From a virus: a stretch of 49,125 nucleotides of DNA. The number at the start of each line of letters is the position of its first letter. Positions within the stretch are counted from its first letter, which is position 1. The DNA lies in IMG/VR virus record IMGVR_UViG_3300037520_001156, positions 1-49,125 of that record; one strand, written 5' to 3'. The position numbers were made by a program, and so were the translations under genes. Positions 1 through 49,125 of this stretch are shown here, one piece after another. Under the pieces are notes generated by a model, which saw only the letters and a program-made list of their open reading frames with translations, was not told where the DNA came from and did not search any database.

Positions 1-7
1 GGGGATG

Positions 8-34
8 AAAAAGACCCTCCTAGAAAGGAAGGTC
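8..34 (-). terminator. Rho-independent terminator of the leftward operon
   Basis: Read on the minus strand, a stem of 9 pairs (arms at 31-34/13-16 and 26-30/17-21, one pair a G.U wobble) closes a four-base loop and is followed by TTTTT at 12-8. The single imperfection is a C/A mismatch on the plus strand but a wobble pair on the minus strand, so the hairpin fits leftward RNA. It lies about 157 bases after the last leftward gene. A short open frame (complement of 1-53) also crosses it, so a leftward gene starting here and leaving the window cannot be excluded. Confidence 0.55.
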
Positions 35-105
35 GTGTGGTTGGTTTGTTCATAGGTGTCGATATTTTGAACAGAGCTGCACACTCTTTATGTCAAAATT
101 CACAC

Positions 106-113
106 CAAAGGTA
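106..113 (-). promoter_or_regulatory. Possible leftward promoter (-7 box TACCTTTG)
   Basis: The minus strand reads TACCTTTG, an exact match to the Bacteroidetes TAnnTTTG -7 element. It sits inside an imperfect palindrome (about 105-131, CCAAA ... TTTGG arms around an AT core). No well-spaced -33 TTG was found. It would serve only a leftward gene starting near 53 and running off the window. The rest of 1-190 holds no supported gene. Confidence 0.25.
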
Positions 114-190
114 ATTTATATAAAATTTGGAATTCACCAACCCTAATATTTAATATTACGGATAGTAATTTTACGACAGAAAGATAAAAG

Positions 191-517
191 TTACGCTGAT
201 TGGATTTCAGCAAGAAAACTTTCAACGATGTGATTTGTTTGAAGACAAAAATCAATCAGCTCTCCTACATCTATAAGCCCTTGTTCAGAGAAGGCAAATC
301 TATCAGAAAGAAAGTATTGGTATGGATGGTGGTCTTCGGTTAGGTCTATTTCGGCAACATAAAATGCAATCCTGTCTTGAGGCATTACCAATGTGGCGTA
401 GATAATAGTGTACAGGCTTCCCTTCCTTAGCCATCTATCTTTTGGGATATTTTTGGGCTTCCCGGTATCGTCTATACACAATGCTATTGCTTCCATTTCA
501 GAAGTAAACCTACACAT
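191..517 (-). CDS. Hypothetical protein, last gene of leftward operon
   Basis: A protein of 108 residues that I do not recognise. It starts at an ATG that overlaps the end of the upstream NinG-like gene by 8 bases, so it is translationally coupled to the replication operon. It is mixed charged and hydrophobic, with a Cys-rich start (MCRF) and an acidic C-terminal half; no signal peptide or membrane segment is visible. The overlap and codon use support a real gene. Function unknown, possibly a small early accessory protein. Confidence 0.7.
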   Translation of the reverse strand: MCRFTSEMEAIALCIDDTGKPKNIPKDRWLRKGSLYTIIYATLVMPQDRIAFYVAEIDLTEDHHPYQYFLSDRFAFSEQGLIDVGELIDFCLQTNHIVESFLAEIQSA

Positions 518-1076
518 TTATTTTTGTTTTTACCAACTTCAGCTTTGCTCTAATGTCTATGAGCATTTCTTTCAAATCATCTCTGGTCCACTTGTGAGGC
601 TCTTTGGCTTCTTCAAATAACTGATCGGATAAGCCGGGTGTATCTTTATTTAAGTTTGCTGCGTAACATTCTATGTTCCCGTAATTCATCTGATTGCAAT
701 TTTTGCATTGAACCTTTAAGTTCCTTGTATCCCACCTTAGTAACATTGTTCCTCTTGATACGAAATGACCACAATCCGCATCTTGCCAGCGACCTTTCCA
801 CGAACAAGTGTAGCATTGCACTATGCCGTTTGCATCAGCATTTTTAATACGGATATATTGGCTCATGGCATCATCCAAATCCTGAATGATATAGCTTCGG
901 TCGTTGTCCTTGTCTTTTACTCTGTCCAGAAGCCGTTTATTGGCTCTTTCGGTCTGCTGCTTGGCTTTGTCGTAATTACGGCACTTGAGGCAATACAATG
1001 ACTTGCCTACCTTTACGCATTCGGTATTGGAAGCATCACAATTAGAGCAATTGCCAAACTTTGTACGGGGGATCAT
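510..1076 (-). CDS. NinG/Rap-like recombination protein
   Basis: This 188-residue protein resembles the lambda NinG (Rap) family, recombination-associated proteins acting on branched DNA. The N-terminus carries a four-cysteine finger (C10, C13, C29, C32). The family-type core follows: a helix with DxxxSQYIRIKNA (68-80), C88/C91, the DCGHFVSR block (101-108) and C124/C127 with N128. These cysteine and histidine pairs look like an HNH-type zinc-bound fold. The ATG overlaps the upstream methyltransferase stop as ATGA, a coupled start. Placement beside primase-helicase genes fits a replication and recombination role. The extra N-terminal finger is longer than I expect for the family. Family assignment is from recognised motifs, not a search. 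Confidence 0.75.
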   Translation of the reverse strand: MIPRTKFGNCSNCDASNTECVKVGKSLYCLKCRNYDKAKQQTERANKRLLDRVKDKDNDRSYIIQDLDDAMSQYIRIKNADANGIVQCYTCSWKGRWQDADCGHFVSRGTMLLRWDTRNLKVQCKNCNQMNYGNIECYAANLNKDTPGLSDQLFEEAKEPHKWTRDDLKEMLIDIRAKLKLVKTKINV

Positions 1077-1591
1077 TTAATTCTTATTCCATAAAAAAAT
1101 AAATCGCAGTTTTGATACCTTAAACTATATGGACCAAACTCCTCATGTATATTAACTATTGCTTCAAAATCTGTTGCCGATATGTTTCTATAATAATCAT
1201 TAGTATGTGGACTAGATCCGCTATGTGCTTGCGTAGTTCCATGTTCTGGTCTACCCGTGGAGGCACAAGTCATAATAAATATTCCCCCAATTCTTACTAA
1301 ACTAATCATTTTTCTTATTGAATCTTTCCAATATTTATCATGCTCTAACATTTCTCCCGTCAATACTACATCATATAAAAAATCAGATTTGTACAAATGA
1401 ATAGGAGTTATTACATCTACGTTAGGTGCTGGAGCTATGTCTATTCCTGTGTACTGGTAATTATTTATAAAAAACTGTCTGTTATTGCCGTTTATATCTG
1501 CGCTACCTACATCTAATACTTTTACATTACTCCTAAAATTCGGAAATGTATTTAATGCTTCATTAATGAAATCTACTTGTTGACCGTGCAT
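1073..1591 (-). CDS. Class I SAM-dependent methyltransferase
   Basis: A 172-residue protein with a Rossmann-type methyltransferase core: motif I VLDVGSADINGNN (25-37) for SAM binding, an acidic end of strand 2 in TGIDIAP (48-54), and a GEMLEH segment like the DxxEH block of Methyltransf_11 proteins. No DNA-methyltransferase signature (DPPY/NPPY or PC) is visible, so a small molecule, sugar or protein is a likelier substrate than DNA. It overlaps the GT2 gene by 19 bases and the NinG-like gene by 4, locking it into the operon. Its place after two glycosyltransferases suggests the three act on one glycan, for example capping a sugar by O-methylation; that is inference. Confidence 0.8.
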   Translation of the reverse strand: MHGQQVDFINEALNTFPNFRSNVKVLDVGSADINGNNRQFFINNYQYTGIDIAPAPNVDVITPIHLYKSDFLYDVVLTGEMLEHDKYWKDSIRKMISLVRIGGIFIMTCASTGRPEHGTTQAHSGSSPHTNDYYRNISATDFEAIVNIHEEFGPYSLRYQNCDLFFYGIRIK

Positions 1592-2256
1592 AATGATCTT
1601 AAATTAAATGGTGATGAATATTTCTCTTTGTGTGGTTCTCCTCCCCACTTAGCTTTATACCTTGATTTGTTTGCTTGAAAACCCTTGAAGATCATGTCCC
1701 TGTCTTCGTCAGAAGTGATAGTCGAGTTAATAGTTTGACTTCCTGCTCCATCAACCCCTAGTTCAAATAGTTCTTTGTTGGTATAAATGAAATCCAAGCC
1801 AGCTAATTTCATTCGATAATGGTAATCGTTATCCTCATAATAAGCAGGATAAAATCCATCATCAAAGTAACCTACTGTTTTTATGGCAATGTCTGGACGA
1901 ACTGCGAATAAGGAAAATAAAGCTCCGTGAGTGCCAAAGAACCCGTGAGTAGGATTTTCTTCTGCTAATCTTACAAACTCTTCGATGGCAATAGGCGTTA
2001 ATTTATTGTCGTCATTCCCAATAATAAGCAAGTGGTCTTTTTCGTCTTTGAGCATATTTAACCCTAAATTCCATGATCCGGCTACGCCTAGGTTATTAGC
2101 TGAAACTATTTGCCCCCTTAGCTTACCTAATTTGCCATTTGAGTTATCTATAATTATTATATTGTCTGCTCTTCTCGTTTGATCTTCTTCTGATTTAAGT
2201 AATCTTTTAAGCAAATCAAATCTTGACAAAGTTGGTACTAATAATGTGACTTTCAT
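1573..2256 (-). CDS. Family 2 glycosyltransferase
   Basis: The chosen start is the ATG at 2256 (MKVTLLVPTLSRF), which gives 227 residues and lies one base after the upstream GT4 stop. An upstream in-frame non-ATG start would overlap GT4 and lacks support. The GT-A fold is seen as LLVPT at strand 1, NIIIIDNS (32-39), the NNLGVAGSWNLGL block (54-66) and a metal-binding GNDDN (80-84, D82/D83). A later YYEDNDYHYRMKLAG segment matches the catalytic ED region of rhamnosyl-type GT2 enzymes. It would transfer a nucleotide-activated sugar in the cytoplasm. The acceptor is unknown (DNA, virion protein or host glycan). No membrane anchor is seen. Confidence 0.85.
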   Translation of the reverse strand: MKVTLLVPTLSRFDLLKRLLKSEEDQTRRADNIIIIDNSNGKLGKLRGQIVSANNLGVAGSWNLGLNMLKDEKDHLLIIGNDDNKLTPIAIEEFVRLAEENPTHGFFGTHGALFSLFAVRPDIAIKTVGYFDDGFYPAYYEDNDYHYRMKLAGLDFIYTNKELFELGVDGAGSQTINSTITSDEDRDMIFKGFQANKSRYKAKWGGEPHKEKYSSPFNLRSLCTVNK

Positions 2257-2257
2257 T

Positions 2258-3514
2258 TTATAGTATCGTGGATTTTTGGTGATTGGACACAAGTTGTTCA
2301 TGGATTGTCGTGTCTTTTAAGTTATCAAATATAGTTATCCATGCGTCAGCGATATCTTCTTCCCAAGAATAGCAATCTGCATTAAACTTTTCAAATGATA
2401 TGGCTGCTTTTTTAGACCTGTAAATGTAATCAGACATTAAGTAAATTTGGTAAGATGCTGAATTTACATCTGCCAGTTTACCTACGGTCATAATGTTATT
2501 CATAACTAATTCAGTAGGGCATTCAATAAAGTTTGCTTCGCTCTTTGTAAATATCTCAGCACAAGCACTATGATTGGGAACAATTTGAGGCACACCCAAT
2601 GAAGCCTGCTCTACTGAACACAATCCCCATCCCTCTCCCAAAGAAGTATTTATCCCTACGTCACAGGCATTATAAAGCAAATTCATTTGTTCGTTTGATA
2701 GCGAAGGTCTGTAATGAGGATTTTCTAATGGGCAACTTAGTATTAAGTTATCCTGAATGCCTACTCTTTTTGCGTAGTTGTAAACATCAATATAGCAATC
2801 CAATATGGCGCAATGCATATAAAGATAGGAATCAACCTTGGCTGTTTTTAAATAATGAGCAAAAGCCCTTATAGTTATGTCTAATTTTTTTCTTGGCTGA
2901 TTACGATTAGCATTTAATACAATGAAAGCATCATCATATTTATCAGTACCAAAGGCTTCTCTGCGTATTGAGTTCTTGTCTTCTATTTTATAATAATGTT
3001 GCCTGTTTATGCCGTGAGGTATTATGCTGATTCGGTCTATTATTTCATCTGCAATTTTTCTGTCTGCAAAATCACTACGCATAGCTTCTGCTGCTACATC
3101 CTTTGCAAACTGAGTGTAGGTTACTATGCTTGAAACAATGTCCATGTGCTTATACCAATGTCCCATGTGTCCTTTGGCATCTACCGGGAAATAGATAACT
3201 ATTTTTGGTAGCTTCTTTCTGCTCTTTTTTATTGATTCCAATATTTCGTCAATATTCCAGATATCGTTTATGATAAACAACGTGTCGAAGCTGTCAATCA
3301 ATTCTAATATCTTATTGATTGCCCATCTATCTTCTTCCGGATTGGGGTTGCCCATAAATACCACTCCATTTGTCCTAAAAAAGTGATTGTGCTTACGGCT
3401 GTAATCAACTATTGCTACTTCGTTGTTGTGCTTTAGCATATCAGCTATGTTCTCACATACCGTAGCAAACCCTGTTTGAGTTAGGTACTCTGAACTAATC
3501 AATATTTTGTTCAT
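2258..3514 (-). CDS. GT4-type (group 1) glycosyltransferase
   Basis: A 418-residue GT-B fold glycosyltransferase. The N-terminal half begins with the usual short strand (ISSEYL...GFATVCENIADML). The C-terminal half carries FIVLNANRNQPRKKLDITIRAF, the standard start of the nucleotide-sugar-binding lobe, and the diagnostic EGWGLCSVEQASLGVP segment near residues 292-307 with the conserved glutamate. Retaining transfer from a nucleotide sugar is expected; substrate unknown. Its start lies inside the end of a 67-residue ORF and it is followed by GT2 and a methyltransferase, so three glycan-type enzymes sit together inside a DNA replication operon. No hydroxymethylase that would make a glycosylatable base is visible in this window. 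Confidence 0.85.
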   Translation of the reverse strand: MNKILISSEYLTQTGFATVCENIADMLKHNNEVAIVDYSRKHNHFFRTNGVVFMGNPNPEEDRWAINKILELIDSFDTLFIINDIWNIDEILESIKKSRKKLPKIVIYFPVDAKGHMGHWYKHMDIVSSIVTYTQFAKDVAAEAMRSDFADRKIADEIIDRISIIPHGINRQHYYKIEDKNSIRREAFGTDKYDDAFIVLNANRNQPRKKLDITIRAFAHYLKTAKVDSYLYMHCAILDCYIDVYNYAKRVGIQDNLILSCPLENPHYRPSLSNEQMNLLYNACDVGINTSLGEGWGLCSVEQASLGVPQIVPNHSACAEIFTKSEANFIECPTELVMNNIMTVGKLADVNSASYQIYLMSDYIYRSKKAAISFEKFNADCYSWEEDIADAWITIFDNLKDTTIHEQLVSNHQKSTIL

Positions 3515-3698
3515 GTGCTTCTGTTTTTGGTGACGGCAAAATTGTTACTTTTTCAAATACTCTTAATAATCCGGCAAGTTCAATTATTTCCTTGCCCATC
3601 TCAAAGAGGGTTTCATTTGACATACAGGCATGGTTCAATTGACCAATAAAAAGGATCTTTTCCTTTGGCGACATTTCAAGATAGCTTTGGCAGACCAT
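3495..3698 (-). CDS. Small hypothetical protein
   Basis: A 67-residue ORF between the primase-helicase and the GT4 gene, overlapping the latter by 20 bases. ATG start. It looks helical and slightly acidic, with no motif I can name. The tight fit in the operon (16 bases after the upstream stop, overlap with the next start) is the main support. Confidence 0.6.
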   Translation of the reverse strand: MVCQSYLEMSPKEKILFIGQLNHACMSNETLFEMGKEIIELAGLLRVFEKVTILPSPKTEAHEQNID

Positions 3699-3714
3699 TG
3701 GGTTGATTTTATGG

Positions 3715-5766
3715 TTAAAAAAATTCTTTATTCCAATCTATATCTGTTCTCTGTGCAGAAAGCTGTTGTTGTACTGGCTGTCTTTTGTTGTGCCATGAAT
3801 GAATAGGGTCTATTGGCTGTCCTGCATCCTCTAATCGCTCAATAAATCCGCACCCTTGACTATACATTTCAAACTTTACGGGTTGCTCTAGCGGTGTTGG
3901 CTTGCCTCCGGTTTCGGTATCCTTTATTTTACGCACATGGACTTCAGTTACCATCCAATCGGTTGGATGCTGAGTCACCCTGTGAATGGTCAGAAAATCG
4001 TCTGCCTTGTTTGCTACTTTTTGTCCTCCTTCTGTATCGGCTTTATTCGGGGCAAGTGGGTACTTCTTTTCCCCGTCCTTGGCTCTTGCTGCTGCGGTGA
4101 CTGCATGGTGATTAATTATCCACCCAAAGTTGGTCTGCTGACCGTATGCCTTCATTTCGCTCAATGCTTCGTAATGGTATTCGTGGGTAGATAATTTACT
4201 GAATCCGCTCAGGTCTATTTTGAGCGAGTTATATGGGTCAACCATGCAGCACTTGAGGTCGGGGTATTTATCCCTTGCCTTCTTTGTCATGTTTATGATG
4301 TCCTTGTAGTTAAATAAATCTTCCTGAGCTTTGATAATCTTAAAATGAGATTCTATAAACTTTTTGGCTTCCGCAATTTCCGTGTCGTTCAAACTTACCT
4401 TACCTGTTAATGGCTTCCCCCAATAGTATTGAATCAAGGCTCTCATGCAGCTACCAATGCTGTTTTCGGATGAAAAGATAAGAAATTTCCAGTCGTGGTA
4501 CATTGCGGCAACCAATTCAAGCCACCACAAGAACTTTGTTTTACCTACGTTATCAATCCCGTTTACCATCAAAAAAGATGCCTCTTTGAACCTGAAGTGT
4601 TGGTCTAATGTTGGCGATCCTGTGGTCAATCCCTGCTTTAGAGTTCCATCAATTACACTTTGGATATAGCCATCATAATCTTCGGGGGTGGCTAAGAAAC
4701 TCAAATCGTTATCATCTACCTTAATTCTGGATTGGATTACCCTTGTGCTTTGATATTCTTTTTTGGGAGCGGCTTCCTTCTTCTCTCCGTAACCCATATC
4801 AAGCAATCGCCTTGATGCTTCAACAAAATCGTCATTGCATTCCAACTTAGCGAAGACAGCATATGGCAGGTATGCCTTCTGTGGCTCAAATTCTGATGAA
4901 GTAGTGAACACCGAAAACCAATTCTTTTCGTGGTTGTAATTGCCCGATGTCTGTGCGCTCGTCTGTCCGGGACGAAGAAACATCGTCTTGTTGCCCTTGT
5001 TCCCAACTACTTTCCACCCGTAACTCTGCAATAGTTGGACTACATCCCCCCTCTCGTTATAGTCATCAAATGGAGAAAGCCCCTTTGTCTTTTCTATTTT
5101 GTTTGACTTTGGAATTACTATCTCTTCAAATACTGAATTAAACTCCCGTGCTATAGAATGCAGGGTTTCTCTTTCTTCAATAGTAATTTCTGTAATGGAG
5201 CATATATCTCCGAATATAACTTCGTAGCCGGGCGAGGGGGCAATGACTATCTGTCCCCCGAACCCACGGGTTTCCAGCAATACCCTAACTGTGTCGTTCT
5301 CCTTGGCTTTTTTAGCCACCCTAATAGCCTCTGCATCGTCCTTCCCACTAATTACTTGCGCCTCGTAGGTCTTATTGTAGGTGTCCGTCCTTTCTGCTTC
5401 TGTAGTCGGTCTGTTCGCTAGCTTGATATTCCCCTCAATCTTATCACAACGATAGATAAAATGATACCCCCCGTTCTTGGTCTTTTGAACGACAAGTTTC
5501 TTTAGGAGATTAGGTTGTACTGCGTTTACCGCCAACTTATACTGCTCAAACAACTTGCCATCCAAGGAATACTTTTGGTCAATGTCAATGACCTCTACAT
5601 TACCCGAAGGAGTACCGCAAACCAAGCCTACCCCCCAACAATTAGACAGGTCGTATTTGGTTATGGCGGTCTGCCAATTCTTGACTTGAGGGATCTTCTT
5701 TTCGTTTACCGGGATAAACTGGAGTCCCTCTAATTCGTTCAGATTTTCGTAGTTATTCGTACCCAT
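3715..5766 (-). CDS. Bifunctional primase-polymerase / RecA-type replicative helicase
   Basis: A 683-residue fusion. The N-terminal prim-pol domain shows the catalytic acidic pair in EVIDID (D61, D63), a GGYHFIYR segment with H102 and a later GFGGQIVIAPSPGY block, as in phage and plasmid prim-pol proteins. A linker near residues 220-340 leads to a RecA-like ATPase with Walker A GIDNVGKTK (403-411) and Walker B CMVDP with D510; a downstream INHH segment resembles the sensor histidine region of DnaB/RepA-like helicases. It should unwind and prime phage DNA at the fork. It starts inside the end of the putative loader gene (14-base overlap), consistent with stoichiometric expression. Domain order matches known prim-pol/helicase fusions. 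Confidence 0.9.
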   Translation of the reverse strand: MGTNNYENLNELEGLQFIPVNEKKIPQVKNWQTAITKYDLSNCWGVGLVCGTPSGNVEVIDIDQKYSLDGKLFEQYKLAVNAVQPNLLKKLVVQKTKNGGYHFIYRCDKIEGNIKLANRPTTEAERTDTYNKTYEAQVISGKDDAEAIRVAKKAKENDTVRVLLETRGFGGQIVIAPSPGYEVIFGDICSITEITIEERETLHSIAREFNSVFEEIVIPKSNKIEKTKGLSPFDDYNERGDVVQLLQSYGWKVVGNKGNKTMFLRPGQTSAQTSGNYNHEKNWFSVFTTSSEFEPQKAYLPYAVFAKLECNDDFVEASRRLLDMGYGEKKEAAPKKEYQSTRVIQSRIKVDDNDLSFLATPEDYDGYIQSVIDGTLKQGLTTGSPTLDQHFRFKEASFLMVNGIDNVGKTKFLWWLELVAAMYHDWKFLIFSSENSIGSCMRALIQYYWGKPLTGKVSLNDTEIAEAKKFIESHFKIIKAQEDLFNYKDIINMTKKARDKYPDLKCCMVDPYNSLKIDLSGFSKLSTHEYHYEALSEMKAYGQQTNFGWIINHHAVTAAARAKDGEKKYPLAPNKADTEGGQKVANKADDFLTIHRVTQHPTDWMVTEVHVRKIKDTETGGKPTPLEQPVKFEMYSQGCGFIERLEDAGQPIDPIHSWHNKRQPVQQQLSAQRTDIDWNKEFF

Positions 5767-6214
5767 TTAAATCGTTTTCTAATTTTCTTATTAGGATTTT
5801 TCTGTAGTTCATGTACATGGACAAAACCTTAGCGATGTACATAACCGACAGCTCAGGGGAGTGGCTGTAGATTATTTCCTGCTCCATGCCCGAAGGATAT
5901 TTTAGCCCAATCTCACAATTTAGGTGGAAAGCGAGCGTTATCTCCTTATCTGTCAGTTCGGCAAACCCGAATTGCGTAAGATGCGTTTTTAAGGCATTTA
6001 AAAGCCCGATTTTATTTTTTTGGATAGGATACCCACAAAGGGCAGAGATCGTGTCTAGAATCGCCTCTAATTGATCCACAGAGGCATCGCTGATTAAAAC
6101 TCCATCTGACAATGCTGAATAAACCCTTTCGTTAAAAGGGGAGAGGGGGGTCGATTTCTCCTTCAGTTTTCCCAACTGGTACTCCCGACCCCGAATTGTG
6201 ATTGACTTTTCCAT
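5753..6214 (-). CDS. Putative helicase loader / replication accessory protein
   Basis: With the ATG at 6214 (MEKSITIRG) this is 153 residues; a longer reading would need a TTG start. It overlaps the DUF4373 gene by 83 bases and the primase-helicase by 14. The C-terminal helical part (LTDKEITLAF ... VMYIAKVLSMYMNYRK) has the pattern I associate with small Bacteroidetes mobile-element replication proteins encoded beside an initiator and helicase. That likeness and its position suggest helicase loading, by analogy with lambda P or DnaC partners. No ATPase motif is present, so it would be a non-ATPase loader or adaptor. Function is inference. Confidence 0.65.
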   Translation of the reverse strand: MEKSITIRGREYQLGKLKEKSTPLSPFNERVYSALSDGVLISDASVDQLEAILDTISALCGYPIQKNKIGLLNALKTHLTQFGFAELTDKEITLAFHLNCEIGLKYPSGMEQEIIYSHSPELSVMYIAKVLSMYMNYRKILIRKLENDLNGYE

Positions 6215-6737
6215 TTTTTTCAAATTTTTCGTTTTTTTCAGAATTTTCTCCCATAGGTCTAACTATAGAACTTTCTGTAGATAGAGTATTCTCTTTATCT
6301 AATAGTACTCTATACATCTTATTGCTTAAGGGGGGCTGCAAGGGTGGCTTAAGGGGGACTTTTTTTTCTCCCGAAATTGTCTTCAAATATTTCTTCCTTT
6401 CCATGCCTAATTTGCCCATTTCTGACAAATACTTACGCTCCTGCTTATGGTCAAGAACTCTCTGGGAATAATAGACACCTTTTTCCTCAAAAAATAACCC
6501 AACAGTTATACAAAATTTAACTACTTCAGTAAGCCTCCCCTTATCTACCCCAAAGCCAAGCGATAGCCCCCCTATAAGGGTGGCTTTAAGCCCCCCACAA
6601 TTATTTTCGGACATAGATTCAATTAGCATCCAGTAAATACCGTAGCCTTCTGCTCCAAACTCCGATCTTAATTCAAGGATTTTTTCGTCATTTTTGGCGT
6701 TGTAGTCGTGCTTGAACCAATAGGCATTTTTAGACAT
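6132..6737 (-). CDS. DUF4373 (Lin1244/Lin1753-like) replication initiator
   Basis: The start chosen is the ATG at 6737 (MSKNAYWFKHDYNAKND), 201 residues; a TTG six bases upstream is possible but less likely. The first about 110 residues match the Lin1244/Lin1753-type N-terminal domain (WFKHDYNAKNDEKILEL, GAEGYGIYWMLIE), a winged-helix DNA-binding domain of phage DnaD-like initiators. The tail is low-complexity, Lys/Glu/Asn/Gly-rich and probably disordered. It is the first gene of the leftward operon and follows a structured 134-base leader with interleaved inverted repeats, which could be an RNA control element or part of the origin it binds. Confidence 0.8.
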   Translation of the reverse strand: MSKNAYWFKHDYNAKNDEKILELRSEFGAEGYGIYWMLIESMSENNCGGLKATLIGGLSLGFGVDKGRLTEVVKFCITVGLFFEEKGVYYSQRVLDHKQERKYLSEMGKLGMERKKYLKTISGEKKVPLKPPLQPPLSNKMYRVLLDKENTLSTESSIVRPMGENSEKNEKFEKNGKVNHNSGSGVPVGKTEGEIDPPLPF

Positions 6738-6740
6738 AGC

Positions 6741-6750
6741 CAATATATTG
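6741..6750. repeat. 10-base perfect palindrome before the initiator gene
   Basis: CAATATATTG is its own reverse complement and ends four bases before the initiator ATG on the leftward strand. It could be a half-site pair for a dimeric repressor or autoregulation by the initiator. It directly abuts the 16-bp stem ending at 6752. Short AT-rich palindromes occur by chance, so confidence is low. Confidence 0.3.
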
Positions 6751-6751
6751 A

Positions 6752-6872
6752 GCCTGTTCCGACATGGTTGCTAAAGAATCCCAATACGAGGAGAGGAAAT
6801 CGCCATGCCGGAACAAGCCGTTAAAAAATCGGTAAATATTGAAAATTGAACATTATTGAGATTCTTTAGCAA
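6752..6872 (-). promoter_or_regulatory. Structured leader: interleaved inverted repeats forming a potential RNA pseudoknot
   Basis: Two long inverted repeats interlock in the leftward leader. Stem B is a perfect 13-bp match between 6860-6872 and 6768-6780 (TTGCTAAAGAATC on the left plus-strand arm). Stem A is 16 bp between 6803-6818 and 6752-6767 (GCCTGTTCCGACATGG on the left plus-strand arm). In the minus-strand RNA the order is B5', 41 bases, A5', 22 bases, B3', 0 bases, A3', the topology of an H-type pseudoknot with the stems directly abutting. Stem A has two imperfections. Both are A/C mismatches in plus-strand sense but G.U pairs in the minus-strand RNA, which supports function as leftward RNA. 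It ends 14 bases before the initiator ATG and could control its translation. An origin or recombinase site is the alternative. Confidence 0.55.
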
Positions 6873-6874
6873 GC

Positions 6875-6903
6875 CAAAGATAGGAAGTTTTTTAATACTC
6901 CAA
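6875..6903 (-). promoter_or_regulatory. Leftward promoter of replication operon (TTG ... TATCTTTG)
   Basis: The minus strand has TATCTTTG (6882-6875), an exact TAnnTTTG -7 box, with TTG at 6903-6901 after an 18-base spacer, close to the Bacteroidetes -33 spacing. Transcription would start near 6867-6871, at the first bases of the 5' arm of the pseudoknot. The box lies just past the 3' end of the upstream repressor-like gene, so the replication operon can be fired separately from it. Confidence 0.5.
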
Positions 6904-7083
6904 CTTAAACTTCAATCTTTTTTCAATTCTCCGTAATTCTTCGTTTTTGAAAGGCACTTTACCTGTCATTCTCATGCTTAATTCAGTTTCAGGGATTTTA
7001 ACTTCAAAAGATAACCAACGCCTAGTACGCCCGTCTAATGCGGCTTCTATTTGTTCTGTGATGGATGCTTTAACCTTAGCCAT
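6892..7083 (-). CDS. Small Cro/repressor-like DNA-binding protein
   Basis: A 63-residue basic protein (MAKVKASITEQ). The segment WLSFEVKIPETELSMRMTG (about 23-41) reads as a helix-turn-helix with a recognition helix ETELSMRMTG, followed by a helix FKNEELRRIEKRL, the pattern of very short Cro-like proteins of Bacteroidetes elements. Its ATG faces that of another small DNA-binding gene across 95 bp holding a TAnnTTTG box for each direction. It would control the early genes. The domain call is from pattern only. Confidence 0.65.
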   Translation of the reverse strand: MAKVKASITEQIEAALDGRTRRWLSFEVKIPETELSMRMTGKVPFKNEELRRIEKRLKFKLEY

Positions 7084-7100
7084 AATGGTTTTTTGTTCGG

Positions 7101-7108
7101 CAAATATA
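7101..7108 (-). promoter_or_regulatory. Leftward promoter -7 box TATATTTG
   Basis: An exact TAnnTTTG match on the minus strand, 18 bases before the ATG of the Cro-like gene, giving a leader of about 10 bases. Upstream is a poly-A/T tract rather than a clear -33 TTG. Confidence 0.45.
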
Positions 7109-7154
7109 GGTCTGTAAAATAAAAAAAAATATTTTTTTAAAAAACTTTAGTGAT

Positions 7155-7162
7155 TAGATTTG
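7155..7162 (+). promoter_or_regulatory. Rightward promoter -7 box TAGATTTG
   Basis: An exact TAnnTTTG match on the plus strand, 16 bases before the ATG at 7179. It is arranged divergently to the TATATTTG box at 7101-7108. The 46 bp between the boxes are nearly pure A/T (7117-7146) and could hold shared operators. No convincing -33 element. Confidence 0.45.
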
Positions 7163-7178
7163 CAAAAAACCTAAAAGC

Positions 7179-7505
7179 ATGAGCAACAAACTTCCCGACA
7201 CTTCCATCGAAGCGTATCACATGATGACGGATGATTTGCTGTCCGAACATCACAAAAAGATTATTGAAGCATTGACCATCCTTAAAAAAGCAACGGCAGA
7301 AGAAATAGCCGAACATATTGGATGGGATGACAAAAACAGAAGCGCAAGGCGAATGAGCGAATTGGAGAGAGAGCAGATAGTATATAAGCCGGGAGAGAAA
7401 AGAAAAACCAAGTACGGCAGGAATGCCTATGTATATGAGTTAGTAAAGAAGCAGACTATTACTCCATTTGAGCCAAGAAGTTATACGCAAATAGAAATGT
7501 TTTGA
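7179..7505 (+). CDS. Winged-helix DNA-binding protein
   Basis: A 108-residue protein. Residues about 22-75 (HHKKIIEALTILKKATAEEIAEHIG, then RSARRMSELEREQIVYKPGEKRKTK) read as a winged helix: three helices with a recognition helix, then a two-strand wing ending in a basic hairpin. It is transcribed away from the Cro-like gene from its own TAGATTTG box. It could be a regulator or a replication accessory factor. The start is fixed by the ATG right after the promoter; no better upstream start exists. Confidence 0.7.
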   Translation: MSNKLPDTSIEAYHMMTDDLLSEHHKKIIEALTILKKATAEEIAEHIGWDDKNRSARRMSELEREQIVYKPGEKRKTKYGRNAYVYELVKKQTITPFEPRSYTQIEMF

Positions 7506-7675
7506 AACGGAAAAGAGAGCCAGATCCGGTAGTTCAAACGCAGTTCAATGATATGGACAAGATATACTTCTATGTCAGAAGACATACTTTGATATATCCG
7601 ATACCTTACAGGTGGAAGTTGGATTTTAATAAGATGCAAAAAATAAAAGCCCTCACAAGGAAGGCTTTTAAATGA
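7502..7675 (+). CDS. Possible 57-residue basic peptide, TTG start coupled to previous stop
   Basis: Reading from TTG at 7502, which overlaps the previous gene's stop, gives a 57-codon frame (LKRKREPDPVVQTQF ... KALTRKAFK) ending TGA at 7673-7675. It is basic with an aromatic middle (IYFYVRRHT). Support is only the overlap and the lack of any other gene in 7506-7688. Its last codons run through the terminator hairpin at 7645-7669, which weakens it. Confidence 0.25.
   Translation: MKRKREPDPVVQTQFNDMDKIYFYVRRHTLIYPIPYRWKLDFNKMQKIKALTRKAFK
7636..7669. terminator. Terminator between convergent genes
   Basis: AAAAGCC (7645-7651) pairs with GGCTTTT (7663-7669) around an 11-base loop. On the minus strand the stem is followed by an ATTTTTT run, a good terminator for the inverted cassette ending at 7689. 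On the plus strand the T run is only four bases, so it may also slow rightward transcription. Confidence 0.65.
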
Positions 7676-7688
7676 TTGTCAGTCGGAA

Positions 7689-7922
7689 TTAAGCACCGCT
7701 TGCGATCAGAGTACCGATAGCAGCATTTGTGTAATACACAGGCTGAATCGGACTTGGCGCAGTCGGAAGCAGTTGAATCTGAGTAACACAAATCACACCC
7801 GAATAAGAGGTGGGTGGGATGGTCCTCAAAACAACTTGACTGGCAGGGAAGCCCATAACTACACCACTTCCCCAATCATTTTGGTTTGCACCATAAATGG
7901 TAGCAGAAAAAATGTTTGCCAT
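7689..7922 (-). CDS. Small virion-type protein: free-standing copy of the FISUMP gene's N-terminal domain
   Basis: A 77-residue protein (MANIFSATIYGANQNDWG) that aligns along its whole length with the first about 78 residues of the neighbouring gene at 7977-8783. Shared elements include ATI-GAN-NDW, MGFP, SGVIC/SGIIC and LLPTAPSPIQ/VLPTAPSPIQ. It is rich in beta-prone residues with no signal peptide, and resembles small decoration or fibre-anchoring proteins of Bacteroidetes phages. The DNA copies are well diverged, so the duplication is old. A near-match -7 box TATCTTTA (minus strand, 7970-7963) precedes it. Function is inferred. Confidence 0.65.
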   Translation of the reverse strand: MANIFSATIYGANQNDWGSGVVMGFPASQVVLRTIPPTSYSGVICVTQIQLLPTAPSPIQPVYYTNAAIGTLIASGA

Positions 7923-7976
7923 TTTGATTTGATTTTAGAGTGAAAGAATGATTGTTAGATTGTAAAGATAGGTAAA

Positions 7977-8783
7977 TTAAATGTCTTTTAATAAACGAAC
8001 AGAAAACCCAAATTCCTTTGGATAATTAGTTTGAAATATGTCATTTGAATCGTAGCGAAAATTGAAAGTTTCACCTGCACCTCCCGTATCGGTGTTTAGC
8101 CACCATACACCCCAAATTTGCAAATCAGTAAAACCACCAGTTTGCCTATATCCTCCACCATATCCTGAAAACCCAGTCGAATTTGTTGCTCCAGTATTTG
8201 GAGCAATCCAATAAGTTAAGCCAGTTTCTTTTAAAGACCCACCTGTTCCAATTAAACCGCCAAGACTAGTTTCCAAAACAGTAAAATTGCTTAATGTTGG
8301 AACTTTCCAACCTGTTGGAGCAAAACCACGAATATCATTCACGGCATACCAATTGTACAATTTCCCATAAATAGCACCATTTGCCGAGTCGTTGTCATAA
8401 TAACACCACGCAGGAGTACTTAGTGCATCCCAAGCTGCCTGATCTTGAACTTCTGGTATTGGATCGCCGTTTTGGAAAGTTGTTCCATCCCAATTTTTTG
8501 TCATCCAAATTTGGCTTCCAATATTTACAGAAGGGAATCCAGAAGAATTAGATGCAGTAATTAAATCAGAAACTATTTCGTCAGTATAATAAATTTGTTG
8601 AATTGGGCTTGGGGCAGTTGGGAGTACTTGAATTTGAGAATTACATATGATTCCTGAATATTGAGTAGGCTTAATTCCCTTAAATACTACATTTTTAGTA
8701 GGGAATCCCATTTCTACTCCGGAAGGGTCATTCCAATCGTTACCATTTGCTCCAAAAATAGTGGCACTAATTATATTAGCCAT
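7977..8783 (-). CDS. FISUMP-domain protein, putative receptor-binding or decoration protein
   Basis: A 268-residue fusion. Residues 1-78 are the same domain as the free-standing 77-residue neighbour, then a short Ser/Asn linker. Residues about 82-268 form a FISUMP (Fibrobacter succinogenes major paralogous) domain: IGSQIWMTKNW, NGDPIPEV, AWCYYDNDSA, GKLYNWYAVND, GFAPTGWKVPT, APNTGATN, and the terminal FGFSVRLLKD. A second, different FISUMP domain lies in the tail fibre at 46665-47223. The domain belongs to secreted and surface proteins of Bacteroidetes and Fibrobacteres and is thought to bind ligands. The gene sits in a leftward cassette between rightward genes, with a TATTTTTG box immediately upstream. 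Likely role: displayed adhesin or receptor-binding head. Not proven. Confidence 0.75.
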   Translation of the reverse strand: MANIISATIFGANGNDWNDPSGVEMGFPTKNVVFKGIKPTQYSGIICNSQIQVLPTAPSPIQQIYYTDEIVSDLITASNSSGFPSVNIGSQIWMTKNWDGTTFQNGDPIPEVQDQAAWDALSTPAWCYYDNDSANGAIYGKLYNWYAVNDIRGFAPTGWKVPTLSNFTVLETSLGGLIGTGGSLKETGLTYWIAPNTGATNSTGFSGYGGGYRQTGGFTDLQIWGVWWLNTDTGGAGETFNFRYDSNDIFQTNYPKEFGFSVRLLKDI

Positions 8784-8787
8784 ACTT

Positions 8788-8795
8788 CAAAAATA
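8788..8795 (-). promoter_or_regulatory. Possible leftward -7 box TATTTTTG
   Basis: An exact TAnnTTTG match on the minus strand ending five bases before the FISUMP gene ATG. Transcription would begin at or next to the start codon, giving a leaderless or nearly leaderless message. It lies in the 31-bp gap to the divergent gene at 8815. AT-rich chance matches are frequent, so confidence is low. Confidence 0.3.
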
Positions 8796-8814
8796 ATTAA
8801 TTTTAACAAAAAAA

Positions 8815-9021
8815 ATGGTCTTTGAACCAAGAAATCCCATCCCCTGCGTAACTCCATTAGGAGATGCGTATATTCTTTACATAAAAACAAATGGTTTTTT
8901 GGAGAACGATGAAGTAACTTGCGTATTATTTAAGGATGGATGCATAAAACATTTTACTACTGAGCAGATTAAGATCTGGCACAACGGAACTTACAAAATC
9001 AAAAAACAAGCCAATGAATAA
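8815..9021 (+). CDS. Small conserved-type hypothetical protein
   Basis: A 68-residue protein (MVFEPRNPIPCVTPLGDAYILY). It reads as a small beta-rich fold with a C-terminal KIWHNGTYKI segment. From memory, similar proteins stand just before cochaperonin-like and terminase genes in Bacteroidetes phages. It overlaps the next gene by 8 bases and is the first gene of the rightward structural operon. Function unknown. Confidence 0.65.
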   Translation: MVFEPRNPIPCVTPLGDAYILYIKTNGFLENDEVTCVLFKDGCIKHFTTEQIKIWHNGTYKIKKQANE

Positions 9022-9820
9022 CAAGCACTTCGTAATCAATCCGAGCAAAGCAAAAATTTCAAAAAAAGATATTGCAGACATAGAATTTAGGCATCAAAGC
9101 GAACTCAAAAAGCAAGCAGAATCAGTAGAAAAACTTAGCGCAGAAAAAATTAAGCAAAAAGTAGGGTTGAAGCATACTCATGGGAGGGTAATTATTTCCG
9201 TGGACATGGAGAGCAAAAACTCACACACTTTCCAAAATGGGCAAAAGATATTTATAGGACGGCAATTTAATAACTTTAATAGGAGAGAAACGCATCCTGT
9301 GAATGCCTTTGTTATAGATGCAGAGAACATTCCTGCCGGATCGGAGATACTGATTCATCCTAATTCTACCCAAGATTCATATAAAATTTTTAATTTTGAT
9401 GACGAGCTGAGTGATGTGAGGTATTATTCAATTCCTGAACAGGAGTGTTATTTATGGAAAGATGGGGAGAATTGGATGCCTTTGAAAGGGTATGCTACCG
9501 GGCTTAGAGTTTTCGTTCCTTACAAAGGTATAATTGATGGGATACCAAACGACTTAATTAAAAATGTACTGTATATCACTTCCGGAGAATTTAAGGGTAA
9601 AGTAGTTCAAACTCTAAAGTCTTGTGATTACGAGATAATATTTATGGGAGCAAAAGGAGTTGAGGAAAGAGTAATTAGGTGCAGACACTTTGAAGATGAA
9701 TGGAACGAAAGAGAGGAAATAGTAGGAGTAGATGAATATTTAACAGAACAGGTAAACAAAGGAGAATTATTGATTGGAATATCAGAAGATAAATCTAAAA
9801 CATTAATACCATGCCAGTAA
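9014..9820 (+). CDS. Hypothetical protein with possible Cpn10-like beta fold
   Basis: A 268-residue protein. Residues 1-55 look helical and charged. Then come RVIISVDMESKNSHTF, QNGQKIFI, HPVNAFVIDAENIPAGSEILIHPN and a later GLRVFVPY strand, the succession of a chaperonin-10-like barrel (a basal strand, an upper part, a valine-rich strand, a glycine-turn-acidic stretch). A true GroES-like gene is found separately at 22293-22556. The C-terminal 90 residues are acidic and unrecognised. It overlaps both neighbours (8 and 10 bases). The cochaperonin link is a pattern reading and needs a structure prediction. Confidence 0.5.
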   Translation: MNNKHFVINPSKAKISKKDIADIEFRHQSELKKQAESVEKLSAEKIKQKVGLKHTHGRVIISVDMESKNSHTFQNGQKIFIGRQFNNFNRRETHPVNAFVIDAENIPAGSEILIHPNSTQDSYKIFNFDDELSDVRYYSIPEQECYLWKDGENWMPLKGYATGLRVFVPYKGIIDGIPNDLIKNVLYITSGEFKGKVVQTLKSCDYEIIFMGAKGVEERVIRCRHFEDEWNEREEIVGVDEYLTEQVNKGELLIGISEDKSKTLIPCQ

Positions 9821-10659
9821 GCCCAATATTAGCAGCAAGAACTCCACAAATAGACAAAAATAAGTTAAGGCAAGATTGGAATACTTATGTTGATTGGTTA
9901 GAATCCAAAGGGTTAAAAGGTAGCAAAACATTAGATGTTGGGGATACGCCCGAAACAAATGAGGGTATGAAGAAGGTTAAAGAATATGCTAAATTATTTC
10001 CTAATTCTCTAGTTAAGCCTGAGAACGTAAAAATAATTCAGCAAGAGTTTATAGATTTAAGAGGTAGAATGAATAAAGATGTTAGTGAGGGCAGGGCTTC
10101 TATGGAAACCAAACAAGATATATTTCCGGGACTATCTACAGCAGATGAAAAACCCGGTAGTAAGACAACAAGTTTTAAGTTCCCAACAGGAGCGGTTAAA
10201 TTGCCTAGCGGTGAAGTTATAAAAACTGGATTTGTAACAGTAGATGAAAATTTTCAAAATTTAGATCCGTCATTAAAGCAAGAAATAAAAAACGCTCAAA
10301 AAGCGGCTTTTGATCAGGCAATGACAACACAGAAAAATAAAGCCAAATTATCAGTTAAGAATCCAAAAGTAACCACGCAAACACAACCAACACCGCCCAT
10401 TCCTCCTACTGCTGCAATAAGACAGCCTATGGTTCAAAAAGCAATACAAGACTTGGGGCTAGAGATATATGGACCAAGTGGCAGTCTAATTGGATTTTTG
10501 AAGGACGGACAATTTAGCGAAGCATCTGGAGATTATATAAAAGGTATAAATAAAGGCGACTTGGAATTGCTACAAGGAGATACCAATAAGTTAAACGACT
10601 ATTTGAAACAAGCTACTCAAGGCGTTGCAAAGCCTTATGTAAGACCAATGCCTAAATAA
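9811..10659 (+). CDS. Hypothetical protein, probably virion-associated
   Basis: A 282-residue protein. Residues 15-40 (WNTYVDWLESKGLKGSKTLD) and 60-90 (LFPNSLVKPENVKIIQQEF) form a helical module I associate with Bacteroidetes phage proteins of unknown role. The middle (about 115-190) is polar and linker-like with a Pro-rich run (TQPTPPIPPTAA). The C-terminus is a small Gly-rich unit. No lysozyme or amidase catalytic motif is seen. The start overlaps the previous stop by 10 bases. Function unknown. Confidence 0.6.
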   Translation: MPVSPILAARTPQIDKNKLRQDWNTYVDWLESKGLKGSKTLDVGDTPETNEGMKKVKEYAKLFPNSLVKPENVKIIQQEFIDLRGRMNKDVSEGRASMETKQDIFPGLSTADEKPGSKTTSFKFPTGAVKLPSGEVIKTGFVTVDENFQNLDPSLKQEIKNAQKAAFDQAMTTQKNKAKLSVKNPKVTTQTQPTPPIPPTAAIRQPMVQKAIQDLGLEIYGPSGSLIGFLKDGQFSEASGDYIKGINKGDLELLQGDTNKLNDYLKQATQGVAKPYVRPMPK

Positions 10660-10665
10660 ATATAT

Positions 10666-11010
10666 ATGCCCGAATCCATCGAACAGCTTTTAAAGAAAAT
10701 TGAACTTTACGAACAGAACGGTATTGCAAAGCTGTACTATAGTCTTAATAGAAAAGCCAATGAAATGGCAGATTTGCTAAATAGAATTGATCTTAATAGC
10801 ATAGCCCTTGACGATCCAAAAGACAAGACATTTGAGAGGATGAAGATAGTATGGAACGATGCTTCAAACATATCAAATGCCATATCTGCGTTAGGTATAG
10901 CAGGAGGTGTTACTGGGGACGAAGAAAAAGATGTAAAAACAAAGCGGAATATTACGACACCTGAAAGCATAGCCAACCAATTAGGAGATAACAAAGCACA
11001 GGATGTATAA
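10666..11010 (+). CDS. Hypothetical protein in the small-terminase position
   Basis: A 114-residue mostly helical protein (SIEQLLKKIELYEQNG ... YSLNRKANEMADLLNRIDL) immediately before, and overlapping by 8 bases, the large terminase gene. Small terminase subunits are often short helical proteins in this spot, but I see no clear DNA-binding helix-turn-helix, so this is position-based. The start context AATAAATAT-ATG recurs before other genes of this operon. Confidence 0.5.
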   Translation: MPESIEQLLKKIELYEQNGIAKLYYSLNRKANEMADLLNRIDLNSIALDDPKDKTFERMKIVWNDASNISNAISALGIAGGVTGDEEKDVKTKRNITTPESIANQLGDNKAQDV

Positions 11011-13078
11011 TCAAATTGATGGAGGCACAATCATCAACATTCAAGGGTTAGATTGCTCTATACCACCCGAAGGGTATGTCTATAATGTTGCCACAAAAAA
11101 GATTGAGTTCAGAGGCATATACACAAGGTCTAGCAATATATCTGAACAATATTGGGAGAGAGTACCTCTCCCTTCTTGGTATAAGGAGGTTGTAAAAAAA
11201 GAAGAGAAATACGAAAAGGCAAGAAAAGAAGATGACCCAGATTTCTACGATGAGCAATTAGAGGACTACAAAAGGCAAGAGTGGGACAGGCGGCTGAATG
11301 GGCATTGGTTTATGAACAACGGTAAGCCAACCTACATCACCGGAAGCCATTATATGTATATGCAATGGTTTCAGATTGACATTGGCTATCCCCGATTCCG
11401 TCAACCTGACCTTGAATACTTCTACTTCCTGCAATATGTTATCGAAGACCCCAACTGTATGGGGATGCTTGAGGTAACAAAACGCCGCTTCGGTAAAACT
11501 TTCCGTGGCGGTCTGTTCCTTTACGAATACATTACTAGAACTAGGATGACTAATGGTGGCATCCAAAGTAAGACGGGTAATGACGCTAAAAAAGTATTTG
11601 CCAAGGCGGTTATTTCTCCGTTCAAAAAGCTACCCAAATTTTTCCGTCCAGAATACGACATGAGCCTTGGCGTAACGCCCAAGTCAGAGATTAGATTTCA
11701 AAAAACTAACGTAAGAGGGAAGAAGGCAGAGGACAACTTAGATAAAGAGGAGTTGGGGTCAATGATTGACTGGGGTAGTGCCGATACCATACATTATGAT
11801 GGTCAAAAACTGCACAGATATTTCGCTGACGAATGGGGGAAGACGGTAGAAGTAAATATATACGACAGGCACGAAGTTATACGATATTGTTTGCTTGATG
11901 ACGAAGGGCGAATAATAGGCAAGGCTCTTTACAGTAGCACGGTAGAAAAATTGGATTCGGAAAAAGAAGGGGTGCAGGAAGCTGCAAAAAGCCTTTGGAA
12001 TGATAGCGACCAATTAAATAGGCAGGAAAACGGCAGGACTCCTTCAGGGCTATATCGGTTTTTTATGTCTGCCGACCGGGCAAAGAATTTTGATCTATAT
12101 GGATTCCCGGACATAGAAAAGACAATAAAAGAAATATTAGCGGATAGGGAGTCAGTAAAGCACAACCTTCGATCCCTATCAAAGCGTATAAAAAAAGAAG
12201 CAAGGACTATTGAGGAGGCTTTTAGCGTAGATGGGGAGGACTGTATATTTAATACGCAGAACATAAACAAGCAAATAGCCTACCTAAAGCAAAACCCTAT
12301 AAACAGATTCAGGTACTTGCATTTTTATAGGGATATAGATACGCAGAAAGTAAAGTGGAGGGATATTGATCCGACTAAAACAGACCTTTGTTGGAAGGTA
12401 TTAACGCTACCCCCAAAGGATCAGGACAACAAGTTCAAGATGAACAATAACCTGAGAATGCCTACAAGGGCAGGGGTTGGCGTAATAGGAGTGGATGGAT
12501 ATTCTAATACACAAGGGGGCAAAGAGTATGGCTCAAAGTTATCTGGGTGGTATTTTATCAAATTTGATATAAATGACCCTGAGAATACGGGCATATTTGC
12601 AGGACACATATACGGCAGACCAAACGAAAAGGAAGATATGTACAATCAGATTCTACTTTGCGCCGAGTATATGAGCTTCCCGGTTTACTTTGAATTTGTG
12701 TCAGACGATTACTATACCTATTTCAAAAATAGGGGCAGGGTGGGGTATTTGGGGCGATTCCCGAAAAACTCGATAGACCCGGTCAAACTGAAGAAGGACA
12801 GGGTAGATAGGCACTTTGGTTTCCCCACCACCGAGTTTGCCCTGACCAAACAGAATGATGCAATGATTACCTATACTGAACACCATTCTGATAAAATCTA
12901 TTACGAGGAGTTGCTAGAAGATTTGCTGAAATTTAGACCATATAAGCGTACCCCTTCGGACAGAACGGTAAGCGCAATGATTACTTTGGTGAGCAGTTTA
13001 GAGCCAATCCCTGTAGAAAAAAGCCCTACCGTGCCTCTAGTTAAAGTATATCCGTTAGGGTATTCAGTTGCTCCTTAA
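11003..13078 (+). CDS. terL: Large terminase subunit (ATPase-nuclease)
   Basis: A 691-residue packaging motor. The N-terminal part has the ITGSHYMYMQWF and FRQPDLEYFYFLQY segments typical of crAss-like and related Bacteroidetes phage terminases. The ATPase shows Walker A TKRRFGKT (159-166, K165) and Walker B HRYFADE with D276/E277. The RNase H-like nuclease starts at GVIGVDGYSN (D498) with further acidic residues at D568/D569 and a C-terminal NDAMITYTEHH segment. It cuts and pumps DNA into the prohead through the portal encoded next. It overlaps the preceding small gene by 8 bases. Confidence 0.92.
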   Translation: MYNQIDGGTIINIQGLDCSIPPEGYVYNVATKKIEFRGIYTRSSNISEQYWERVPLPSWYKEVVKKEEKYEKARKEDDPDFYDEQLEDYKRQEWDRRLNGHWFMNNGKPTYITGSHYMYMQWFQIDIGYPRFRQPDLEYFYFLQYVIEDPNCMGMLEVTKRRFGKTFRGGLFLYEYITRTRMTNGGIQSKTGNDAKKVFAKAVISPFKKLPKFFRPEYDMSLGVTPKSEIRFQKTNVRGKKAEDNLDKEELGSMIDWGSADTIHYDGQKLHRYFADEWGKTVEVNIYDRHEVIRYCLLDDEGRIIGKALYSSTVEKLDSEKEGVQEAAKSLWNDSDQLNRQENGRTPSGLYRFFMSADRAKNFDLYGFPDIEKTIKEILADRESVKHNLRSLSKRIKKEARTIEEAFSVDGEDCIFNTQNINKQIAYLKQNPINRFRYLHFYRDIDTQKVKWRDIDPTKTDLCWKVLTLPPKDQDNKFKMNNNLRMPTRAGVGVIGVDGYSNTQGGKEYGSKLSGWYFIKFDINDPENTGIFAGHIYGRPNEKEDMYNQILLCAEYMSFPVYFEFVSDDYYTYFKNRGRVGYLGRFPKNSIDPVKLKKDRVDRHFGFPTTEFALTKQNDAMITYTEHHSDKIYYEELLEDLLKFRPYKRTPSDRTVSAMITLVSSLEPIPVEKSPTVPLVKVYPLGYSVAP

Positions 13079-13110
13079 TTCAAAAAAAAAATTCTTTAAC
13101 TGAAAAATAA

Positions 13111-13118
13111 TATATTTG
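13111..13118 (+). promoter_or_regulatory. Rightward promoter -7 box TATATTTG before the portal gene
   Basis: An exact TAnnTTTG match in the 61-bp gap between terminase and portal, one of the few gaps of the operon. Predicted start is near 13125, leaving a leader of about 15 bases. No clear -33 TTG at the expected distance; the upstream is a poly-A run. Confidence 0.4.
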
Positions 13119-13139
13119 GGGTAATTTTAAGTACCATTT

Positions 13140-15551
13140 ATGCAAAATACCGGAACTATATTGAAGGAATTTCAATTAAATGATTTGTCAATAAAAGATA
13201 AATCAACTGATGAGTACGGTATCAAAGTTTCCAAATACATAGATTCAACAATAGGCGGCGGCATAAGTTCTTACTATTGGACAAGAAACAACAGGTACAA
13301 ACTTAATCGTAACTCTGCAAATGGCAGGGTGAACATGGCTAAGTTTCAAGACCTTTTGGATTTCAATGGCAAAACAAATTATGCTAACATTAACTGGCAA
13401 TCAATTAGGATTGTAAATAGAATTATATCAGGCTTGGTAGGTCGTTGGATGCAACGCAGCGAAAAGATACAGATACAAGCCGTAGATAACCTTTCCCAAA
13501 AACAAAAGATTGACGAGTACAACGAATTGGAGTTTTATATTGCCAATCGTGAATACTTACAGAAGCTGCAAGAGATAAGCGGTGAGCAGGTTATGCCTCA
13601 GCAAGAAATCCCTGAAACTAAGGAGGAGCTTGACCTGTGGGTTAAACAATTCCAAAGGCTTCCAGAAGAAATTCTTTATGAAATGGGAATCAACGATGTG
13701 CTGCAAAGCAACGGGTGGTTCGATGTTTTAAAAGATAAAATGCTTCACGATAGTGCTGAGTGTGGATTTGTAGGCACTTATACTTGGATGGACAAAGAGG
13801 GAGTAATTCATGTTGATTGGGTGAAGCCCGAAAATGCTATATATAGCTATTCAGAACATAATGACCTCCGTGATACATCTTGGAGAGGACAAGTAAAGGC
13901 ATTAAAAATTAGCGAACTCCGCAGACAATACGGCAAAGAGTTCGGAGGCAAATTAACCGAAGAAGAGATTTGGAATATAGCCGCAACTGCAAAAGACTTT
14001 CAATACAACGATAAACTTCGGTGGGATGTGAATTGGAATGTTACCATGTTCCGTCCTTACGATGAATGGAATATTGATGTGCTTGACTTTGAAATAAAGT
14101 CAGTTGATAGCGAACCATACACCGTAGTTACTACTAAGGCTAATAAAAGCACGATAATTAAGAAGGGCAGACAGCCCAAAATGGGCGATAACGAAGAGTT
14201 AATAGAGGATACCAAATATAATATCTACCGAGGCGTATATGTAAGGACTATCGGCGTTCTTTTGGAGTGGGGATTGAAGACTAATATGATTCGCCCACAA
14301 GACCCAAGGGAATCGGGCAATGCGGAGTTTTCTTACTCTTTCTATATGTATCAGAACTATAGCCTGACAAACATGGCTATCCCTGAGAAGATAGAAGAGC
14401 CTTCCGATCAAATGATTTTGGCAAGGTTGAAGATGCAGCAGTTGGTAGCTAAAATGCGACCCACCGGGGCTTTGATAAATTGGGATGCCCTGCAATCAAT
14501 AGACTATGGGTTAGGCGATGCCAATAAGACGATAGATGTTATGAAACTCTACGATCAGACGGGTTCGCTGTATTATAGGGGCAAGGATGACGAAGGAAAC
14601 CAAATTCCAGTACCTGTTACTGAGTTGGCTAACTCCGGCTTCCTTCCCCAAATGCAAGGTCTTATTCAATTATATCAGTTCCACTATTCTGTTTTAAAAG
14701 ACGAATTAGGGGAAGATCCAAATTTGAGCGCACAGGCAGCAACGCCAAGGGTAACCACAGGTAACATTGAAACTGCCCAACAAGTAGCCGCCAATGCCAC
14801 GGACTATATGTACGATGCCTATGTGGAGTGCATGAAGCAAACGGCAAGGAAAATCTCCTGCCTACTTCACAAATCGGTGACATTTGGGGCAAAGGCATAT
14901 AGGCACTTATTGAAGCAAGAGGATGTACAAACACGGATATTCAATACCGATGTAAGGCTTTTGCCAACAGGTCAGGAGATAATGATGCTTGACGCTAAAA
15001 TGAACCAAGCCTTGGCTTCTAACCCTCAATTTGCGATGTACATTGATACATTCAAGATTTTGAGAATTGCAAAGGAAGATGTTAAATTAGCGGAAGAATA
15101 TTACAGGATTTCGATGAAGAAGATGCTTGAAACCCAACAGGCTCAGGCTCAAATGAATCAACAGCAGACAATCCAAGGGCAGATAGCAGCAGCGCAAGCA
15201 GCAGAAGCAGAGAAGCGGAAGACTTTGGAAATGGACTTGGCAATCAAGAAGCAGATAAGCGATATGCAGACTGCCAATGACTTGAAAAAAACGATGATTG
15301 CAGGGCTGTTTGGGATTTATCAGAAGGGGCTGCAAGTCCCACAAGAATTGAAAGCCTTAGAGCAAGAGGTATTACAAAATATAGCGTTACCTTTATTTGC
15401 GGAAAACATGGGCAACGAGGCAGCTATGGCTCAGGGTATGCAAGAGGCTCAAATGCAGCAACAAGAGGGAATGGAAGAGGGGCAAGAAGAAATGCCGCAA
15501 GAAGAGCAAATGCCCGAAGAACAAGTCCAAGAAGAACAAGTAGTACAATAA
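13140..15551 (+). CDS. Portal protein
   Basis: An 803-residue protein next to terminase. The core resembles crAss-like/podoviral portals: an early NWQSIRIVNRIISGLVGRWM helix-rich entry (about 85-104), wing segments with DSAECGFVGTYTWMD and VHVDWVKPEN-like strands, a long stem region around QPPSDQ-type helices, and a C-terminal crown of long helices (residues about 660-730). The final about 40 residues are Gln/Glu/Met-rich (QMQQQEGMEEGQEEMPQEE) and probably disordered. Twelve copies are expected at one vertex. Family call is based on position, size and secondary-structure pattern. Confidence 0.82.
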   Translation: MQNTGTILKEFQLNDLSIKDKSTDEYGIKVSKYIDSTIGGGISSYYWTRNNRYKLNRNSANGRVNMAKFQDLLDFNGKTNYANINWQSIRIVNRIISGLVGRWMQRSEKIQIQAVDNLSQKQKIDEYNELEFYIANREYLQKLQEISGEQVMPQQEIPETKEELDLWVKQFQRLPEEILYEMGINDVLQSNGWFDVLKDKMLHDSAECGFVGTYTWMDKEGVIHVDWVKPENAIYSYSEHNDLRDTSWRGQVKALKISELRRQYGKEFGGKLTEEEIWNIAATAKDFQYNDKLRWDVNWNVTMFRPYDEWNIDVLDFEIKSVDSEPYTVVTTKANKSTIIKKGRQPKMGDNEELIEDTKYNIYRGVYVRTIGVLLEWGLKTNMIRPQDPRESGNAEFSYSFYMYQNYSLTNMAIPEKIEEPSDQMILARLKMQQLVAKMRPTGALINWDALQSIDYGLGDANKTIDVMKLYDQTGSLYYRGKDDEGNQIPVPVTELANSGFLPQMQGLIQLYQFHYSVLKDELGEDPNLSAQAATPRVTTGNIETAQQVAANATDYMYDAYVECMKQTARKISCLLHKSVTFGAKAYRHLLKQEDVQTRIFNTDVRLLPTGQEIMMLDAKMNQALASNPQFAMYIDTFKILRIAKEDVKLAEEYYRISMKKMLETQQAQAQMNQQQTIQGQIAAAQAAEAEKRKTLEMDLAIKKQISDMQTANDLKKTMIAGLFGIYQKGLQVPQELKALEQEVLQNIALPLFAENMGNEAAMAQGMQEAQMQQQEGMEEGQEEMPQEEQMPEEQVQEEQVVQ

Positions 15552-15562
15552 AAATTAAATAT

Positions 15563-15715
15563 ATGCCATACAAAAGTAAAGCTCAGGCTGCTTATTTTAA
15601 CATCAACAAAAAGAAATTAGAAAAGCAAGGAGTAGATGTGGATGAATTTAACAAAGAGTCCAAAGGCATGAAACTGCCTAAAAAAGTAAAACTATCCGTT
15701 AAAAAGAAAAAATAA
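15563..15715 (+). CDS. Small basic protein (50 residues)
   Basis: A 50-residue frame (MPYKSKAQAAYFNINKKK) ending in a Lys-rich tail (LSVKKKK). It fits exactly between portal and the next gene (gaps of 11 and 5 bases) with the recurrent AAATAT-ATG start context. The YKSKAQ...YF start and GMKLPKKV segment resemble a family of very short phage proteins near head genes. Possibly a DNA- or capsid-interacting peptide. Function unknown. Confidence 0.6.
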   Translation: MPYKSKAQAAYFNINKKKLEKQGVDVDEFNKESKGMKLPKKVKLSVKKKK

Positions 15716-15720
15716 AAACT

Positions 15721-15990
15721 ATGGCAACAGTAACAAATACAAAAGATTCCCAAGCCTTGAGGGGGCAAGCAGCAATTGTAACGGTTGGCGCAAGTGATAT
15801 AGCAGCAATGCAACAATTTACCGTAGGAGAAACCGTAACCTGCGATGGGGGAACTACACTTGGCACAATCCATTCTATAGATTTTTATGGAAATTCTTTT
15901 AAGGTGTCACCCATTCAACCCAATTTGACTTTTGCAACCGCCCCCGGCTATCTTGAATCAGGAGAAACAGTAGAAACATATAACCCATAA
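15721..15990 (+). CDS. Small hypothetical structural-type protein
   Basis: An 89-residue protein rich in Thr, Val, Gly and Ala (MATVTNTKDSQALRG; VGETVTCDGGTTLGTI). The residue composition is that of a beta-barrel or decoration protein. It is encoded between portal and capsid genes with short gaps. No motif I can name. Confidence 0.6.
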   Translation: MATVTNTKDSQALRGQAAIVTVGASDIAAMQQFTVGETVTCDGGTTLGTIHSIDFYGNSFKVSPIQPNLTFATAPGYLESGETVETYNP

Positions 15991-16002
15991 AATAATAAAA
16001 AA

Positions 16003-16356
16003 ATGTTAGCACAATATTTAGATTTAGCTGAAGAAGCAAATGCAAATAGTAATACAGTAGTAATTGATGTAAGTAATTATGACTATTGCCTAGTACAGCC
16101 TATTGGGGCAGCGGCATCTTTTCAAAGTACAATAGATAGCGGAGCGATACAAGGGGTTAGTGATGGGAGCGCAGTTTCTGCGGCAAATTTTGTAGATGCA
16201 TACGGATTAAGAACAAATGGTGCAACTTCAACAAGTCTTAATACTGGTGTAGCAGATGGCGGTATTATCAAATTCAATGTTGTGGGCAGATACATAAAAA
16301 TTACTTGTGATGATGATGTATCTAAGTTATTGGTAATGCTAACTAAAATATCATAA
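16003..16356 (+). CDS. Small hypothetical structural-type protein
   Basis: A 117-residue beta-rich protein (VVIDVSNYDYCLVQPIG ... FNVVGRYIKITCDDDVSKLLVMLTKIS). Strands end in a pattern like phage head decoration or fibre-base proteins. It is encoded one base before the DUF5856-like gene. Function unknown. Confidence 0.6.
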   Translation: MLAQYLDLAEEANANSNTVVIDVSNYDYCLVQPIGAAASFQSTIDSGAIQGVSDGSAVSAANFVDAYGLRTNGATSTSLNTGVADGGIIKFNVVGRYIKITCDDDVSKLLVMLTKIS

Positions 16357-16357
16357 A

Positions 16358-16729
16358 ATGACTCCAGAAGAAATAAGAAGCAAGCTGTTTTATTTTTCAG
16401 ATGCCGCCCATGTATTCCACCACGATACAAGGTCTTTTGCAGAACATGGTGCATTGGGTAAGCTATACGAAGGCTTGCTTGAGTTTAGGGATGACATTCC
16501 TGAACTTTTGATGGGATATATGAATGGCAAAAGGCTTGGTAAAGTAAAGGTTGGCGATATTCCTGCATATAGCCAAGATGCACTAACCGATATGGTGAAA
16601 GAAGGACTGAAATTTGCCTATGAACTTGAGAAGTTTGCAGAAGATAAAAACTATTGCGACATATCAAATACTGCTCAAGAACTAAGCGGTCTTTTTGCCA
16701 AGACGCAATATCTACTTACACTTAGCTAA
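16358..16729 (+). CDS. DUF5856-like helical protein (ferritin/Dps-like appearance)
   Basis: A 123-residue, largely helical protein. The first helix AHVFHHDTRSFAEHGALGKLYEGLLEFRDDIPELLMGY carries the H-T-S-x-A-E-H-x-A-L-x-x-x-Y-E pattern of DUF5856 proteins found in crAss-like and other phages, which look like the first helix pair of Dps/ferritin proteins with His and Glu residues. Two further helices follow (LTDMVKEGLKFAYELEKF; ISNTAQELSGLFAKTQYLL), enough for a four-helix bundle. It sits between the portal and scaffold genes. Metal binding is inference from the His/Glu pattern. Confidence 0.6.
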   Translation: MTPEEIRSKLFYFSDAAHVFHHDTRSFAEHGALGKLYEGLLEFRDDIPELLMGYMNGKRLGKVKVGDIPAYSQDALTDMVKEGLKFAYELEKFAEDKNYCDISNTAQELSGLFAKTQYLLTLS

Positions 16730-16743
16730 AAACCAATAAATAT

Positions 16744-17898
16744 ATGTCGGAACAAGCCACAACAGAACAAGCCACACTAGACCAAGCGAATCTATCCAAT
16801 CCGTTTTCAGAACAAAATTGGGCAGAGCCGGAAGTAAAAGAAACCGGATCTAACGAACAATTCCAACCCCAACAAGAACAAGAGCAACAGCAAGAAGAGG
16901 CTGATGAAGAAATTTATGATGCTAACGAATACCTAAAGCAAAAACTAGGATTTGATGACTGGGACACGGCTGCATCGGAAATTGAGCAACTTAAAAAGTC
17001 TAAAGAAAGTTCTTCATTAAAGTTTGAAAACGAAGAAAGCCGGAAGTATTATGAATACGCAAAAGAGCAGAAAGAGGATGACTTGTTGGCTTTCTTGCAA
17101 GAAAAAAAGAAAATAGAGAAGTTGGCAAATGCCGACATCAAAGATGCAAATACAGCCGCTGAGATTATCAAGCTGAGTATGTATCAAAAGAACAAGGAAT
17201 TAGAGCAAGACGAAATTGAGTTCCTGTTTAAGGAGAAGTTCAACATCCCCGAAAAACCGGAACAAAATTACGATGAACTTGATTCAGAATACGAACAAAG
17301 GGTAGCGAATTGGGAGAGCAAGGTTAATGAGATAGAGAAGCGTTTGGTTATTGAAGCCAAACTTGCAAAGCCCGAATTGGAGAAAATCAAAAGCCAACTC
17401 GTTTTGCCTGAAATCTCTCCAAAACAAAGTACCTTTACACAAGAAGAAATAGAGGCGCAAAAGAAATATATTAATGACTTTTTCGTTTCTGCCAACGAAG
17501 TTGTCAATTCGTTTGATGGGTTTAGCGCAACAGTAAAAGACGAAGGAGTGGATTTTAATGTTGCTTATACACCTTCCCAAGAAGAAAGACAAATAGTTAC
17601 AGAACAACTGCGTGAATTCGCCGAAAACAATCTAGATGCCAATGTAATTTTTGCCCAAAGATGGGTAAATGACGATGGTACTCTAAACACAAAGCAGATG
17701 ACGAAGGATCTTTTTCTGCTTCAAAACGAAGGCAAAATCGCTCAGAAGTATGTAAATGACGCTGCAAACAAGAGATTAGCAATGCACCTAAAAAAGCAAA
17801 GCAACATCAATTTAAGCAGCACAAATAGCGGCACATTTAGCCCCAATAATCAACAATCCGAAATGGATAAATTGGCGGCGGTAATGTTTGCTAAATAA
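16744..17898 (+). CDS. Putative capsid scaffolding protein
   Basis: A 384-residue acidic protein directly upstream of the major capsid gene. Residues 1-60 are Gln/Glu-rich and disordered. Long charged helices with coiled-coil character follow (about 75-230: EIEQLKKSKE, KEQKEDDLLAFLQEKKKIEKL, YEQRVANWESKVNEIEKRL), and a C-terminal helical unit. Acidity, coiled coils and position are typical of scaffolds that template capsid assembly and are then lost. No protease motif is seen. Assignment is by context and composition. Confidence 0.65.
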   Translation: MSEQATTEQATLDQANLSNPFSEQNWAEPEVKETGSNEQFQPQQEQEQQQEEADEEIYDANEYLKQKLGFDDWDTAASEIEQLKKSKESSSLKFENEESRKYYEYAKEQKEDDLLAFLQEKKKIEKLANADIKDANTAAEIIKLSMYQKNKELEQDEIEFLFKEKFNIPEKPEQNYDELDSEYEQRVANWESKVNEIEKRLVIEAKLAKPELEKIKSQLVLPEISPKQSTFTQEEIEAQKKYINDFFVSANEVVNSFDGFSATVKDEGVDFNVAYTPSQEERQIVTEQLREFAENNLDANVIFAQRWVNDDGTLNTKQMTKDLFLLQNEGKIAQKYVNDAANKRLAMHLKKQSNINLSSTNSGTFSPNNQQSEMDKLAAVMFAK

Positions 17899-17928
17899 AC
17901 CATTTATTAATCATTAAATTTTAAAATC

Positions 17929-19368
17929 ATGGCTGGTATCCCAACCTCAAATATCTTACAGCCGGGTGCAATTAGTAACCCGTATGTAAACAGGCAGTTG
18001 ATCTCCGATCTTCAGCTTCTTACCCCCCAGTACTATAAGCAATACGTTGAAAAGTACGGCAACGAAGACTTCACTTGGTGGCTTGCTACCTACGGTGGAA
18101 TGGAAGAAGTAAAAAACCGTAACTTCTTCTGGTTTGAAAGCCGTGGCAAACTGCAAGTAGGCGTACAAATTGATGCCAATACTGCCGCAAGCACTCCGAC
18201 AATTCCTGTAACTTTTACGCTTGCATCTGATAGCCACTACAATAGCGGTACTCAATCTCCCCTCCGTGTTGGCGAAACAGTTCGTGTGGCATCTACTAAC
18301 GTAGAAGGTGTTATCACGAATGTAAATCCAGCAACTCCGGGGGCTTTCCAATTTACAGTTGTTCCTAAAATCACAGGCACATCTCTTAATTCAGCAGGAA
18401 GCAGCAATTTGTTGAGTACTGATGTACTTTTGTTCGGCGGCGATATGGACGCAGGTGAGGCTTCTACAAGCATCAATCCGCTGATTCACTTAGACGAGCA
18501 GTACAACAACAACATTACCGAGATGCGTGAAAGCTGGTCTGCTTCTGATTTGGCTGAAATGACCGAGATTTTCTACAATAGCGGCGTTTCTGGTCAGGAC
18601 ATGGCAGGTGGCGCACAAGCAGGTACTTCTTACTTCACCTACAAAGGTCTTGTTAAGAGCAACCAACGTTTCATCAACAACGTAGAGTTTAAGATGATGC
18701 GTGGTAACATCCAAAACAACACCAATCTTACTGGCGCACAAGCTAGTTCCGTAGGTACAGAAGGTATCATTCCTCGTGTACTTGCTGACGGCGAAACAGT
18801 AGGTTATACGCCCGGTACTTTGGACATCGCTAAACTCCACGAGATTACTCGTATCATGGATGTTAACGGATGCGCCAATGACAATATGTGGCTGCAAGAC
18901 ATCTATCAGCGTCAGAACTTCTCAGACGGACTCTTTAAGGAATATCCTGCCGGAGCATACGTTTGGGGTTCTAACGAAAAGTCCGAAGAAGCCGCTATCA
19001 ACTATGGCGTAGAAAGCCTCCGCATTGATGGCTATATGTTCAAAGTAAAGAAGTACAAGCAGTTTAACACCGAGATGACCACAGGTCTTACTCCGCAAAC
19101 TGACTTCTTCCGTAACTTCGGCATGATCTGCCCTCAAGGTGAAGCCCGTGACGCTAAGAACGTAACCAAATCCTACAAGAACATCACAGTTATGTATCAG
19201 CAACCCCCGAAAGGCGGTACTGTTGGTAACGGTATTCGTGTATGGCAATGGGGTGGTGGTTCACAGAACCCGTCAACCGGAACAATGACCGACAACATTG
19301 AGATGATTACCTACCGTGGTCCTCGTGTTGTAGCTGCCAATCAGTTCGTTATTGTTCAGGCTTCTTGA
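17929..19368 (+). CDS. Major capsid protein
   Basis: A 479-residue protein in the capsid position between scaffold and connector genes. The segments QYYKQYVEKYGNEDFTWWL, LAEMTEIFYNSG, NDNMWLQDIYQRQNF and a C-terminal strand-rich part fit a HK97-type fold of the crAss-like sort. Residues about 85-150 are Ser/Thr/Val-rich and could be an inserted surface domain. Its codon use differs from all neighbours (many CGT arginine, AAC and TAC codons against AGA/AGG elsewhere), the mark of very high expression. A strong hairpin follows at 19393-19416. Confidence 0.8.
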   Translation: MAGIPTSNILQPGAISNPYVNRQLISDLQLLTPQYYKQYVEKYGNEDFTWWLATYGGMEEVKNRNFFWFESRGKLQVGVQIDANTAASTPTIPVTFTLASDSHYNSGTQSPLRVGETVRVASTNVEGVITNVNPATPGAFQFTVVPKITGTSLNSAGSSNLLSTDVLLFGGDMDAGEASTSINPLIHLDEQYNNNITEMRESWSASDLAEMTEIFYNSGVSGQDMAGGAQAGTSYFTYKGLVKSNQRFINNVEFKMMRGNIQNNTNLTGAQASSVGTEGIIPRVLADGETVGYTPGTLDIAKLHEITRIMDVNGCANDNMWLQDIYQRQNFSDGLFKEYPAGAYVWGSNEKSEEAAINYGVESLRIDGYMFKVKKYKQFNTEMTTGLTPQTDFFRNFGMICPQGEARDAKNVTKSYKNITVMYQQPPKGGTVGNGIRVWQWGGGSQNPSTGTMTDNIEMITYRGPRVVAANQFVIVQAS

Positions 19369-19392
19369 TAAACAACAGTTTGCAAGATAAAT

Positions 19393-19422
19393 GGGAGGTA
19401 GGGCGACCTGCCTCCCTATTTT
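19393..19422 (+). terminator. Hairpin terminator or attenuator after the capsid gene
   Basis: GGGAGGTAGG (19393-19402) pairs with CCTGCCTCCC (19407-19416), ten pairs with one G.U, around a GCGA tetraloop of GNRA type, followed by TATTTT. A weaker hairpin (TCCCA/TGGGA, 19431-19446) and a short AGGC/GCCT one (19446-19457) follow before the next ATG. The 112-bp gap is the largest in the structural operon. Partial termination here would make capsid mRNA exceed that of downstream genes. Confidence 0.65.
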
Positions 19423-19480
19423 CAAAAATATCCCATGTATGTGGGAGGCATAAGCCTTAAAAGTTAAAAACCAAAAAACA

Positions 19481-20374
19481 ATGGCAAGATTAAAAGATGT
19501 GCAATTCTCGCAAGGCGTAGAAACACAAAAAACTTCTCAAGTACAAGAGGAGATTTCAATGATGGCTGTGGCAGATGCCCACGCCCAATCAACAACAACC
19601 AAATACCACATTTTTAAATTGGTAGATACCAAAAAGAAGGGTGGAACTTACATCCCGAACATTGATGATGTGATTAACCCGGACACAGGCAAGGAAGAGA
19701 GAATGAGGCTTTTAGTTGGGGTAGATTCAGTTTGGATTAAAGATCAAAAACACTTGGATGCCGATTATGTAAGGCAAAACAGCAAAAGTTTAGTATTCCC
19801 AAGAGGGCAAAAGATTTTGCGTATTCCTGACTGGGATAAAACTGCCTTGCAGTTTGCCAGATTGAGCCGACACAATATCGGTAATCCTAACAAAAAGCAA
19901 GGCAGCAAGTTTGAGTTTTTTGAATACGATCCCGTCAAGCAATCCGCAGAGGCTCTTGAAAGAGAAAGTTTGGAAATTGATATGGCTATTATAGCAAGGG
20001 AACTTGATGAAGTGTCTCTGCGTAAATATTCTAGCTTCTTGAAACTTTCTATGGTAGATGAAATTGGAGAACCAAAGACACCTGCTGCCCTGCGTAAAGA
20101 ACTTATGCTTTATGCAAAAAGGAATCCAAGACAGTTTCAAGATTTGGTCAATAATAAATCTAAAGAAATAGAGGTCAACTATCAAATAAAAAAGTTAATA
20201 TTGTCTGCGAAAATTGACATTGGAAGCCAACCCGGCAGAGCATTTTGGAGTAAGGGTGGAGGACTGATTGGGATTATTCCTAGCGGAAGGCAACCAGCCG
20301 ATTACTTGACAGAATTAGCTTTGACTAACTCAGAAGAGGGAAGGCAATTCTACAAGCAATTAAATGATAATTAA
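19481..20374 (+). CDS. Hypothetical virion protein after the capsid gene
   Basis: A 297-residue protein. It begins with a polar stretch (1-45), then a mixed domain with YHIFKLVDTKKKGGTYIPNIDDV and VDSVWIKDQKHLD, then long helices (SAEALERESLEIDMAIIARELDE). The C-terminus has KAFW-like GRAFWSKGGGLIGIIPSGRQPADYL. I do not recognise a family. It is likely a minor head protein by position between the capsid and connector genes. The start is the ATG after the hairpin-rich spacer. Confidence 0.65.
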   Translation: MARLKDVQFSQGVETQKTSQVQEEISMMAVADAHAQSTTTKYHIFKLVDTKKKGGTYIPNIDDVINPDTGKEERMRLLVGVDSVWIKDQKHLDADYVRQNSKSLVFPRGQKILRIPDWDKTALQFARLSRHNIGNPNKKQGSKFEFFEYDPVKQSAEALERESLEIDMAIIARELDEVSLRKYSSFLKLSMVDEIGEPKTPAALRKELMLYAKRNPRQFQDLVNNKSKEIEVNYQIKKLILSAKIDIGSQPGRAFWSKGGGLIGIIPSGRQPADYLTELALTNSEEGRQFYKQLNDN

Positions 20375-20376
20375 AG

Positions 20377-21291
20377 ATGACCGCCCAAGAAACGTATGAC
20401 CTAATTCTTTACGCTACAGCGAAAAATAATAGTCAGGGATATGTCAGCCCAGAAGATTTTTTTGTAACAATTAATCAGGCGCAGCGGTCATACGTTTCTT
20501 ATTTACTTGGTTCTTTTCAATCATACACCCCCGGAAGACCATTTGCCCGTGTAGAGCTTGGGCAGAATATGGTAGTTAGGACAAGACTAACCCCTATTAT
20601 TAAGTGGACTAATTTGACCCCAACACCAGTAAGTTTCCCATTCCCAAATGCAGGGCAATCCGCATATCCCGCCGATTATCTTCAAGTAGATGCAATGCTT
20701 ACTGCCGATGGGAAAAGAGTCAGGGCAGTTCAGCAAGATTATTTCTATTCTTTTTACAACTCAGTTATTGATCCCGTTTCAAGCAATCCTATTTATATGC
20801 TTGACGAGAACAATTTTTTAATTTACCCAGATTCATTAGGTGCAGCAAGACTGAGTTATGTATCTAATCCCCCCGACATAGTTTGGGCGTATGTGCTAGA
20901 TGGGAATGGTATTCCTCAATATACTACAGGTATTCAAGGAGTAAATGTTATAGCAGGAGGCACGGGATATACTACGGCATCTGTAACTTTTTCTGCGCCT
21001 CCGGCAGGTGGTGTTCAGGCTACCGCAAATGTAATTCTAAATTCAGGCGCAATAACCGAGATACAAATGGTTAATTACGGTAGCGGATACGCTAATACTA
21101 CGCCCACAATAACGCTTACGGGTGATGGCACAGGCGGCGTTTTAAGCAGCCCTATAGTATCATTTGATCCTGTTTGGGATAACGCTTCTATGCTTGAGAT
21201 AATCATTAGGTCGCTCAGTCTGATAGGCGTAAACCTACAATTAAACACCGTAGAGCAATATTCTGCCATAATTAAAAATCAAGGTCAATGA
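20377..21291 (+). CDS. Putative head-tail connector protein with inserted GSGY beta module
   Basis: A 304-residue protein. The framework (DLILYATAKNNSQGYVSPEDF ... NPIYMLDENNFLIYPDSLG ... VWAYVLDGNGIPQYT, then FDPVWDNASMLEIIIRSLSLIGVNLQL) matches the connector/ring proteins I associate with crAss-like and related phages. Between residues about 185 and 261 lies a Gly/Thr-rich segment with paired GGTGYTTASVTF and YGSGYANTTPTITL units, a beta module found in many phage structural proteins and seemingly spliced into the framework. The stop overlaps the next ATG as ATGA. Confidence 0.7.
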   Translation: MTAQETYDLILYATAKNNSQGYVSPEDFFVTINQAQRSYVSYLLGSFQSYTPGRPFARVELGQNMVVRTRLTPIIKWTNLTPTPVSFPFPNAGQSAYPADYLQVDAMLTADGKRVRAVQQDYFYSFYNSVIDPVSSNPIYMLDENNFLIYPDSLGAARLSYVSNPPDIVWAYVLDGNGIPQYTTGIQGVNVIAGGTGYTTASVTFSAPPAGGVQATANVILNSGAITEIQMVNYGSGYANTTPTITLTGDGTGGVLSSPIVSFDPVWDNASMLEIIIRSLSLIGVNLQLNTVEQYSAIIKNQGQ

Positions 21292-21923
21292 CAAGAGGTC
21301 AACTGATAGAGCAGATTATTAGGCAGGTCTATGGCACTCAACCATCAGACGATGCTAGTATCACTCCTAACTTGGTTAATCAAATGATTAATCAAGGTAT
21401 TGGTCTAGCAGTAAAGCAGCTATACAGGGACTCTATTCAGTTGGATGGGATTGGCTATATAAACAACAGCTTCTATACTACATTTAAGGCTATCCCGATA
21501 ACCCTAGATGAGCAGAATGTATGGAAGGTAGCCCTCCCTGAAGTACCCCTAGCAGTAGGCAAAAACGAGGGGGTTTCTATGCTAAAATTAAAGAGCAGCC
21601 AAGGAGAGGTAAGTATGCCCATTATTTGGCTTACTCAATATCAAGTAGCCTACTACAAGTCGCTCCCTATTATCCCGAACAAGACATTAGGGTACTATGA
21701 AGGGAATGCAGCTTTTATTTTAAGCACCAACATACTAAACCAATATACTGCCTCCGTTACAATAGTATCTGGAGGAGATAGCACAAACCTTTCAAGCACA
21801 TTAAACATATCTGACGATTACATTCCGATTATAGTGGACTATGTTACCAAGCAACTTATGTTGGCAAGGCAGCAAATTCAGGATGTATCGAATGATGGAT
21901 CAGACGCAATTAGAACAGCATAA
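21288..21923 (+). CDS. Putative head-tail adaptor protein
   Basis: A 211-residue protein. An N-terminal helical part (RGQLIEQIIRQVYG ... LVNQMINQGIGLAVKQLYRDS) is followed by strands and a C-terminal helix (YIPIIVDYVTKQLMLARQQIQDVSNDGSD). Length and position next to the connector gene suggest a ring protein joining portal and tail. It is coupled to the upstream gene by a four-base overlap. Confidence 0.6.
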   Translation: MTRGQLIEQIIRQVYGTQPSDDASITPNLVNQMINQGIGLAVKQLYRDSIQLDGIGYINNSFYTTFKAIPITLDEQNVWKVALPEVPLAVGKNEGVSMLKLKSSQGEVSMPIIWLTQYQVAYYKSLPIIPNKTLGYYEGNAAFILSTNILNQYTASVTIVSGGDSTNLSSTLNISDDYIPIIVDYVTKQLMLARQQIQDVSNDGSDAIRTA

Positions 21924-21932
21924 TATTAAGCC

Positions 21933-22292
21933 ATGCCAGTTAAAACCAATATTATTACAGCTAAGAAAAAAATAGTTCCCAATGATGGGAATGATGAATT
22001 AAGGCAAAAGGCTAAAAGGTGGGAAATGGTAAAAGAACAATATAGGCAAAACGCTGATGGAACAAGGTCTTCGCACAAAATGGCATACGCTGAAACGGAT
22101 GGTGGAGCAGTAGCTTTCCCAACCGTATTCCCTAAGGAAAGAATAGGAACAAAGTCCCATGATGCAAAAGATTGGATAGAATTAAAGGGCAGAGAAGCAA
22201 TGGATACCGCAAAATTAAGAGGCGAAGTGTATTTTTTTAAAAACAAAGACAATGCTCGTAAATGGGCAGAAGGAGAATACAAAAAGAATTAA
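21933..22292 (+). CDS. Small phage protein with HKMAYAETDGG-FPTVFP motif
   Basis: A 119-residue protein. SSHKMAYAETDGGAVAFPTVFPKE and the C-terminal GEVYFFKNKDNARKWAEGEYKK form a recurring motif pair (a His-Met-aromatic acidic strand, an FPTxFP turn, then a hydrophobic strand and a helix ending in AxGxW/Y-K) seen in many phage virion proteins and in large polyvalent proteins. The role of the motif is unknown to me. It abuts the cochaperonin gene directly. Confidence 0.65.
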   Translation: MPVKTNIITAKKKIVPNDGNDELRQKAKRWEMVKEQYRQNADGTRSSHKMAYAETDGGAVAFPTVFPKERIGTKSHDAKDWIELKGREAMDTAKLRGEVYFFKNKDNARKWAEGEYKKN

Positions 22293-22556
22293 ATGAAGCC
22301 GATTAAAAACTACATTTTATTTAAGCCCTTTCTGAAAGACGAAAAAACAGAAGGTGGCATTATCGTACCGGATAGCTTTAGAGCTGAATCAGATAAAGGC
22401 GAAATAGTAGAAGTGGGCGAAGGAACAAAATCACGCCCCATGCGTCTTAAAAAAGGCGATATAGGTTTCCGGGTACATAAGTGGGGAACAGAAATAAAAA
22501 TAGAAGGACAATCCCACTATCTTATGGACGAAAGTGCTATATTAGCAACACTCTAA
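22293..22556 (+). CDS. GroES-like cochaperonin (Cpn10)
   Basis: An 87-residue protein with the chaperonin-10 layout: IKNYILFKPFLKDEKTEGGIIVPDSF, with the mobile loop TEGGIIVPD that docks on GroEL, then KGEIVEVGEGTKSRPMRLKKGDIGFRVHKWGTEIKIEGQSHYLMDESAILATL. It would cap host GroEL during folding of the capsid protein, as T4 gp31 does. No GroEL gene is in the window. It follows the previous gene with no gap, inside the head-tail block. Confidence 0.85.
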   Translation: MKPIKNYILFKPFLKDEKTEGGIIVPDSFRAESDKGEIVEVGEGTKSRPMRLKKGDIGFRVHKWGTEIKIEGQSHYLMDESAILATL

Positions 22557-22567
22557 ACCTATGCAAA

Positions 22568-23338
22568 ATGCAAAACACACACCAGCAATATGTGTCTATT
22601 GATACAGTTGTAAATATGTACTTGGATCGCTCAGAGCAGGGAATCCATAAATATTTTAAGTGCTGGCAAATTGCATTTTCAGGGATGGAAGAGATGGGGC
22701 TTGATTTCTTTTATCAGGTCAAATCAGTAAAGCTCCCCGTCAACTCAAACCTTACAGTTAATCTTCCTGACGATTATCTTAATTACTCAAAGGTAGGAGT
22801 ACTGAATAGTAAAGGTGAAATTATACCTATGGGGTATAACAACAACCTTACTACATACGCAGACCTGCTTCCTAACAGGCTAGAAAAAACTCAAGATTCC
22901 ACTATACTTGACCTCATTCAGTTCAATACACCTATTTGGTATAATTACTGGAACAATGGGGCTATTTCCAATCTATATGGCATTCCAAGCGGCTCTCCCT
23001 TCGTAGGCAGCTTCAAGGTAGATAATCACAACGGAGTAATCTTATTGAACGAAAACTTCGGCTATGAGTATATCATGCTTGAATATATTGCCTGCCCAAG
23101 ACAAGGAGATGACTACTATATTCCCATCCAATTCAAAACAGCCTTAATGTGGTACATAGCATACAACGACATTGCGTTTATGCCTAATAGCCGCAAGGGT
23201 GGACTAGGGGATAAAGAGCAAAGAAAGCGGCAGTACCACAACGAAAGGCGTGTAGCAAATGCAAGGTACAGACCTGTGGACTTGGAAGCAGCATATCAAT
23301 GGAATCTTGAACAAACTCGACTTACTGTAAAAATGTAA
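22568..23338 (+). CDS. Tail-tube-like (tubular tail) protein
   Basis: The chosen start is the ATG at 22568 (MQNTHQQYVSIDTVVNMYLD), 256 residues. A longer frame beginning at 22481 runs inside the GroES gene and is rejected. Features: DTVVNMYLDRSEQGIHKYFKCWQIAFSGMEEM, KSVKLPVNSNLTVNLPDDYLNYSKVGV, and the C-terminal YNDIAFMPNSRKGGLGDKEQRKRQYHNERRVANARYRP. This is the pattern of tail-tube proteins in crAss-like phages. It precedes the very long stabilisation-like protein, now separated from it by a homing endonuclease. Confidence 0.7.
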   Translation: MQNTHQQYVSIDTVVNMYLDRSEQGIHKYFKCWQIAFSGMEEMGLDFFYQVKSVKLPVNSNLTVNLPDDYLNYSKVGVLNSKGEIIPMGYNNNLTTYADLLPNRLEKTQDSTILDLIQFNTPIWYNYWNNGAISNLYGIPSGSPFVGSFKVDNHNGVILLNENFGYEYIMLEYIACPRQGDDYYIPIQFKTALMWYIAYNDIAFMPNSRKGGLGDKEQRKRQYHNERRVANARYRPVDLEAAYQWNLEQTRLTVKM

Positions 23339-23887
23339 TATGAATCAAGAAGTCTGGAAACCAGTAGTTGGTTATGAAGGGTTGTATGAAGTTAGTAATT
23401 TAGGTAGGGTAAAAAGTTTGCCCAAAACATGGATATGCGGTAATAAAAAAAGCAAAAGAAGCAAACCTGAAACCATAGCTAAACAAAATTATTGCACGAG
23501 TAAATATCTCCAAGTTTGGCTTTCAAAAGACAATAAGCCTAAATTAATTAGTGTGCATAGATTAGTTGCTCAAGCATTTATACCTAATTTAGAAAATAAA
23601 AAGACAGTAAATCATATAAATGGAATAAAAGACGACAATAGGGTTGAAAACTTAGAATGGAATACTTTGAAAGAAAATTTAGATCATGCTTGGGTAAACA
23701 AATTAAGAACAATAAAAACTGGAGAAAACCATTGGAAAAGCATTTTAACGGAAAAAGATGTATTATACATTAGAGAAAATATAAAATATTATACCAAAGC
23801 GGAGCTAGCAAGAAAATACAATGTTACCCATAGCAATATAAGAGGAATTTTAAAAAGAAAAACTTGGGCGCATATTTAAAATGTAAT
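23330..23887 (+). mobile_element. Homing endonuclease insertion flanked by 10-bp direct repeats
   Basis: AAAATGTAAT occurs at 23330-23339, where it holds the tail-tube gene's last codon and stop, and again at 23878-23887, where it begins with the HNH gene's stop. Removing 23340-23887 leaves the tail-tube stop followed directly by TAAGTG, the start context of the next tail gene. The segment therefore looks inserted between two genes without damaging either. The repeat may be target duplication or a product of microhomology. Confidence 0.55.
23340..23879 (+). CDS. NUMOD4/HNH homing endonuclease
   Basis: A 179-residue free-standing endonuclease. NUMOD4 motif: WKPVVGYEGLYEVSNLGRVKS (6-26). HNH nuclease: H73-R74, then VNHINGIKDDNRVENLEW with N91-H92, N100 and N104. 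The C-terminus (137-179) is a helix-turn-helix with LTEKDVLYIRENI and KAELARKYNVTHSNIRGILK. It is the only such gene in the window and is flanked by 10-bp direct repeats (23330-23339, 23878-23887). It would cut an unoccupied allele at the tail-tube/stabilisation gene junction to spread itself. Base composition is more A-rich than the neighbours. Confidence 0.88.
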   Translation: MNQEVWKPVVGYEGLYEVSNLGRVKSLPKTWICGNKKSKRSKPETIAKQNYCTSKYLQVWLSKDNKPKLISVHRLVAQAFIPNLENKKTVNHINGIKDDNRVENLEWNTLKENLDHAWVNKLRTIKTGENHWKSILTEKDVLYIRENIKYYTKAELARKYNVTHSNIRGILKRKTWAHI

Positions 23888-23890
23888 TAA

Positions 23891-26800
23891 GTGATACAAG
23901 CAAGGGGATTTTCCGGTAAATTGAACCAAGACGATAGCCCTTTTAGGCTACCTGCTGGAGATTATTCGGACGCATTAAATGTAACTAGGGATTCCCAAGG
24001 CGCAGGCAATGATGAAATTATTGCGAATGTTCCGGGGAACGAGGTAGTAAATTATGCCTTCTCAGCAGGTACAAATAAAGTAATTGGCAACTACGCAGAT
24101 AAGGTTAGAAACAGGCAGTATATATTCGTATGGAATAGCAATGGCTATCACGAAATAACTTACTACGATGCTACCCTAAACACTATTGTCAAAGTAATAA
24201 AGAACCTAACAGATACAGGGAGTGTAAACGTCCTCAACTTTGATCCCTCTTGGAAGATCAACCACATAGACATAATCTATCGTGACGAAGAAGGAGATTT
24301 GCTTTATTGGACAGATGGGTTAAATCCCCCTAGAAAAATCAATGTGCAGACAGCGGTATTAGGTAATTATGGCGTAATAGTTAGCAGCTATCTTGATGTA
24401 GCCAAAGAACCACCATCTGCACCTCCTTATTGCGTTTATGAGAACGACAATACGGTTACAATTAACAACCTAAACAACAATCAGTTTAAGTTTAAGTATA
24501 GATTTGTATTTGATGACTTGGAGAAAAGCGTAACAAGCGCACAAAGCGAGATACCTATTCCCTTCAATTATACTACACCTGCTGTATATACTGACCCCAC
24601 CAAAAACTCTACTATATTTATAGTATTTCAGACAGGGGCATTTAATGTTAAAAAGATTGAGTTGTTGGCTGCTCAAAGCCAAGGAGTGACATTCTCTGAT
24701 TATTTTTTGATTCAGGTTATTGACAAGGCTGAATTGGGGTTGAATAGCAACGATGTCGCTACATTCAAATTCTACAATGATCAAGCGTACAACATAATAC
24801 CTATAAAGGAGAGCATTCAGCCTTTTGATATAGTTCCACTCAAAGCATATACCCAATCGCTACCAAATGGTAATGTATTGGATTATGGGGCTATTACAGA
24901 AGGGTATAATTTAATTGAGCCTAATTACGAAACAACTAATCTCACTTCTTTATCTTCTGAATTAAACAATAGTTATTTACTTGCCGTTGCGTATCAAGAC
25001 GCAGAACCTGCTTTTGGTTCGGGGAATATAAAGATAATTCTTGGCGGCAATGTTTCCTCAAACGACCAAGTTAATATTTTTGTTACGGTCAGCAATGTTC
25101 CATATACAATAACAGCTACTTCGGCAAACCCTCCAGACACTATTGCCGGAATGATAACAAAGCTGAGTACTTCTGCTGTTGCAGGTGGTTTTACAGTTTT
25201 AAGTTCTACTTCAAATACGCTTGTAATTAAACAAAACAATAGCTCTATCGTTAAAAAATCGGTAGTGTATTCTGGGCTTACTCCATACACCGCAAGCCAA
25301 AATTCTGTTTTTGCATACGACTGGAGTTCAAAATATGCATACGGAGTAGTTTATTTTGATGAGAAAGGACGGACTAATGGGGTGTTTACAACAATATCAC
25401 AAACAACTATAGTAGAGTCAAACGCACTTAATTTATCTACAGCATCTTTTAATTATCAAAACATAGTACCGCCATTTGATGGAACTCAAAAAGCAGTACC
25501 ATATCCTATTCAAACTATTATTGGAAATTTTACCCCAAGTTTAGGGAACACAAGATTTACAAATACCGGGGCAGCATTTAGCGGAATATTGAACATGAGG
25601 ATTGTTGGGGAATACACTTATGTAGGAGGAACGCCTTTTTTTATGGATGTAAGGATAAATGGCGTAACCGTTAGTTCTACTAGTGTATGGGCTGGAGGAA
25701 GTCCAAATCCAACAACACCTGTCCAATTTGACTTGAATATAATCCCCCTAAATGTTACATTTAATACTGGGGATTATTTAGAAATATTTGTTACTCATAC
25801 TTCTCCCGGAACTTGGAATTTTCAATTATCAACAGGTGTTCACCGGGTAACAATAACAGAACAAGACCCTCAATTAGTCGGAGGTAGTATGTTTCAAACC
25901 GATTCTTATTCTGAAGCCTTTGTTACTCCTTATTATATACCCAAACTGCCGTTAGAAAGATTTACCATTGAAAGCAGACCACCAGAATGGGCTTATTATT
26001 TTCAAATAGTAAGAACTAAAAATCTATCCAAGTCAAACTTTCTTTATTGGTGTAGCGATAGGACATATAAAGACAATGCGGCGAATACATTAGGGTATCA
26101 ATATGCTTATATATCTATTACAAATCTAACTGACGCAATAGTTGATAACCCTGAATTAAAAACATTGGGTTACGAGTTTACAGTTGGGGATAGGATAAGA
26201 TTTATCAAATTGATTTATCCCGGAACAACAACAGATGAAATTTATGTTAGTAAAGATTTTCAAATATTAGAAAGCGTAACAAATCCTACTATAAATGGCG
26301 TAGTTGTTACAGGGCAGCTTTTAAAGATATATCTTCCGACAACAAGTTCTACTTTTGATTTTGGAGGCAATGAATTTGCCAATTACTTTATACAGATATA
26401 TTCTCCTGCGCTTAGTTATTCTAACGAGTTTAATCTTTATTACGAATTTGGAGAAAGGTATATCGTAGGGAATCCCGGAACTGCTTTAGCCTACCATCAA
26501 GGCATGACGCAAAACCAAACGGCTAATTTAGTCACTCCTGCATTATATGAATTTTATAAAGGAGATGCTTATTTTAGGTTTAGGAATATTCCGTTAAATG
26601 GAGTTTTGTCTTGGAATATGACCGCTGGGCTTCAATCATCAATAGGATGCTTAGGTGGTACATTAGTAAGAGATACGAATAGCAATTCTGATTATAGCCC
26701 TATAGCTGATGTAGCTCCTGCCGCAGTTCTTTCATCTTTTTTAGCAATAATTGATACATCTAAAACATATTCCTTTTTAATAAAAGGAAATTTAAAATTT

Positions 26801-28273
26801 ATTCCTAATACAACATTTTCGGCAGGGCAAATTTTTTTAAGATTTGGAACATATCCACTCCCATCATCTACTTTAGTAACAATTGATATTGGACCAACTG
26901 TTGCTGGAGTTCAAAAAGAAATATCATACAGTATAAATTTAAATACGGCAATAGGCGTTACATATATAGGGGTTGATTTTACAAATCCAACTACAGGAAC
27001 AGTTGATATTTCAATAGTTAATTGGACAATAAATGTATATCAAAACGATAGGATAATTAGGCAAGGCATAATTGACCCCAACTTCTCTGATACATACGAT
27101 AGTTCAGCTACTCCAAACGGAAGGGCTTGGAAAGTAGAGCCAAATGCCGCCCAATTATTTAATCCTGCATTAATCCGTTTTGGCGATGAATTTCAGCCGG
27201 GTACTACAATAAATAATACTAACAGATTTTACGAAGAGAACTTTGATGTGTATGACCGTAGCCGTGGCTCTATCAAAAAGATGTTCATAGAGGGCAGGAA
27301 TCAGTACATATTCCAACAGTTTGATGTAGGGGTAGTAACAGTTCTTACGCAAATAGTTAGGGATACTGCCGGGAATCCGCTGTCTGCCCAAAGCGATAAA
27401 CTGCTTAACAAGATAGTGTACCCCTATCAGGGTGGTTATGGGATAGGCGAGTTCCCTGAGAGCTTTGCTTATGGTAAGAATGCCAAGTATTTTATAGACG
27501 GGAATAAAGGGGTGGTAGTGCGACTGGCGCAGAACGGCATGACTCCTATCTCCATAGTTTACAAAATGAATGCCTTTTTCGTTCCAAGAATAGCAAAATA
27601 TAAAGACGCATTTATTCCAACCACAGGTAAGTCAACTATATACGGGGCTTTCGATGCTTATACGAATAAGTATATAATTGCTATGGAGGAGATATACGAT
27701 TCTACGCCAGCAGTTATACAAGATGCTAAAACCATAGCATTCCTTGAAACGGCTACTAATAAAGAAGGCTTTGAGTCTTTCCTGTCTTTCTTGCCGGAAA
27801 ATATGGGTGCGCTGAACAATTTATTCTTCTCCTTCAAGGCAGGACAAATATGGAAGCACCTTACCCCCGATCCGATTTCCGGCACTCCGGCGTTCTGCAA
27901 CTTCTATAATACTCAATATTCGGCTGAAGTACAGGTGGTATTTAACGAAACGCCCCTGATGAAGAAATACTTCCTGTCCATAATGGAATCGGCTAATACG
28001 GCTTGGGAGTGTCCTGCTATAGTATCTCAGCTTGATAGCTATTCTGGAACACCCCAACTTACGGCTATTTCAGCAGCTAGATTTAAGCTATTAGAGGGGC
28101 AATATTACTCAGCCATATTTAGGGATATAAACAGCAAGGGAGGGCTTATCAACGGAGCTATAATGCACGGGAACTACCTGATTGTGCGCTTCAAAAAAGA
28201 CCAAGCCTCTACTTTTGTTTATCTGAATGCAGTATCTTTGAACTATAAGGAATCACCCCTTAATCTAAGATGA
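23891..28273 (+). CDS. Very long tail stabilisation-like protein
   Basis: A 1460-residue protein starting at GTG (23891, IQARGFSGKLNQDD). The first about 170 residues (LPAGDYSDALNVTRDSQGAG, KVIGNYADKVRNRQYIFVW, LLYWTDGLNPPRKIN near 137-151) match the start of the tail stabilisation proteins of crAss-like phages. The rest is an extended beta-rich architecture with Ig-like and jelly-roll-like blocks (Ser/Thr-rich strands from about 370 to 640, an EVYSFLIRG-like carbohydrate-type segment near 960-1050). The C-terminal part contains FDVYDRSRGSIKKMFIEGRNQYIFQQFDVGV. The start uses GTG because the insertion upstream left no ATG in place. The gene overlaps the next by ATGA. Confidence 0.72.
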   Translation: MIQARGFSGKLNQDDSPFRLPAGDYSDALNVTRDSQGAGNDEIIANVPGNEVVNYAFSAGTNKVIGNYADKVRNRQYIFVWNSNGYHEITYYDATLNTIVKVIKNLTDTGSVNVLNFDPSWKINHIDIIYRDEEGDLLYWTDGLNPPRKINVQTAVLGNYGVIVSSYLDVAKEPPSAPPYCVYENDNTVTINNLNNNQFKFKYRFVFDDLEKSVTSAQSEIPIPFNYTTPAVYTDPTKNSTIFIVFQTGAFNVKKIELLAAQSQGVTFSDYFLIQVIDKAELGLNSNDVATFKFYNDQAYNIIPIKESIQPFDIVPLKAYTQSLPNGNVLDYGAITEGYNLIEPNYETTNLTSLSSELNNSYLLAVAYQDAEPAFGSGNIKIILGGNVSSNDQVNIFVTVSNVPYTITATSANPPDTIAGMITKLSTSAVAGGFTVLSSTSNTLVIKQNNSSIVKKSVVYSGLTPYTASQNSVFAYDWSSKYAYGVVYFDEKGRTNGVFTTISQTTIVESNALNLSTASFNYQNIVPPFDGTQKAVPYPIQTIIGNFTPSLGNTRFTNTGAAFSGILNMRIVGEYTYVGGTPFFMDVRINGVTVSSTSVWAGGSPNPTTPVQFDLNIIPLNVTFNTGDYLEIFVTHTSPGTWNFQLSTGVHRVTITEQDPQLVGGSMFQTDSYSEAFVTPYYIPKLPLERFTIESRPPEWAYYFQIVRTKNLSKSNFLYWCSDRTYKDNAANTLGYQYAYISITNLTDAIVDNPELKTLGYEFTVGDRIRFIKLIYPGTTTDEIYVSKDFQILESVTNPTINGVVVTGQLLKIYLPTTSSTFDFGGNEFANYFIQIYSPALSYSNEFNLYYEFGERYIVGNPGTALAYHQGMTQNQTANLVTPALYEFYKGDAYFRFRNIPLNGVLSWNMTAGLQSSIGCLGGTLVRDTNSNSDYSPIADVAPAAVLSSFLAIIDTSKTYSFLIKGNLKFIPNTTFSAGQIFLRFGTYPLPSSTLVTIDIGPTVAGVQKEISYSINLNTAIGVTYIGVDFTNPTTGTVDISIVNWTINVYQNDRIIRQGIIDPNFSDTYDSSATPNGRAWKVEPNAAQLFNPALIRFGDEFQPGTTINNTNRFYEENFDVYDRSRGSIKKMFIEGRNQYIFQQFDVGVVTVLTQIVRDTAGNPLSAQSDKLLNKIVYPYQGGYGIGEFPESFAYGKNAKYFIDGNKGVVVRLAQNGMTPISIVYKMNAFFVPRIAKYKDAFIPTTGKSTIYGAFDAYTNKYIIAMEEIYDSTPAVIQDAKTIAFLETATNKEGFESFLSFLPENMGALNNLFFSFKAGQIWKHLTPDPISGTPAFCNFYNTQYSAEVQVVFNETPLMKKYFLSIMESANTAWECPAIVSQLDSYSGTPQLTAISAARFKLLEGQYYSAIFRDINSKGGLINGAIMHGNYLIVRFKKDQASTFVYLNAVSLNYKESPLNLR

Positions 28274-28713
28274 TAACAGCCAAGAAAATATCAAAACCCG
28301 AACTTCCTAAATTGGTAGATATGACCTATCAAGGGGATACCGAATTGTTTGATAAATATTACGCTCCCGAAAGGGTGAACCACGAAGCGGCGGTACTTAC
28401 CACTCTTCAATATGTCCATGAATTAGGACAGTCCTTCAAGTTGAATTACTACAAGATACTACACCACAAGAAGCCCGTAGGCTATTTTATTACATTTGAT
28501 GACTTCTTATATAGCTTCGCAATAGAGAAAAATAGCAGGAAGAAAGAAGTGCTTTCAGGGTGGTTTGAATTGGTGAAAAAAGAACTTGGCGACACCTTCA
28601 AGTGCGTACTATACAACTACAACACAAGAGCGATAAAGCATTTGGAAAGGCACGGAATGAAAAAAGTAGAAGAAGATATTGATACAAAAACAGTATTGTT
28701 AATTAAAAATTAG
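28270..28713 (+). CDS. GNAT-type acetyltransferase-like protein
   Basis: A 147-residue protein. The layout is GNAT-like: N-terminal helices, a central strand pair HHKKPVGYFITFDDFLYSFAIEK, a helix SGWFELVKKELGD, then CVLYNYNTRAIKHLERHGMKKVEEDI, which resembles the N-x-x-A-I-x-x-x-x-x-x-G-F segment of GNAT motif B. Motif A (Q/RxxGxG/A) for acetyl-CoA is weak, so it may be degenerate and structural. It overlaps the stabilisation gene by 4 bases. In-virion use of such a fold is unknown. Confidence 0.55.
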   Translation: MITAKKISKPELPKLVDMTYQGDTELFDKYYAPERVNHEAAVLTTLQYVHELGQSFKLNYYKILHHKKPVGYFITFDDFLYSFAIEKNSRKKEVLSGWFELVKKELGDTFKCVLYNYNTRAIKHLERHGMKKVEEDIDTKTVLLIKN

Positions 28714-28718
28714 ATACT

Positions 28719-29498
28719 ATGCCACTACCGGGTATTTTGCCGTTTATACCTTCAATAGTACAAGGGGTAACGGGTCTTTTTCAGCTTGGGGGCAAAAAAG
28801 ATGCGGAAAGAAAATTTGAACAAGAATTAGCCAAAATGCCTGTATATGGAGGCAGTCCTGAAATAGCTAGAAATTATCAACAGGCTTTGCAAAGGGCAAA
28901 TGTTGGGTTGGGTCAATTAGAGTCAACAAAATTGGCTCAAAGAGAGCAAGCCCGAAATATGTCTAATATATTGTCTTACGCTGCAAGCAGACCGGGAGGG
29001 CAGGGGTTATTGGCTAATTTATATGATAGACAAAATCTTGGGATGCAAAGAATTTATGAAGGTGCAGAAAGAGAAAAAAATAGGCGAATGGGGGAATTGT
29101 CTAGAGCCGCTCAATTACAGGCATCAGATCAGGGTAAAATCTTTGAAAGTAAAAGACAGAAACAGGCAAATATGGTTGCTACTGCTGCTCAAAAAGCTGG
29201 TCAAGAGGCAATTGAGAAAAGAGCTGCATTATCTAATATTACATCAGCAGCTATAAATGCAGGCAGGGTGGCTATGGCTGGATCGGATTCAGGGCTTTTT
29301 GGTAAAAGTAAATTAGAAAAGCCAATGAAACCTAGCGAATTAATAGAATCTGGTGCAATATCTCCAATAACAAGTAAATCATTAAGAGGTCAGCGGCAAT
29401 TAGTCCCCGACCAAATAACCGAATTTAATATGCCGGAAGGTCAAGAAACTAACCTATATAATATTTTGAGTAAGAGAAGGAGAGGTTGGTCAATGTAA
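28719..29498 (+). CDS. Internal virion-type protein (short, amphipathic)
   Basis: A 259-residue protein with a hydrophobic N-terminus (PLPGILPFIPSIVQGVTGLFQLGG) and long Ala/Gln/Arg-rich helices (RANVGLGQLESTKLAQREQARNMSNILSYAASRPGG), like the smaller ejected core proteins of podoviruses (T7 gp14 position). The C-terminus is basic (SKRRRGWSM). Located between tail stabilisation and the two larger core-type proteins. The role in genome ejection is inferred from order and composition. Confidence 0.6.
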   Translation: MPLPGILPFIPSIVQGVTGLFQLGGKKDAERKFEQELAKMPVYGGSPEIARNYQQALQRANVGLGQLESTKLAQREQARNMSNILSYAASRPGGQGLLANLYDRQNLGMQRIYEGAEREKNRRMGELSRAAQLQASDQGKIFESKRQKQANMVATAAQKAGQEAIEKRAALSNITSAAINAGRVAMAGSDSGLFGKSKLEKPMKPSELIESGAISPITSKSLRGQRQLVPDQITEFNMPEGQETNLYNILSKRRRGWSM

Positions 29499-29515
29499 TT
29501 ATTAAAAGACAAAAA

Positions 29516-31057
29516 ATGCCAGTAAGATTACATCCTGAGCTTTATGGTGGTGCGTTTAAGGTAGATAGTACAGCAGCTACTGATTTTTATCTTAGGCAAA
29601 AGGCAAGAGAAAATGCTAAGGCAGAAGCCTTGGATAAATATTTTACTGACCTTCCAAAAACATTTAATCCGGCAGGCGTAAGGAAACAAGAATTACCTGC
29701 TTTTGATAAAGCAGTTTCCAATTACAAAGACTTTTCATTAATAAATAGAAAGGAACTTGCTAGTGGCAAGAACCCCCAACTTACTAGGCAGGCTCAAGAA
29801 CTAGCCGCTTTACCCATACAAATAGCGCAAGCAAGCAAAGCAGAAGGGGAATCCTCAAAGCAATTGGCTAATCTGTACATGAACAAGCCTGAAATGGTTC
29901 AAAGGTTTACTCCTAAAACATTGGGGTTTGACGATAATGGGATGCCTTTGATTGATCCTGCAACTGGGCAGAAATTAGGGATACAAGGGCATAACGAATC
30001 AATGTTTACTATTGATCCAACAGGTCAAGTGGTAAAAAATCCTGCATTCCGCTCATTGGATATTACTCAGTTTGAATACGGTCCAAAGATAAAAACAGGA
30101 AAGGAACTTGAAGCGGATATGGACCTTGCCTCCAAGGGCATAAACTACGATAAGTTTGAGTCTAAAACAAGACCAGATAATACAAGACAATTTGGACAAA
30201 TAACAGAAAGCATTTCTTCTTATAGCGACAACGCCCTGCGTAACATTGGAGATAATGCAGCAAGATTATATGATGAAGATGATTCGTTGGAATTTAGCTG
30301 GAAAAAATCTTTCCCATATAGCACTTGGATTAAAGACCCCAAAAACACAGAAACATTTAATAAGCTAAATGATAACTTCCAAAGGATTTATGGAAGGGCA
30401 ATAGATAATCCCAAAGACCTTTTTGTTGCCAATACAATAGTGAAAAAGGGTGCGCCTAAAGTAGTAGGCAAGCCAACAGAAGATGTTACAGCAAGGCAGA
30501 AATATATGCTTGGACTTAAAACAGCAGCAGATTTGAAGAAAATGTATCTTCGTCAATCCTTGGCTAAAAAAACAGAGCAAACAGAAAGTGGAGGAAATTT
30601 GCTTGATGAGATTTCTGACGGAGATATACCGGGAACTAATTATAGAGCAGAGGGCGGCGTAATTTATGACCAAAATGGAGATGAGGTTACTGATGCAGTA
30701 ATAACATTCCCCAAAGACAAAGTATCGGGTAAATTAGTCGGATTGATGGCTTCAAATGTAAAAGCGTTTGATCCTGACAATGTAGATAATTATCAAATAA
30801 CAGTAGTAAACGGGAAGCCTTCTAGTATTAGTGTAGAAGATATAGGTAGCTTTGATAGGGGAGTGGTTAAATGGATGCAAGATGTATATACAAAGAAAAC
30901 TCCCTATACAATCGAGCAGAAACCAAAGGCAAAATCAAACATTTTATCAAATTACGATGCAACCATTCAAAGTGCAATCAAAGCGTTTGCAAATAAAAAG
31001 GGATATAGCATAGATAAGGCAGTTCAAATACTCAAAAAAGCAAATAAAATAAAATAA
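29516..31057 (+). CDS. Internal virion-type protein (medium)
   Basis: The chosen start is the ATG at 29516 (MPVRLHPELYGGAFKVD), 513 residues; an earlier non-ATG start would overlap the previous gene. Long polar helices in the first 120 residues (FYLRQKARENAKAEALDKYF), then mixed beta/helix (160-440) and a C-terminal helical unit ending KAVQILKKANKIK. The TAA stop overlaps the next ATG (TAATG), a coupled start for the giant protein. Position suggests an ejected core protein. Confidence 0.6.
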   Translation: MPVRLHPELYGGAFKVDSTAATDFYLRQKARENAKAEALDKYFTDLPKTFNPAGVRKQELPAFDKAVSNYKDFSLINRKELASGKNPQLTRQAQELAALPIQIAQASKAEGESSKQLANLYMNKPEMVQRFTPKTLGFDDNGMPLIDPATGQKLGIQGHNESMFTIDPTGQVVKNPAFRSLDITQFEYGPKIKTGKELEADMDLASKGINYDKFESKTRPDNTRQFGQITESISSYSDNALRNIGDNAARLYDEDDSLEFSWKKSFPYSTWIKDPKNTETFNKLNDNFQRIYGRAIDNPKDLFVANTIVKKGAPKVVGKPTEDVTARQKYMLGLKTAADLKKMYLRQSLAKKTEQTESGGNLLDEISDGDIPGTNYRAEGGVIYDQNGDEVTDAVITFPKDKVSGKLVGLMASNVKAFDPDNVDNYQITVVNGKPSSISVEDIGSFDRGVVKWMQDVYTKKTPYTIEQKPKAKSNILSNYDATIQSAIKAFANKKGYSIDKAVQILKKANKIK

Positions 31058-34000
31058 TGCCAGTTCAATCAGAAGATTTTTCAGCATTTGACGAAGTAAT
31101 TGAAAAGGCTAAAAAAAGTCCTACTAAGGCATCGGCAATGCCACAAGAGGACTTTTCTGCTTTTGACGAAGTGATAAAAAAAAAAGTAGCGTCAACAGAT
31201 TTAACGCAGCCTACAGATGGCTTAAAGGGTGGCGTATCAATGTCAGAATCTGGAATATTTCCTTCAGCGATCCAACAAGTCAAGCAAAAGCAAGCACAAT
31301 CCCTCCCCGGTCCAATAGTAGAGGGAAAAAAGCCAATGCCTAAGCGAGAAGGAGAACCACTTCTTTTTAATGGAGAGGAATACGGTATTATTAGGAATTA
31401 CGAAAATGCATGGCTTGATTTTGCTAAAAGAGATAAAAGTCACACTAAAATAGTAGACGAAAATACTACTACAGACTTTAATCCTGAAAAGGAAATTTTT
31501 GGAATTGGTAGCAGAATATTAAAAGCAGTCGGCAATATAATACCCGGAGTAGAGCAACCTAAAGAACAAGACAAGAAATTAAGTTATTCTTGGTCAGAAG
31601 GCGCAATAAAAAATTCAGAACAAGATCTTTCCCGATACAAACAAAGGGCTGATGCTTCTCTTGCATCATTAAAGCCTCAGCTAGAGAAGATTTCTAAATA
31701 CGCTAAAGATAATTACGATCAATTTACTGATACGTCTATTTCTACAGGTCTTCCTATAACCGATGTAAATAAAATAGACAAATATTCAAGAGAATTAGCC
31801 AAAAAAATAGGTGTAAATGAAACAGGCAATTTCAAAACATTGGTATATAATGAAATAAAAGCAGCCGTTTCCCACAAATTAATTGAGCCAGAAGTAATCA
31901 AAAAATTTAAAGAACTATATCAAAAAGAAACTGGGAGAAGTTATGATGCCGATTTGACTCCAACAAAAGAAAAATTAAAAATAGGCGGTGAAAAATATGA
32001 AATAGAAAAAGGATTTGAAAAAGGAAAAGAAATTCTTTCTGGATTAAATCAACAAGCGAACACTATAAAACTTGAAGTTCAAAATAAGCAAAAGCAAGAT
32101 GTAGATATTTTAAACCAAGAGTTAAAAGGAGAAGTAGATAAATTATCTCAGCAATTTAAAATAGCAGACGAGGCATTTAAACAAAAATATCAAGGCTTAA
32201 TAGTTGATAATAAATTTATAGGAGATCAGCAACAATACAATCAATATTTAATTGATTCAGATAATCTAAAAAAACAATCTACTCAATTAGGGGCAACGGC
32301 AGAAAAGCTGAGTAATGATTTTATATCAAAGCAGCATTTAATAGCCAATAAAGCTAACGCAAGATATAGAAGGCAAATTGATGAAATATCAAGATTAGCA
32401 TACGACAAATACAACAAGGAGTTACAGAAATATTATAGCGTATTTAGGGCTAATCCTCAGTTAGCAGAAAGATCAGAAAGATTATACAAACAAGCGTATA
32501 GCGATGTTTTAAATAAAAACGAAGAATTAAAAGAAATAATTAGTAATACTAATACAAGCCCGGCAGTAAATTTTTTTAGATCTACTTTGGCTTCTTTGGG
32601 TGGAAGTATAAAAGGAATATCTACATCTATGGGCTTTGATGCAGGCTCTGTATTTGGGGATTATTTGGAAAAAAACTTTGAGGTAGGAAGTCCTGAATTA
32701 AAATCTCTTAGTGATATATTAGATTTTCAAAAATTGGCAAGGTCAGGGGGACAACTGGCTGGGTCTATGCTTCCAACTATGGCTATTGAATTGCCTGCTA
32801 TGGCTTTGACAAGAGGCATAGGTGGTGGAGTATTATCTCAAATGTTAGTAGGCGGTGTAATACAAAACACCATAGAAACTGCTGATATAGCAGGAAGAAT
32901 GAAAGCGGATGTATTTGCTAAAACAGGAGATCCAGATGCGGCTCAAAAAGCGGCAGAGGAATCAATGAAGAGCCAATATTACGCCATCCCATTCAATGTA
33001 ATTTCTACCCTTCCATTTATTGGCGGCTCTACTAAAATGATAAAGAATGTAGTAGGCAGAGTATTAGCAAGCGGAGCAGTTGAATTTTCATCAGAGCTTC
33101 CGGTTGAATATTGGCAGAATCTTGCAGAAGAATCAATAAAAGAAACAGGCACATATAAGAACGCCCTAAAGTTTCATACTAATGAAAAATTAGGGAATAC
33201 TGCATTGAATATTGCCCCTGTATTTCTTATGGGTGCGGCAGGCGAATTAATGCCAGAAGGGAAATCCGCTGACCAAAAAATGATTGAGAGAGAAGCTAAA
33301 TCTTTCGCCTTAAAAACAAAGTTTGCGGATTTAGCACCTAGCCAAAAGAATCAATTTGTATTTGATTTGGTACAAAGAAAGGGCAATGCTTTTGCTTCTA
33401 CATTTTTGACTTCTCTGTATACAACAGGTAATATAAATAAAGCAACATTAGACGAATTGGGCAAAACCCTTCAAGAGTCTAATTCGCTTATTTCAAAGTC
33501 AAAGGAACTTGGACTTACCCCTGCCGATCAAAAGATATTCATGGCTTTTCAAATGCAGTATAATGCAACGCAAAAGGCATTGGAAGGAGAGCAAGACCCT
33601 ATTTTGAAGAAGGCATTAGAAACTAAACTTAAAAGCTACGAAACAGAAATAAATAACTTTACGACTAATAAAAAAGGCAATTATGTAGTTCTTACATATC
33701 CTAACAACGAACAGTATGTATTGACTTATAGCGAAGCTGAAAATGCACTTAATAATGATGGCTTTGTAAATGCCCTTGGGAAGGGCGATATTAAGTTAGA
33801 TGCTTTTGGAGATAATGAGGCATTTAACCAAAAGGTAGAACAGACAAAGAAAGATTACGAATCAAAAACAAAATTAATTGAGCAAGGTGAAGCAGTTACA
33901 CCTACAGGTGCAGAAGCTATACCAACAGTTACTGGAGAAGCCGAAGGACAAAAAGTTGAAGGAGCAGTACCAACAGACGGTGAACCTGTGGGCGAAGGAA

Positions 34001-37000
34001 CAACAGAAGCAGCCCCTGCCGTTTTAAAAGATGTAGAGAGTACGGCGAAAGCGTTGGAGGATAGGCAATGGTTATGGGATAAAGAAAGAGTGTCGGGTCA
34101 AAATCCTTCTGAATGGTATTTCTTTAATCCTACAATAGGTAATAGACCATTTATGGGTAAAAGATTTGAAAGAACATCTACTGAAATGGTGGATATTAAT
34201 GATATTGTTCCTACTCAAAGGGAAATCTCTGCAAGCAAATCACGAAATATAAAAGAAGTAACCAACGAACAACCTAAACTTATTAAGGTTGGTGAAAAAT
34301 ATTATGTCTTTGACGGTCATCATAGAATCGCAAATGATATATTAAACAAAAAGACAAAAATTGATGCGGAAGTTTTTAATTATGACAAAGCCAAGAAAGA
34401 TGGCAGTAATCCTGAATTAGTAAAAGCAGTAGAAGAACTATTAGGTAAGCCAACCGAAGCAAAGGCAGCCCCTGCCGTTTTAGAAGGCGAGCCGGAAACA
34501 GCAGTAGGTCAAGATGTAGTTATTCAACAGATGAAGCCATTTACAGATGAAATGGTAAAAATAGAAAGGGAGTTTGAGAACAATAACTACGAAATAAGCA
34601 CAGACTACGACAACGAGATAATAGTTACTGATAAGGATGGCGAAATAATAGGTCCGGAAGACTTGCCTCCCAATCTCCTAAAACTTGCACAAGACTACGA
34701 AAAAGCAGTAGGCAAACTAGGAGAATTTGACGCATCTGCAATGGAAAGGGCTTTGGCTGAATCTAGGAAGATAGAGGAAGGTCAGGCTGAAGTGGTAGAA
34801 ACAGAACAAGCCAAATTATCGCCTGTATTAGGTAAGGAAGAAGCCCCTAAATTAAATGCCAAATCTGAAACATTTACTACTAAGTCAGGTAAACAGACAA
34901 TTAAAAAAGTAGGTGATAAACTTATAGTTGCCGATGCAAAAACAGGCAAGGAAGTTTCCAAGGGAACAGAAAGAAAGGCATTAAAAGAATGGGAAGAAAA
35001 TTTTGATTTTTTGGCAGGAGAAAAAGCAACAGAACCAAACTTTGAAGGAAGTTATCGTGATTATTCTGAACACGCAATAGAAACAAGCCAAAATCCATTA
35101 GAAGTAGCAGAAATTTATATTGGAGAAAAAGAAGCACCAGAAAGTTTGAATACCCGTGAAATGCTAATTGCAGAGTATGGTGGCTTACAAACAACATCAA
35201 AATCTTTTGCTGAAAATGCCGATAAGAATATCATTACGCTATCAATGGCTAAAACCTATTTTAATAAAAAATCAGGTAGACCAATTGATGTTATAGCGCA
35301 TGAAATATCTGAACATTATGGAGTAGAAGTTACGCCAGAAGATGTTACCAATTTCATGATTAGATTTCCAAATGGCAAGGTAAAAGCAAAAGAATCAGTA
35401 GTTGCTATAAAAGCATCTAATAAATTTAAAGAACTAACCGGATTAAATTTAACAGAAGCATTAGCCAATAGGATAATAGATAAAGAATTTAAAAAACTAA
35501 AAACAAAGCAACAAGAACTATTAAACAAAGAGTATGAATCAGCCCAACAACTTGAAGATGACTACTGGAAAGCCTTCGCAGAAACTGACGGATTTACAAA
35601 AGAAAGCACTACTAGTAAAATTGAGCCGACAATCGAAGCCAAACCTGCCGAAGCAGCAAAGGTAGAGCCTACAGAAAAGGTAGAGGAAGCCCCTGCCGGG
35701 AAGCCAAAAGTAGCCCCTCCTTCAAAAGCCGCAGAAAAACTGAAGAAAGCAAAAGAAAGAAAAGAGGCTGCTGTAGCCCCCGGAATGCCAAAAGAGGGCA
35801 TCAATGTTTCCAACAAATCTGATCTCGTTGATTTACTAGACAGAGTACAAGAAGAAAGCAAAAAGAGAATACTTCAAGCAGCCCAAAAAGGAATCAACAC
35901 CCTGAAGTCTATCTTCCCTGATATGGATATTTATGTCCACGAAGATGCAGACTCCTACAATAAGGCGATGATTGAATTTAAAGGGAGAAAGAATTCAAGA
36001 GGCAATTTTTCTTTTTGGGAAGATGAAGACGGCAAGACAAAAGGAAGAATAGACATTAACCTAAGTAATGCCGTTGAAACCACGGTAGCCCATGAGATAA
36101 CCCACGCTATCCTGTTAAAACAATTTGGAGAGAATCCTGCCGCATACAAACAATTTAGGGACAGAATATCCAAGGTTATCAGAGAAGACTTGGACAAAAA
36201 ATTGGTAGAATTTGAGAATAGATATGCAGGACTAGAGGTAGCCCCCGAAGAATACCTCACTCAGTTGACAGCCATCCTTGCAACCAAAGCAGAATCTGTT
36301 ACTTACAAACCTACCACACTAAGAAAAATAGCCGCAATAATCAATGAATTAGTAACACGGATTACTAATGGCAAGTTCTCTCCATTCAAATCAGAAGCAG
36401 ACTTCAAGAATTTCGTTGATTTTCTTAATCAAGTGTCTGGGGCTATAAGGGAAGGTGCTGAAATAAATTTACAAGAAAAAGAGCAAGGCGATTCGGTAGT
36501 AAGTGGGGTAGTTTCTTTAGAAAAAATTAAAAACAAATCAGATCTAGGATTTAAAAAATTTGATATTGGCTGGGAAATATCTTCAGAATCAGGTATTGTT
36601 TTAAATGTTCCCCAAAATAAAAAAACATTATACGATATAGTTGAAAAGTCTGGAGGAGCAATTGTAGTTATAAATTCAGATGCAACCGGGATAGGGGTAA
36701 CAAAAGACAAGGATTTGTTGCAAGGAGGTATAGGATATACATTTATAGCTGAAAATGTAAACGACAATATAGGATTTGCAGCAAGCAACGATGGCAAAAT
36801 ATCTTCATTTTATGAGGCTGTTTTAGACGCAGCTAATAAAAGAGATGCAGAATTCCCGGAGATGAAAGGAAAGCCCGTAGCAGTTTTTGTAATGGTGCAA
36901 ACTCCTGCCGCTATGTTTGGCAATGCTTATTCTGCTGATTATTTTGGAAGAGTATTAAATAAAATAACTACTAGTAAATTATTTAATACTACAGAAGCCA

Positions 37001-40000
37001 AAAAGGAAATTATTGAATTTATAGAAGATTATAAGGCTAACAATAAAACGGGCAAAAAATACGCAAATTCACTAGACAAACTTTCGGATTTAATAAGAAC
37101 AACTGATTTTTCAAAAAAGGAATCATTAAAAAAGATAGTTGATTTATTAATTACCAATAGGGCTTCTAAAGAAGATAAATCAGCCAAGTTCGGGTTTGAT
37201 ATTAGGAGATCATTTTTTGAGAAATTTTTTGTAGGAGTAGGAACGGTAAAAGAAGGTGCGCCTGCTAGAAATTTAAGATTAAAACTTAAAGAAAAAGGGT
37301 ACAATCACGATGGATTTTTTAAAGAATTTGGAGATAAAAATGTAATGTCTTTATTGGAGGGAGATACGCCCGGAAGAAAATTATCTGATGGAAATTTCAC
37401 CTTGACCGGATTTTTTGTAGATCCTAATATAAGCAAAGAGGATTATGTCCAAAATAGCAAAAAAGGCACTTATCAACACAAACAATTTAATTCTAAGTTT
37501 TATGGAATTAATCCTTTTGTTTTAGATGGCAAATATTATGTAGACAAAGTGTTTCCAGAAGCAAGATTTGTTTCTAAAAAAACAGGGGAAGAAGTTCCGG
37601 TGCAAGTTGCAGCAGCAGGTTCTTTATATCCAAGGACTCAAAAATCTGCACAACAAATAATAGAAAGGGCAAAAAATATAAAATCAAAAGCCCAATTAGT
37701 ACATGATGAAACAGGATTTATTTCTGTTCCATCTATGATTGAAATAGTTAAAAGCAATAATCCAGATTATTTAGGTGGAGTAATGCAGCATATTGAGGAG
37801 ATGGGAGAGAAATTAAAATCAGGGAAGGTAAATGCTAGGGATGTTGCAAAGTCCTATCTAATGGCAGTTTCCTCTATTAGATCTGGCGATATTGGGATTG
37901 AAAAATTTGAATCAGCAATCAATAAAAAAGTAGATGAAGTTTTTTTAGAACCAAATAATAAGATAAGAACAGAAGGCGCAATGGCTTTCTTGTTAACTAC
38001 CGATGAGGGTAAAAGATTTTTGAAAAATGTAGAATCTGGCAAAATAGACGAAATAGACAGGCAGTTTATTTCAAAATCAATGAAGCCATTTGGAATGTTT
38101 GGTGTAGGTGAATCTAAATTCAGCAACATTTTCGGAGGAACTGAAAAAAATCAAATTAACCTTACAAACATAACAGAATTTAATTCTTTGCTAAAAAAGG
38201 GCATTAAAAATGAATCCGAATTATTTGACGCTATAGTTAAACTAAAGGGTATTTCTCAGGCTAAAGTAGGTTTTGTTTCTAATTTTTTAGGCATAGGCAC
38301 AAGGGGGGTTATAGATGCAAGAGAAATACAAGGCTGGCTTAGAGGTGCAGTTTTTCAAGGAGAAAGAACGGCTAAAGAAGCAGAGATAGAAAAAGAATTA
38401 ACCAAATCCAATAAATCACTTTCTCCACTACAAAAAGAAATATTAAGCAGGATGCGTGCAGTAGGGGAAGCATTTGGCATAAACCCTTTACTTGCTGAAT
38501 ACATTGGTCATCATATGATATGGGATGCAGTTGCTAAAGAAAAAACAACGCATAACGGGTTGTATTTAGCGATGTCCCAAAATAACAATGAATTTTACAA
38601 GAATTTAAATAAAATAAAGTCAAGACAAGATATAGAGGCATTCCAAGGCTCTCCTTATGAATTTGAAGAATTTTTGATGAGTAAAATAGGCACAGGAGAG
38701 GGGTCGCAAAGATTTGGGTGGGGGCTATATTTTTCAGATTTAAAAGAAATAGCGGAATATTATGCTGATGTTTTAACAAAAAAATTAGGCAAAAAGGGGA
38801 AAGGGAAAATTTACAAGGCAACTCTTCACGAAGGGAAGACCCCCGATCAATACACATATTTGGAGTGGACTGAACGCACTAAAAAAGAAATTAGAAATAG
38901 GATATTAGAGCAATTTATACAAGAAAATGATATTTCAAGAAAAGATTTAAATAAACTAATAGAAGAGGGAATACAATATCTTGATGCTTCAGAAGCAGGT
39001 GAACTTTTTAAAGAAACTGGAATCCCCTTTAAAAAAGGGATGGTTATAAAAACTTTGTTAGATGATGAATATCCTGCTAGCGGTAATTTAATTTATGATG
39101 CATTACAGCGTTATTTTGATAATAATCCTCAGAAAGCATCAGAATTTTTACTTCGTGCTAAAATTGATGGTATTAAATATCCTGCGGAAAGCATAGCCCG
39201 TGGAGCAACTTCGGCTACGGCAAGAGGATATAATTATGTTGTTTTTGACGAAAATGCAATTACAATAAAATCAAGACAAGATATAGGCGAAGACTATTCT
39301 GAAATGAAAGATATAGTCCAAGACTATCTTGATGAAGGCATATCATTAGAAGATACAATAGAGAGCATTACAGATGAATTAGGAGATTCCTCACAAGGAA
39401 CAAAGGATTTAATTACAAAGGCATATAATGAACTGAAGGGCGGTAAGAAGCCGGAAGAGAAAGCTGCCGAGCCGGAAGAAGCACCTAAGCCTAAAATTGA
39501 GAACAAAGAGGCTAAAACAGAATTTGACAAATTAACAAGCGATATACCTAAGTCTGGAGAAGTTAGGACATATTTAAGCGGAGAAACTATTGAGAAATAT
39601 GAAGGAGAAAAGGCACGGAATGAACAAGAGGTATTGGCTCAACAACTACGACCTGCTCTTGAAAGGGGTATAGATATAATAAAAAAGGCTAAGGAACTAT
39701 TTGGCGACAATTTTGTAGCCGGGCTTCTTAACTATTTAGAAACCGAAAATCTTCCCCCTGCAAATAAGGCATTGATATATGTTAGCCTTGAAAATGAACT
39801 TGCAAAACAGAAGATAGAAAACCCGTCTAACGCTCCTAGTATTGAAAAATTACAAGACTTAGTAAGGGCGGCATCTCAAGCATATCTCAGAAGCAATTCT
39901 TTGGCTATTAATTTCGGGCGGTTACGCAAATTTGCTGAGGTGGGTTATGATGTAAGCAAGATGACCGATAACTTCTTCTCTACTCAACAACTTGAGGATA

Positions 40001-43000
40001 AGAAGAAAATAGAAGAAGCCATCCAAGCAACATCAACTGATATCAACAAAGCCGCAGAAGAGAAAATAAAAGAAGAGGAGGAAATAAAGAGAAAAATAGA
40101 CGAAGGGGTTGAATCAGAAATAGCCAAGTTATTTGAGCAGTTTTCAGAAACAAAGAAAAAGGTCATAAACAAAACCGTGTCTGCCTTAAATAAGGCAATG
40201 GCTAAACTCTCTTCCAAATCTTATAAGTCAGGGTTTAAGTCAAGGTCTGATCTTGACGAAGCAATGTCTAGGGGGTACAAGAAAATGGAGAGGGCGTTAA
40301 AGGCTGGAATTAGTCCGGCAGATGCTATAGAAATAGGCATAAAAGAAATCAAGTCAATTTACGAAAAAGAGTACGGAACGACTTGGACTGAGGAGGCTGA
40401 ATTTAGAAAAGATGTTACCGATGCCTTAGTATCGGAAGGAGCAATGGAGTCTAAAAAAGAAGGCTCTGAAATCAAGCGGTTAGAAAAAGAAATACTTGAT
40501 TTAAATAGGCAAATTGAGAAAGGTCAGAAGGACAAGTTTGAAAAGAAAAAGACCAAAGAAAGCGAAGCCCTTGACCGATTGAGGGAGGAAAAGGCAGAGA
40601 AACAAGCTATCCTTGAGGCTCTTGATCCTACTCCCCGGATGTTCATAGAGAACGCATTAATTGAGCAAGGCTTTGGCAGAGAGATAAATGTCAAGACCAA
40701 AGAAGGTATTGAAAAAAGAATGGTTCTTGACTGGAAAAAACTTGCCGGAGCAGAGGGTAGCGTGGACAATATTAGAAAAAGAGTAGAAGCCGCATTAAGA
40801 GATAAAGGATACAGCGAAGAGCAAATTCTGCGGATGCAAGATGCATTTGTAGAGGAGTATAACAATCTTGCCGCTTCAATAGCAGAAAAAGCTCTCAATG
40901 AAATAAACGCTAGGAATAAAAAGGCAGTTACCCCTGAGCAAAAAAGTGCCGTAAGGAAGTTGGTAGAAATGTACAATTACGGGCTGTTTGATAAAGACCC
41001 TAGCGAGTATGAAGTTGCTTTGGCAAAAACATTAGGGTTCACCGGAATGAGCGTAGAATCCCTGAAAAAAGTATCAGAACTTGGGGAAGCAATGTCCAAT
41101 CTGTTTAATTCAAATTTTGAAGGACAGCCGCTGAATGAAAGCCAATTAAGGACTGCAATACAAGTTATTGAGGAGCAGATGAGGGTCATACTTAATATGG
41201 AGGCTTTAAGGGAAGGGGGTAATTTATTTAAGTTGACTGAATTGACAAGGATGTACATGGATGCATCTCAGAGGATGATGCTAAATACATTTAAGCAAGG
41301 TCTTGAGAACCCGATCTCAGGTCTTCTTGAAAGATTCTATTCTTCAATAGCCTATGCCGGGAAAATACCCGAAACATTAAATGCCCAACAAAGAAAGTTA
41401 GCAAGGGATATTTATAAGGAAATGGTATTGCAAAAAGGCTTGGGATATGGCAATGTGGGCAACGCATTTATTACTACAGGGAATATTGATGCCTACGTTA
41501 ACAAACTGCCTGATAGCGCACTAGTTCAAGGTATTATGTCCGTGGCTATGGGTAAAACAATCTTGGATGCGGTAGATAGCTCGTATAAGGCAAAAATTAC
41601 CCAGCAGAAATTTACCTATAACTTGATAAAAATTCTGACAAAAGACAGGATAGTAAATGGCAAAGAGGTAAAAGGGATGTCTGTAGATGAAGCCAAAAAA
41701 TATGTGGCAGAAAAAATATCAGGTCAGTCATTTGAAAAGGCTAAGGAAACGGCAAAAAATATAATTGACAATGTAAATAGGAGCGCAGGAAGAAAAATAT
41801 TTAATGACAGCCCTCAGTTCGTGAACAGATTGGCAACCGATATAGTAAATGCCGCTTTGATAAACGGAGAAGCCATAACTGAAGAAATGGTAACAGCGGC
41901 TTACAATGCAGCATATAGGGCAGCAGGAAGGGGATTAGGTCATGTTTCAAACAATGTGGTTACTACAGCCGTAAACACCGCAACTGGGAAAATAGAAACA
42001 GACAGAAAAAAAGCAATAGCGGAAAAAAAATATAAAGATGCAATATACTTAAACTTGTTCTCTGTATTGTATAGAAATATCATAAATCCATTTGTTGGAG
42101 GCGGCACAAACTGGATAGTTTTGAAAGCTGAAAAAACTGGGTTAGGGTTAATTAGTGGATTAATTTCTATGGCTAGGAATAATACCAAGATTAACATGAC
42201 CACAGAAACGGGCATGAAAGAATTGGAAGATGCTCTTTACAAACAAATGAAAGATAAGGATAAACTTACTAGGGGCGCAATAGGAGGGTTGATTACTGCC
42301 CTTACATTTATGCTGATTAAAGGAACAGCGGCAGACGATGAATATGAAAAATGGATAAAAAAGAATCCTTGGGCTAGGAAATACATAAATATTTTTACGC
42401 CAGAAATAGCACTTTTAATGATTGCGGCTAATGCTTCAGAAAAAGATTATATAAAATATCTTGAAGGGACATTAAACATGGGCGATCAGTTTGATAAAGG
42501 CAAAATGGCTTTAAAAGTTTTGTATTCAAAAGACCATTCAATACCTCTTGGAACGCTATTAGGCTCATCTATTGGGAATCCCATTCCTTGGAGATTAGTC
42601 AGGGATGGGCAGCAGCTTTGGGCAGGAGCAACAGGAGGAGAACCTTATGTAGTATCGCCCGTAAAGCCCACGAATTTTGCGGAAGCGTATTTGAAGGGTG
42701 GTATGTTTGACTTCTTTAAGACTATGATGAGTGATCAACCTAAAGAAAAGAAAATAGGCGAAAAGTTCCCAGAATCAGAAGGAATTAAATGGCTTGAGAA
42801 AAACAATGTAGACTTCCCCAAGTTGCCTGATTTAACAAAAATAGAGGTAAACACAAATGATAAGCATCCTGAAGGCAAAATGACCGCAGAAGAGCAGTCC
42901 AAATTCAAAGAAATTTGGGAAAAAGAAGCAGTTAAAAACATTGACGAAATATATAAAAAAGTTGAAAAAACAGGGTTTTCAATAGACAAGGAGAAATTCA

Positions 43001-43140
43001 AGGAAATAAAAAGTCGTGCAGCCGAGCAAGCTACCAAAGAAACTCACGACAAAATGAGGAAATATTATAAAAGAGATGAGCTATATAATAAAGAAGAAAA
43101 AACATTTAGGAGAAGAATTTTAGGAATTAACCCCAAATAA
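31057..43140 (+). CDS. Giant polyvalent internal virion protein (ParB-like, zincin, HhH-like and ART-like domains)
   Basis: A 4027-residue protein of roughly 450 kDa that fills a quarter of the window. In order: two copies of EDFSAFDEVI (near 6 and 31); helices with coiled coil (about 330-480); a hydrophobic, possibly membrane-inserting block (505-730) ending in SSELPVEYWQNLAEE; a ParB/sulfiredoxin-like domain with FDGHHRIA (1085-1092); a zincin with HEITH (1679-1683); a YSADYFGRVL-bearing region; a helix-hairpin-helix-like segment (about 2395-2425); an ART-like domain (about 2528-2740, GTGEGSQRFGWGLYFS near 2543); Glu/Lys coiled coils; and a transmembrane-like helix near 3738-3760. Such proteins are packaged and ejected with DNA to shield it or modify the host. 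The module set is as in published polyvalent proteins; activities are inferred. Confidence 0.85.
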   Translation: MPVQSEDFSAFDEVIEKAKKSPTKASAMPQEDFSAFDEVIKKKVASTDLTQPTDGLKGGVSMSESGIFPSAIQQVKQKQAQSLPGPIVEGKKPMPKREGEPLLFNGEEYGIIRNYENAWLDFAKRDKSHTKIVDENTTTDFNPEKEIFGIGSRILKAVGNIIPGVEQPKEQDKKLSYSWSEGAIKNSEQDLSRYKQRADASLASLKPQLEKISKYAKDNYDQFTDTSISTGLPITDVNKIDKYSRELAKKIGVNETGNFKTLVYNEIKAAVSHKLIEPEVIKKFKELYQKETGRSYDADLTPTKEKLKIGGEKYEIEKGFEKGKEILSGLNQQANTIKLEVQNKQKQDVDILNQELKGEVDKLSQQFKIADEAFKQKYQGLIVDNKFIGDQQQYNQYLIDSDNLKKQSTQLGATAEKLSNDFISKQHLIANKANARYRRQIDEISRLAYDKYNKELQKYYSVFRANPQLAERSERLYKQAYSDVLNKNEELKEIISNTNTSPAVNFFRSTLASLGGSIKGISTSMGFDAGSVFGDYLEKNFEVGSPELKSLSDILDFQKLARSGGQLAGSMLPTMAIELPAMALTRGIGGGVLSQMLVGGVIQNTIETADIAGRMKADVFAKTGDPDAAQKAAEESMKSQYYAIPFNVISTLPFIGGSTKMIKNVVGRVLASGAVEFSSELPVEYWQNLAEESIKETGTYKNALKFHTNEKLGNTALNIAPVFLMGAAGELMPEGKSADQKMIEREAKSFALKTKFADLAPSQKNQFVFDLVQRKGNAFASTFLTSLYTTGNINKATLDELGKTLQESNSLISKSKELGLTPADQKIFMAFQMQYNATQKALEGEQDPILKKALETKLKSYETEINNFTTNKKGNYVVLTYPNNEQYVLTYSEAENALNNDGFVNALGKGDIKLDAFGDNEAFNQKVEQTKKDYESKTKLIEQGEAVTPTGAEAIPTVTGEAEGQKVEGAVPTDGEPVGEGTTEAAPAVLKDVESTAKALEDRQWLWDKERVSGQNPSEWYFFNPTIGNRPFMGKRFERTSTEMVDINDIVPTQREISASKSRNIKEVTNEQPKLIKVGEKYYVFDGHHRIANDILNKKTKIDAEVFNYDKAKKDGSNPELVKAVEELLGKPTEAKAAPAVLEGEPETAVGQDVVIQQMKPFTDEMVKIEREFENNNYEISTDYDNEIIVTDKDGEIIGPEDLPPNLLKLAQDYEKAVGKLGEFDASAMERALAESRKIEEGQAEVVETEQAKLSPVLGKEEAPKLNAKSETFTTKSGKQTIKKVGDKLIVADAKTGKEVSKGTERKALKEWEENFDFLAGEKATEPNFEGSYRDYSEHAIETSQNPLEVAEIYIGEKEAPESLNTREMLIAEYGGLQTTSKSFAENADKNIITLSMAKTYFNKKSGRPIDVIAHEISEHYGVEVTPEDVTNFMIRFPNGKVKAKESVVAIKASNKFKELTGLNLTEALANRIIDKEFKKLKTKQQELLNKEYESAQQLEDDYWKAFAETDGFTKESTTSKIEPTIEAKPAEAAKVEPTEKVEEAPAGKPKVAPPSKAAEKLKKAKERKEAAVAPGMPKEGINVSNKSDLVDLLDRVQEESKKRILQAAQKGINTLKSIFPDMDIYVHEDADSYNKAMIEFKGRKNSRGNFSFWEDEDGKTKGRIDINLSNAVETTVAHEITHAILLKQFGENPAAYKQFRDRISKVIREDLDKKLVEFENRYAGLEVAPEEYLTQLTAILATKAESVTYKPTTLRKIAAIINELVTRITNGKFSPFKSEADFKNFVDFLNQVSGAIREGAEINLQEKEQGDSVVSGVVSLEKIKNKSDLGFKKFDIGWEISSESGIVLNVPQNKKTLYDIVEKSGGAIVVINSDATGIGVTKDKDLLQGGIGYTFIAENVNDNIGFAASNDGKISSFYEAVLDAANKRDAEFPEMKGKPVAVFVMVQTPAAMFGNAYSADYFGRVLNKITTSKLFNTTEAKKEIIEFIEDYKANNKTGKKYANSLDKLSDLIRTTDFSKKESLKKIVDLLITNRASKEDKSAKFGFDIRRSFFEKFFVGVGTVKEGAPARNLRLKLKEKGYNHDGFFKEFGDKNVMSLLEGDTPGRKLSDGNFTLTGFFVDPNISKEDYVQNSKKGTYQHKQFNSKFYGINPFVLDGKYYVDKVFPEARFVSKKTGEEVPVQVAAAGSLYPRTQKSAQQIIERAKNIKSKAQLVHDETGFISVPSMIEIVKSNNPDYLGGVMQHIEEMGEKLKSGKVNARDVAKSYLMAVSSIRSGDIGIEKFESAINKKVDEVFLEPNNKIRTEGAMAFLLTTDEGKRFLKNVESGKIDEIDRQFISKSMKPFGMFGVGESKFSNIFGGTEKNQINLTNITEFNSLLKKGIKNESELFDAIVKLKGISQAKVGFVSNFLGIGTRGVIDAREIQGWLRGAVFQGERTAKEAEIEKELTKSNKSLSPLQKEILSRMRAVGEAFGINPLLAEYIGHHMIWDAVAKEKTTHNGLYLAMSQNNNEFYKNLNKIKSRQDIEAFQGSPYEFEEFLMSKIGTGEGSQRFGWGLYFSDLKEIAEYYADVLTKKLGKKGKGKIYKATLHEGKTPDQYTYLEWTERTKKEIRNRILEQFIQENDISRKDLNKLIEEGIQYLDASEAGELFKETGIPFKKGMVIKTLLDDEYPASGNLIYDALQRYFDNNPQKASEFLLRAKIDGIKYPAESIARGATSATARGYNYVVFDENAITIKSRQDIGEDYSEMKDIVQDYLDEGISLEDTIESITDELGDSSQGTKDLITKAYNELKGGKKPEEKAAEPEEAPKPKIENKEAKTEFDKLTSDIPKSGEVRTYLSGETIEKYEGEKARNEQEVLAQQLRPALERGIDIIKKAKELFGDNFVAGLLNYLETENLPPANKALIYVSLENELAKQKIENPSNAPSIEKLQDLVRAASQAYLRSNSLAINFGRLRKFAEVGYDVSKMTDNFFSTQQLEDKKKIEEAIQATSTDINKAAEEKIKEEEEIKRKIDEGVESEIAKLFEQFSETKKKVINKTVSALNKAMAKLSSKSYKSGFKSRSDLDEAMSRGYKKMERALKAGISPADAIEIGIKEIKSIYEKEYGTTWTEEAEFRKDVTDALVSEGAMESKKEGSEIKRLEKEILDLNRQIEKGQKDKFEKKKTKESEALDRLREEKAEKQAILEALDPTPRMFIENALIEQGFGREINVKTKEGIEKRMVLDWKKLAGAEGSVDNIRKRVEAALRDKGYSEEQILRMQDAFVEEYNNLAASIAEKALNEINARNKKAVTPEQKSAVRKLVEMYNYGLFDKDPSEYEVALAKTLGFTGMSVESLKKVSELGEAMSNLFNSNFEGQPLNESQLRTAIQVIEEQMRVILNMEALREGGNLFKLTELTRMYMDASQRMMLNTFKQGLENPISGLLERFYSSIAYAGKIPETLNAQQRKLARDIYKEMVLQKGLGYGNVGNAFITTGNIDAYVNKLPDSALVQGIMSVAMGKTILDAVDSSYKAKITQQKFTYNLIKILTKDRIVNGKEVKGMSVDEAKKYVAEKISGQSFEKAKETAKNIIDNVNRSAGRKIFNDSPQFVNRLATDIVNAALINGEAITEEMVTAAYNAAYRAAGRGLGHVSNNVVTTAVNTATGKIETDRKKAIAEKKYKDAIYLNLFSVLYRNIINPFVGGGTNWIVLKAEKTGLGLISGLISMARNNTKINMTTETGMKELEDALYKQMKDKDKLTRGAIGGLITALTFMLIKGTAADDEYEKWIKKNPWARKYINIFTPEIALLMIAANASEKDYIKYLEGTLNMGDQFDKGKMALKVLYSKDHSIPLGTLLGSSIGNPIPWRLVRDGQQLWAGATGGEPYVVSPVKPTNFAEAYLKGGMFDFFKTMMSDQPKEKKIGEKFPESEGIKWLEKNNVDFPKLPDLTKIEVNTNDKHPEGKMTAEEQSKFKEIWEKEAVKNIDEIYKKVEKTGFSIDKEKFKEIKSRAAEQATKETHDKMRKYYKRDELYNKEEKTFRRRILGINPK
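31072..31179 (+). repeat. Tandem EDFSAFDEVI motif at the giant protein N-terminus
   Basis: EDFSAFDEVI is encoded at about 31072-31101 and again at about 31147-31176, 25 codons apart, with different codons, so it is kept at the protein level. Position at the very N-terminus suggests a docking or packaging peptide. No other copy was noticed in the window. Confidence 0.55.
34009..34482 (+). repeat. 18-bp in-frame direct repeats bracketing the ParB-like domain
   Basis: GCAGCCCCTGCCGTTTTA occurs exactly at 34009-34026 and 34465-34482, 456 bases (152 codons) apart, encoding AAPAVL both times. The ParB-like domain lies between them. The unit looks like a linker-bounded cassette that could be gained or lost by recombination without shifting the frame. 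Confidence 0.6.
38614..39286 (+). repeat. 22-bp in-frame direct repeats bracketing the ART-like domain
   Basis: ATAAARTCAAGACAAGATA plus TAG (R = g at 38614-38635, a at 39265-39286) recurs with 21 of 22 identical bases, 651 bases (217 codons) apart. Both copies encode IKSRQDI in the same frame. The ART-like domain lies exactly between them. Confidence 0.6.
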
Positions 43141-43144
43141 ATAT

Positions 43145-43152
43145 TATTTTTG
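43145..43152 (+). promoter_or_regulatory. Rightward promoter -7 box TATTTTTG before the fibre genes
   Basis: An exact TAnnTTTG match in the 28-bp gap after the giant gene. Start of transcription near 43159 leaves about 10 bases before the ATG at 43169. It would let fibre genes be expressed independently of the 12-kb gene upstream. No clear -33 element. Confidence 0.4.
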
Positions 43153-43168
43153 TTAAAATTGTCGTACT

Positions 43169-43687
43169 ATGCCGTTCAGCCCCAACTTCACAGTATCGCA
43201 GATCCCCTCTAATCCTGCCTTGTTGGTTATTGATGATACGAGTACAGGATCTGATCCCCTAATAGTTTCAAGAGTAATTTATATTACCAACTATAATGGG
43301 GATGCGGTAGTGCCGCAAGGTGTCTTAACATCCTATATTCCATTCCCATATCCCGGTAATAGTATTACGATTAATTTGTTGACCGAAGACTCTGCGCTTA
43401 ATGTGAGGATAGAATGGCTGAATGCTGGAGGTGGAGTGCTTTACGATGTCAATACTAACTACTGTTTTTCCCAATACAGCAAACAATTCCTGTACTATCT
43501 TATTCAGTTGCAATCGCTAACATATAATATAATTCAGGATAACAACTATTGGGGTAATGTAGGGATTTTTTGGACAAATGTGGTGGGAGCAATCAACTCA
43601 GTAGAGGTAGGGAACGACATATATTCATCCCAAGTTTGCTTAAATCGTGCTAACTTTATGGCACAGAATCAAGCCATATATTTTTAA
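43169..43687 (+). CDS. Tail-associated protein
   Basis: A 172-residue beta-rich protein (PNPALLVIDDTSTGSDPLIVSRVIYITN-type start, FPYPGNSITINLLTEDSALNVRIEWL) with a C-terminal aromatic, Asn-rich helix region (YYLIQLQSLTYNIIQDNNYW). Similar proteins sit before the fibre genes of Bacteroidetes phages, to my recollection. Gap of 3 bases to the next gene. Probably a tail-tip or fibre-attachment protein. Confidence 0.6.
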   Translation: MPFSPNFTVSQIPSNPALLVIDDTSTGSDPLIVSRVIYITNYNGDAVVPQGVLTSYIPFPYPGNSITINLLTEDSALNVRIEWLNAGGGVLYDVNTNYCFSQYSKQFLYYLIQLQSLTYNIIQDNNYWGNVGIFWTNVVGAINSVEVGNDIYSSQVCLNRANFMAQNQAIYF

Positions 43688-43690
43688 ATT

Positions 43691-44233
43691 ATGCCTCGTT
43701 ATACTGTAGATGAGATTATTGAATTTGGCAAGGTATCAATAGGGCTTTCTGCTAATTATCAAGCCAATGGCGAGGTTTTTGGCAAGAGGCTGGCTACTAC
43801 CGCACCCAATACAATAGCAATCGTTACAGACGCTTTAAATTGGCAATGGGAGGACTTCCCGACTACAGCCGAGGTAGATGCCACAGCCGCAATAACAATA
43901 GATACAATAGGGGATTTAGGAGATACTATTGAGGTTTTTGTAAACGATCCGTTTTATGGAGTAATATCCTTGGGTCTTTACACAATAACCGGGGGCGATA
44001 CCGATACCACAATTACCGCTACTAATGTTTCTGCTGAGTTAGCCACCAACGCCTATGGGTATGGCTCTACTAGTGCATTAAATGTTATTACGGTAACGGC
44101 AAGGGCAGGTCTTGGGGCTACTATAAACGGAGGTAACAATATCTATGTAGTGATAACTACCGCTGACTTTTTGATAACAGAGAATGACGATAATCTGATA
44201 ACCGAAAACGATAACTTCATAATTTTAGAATAA
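43691..44233 (+). CDS. Tail-associated protein with LITEND repeat tail
   Basis: A 180-residue protein. Middle: Ala/Thr/Gly-rich beta region (DTIEVFVNDPFYGVISLG). The C-terminus holds a repeat of LITEND spaced eight residues apart (LITENDD, NLITENDN), then FIILE. Repeats of LITEx are common at the ends of Bacteroidetes phage tail proteins. The gene ends one base before the next. Confidence 0.6.
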   Translation: MPRYTVDEIIEFGKVSIGLSANYQANGEVFGKRLATTAPNTIAIVTDALNWQWEDFPTTAEVDATAAITIDTIGDLGDTIEVFVNDPFYGVISLGLYTITGGDTDTTITATNVSAELATNAYGYGSTSALNVITVTARAGLGATINGGNNIYVVITTADFLITENDDNLITENDNFIILE

Positions 44234-44234
44234 C

Positions 44235-45179
44235 ATGGCAAACGTAAAAATATCTGCGCTTCCAGCCGCAACTCTTCCTTTGGCAGGTACAGAGGAGCTA
44301 CCCTTGGTACAATCTACTGCTACCAAAAAGGTTACGGTAGATAGCATCAATGCCAATGCTACCCTCCAACAAGTTACCGCAGGTTTCAATAAAGATTTGA
44401 CCAACGATAGGAACTTGCAAGGTACAGATGCAGGAAATAATAACACAGGAGATAGAGTAAATGCTTTCGGAAATGGAGCTTTGAAAGATAATACTGGAGA
44501 TGATGTAAATGCCTTCGGCTCTTCAACAGGAGAAGGGAATGCCTTTAATTCCGTTAATTTTTTTGGGCATGGTACAAGTGCAGATGCCGACCAGCAAGCA
44601 GTATTTGGGAATTACAATGGGACAACTACCTTCAACGCAAGGCTTTCCTATAAAGACATCTCTGACGACAGAAAATACGAACTGCCTGACGCTAGTGGCA
44701 CATTGGTACTTTCGGTAAATGGGAATACTGCTGATGCGCAGGGAGATGTAGTGATAACTCCAAGCGGAGGCGTTCAAACAGTAAAAGTAAGTTTGGCATC
44801 TGCCGATATACTTAGTTTAAACGGTAGCGGTAATCCTTTTTTGTTGATTGCTGCTCCCGGTGCAAGTAAATTTTTAAATGTACTAAGCATAACTTCAATA
44901 TTTAATTTTGTAACAACAGCATATTCGGTGAATAATACTTTAAATTATTGCCTTGGACTTCCTGATTCAGGAGGTGCGCTTTTAGCACAAGCAACAAGTT
45001 TTTTAAGCAATACGTTTAACGTACTTAATATTAATTCAATTAGTAGAAGCACTTTAAATATAACCGGGATTGGAGGGATACAAAACCAAGGGCTATATGT
45101 TTATTGTAATGCCACCGCACCTACTCTTGGGGATGGCACAGTAGATATTTATGTCAGTTATATTGAAACTAATATATAA
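44235..45179 (+). CDS. Tail fibre protein
   Basis: A 314-residue fibre. The start KISALPAATLPLAGTEELPLVQSTATKKVTVDSI is the usual N-terminal motif of Bacteroidetes phage fibres. Then come imperfect NAFGNGALKDNTGDDVNAFG repeats (triple-helical or trimeric look), and LPDASGTLVLSVNGN-ADAQGDVVI, which recurs in the next-but-one gene as LPDSSGTLALSVNGN. The C-terminal 120 residues are a beta-rich tip. The stop overlaps the next ATG (TAATG). Confidence 0.75.
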   Translation: MANVKISALPAATLPLAGTEELPLVQSTATKKVTVDSINANATLQQVTAGFNKDLTNDRNLQGTDAGNNNTGDRVNAFGNGALKDNTGDDVNAFGSSTGEGNAFNSVNFFGHGTSADADQQAVFGNYNGTTTFNARLSYKDISDDRKYELPDASGTLVLSVNGNTADAQGDVVITPSGGVQTVKVSLASADILSLNGSGNPFLLIAAPGASKFLNVLSITSIFNFVTTAYSVNNTLNYCLGLPDSGGALLAQATSFLSNTFNVLNINSISRSTLNITGIGGIQNQGLYVYCNATAPTLGDGTVDIYVSYIETNI

Positions 45180-45586
45180 TGCCACTAACTGCAACAGTAA
45201 CTCAATTTACAGGAGGAGCAAATGCTTACATTAATCCAACCGCTGAGGGGGTGGCTAATTATTTATTGTGGCTTTGTGGGCGGTTTGCTTTGGAATATCA
45301 GGCAGGAACGGGTAATGGAGGGCAAGTAATTCCTATTACTCCGCCGATTGGTCCGGCTCAGATAGAGTTTGAAGTTTCCAACAGTTCATTTATGGTAAAT
45401 GGACAAAGCACAGTTACTATTCCTTTGTTTATAGGATACCACTTGATTTTTGTGAGAAGCGGAATTACCCAAACTACCATAAACACGGGAGGCAGTTATT
45501 ATACTTGGGATAGCACAACGGGAGTGTTCACTTGTTTTGGTCCTGCCACGACTGGAGAACTTTTCCAACTATTCCCATATACCTAA
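45179..45586 (+). CDS. Small tail fibre-associated protein
   Basis: A 135-residue beta-rich protein (MPLTATVTQFTGGANAYINPTAEGVANYLLWL, QIEFEVSNSSFMVNGQSTVTIP). Coupled by TAATG to the fibre gene before it. The second half has the strand pattern of a small carbohydrate-binding or fibre-tip domain. No precise family. Confidence 0.6.
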   Translation: MPLTATVTQFTGGANAYINPTAEGVANYLLWLCGRFALEYQAGTGNGGQVIPITPPIGPAQIEFEVSNSSFMVNGQSTVTIPLFIGYHLIFVRSGITQTTINTGGSYYTWDSTTGVFTCFGPATTGELFQLFPYT

Positions 45587-45590
45587 CACT

Positions 45591-48500
45591 ATGAGAAAGA
45601 TATTTTTAATCATCCTGACCGTATTCCTATGGCTTTTTGGGTACGCTCAGTTCCCTATTAATCAAAATTTAGGCGCACCGAGTACATTAGTCCTTAATAG
45701 AGGGGGATTCAAGTCAGATAGCGCATTGATAATTCCTACCTATTCAGACACAGTTAGGGCAAACCAATCTCTTGGCAGAACATATCCGGGAAACATAATC
45801 AGAGTGGGCAACTTGGTTTACATGAGAAATAGCACCGCAACCGGGTGGGTGGCAGTAGGAAGCGGCGGTGGAGGAGGAGGTGGGTCATTTGATACCGTCT
45901 ATGCTAAATATCCGATCAGAGTTGATACCACGGGCGTAAAAGATACGCTCTACCTAGCACAGCCCTTCTTGGATAGCGTTTACAATAATAGTCCGGGATT
46001 TTTGGACGGATTGATTTCAGTTGATGGTGTTGATTTAATTGACACTTCTGCAATAATTATAGCACCTATTATTTGGAAAAGGAATGGCGTTGTAACCACT
46101 CAGAATACAAATGCCTTGTTCCCAATCCCCCGTGCAGATACTCTAAATTATAGGACAGACATTATTTACATTTCATCAGGAAATGTAATTTCTTACGGAT
46201 TAGGAATCCCTGATACTATTAATGCGTTAGCCCCTGCAATACCATTAGGGGGCATTTTAATTACCTATGTAAATGTCTACGGTAGTTCCCGAATAGTCAA
46301 TCCGCAAGCATCGGTCTACCAAAGAACGGCAGTTGTTTTCATAGACCCCAACACAGGGCAATTAACCACAGACTCTACAAGATTTGCTTGGAACTCCACT
46401 AATGGTTCTTTAATAATAGGCGACCAAGCAGCCAACGCCAATCCTTCCGCAATACTCCAATTAACTTCCAATAATAGGGGCTTCCTCATGCCCACAATGT
46501 CAGCAGCACTTCGTAATGGAATAACTTCCCCTGCTAATGGACTTATGGTATATGATACGGATAGTTCAGCATTGTTTTATTTTAATGGAAATAATTGGAT
46601 TAGCTTAAATAGAAAACCCAATTTGCAACAAGTTACTGATATTGGCGATAGTACAACTAATTCAATTAGTTCTTATGGCACTCCTTGTGTATCTGGAATA
46701 TGGGAAACTGAAAATCTGTCTGTGTCTAATTATGCAAATGGCGATCCTATCCCAGAAGTTACAAATGGTGCAGCGTGGGCATCTCTTACTACAGGGGCGT
46801 GGTGTTGGTATAACAATGATAGTGCAACCTATTGGCGTAGAGGGAAACTTTATAATTTCTATGCTGTAAATGATCCAAGGGGATTAGCTCCGAGTGGATA
46901 TTATATTCCAAGCGGTAACGATTTTGACGACTTAGCATTTTGTTTAGGCGGTATTACAATAGCTGGTGGGAAAATGAAATCCACAAACACATGGTCTGCT
47001 CCAAATACAGGAGCAACAAATGAAAGTGGATTTAACGCCCTTCCATCGGGATTAAGAACAGCAACAACGGGTTCTTTTGCCTCAATAAATACAGATGCTT
47101 ATTATTGGTCATCGGATATTAGTGGGTCTAGAGTTAAGAATCTTACAAATACAAGTGCTACTATTTTTTCTACATCAGGAAATGATAAAGCAGGGTATTC
47201 AGTAAGATTAAAAAGAATAAACGGATTTAATCCATTCGTTCAAATAACATCTAAAACAAAAATAGATCCAGTTGGAATTACTTTTAGTAAAAGCGATGGA
47301 ACTAATTCAGGAAGCATTATACTTAATAATAATAATCTTACAGCGAAAACAAGCGAATTAAAGCTGCCTGATTCTTCTGGCACATTGGCATTATCAGTTA
47401 ATGGAAATTTTGCAAATAGCAAAGGTAATATAACAATACCATCAGGAAGCGGTACAGTAACATCAGTAGCCACAGGATATGGATTGTCGGGCGGTCCTAT
47501 TACTACAACAGGAACTTTAATTGCTGACACTACAGTAAGCGGATTGTCGGGAAAATATTTAAGAATAGTAGATACAGCAAATATTGCTTTTAGACCATCC
47601 GCAGGTGCTAATATAGAATTATCTGGAACATACCCTAGTATAACTATAACGGGTACAGGCGGATCGGGGGGTGGTTCATCAATCAATTATTATCTAAACG
47701 GGTCAGTTAACCAAGGAACATTTGGAGGTGATACATATTATGAATTAAGTCAAACGCCAATACTTGGAGCAGGGACTAATTTTACCCGGCTTAATTCAGC
47801 AGGGAATGGATACATAGCATCGTTTATTACTGATGTAGGTGAGCCTAATATAATAAACATCCCCGGAGGTAATTGGAATCTTGAATTTTATTTTAATGCT
47901 TCATCGGGGGGTGGAAGTCCTCAATTTTACGGGGAGGTTTACAAATATGATGGGTCAACATTTACTTTGATAGCATCGGGAAGTACCAATCCGGAAACAA
48001 TCACAAACGGGACTACTGTTGACCAATATTTTACATCAATACCAGTACCACAAACAACATTACTTTCAAGCGATAGACTTGCAGTTCGTGTATATGTAAT
48101 CACCGGGGGGCGTAATATAACATTGCATACAGAAGACAATAACCTATCAGAAGTATTGACATCTATAAACATCCCTGCTTGGAAAACAAGTGGAAACGCA
48201 GATGTAAATGCAGGGCAATTTATAGGAAGCACGAACAATGCAACTGTAAGGTTTAGGACTAATAATGTAGAAAGAATGAGTATAGATAGTGTCGGAACTG
48301 TATTAGTTAGTTCAGATGAAACAAGAGCAACTAATAATGCATTATATAAATTTGGAGGAGTTAATACATTAAAGCCTACAGTAAATTCTCTATCAGATTA
48401 TAGAGTGATGTATTTTTCAAATGAAGTAAATGCTCCTGCAATAAATTTTACAAATGTAATGCAAGCAGGATATTTTGAAAATAGGATGTTTAATGCTGGC

Positions 48501-49125
48501 ACTATAAACTATGCAGTTGGTCTTCAATCAATTGGCACAAGAATAGGGTCAGTCGGAGCTACCCTTACTGGAGTAACTAATTCTGATGGAGTTTACGCCT
48601 CACCAGTATCGGACATTTCATCATCTACATCAGCAACAATTTCAACTGCAAGAGGTGTAAGAGTTGCCAATTCTCAAAAAAACCCAAGTTTAACTATAAC
48701 CAATCAAGTAGGATTGCAAGTAGATGCAAATTTTAATAGTGGTACAAACAATACATACATATTGCTGGGTACAAATACTGCGCCAACAGGCAATTATTCA
48801 ATATATTCTGCAAATACAACCCCAAGTTATTTTGCAGGGAATATAGGAATAGGCGTAACAACACCTGCCGCATCCTCTTTAGTTGATATGACATCAATAT
48901 CAAAGGGTTTACTAATTCCAAGAATGTCAACAAGTGAACGCAATTCTATTAGCGCACCTGCATCTCAATTACTTGTAGCAAATACAACGACTAATACTAT
49001 AGATATGTATTCAAATAGCAATTGGGCTAAAATTGCAGGAGATTATGGCGATGATGTAGCAGCTTATCGTGAATTGGGAAGCACTATTCAAGCTGCACCA
49101 GTACCCGGTCTTGGGACTATAAGCG
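45591..49125 (+). CDS. Long tail fibre with signal peptide and internal FISUMP domain (runs off right edge)
   Basis: An open frame of at least 1178 codons with no stop before the window ends. Residues 1-20 are a signal peptide: basic start, hydrophobic core (IFLIILTVFLWLFG), then YAQ as cleavage site. A Gly-rich linker follows (SGGGGGGGS). RGFLMPTMSAALRNG ... WISL (46479-46610) and KGLLIPRMSTSERNS ... WAKI (about 48901-49035) are two copies of the Bacteroidetes surface/fibre motif. The FISUMP domain (46665-47223, residues about 359-544) shows NGDPIPEV, WCWYNNDSA, GKLYNFYAVND, LAPSGYYIPS, APNTGATN, YYWSSD and GYSVRLKR. It is followed by the LPDSSGTLALSVNGN motif shared with the fibre gene at 44235. 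Likely the main receptor-binding fibre; secretion by Sec is unexpected. Confidence 0.75.
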   Translation, partial: MRKIFLIILTVFLWLFGYAQFPINQNLGAPSTLVLNRGGFKSDSALIIPTYSDTVRANQSLGRTYPGNIIRVGNLVYMRNSTATGWVAVGSGGGGGGGSFDTVYAKYPIRVDTTGVKDTLYLAQPFLDSVYNNSPGFLDGLISVDGVDLIDTSAIIIAPIIWKRNGVVTTQNTNALFPIPRADTLNYRTDIIYISSGNVISYGLGIPDTINALAPAIPLGGILITYVNVYGSSRIVNPQASVYQRTAVVFIDPNTGQLTTDSTRFAWNSTNGSLIIGDQAANANPSAILQLTSNNRGFLMPTMSAALRNGITSPANGLMVYDTDSSALFYFNGNNWISLNRKPNLQQVTDIGDSTTNSISSYGTPCVSGIWETENLSVSNYANGDPIPEVTNGAAWASLTTGAWCWYNNDSATYWRRGKLYNFYAVNDPRGLAPSGYYIPSGNDFDDLAFCLGGITIAGGKMKSTNTWSAPNTGATNESGFNALPSGLRTATTGSFASINTDAYYWSSDISGSRVKNLTNTSATIFSTSGNDKAGYSVRLKRINGFNPFVQITSKTKIDPVGITFSKSDGTNSGSIILNNNNLTAKTSELKLPDSSGTLALSVNGNFANSKGNITIPSGSGTVTSVATGYGLSGGPITTTGTLIADTTVSGLSGKYLRIVDTANIAFRPSAGANIELSGTYPSITITGTGGSGGGSSINYYLNGSVNQGTFGGDTYYELSQTPILGAGTNFTRLNSAGNGYIASFITDVGEPNIINIPGGNWNLEFYFNASSGGGSPQFYGEVYKYDGSTFTLIASGSTNPETITNGTTVDQYFTSIPVPQTTLLSSDRLAVRVYVITGGRNITLHTEDNNLSEVLTSINIPAWKTSGNADVNAGQFIGSTNNATVRFRTNNVERMSIDSVGTVLVSSDETRATNNALYKFGGVNTLKPTVNSLSDYRVMYFSNEVNAPAINFTNVMQAGYFENRMFNAGTINYAVGLQSIGTRIGSVGATLTGVTNSDGVYASPVSDISSSTSATISTARGVRVANSQKNPSLTITNQVGLQVDANFNSGTNNTYILLGTNTAPTGNYSIYSANTTPSYFAGNIGIGVTTPAASSLVDMTSISKGLLIPRMSTSERNSISAPASQLLVANTTTNTIDMYSNSNWAKIAGDYGDDVAAYRELGSTIQAAPVPGLGTIS

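Follow-up and report, generated by a model that had tools for sequence, protein, structure and literature searches.

We analysed a 49,125-base virus record, here called the window, which carries terminase and portal genes together with a gene resembling the crAss-type muzzle gene. Three consecutive genes on its plus strand form the locus of interest. The upstream structural gene, P2 (22568–23338), encodes 256 aa and matches the virion structural protein family phrog_13977 (E 6e-19). It is followed by P0001 (23340–23879), a complete, free-standing HNH endonuclease gene of 179 aa whose ATG lies 1 nt after the upstream stop, and then by a muzzle-like gene of 1460 aa with a GTG start (23891–28273; phrog_14478 virion structural protein, E 7.5e-68). 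The frames on both sides of the HNH gene are complete, and in relatives that lack this gene (empty relatives) they are adjacent to each other. By direct reading and exact search we confirmed that the 10-nt sequence AAAATGTAAT frames the HNH gene in two exact copies, as a preliminary description of this DNA had reported. The left copy (23330–23339, plus strand) takes in the final codon of the upstream gene together with its stop. The right copy (23878–23887, plus strand) covers the final 2 nt of the HNH stop, and 3 nt separate it from the muzzle start. Excision of the resulting 548-nt unit leaves the upstream stop, then 4 nt (TTAA), then the muzzle GTG, and the compact junction with intact tail genes that had been predicted is indeed obtained.

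Judged from its sequence, P0001 is predicted to be a free-standing (intronless) HNH endonuclease of the I-HmuI type. A NUMOD4 region (residues 4–61; 23349–23522, plus strand; Pfam E 2e-14) and an HNH_3 nuclease region (residues 72–113; 23553–23678, plus strand; Pfam E 2.5e-11) both score above the Pfam cut-off. The protein also matches the phrog_59 HNH endonuclease family (E 1e-50), and its best PDB match by sequence is I-HmuI (1u3e, E 1e-11). The predicted model has a mean pLDDT of 95; 1u3e is again its top Foldseek match (E 5e-9, TM 0.56–0.58, rmsd 8.0), followed by I-PpoI chains at E 0.03 and weaker. In the alignment with I-HmuI, H92 and N113 stand opposite H75 and N96, and N91 takes the place of D74 (catalytic residues as named in the accessible part of PMC12724721). 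Both H92 and N113 are invariant in 26/26 aligned HNHs, all of which carry NUMOD4 and 25 of which carry HNH_3. In the model, the C-terminal region (residues 138–171; 23751–23852, plus strand) folds into three helices (138–146, 153–159 and 164–171) and is probably a DNA-binding helix-turn-helix; a CENP-B_N match in this region (E 4e-4) falls under the Pfam cut-off. An Rfam search of the window gave no match and thus revealed no known intron family. Scanning viral contigs with the window HNH as a single protein gave zero matches, and an alignment-based scan of the same kind of contigs returned distant relatives, of which the best 80 of at least 566 were taken.

P2 is probably a portal-adjacent ring protein resembling R1, an assignment that draws on its predicted structure and gene order. 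Its model is of low confidence (mean pLDDT 59), and its top PDB hits come from chains in the unique vertex/portal assembly of phicrAss001 (Foldseek E 2.5e-7 and 6e-7, TM 0.36–0.41). The order of P2 and the muzzle-like gene parallels that of gp43 and gp44 in crAss001, where gp43 ends 1 nt before gp44 (muzzle); gp43 is named ring protein R1 in the accessible part of PMC10172136. A sequence profile comparison between P2 and crAss001 gp43 gave no match, and R1 is therefore a probable, not a proven, name for P2. A PDB profile search with P2 produced one match, at E 0.61, and a search of phage records with the P2 protein produced a single distant match, in Maribacter phage Panino. For the muzzle-like protein, the match to PF25729 (crAss_MUZ_C) has an E of 2.5e-4, under the cut-off, a sequence search against the PDB gave no match, and a scan of genome contigs yielded 37 pattern matches and zero relatives. 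We also observed, 3′ of the tail genes, a single open frame of 4027 codons (31057–43140).

We assessed the occupancy of the ring/muzzle boundary in 121 contigs with a P2 gene, window included. These are a sample from scans with the P2 and muzzle proteins, comprising the best 80 of 107 P2 relatives and the best 80 of 82 muzzle-start relatives (79 loci). The set omits three muzzle relatives with no P2 gene in reach (L219, L223 and L235), and 36 loci from contigs already present did not add to the count; L183, taken as a new contig, shows no difference from L069 in the 300 nt compared. An HNH gene lies at the boundary in five of the 121 contigs listed, namely the window, L007, L017, L031 and L041. 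The L017 gene is cut by the contig end, which leaves four complete insertions. The empty sites that the preliminary description expected in related phages were found: both genes could be placed in 119 of the listed contigs, where the spacer measures at most 60 nt in 100 and 191–832 nt in 16, and the remaining three are the window, L031 and L041 (the muzzle start was not located for L007 and L017 in this count). A profile of the 26 HNHs detected no HNH in the 16 longer spacers and did find those of the window, L031 and L041. Searching with the window HNH gave one match each in the L007, L031 and L041 records and no match anywhere in the available sequence of L008, L028 and L043. The conserved domains, the intact neighbours and the empty relatives together uphold the view of a homing-endonuclease-type HNH gene inserted cleanly at a gene boundary.

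The boundary also accepts accessory genes other than HNH. A gene of 86–92 aa is present in six of the nine non-HNH spacers that were translated (of the 16), those of L043 (4772–5034), L012, L039, L040, L045 and L046, and the motifs ...SIYG... and ...ILIE... are shared by eye. Other HNH genes, 39–42% identical to that of the window, occur elsewhere near tail genes, upstream of the ring gene, in L012, L040 (reverse strand) and L211.

We then compared the junctions themselves. The GTG start of the downstream gene had been noted and attributed to the insertion; the start is real, but its attribution does not hold, since five of the seven close empty relatives (L002–L006) carry GTG at the same codon. 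The other two, L001 and L008, have ATG. The closest empty sites read TAA-CCA-GTG or TAA-CAA-GTG and the window, when joined, reads TAA-TTAA-GTG. This exact joined sequence is absent from the relatives found, which are distant, with empty sites 60–72% identical to the window over 100 nt on either side (65–72% for L001–L006 and 60–67% for L008). The sole match of a 22-nt joined-site pattern among viral contigs, in L082, has no real similarity in the neighbouring sequence and was taken as chance.

The bases of the left repeat copy also end the orthologue of the upstream gene in empty relatives, as AAAATGTAA in L002 and as AAAATGTAAT in L008. L007, whose HNH is 60% identical to that of the window and occupies the same boundary, has an 11-nt version of the repeat, AAAATGTAATA, at both ends of the gene. 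Joining L007 at this repeat gives AAAATGTAATAAATGAT; over 17 nt, its empty sister L008 has exactly this sequence at the site. L031 and L041 carry HNHs of the same group at the ring/muzzle boundary; here the repeat in the end regions compared is at most 7 nt, and the muzzle ATG lies 1 nt after the HNH stop. With the repeat present in two of the four complete insertions, it is not the general insertion footprint that had been suggested. Our preferred reading is that the stop-codon region, which in sister phages lies immediately in front of the muzzle start, was duplicated to give the repeat. This duplication would have occurred once, in the HNH sublineage of the window and L007, to which the repeat is confined in the phages examined. 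The right copy would then be the original lead-in to the muzzle start, which could explain why the repeat has been retained.

To place the occupied phages relative to each other, we compared trees of the HNH proteins and of the P2 gene. The HNH tree comprises 72 rows; matches spanning fewer than 140 residues were excluded, a 29-aa fragment (L158) was included, and loci L163–L241 were excluded except for L211. The HNHs of L007, L031 and L041 are the nearest rows to that of the window, and the four share one branch, in which both inner pairs are starred. Support for this branch is moderate (95/75), with a bootstrap that had not settled. The L017 HNH pairs with one from outside the ring/muzzle boundary (93/82), and all five boundary HNHs may lie on one side of the tree. 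The P2-gene tree, built from the 52 of 81 rows with at least 52.5% identity, shows the five occupied phages scattered, requiring 5 changes, and they form one group in 0/200 bootstrap trees. Shuffled occupancy labels require about as many changes (mean 4.8), so the scatter expresses a lack of clustering and does not imply its cause. In this tree L007 is sister to the empty L008 and L031 to the empty L028. The scattered phages and the site-bound HNH group speak for a possible horizontal spread into one site, but the parallel divergence described below would also fit an old insertion with losses. The preliminary description had considered the insertion in the window recent; this is not borne out, as the nearest HNH is only 60% identical and the flanks show no local jump in identity.

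A local replacement tract appears in one near-identical pair of contigs, L041 with the HNH gene and L043 without it. Identity between them is 99.8% across 450 nt of the P2-gene body and 95–100% across the initial 420 nt of the muzzle gene, and it falls to 77.1% in the last 240 nt of the P2 gene. Further upstream they are ~85% identical where aligned, with one poorly aligning stretch, and they diverge again within the muzzle gene. At its boundary L043 has a 263-nt spacer holding another small gene. Among the contigs listed, 63 pairs have a body identity of at least 95%, and L041/L043 is the only pair that differs in HNH occupancy; the last 240 nt of the P2 gene are at least 87.9% identical in the other 62 pairs, which are not independent of each other. 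This first count was limited to pairs with at least 50% ungapped identity; local alignment with no such filter raised the number to 66 pairs and left the same outlier. No donor of the L041 tract was found among the available loci, the best being L043 itself (78.5%), followed by L209 (75.5%). The last ~235 nt of the L041 P2 gene look like a co-conversion tract, of which this is a single case, and the cut beside the L041 homing gene was perhaps made within the ring gene. When L041 positions 4001–5750 are compared with L043, identity is mostly 96–100% per 50 nt around the HNH site, the HNH segment excepted. The L041/L043 similarity thus appears to be a recent exchange patch centred on the HNH site. 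L031 resembles L028 upstream of the HNH gene, and the opening ~180 nt of its muzzle gene (5311–5490) resemble L027 (96, 91 and 86% per 60 nt), a hint of a second exchange beside an HNH gene.

These data suggest that the HNH gene is, with high probability, an intronless homing endonuclease of the I-HmuI type that was inserted between the ring and muzzle genes and is copied by cutting and repair. Homing of the boundary HNH is well supported, though not proven, by the sequence comparisons. During a mixed infection, the enzyme would introduce a cut or nick near the ring/muzzle boundary of a related phage whose allele is empty. Repair templated by the HNH-bearing genome would next transfer a copy of the gene, along with some flanking DNA, presumably in the direction from occupied to empty genome. 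The stop-codon region may have been duplicated, giving the 10-nt repeat, at the first arrival of the window/L007 HNH ancestor at the boundary, and the right copy would have preserved the original sequence ahead of the muzzle start. A more specific version of this scheme, which we put forward only tentatively, is that the HNH lineage is bound to a single boundary in the tail operon of crassviruses, moves with the 3′ end of the ring gene and thereby rewrites its C-terminus, with the repeat kept in the window/L007 sublineage. Homing would repeatedly rewrite the ring-protein C-terminus because the moving HNH takes the ring-gene 3′ end with it (~235 nt in L041), and the repeat would be kept because it preserves the context of the muzzle start and permits exact reversal.

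Alternatively, the insertion could be old and vertically inherited, followed by many independent, precise losses with little or no present homing, and by repeat-aided slippage in the window and L007. P2-gene and HNH identities run parallel (81 and 60% for window–L007, 74 and 73% for L031–L041, and 55–57 and 49–55% across the pairs), and the two trees have the same shape for these four phages; since the identities of HNH and phage run in parallel, we retain this history as a real, if doubtful, alternative. The repeat in two lineages could permit exact excision, and the L008 junction is the remnant expected after excision from an L007-like genome. Against this, many losses would be required, given a short spacer at 100 of the 119 listed sites, the repeat that could guide them is missing from half of the complete insertions, and the L041/L043 tract is a replacement of the HNH gene plus its flank, not a simple deletion.

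A separate question is whether the repeat is informative about insertion at all, as it could have arisen by chance or by convergence on an A-rich stop/start context. AAAATGTAAT occurs a third time in the window, at position 37337, where 0.59 copies are expected and at least three were seen in 3/100 shuffles, and a general repeat finder with a minimum length of 10 did not list the 23330/23878 pair. The site is AT-rich and the HNH stops at the boundary read TTTAA or TTTAG. Among stop-codon neighbourhoods in the same window, 8/351 pairs share at least 10 nt, and simulated 40-nt ends reached a 10-nt match in 4/4000 trials; from these two rates, chance alone would account for the repeat in roughly 0.1–2.3% of cases. 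A flanking repeat arising by chance is therefore unlikely, though not absurd. The 10-nt match between the ends of the HNH gene is the longest among 27 hand-picked window genes (the runner-up has 8 nt). In a comparison of 65 of the 72 HNHs, end repeats of at least 10 nt occur in just the window and L007, compared with 18/4160 cross pairs, and these two genes are related to each other and both lie at the ring/muzzle boundary. Moreover, the right copy in L007 runs into the native muzzle start exactly as the sequence does in the empty L008. We consequently regard an uninformative repeat as improbable on balance, and favour the duplicated stop-codon region.

Two further explanations account poorly for the locus. 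The HNH protein could be a working phage protein, such as a packaging or tail nuclease, and not a mobile gene; it is encoded among structural genes, and HNH proteins serve packaging in other phages according to the accessible part of PMC12724721. Its absence from most of the examined relatives that have both neighbours, together with a homing enzyme, I-HmuI, as its nearest solved relative, makes this very improbable. A target-site duplication left by a transposase-like insertion would place a short direct repeat around a compact unit, as seen here, but one HNH gene fills nearly the whole unit and the five inverted-repeat pairs listed for the unit and its surroundings include none that brackets it; with L031, L041 and 63/65 HNH genes lacking such a repeat of at least 10 nt, this mechanism was rejected as even less credible.

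In conclusion, crAss-like phages from metagenomes provide a natural allelic series for a free-standing homing gene, with empty and occupied sites and one near-identical pair among them. Elements of this type are well known; this one is situated at the boundary between the ring and muzzle genes. The titles and abstract beginnings of the open PubMed Central articles listed by our literature searches describe no HNH gene at this boundary, and the accessible part of PMC10448857 does not mention crAss. In crAss001, gp37 and gp41 (L243: 402–1076 and 2818–3519) are annotated as group I intron endonucleases and likewise adjoin tail genes, from which crassvirus tail regions seem to be repeatedly invaded. 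However, gp37 and gp41 lie at other places, and gp43 and gp44, 1 nt apart, have no HNH gene between them.

I-HmuI is an intron-encoded endonuclease. The window HNH resembles it (1u3e) in its NUMOD4-like start and in an HNH core with H75 and N96 aligned, and differs from it in being free-standing, with no known intron family, and in a C-terminus that aligns poorly. The free-standing mob and seg endonucleases of T4 occupy gaps between conserved genes, several of them promoterless, target neighbouring genes and leave co-conversion tracts, and mobE starts at the stop of the upstream gene (accessible part of PMC2988022). The window HNH is also intergenic between conserved genes and starts 1 nt after the upstream stop; in contrast, the T4 enzymes are HNH proteins with other C-terminal regions or GIY-YIG proteins, and several of their targets are established. 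In lactococcal Skunavirus phages, I-HmuI-like HNHs cluster by insertion location, distinct HNHs may share a location, core genes near busy HNH locations are less similar, and marker exclusion was tested (accessible part of PMC12724721). The HNH group of the window similarly follows insertion location, although in other phages and at another site, the crAss-like ring/muzzle boundary. Our findings suggest that genes of this kind are a driving force for exchange at structural-gene ends in this phage order, in agreement with the reports on T4-like phages and Skunavirus.
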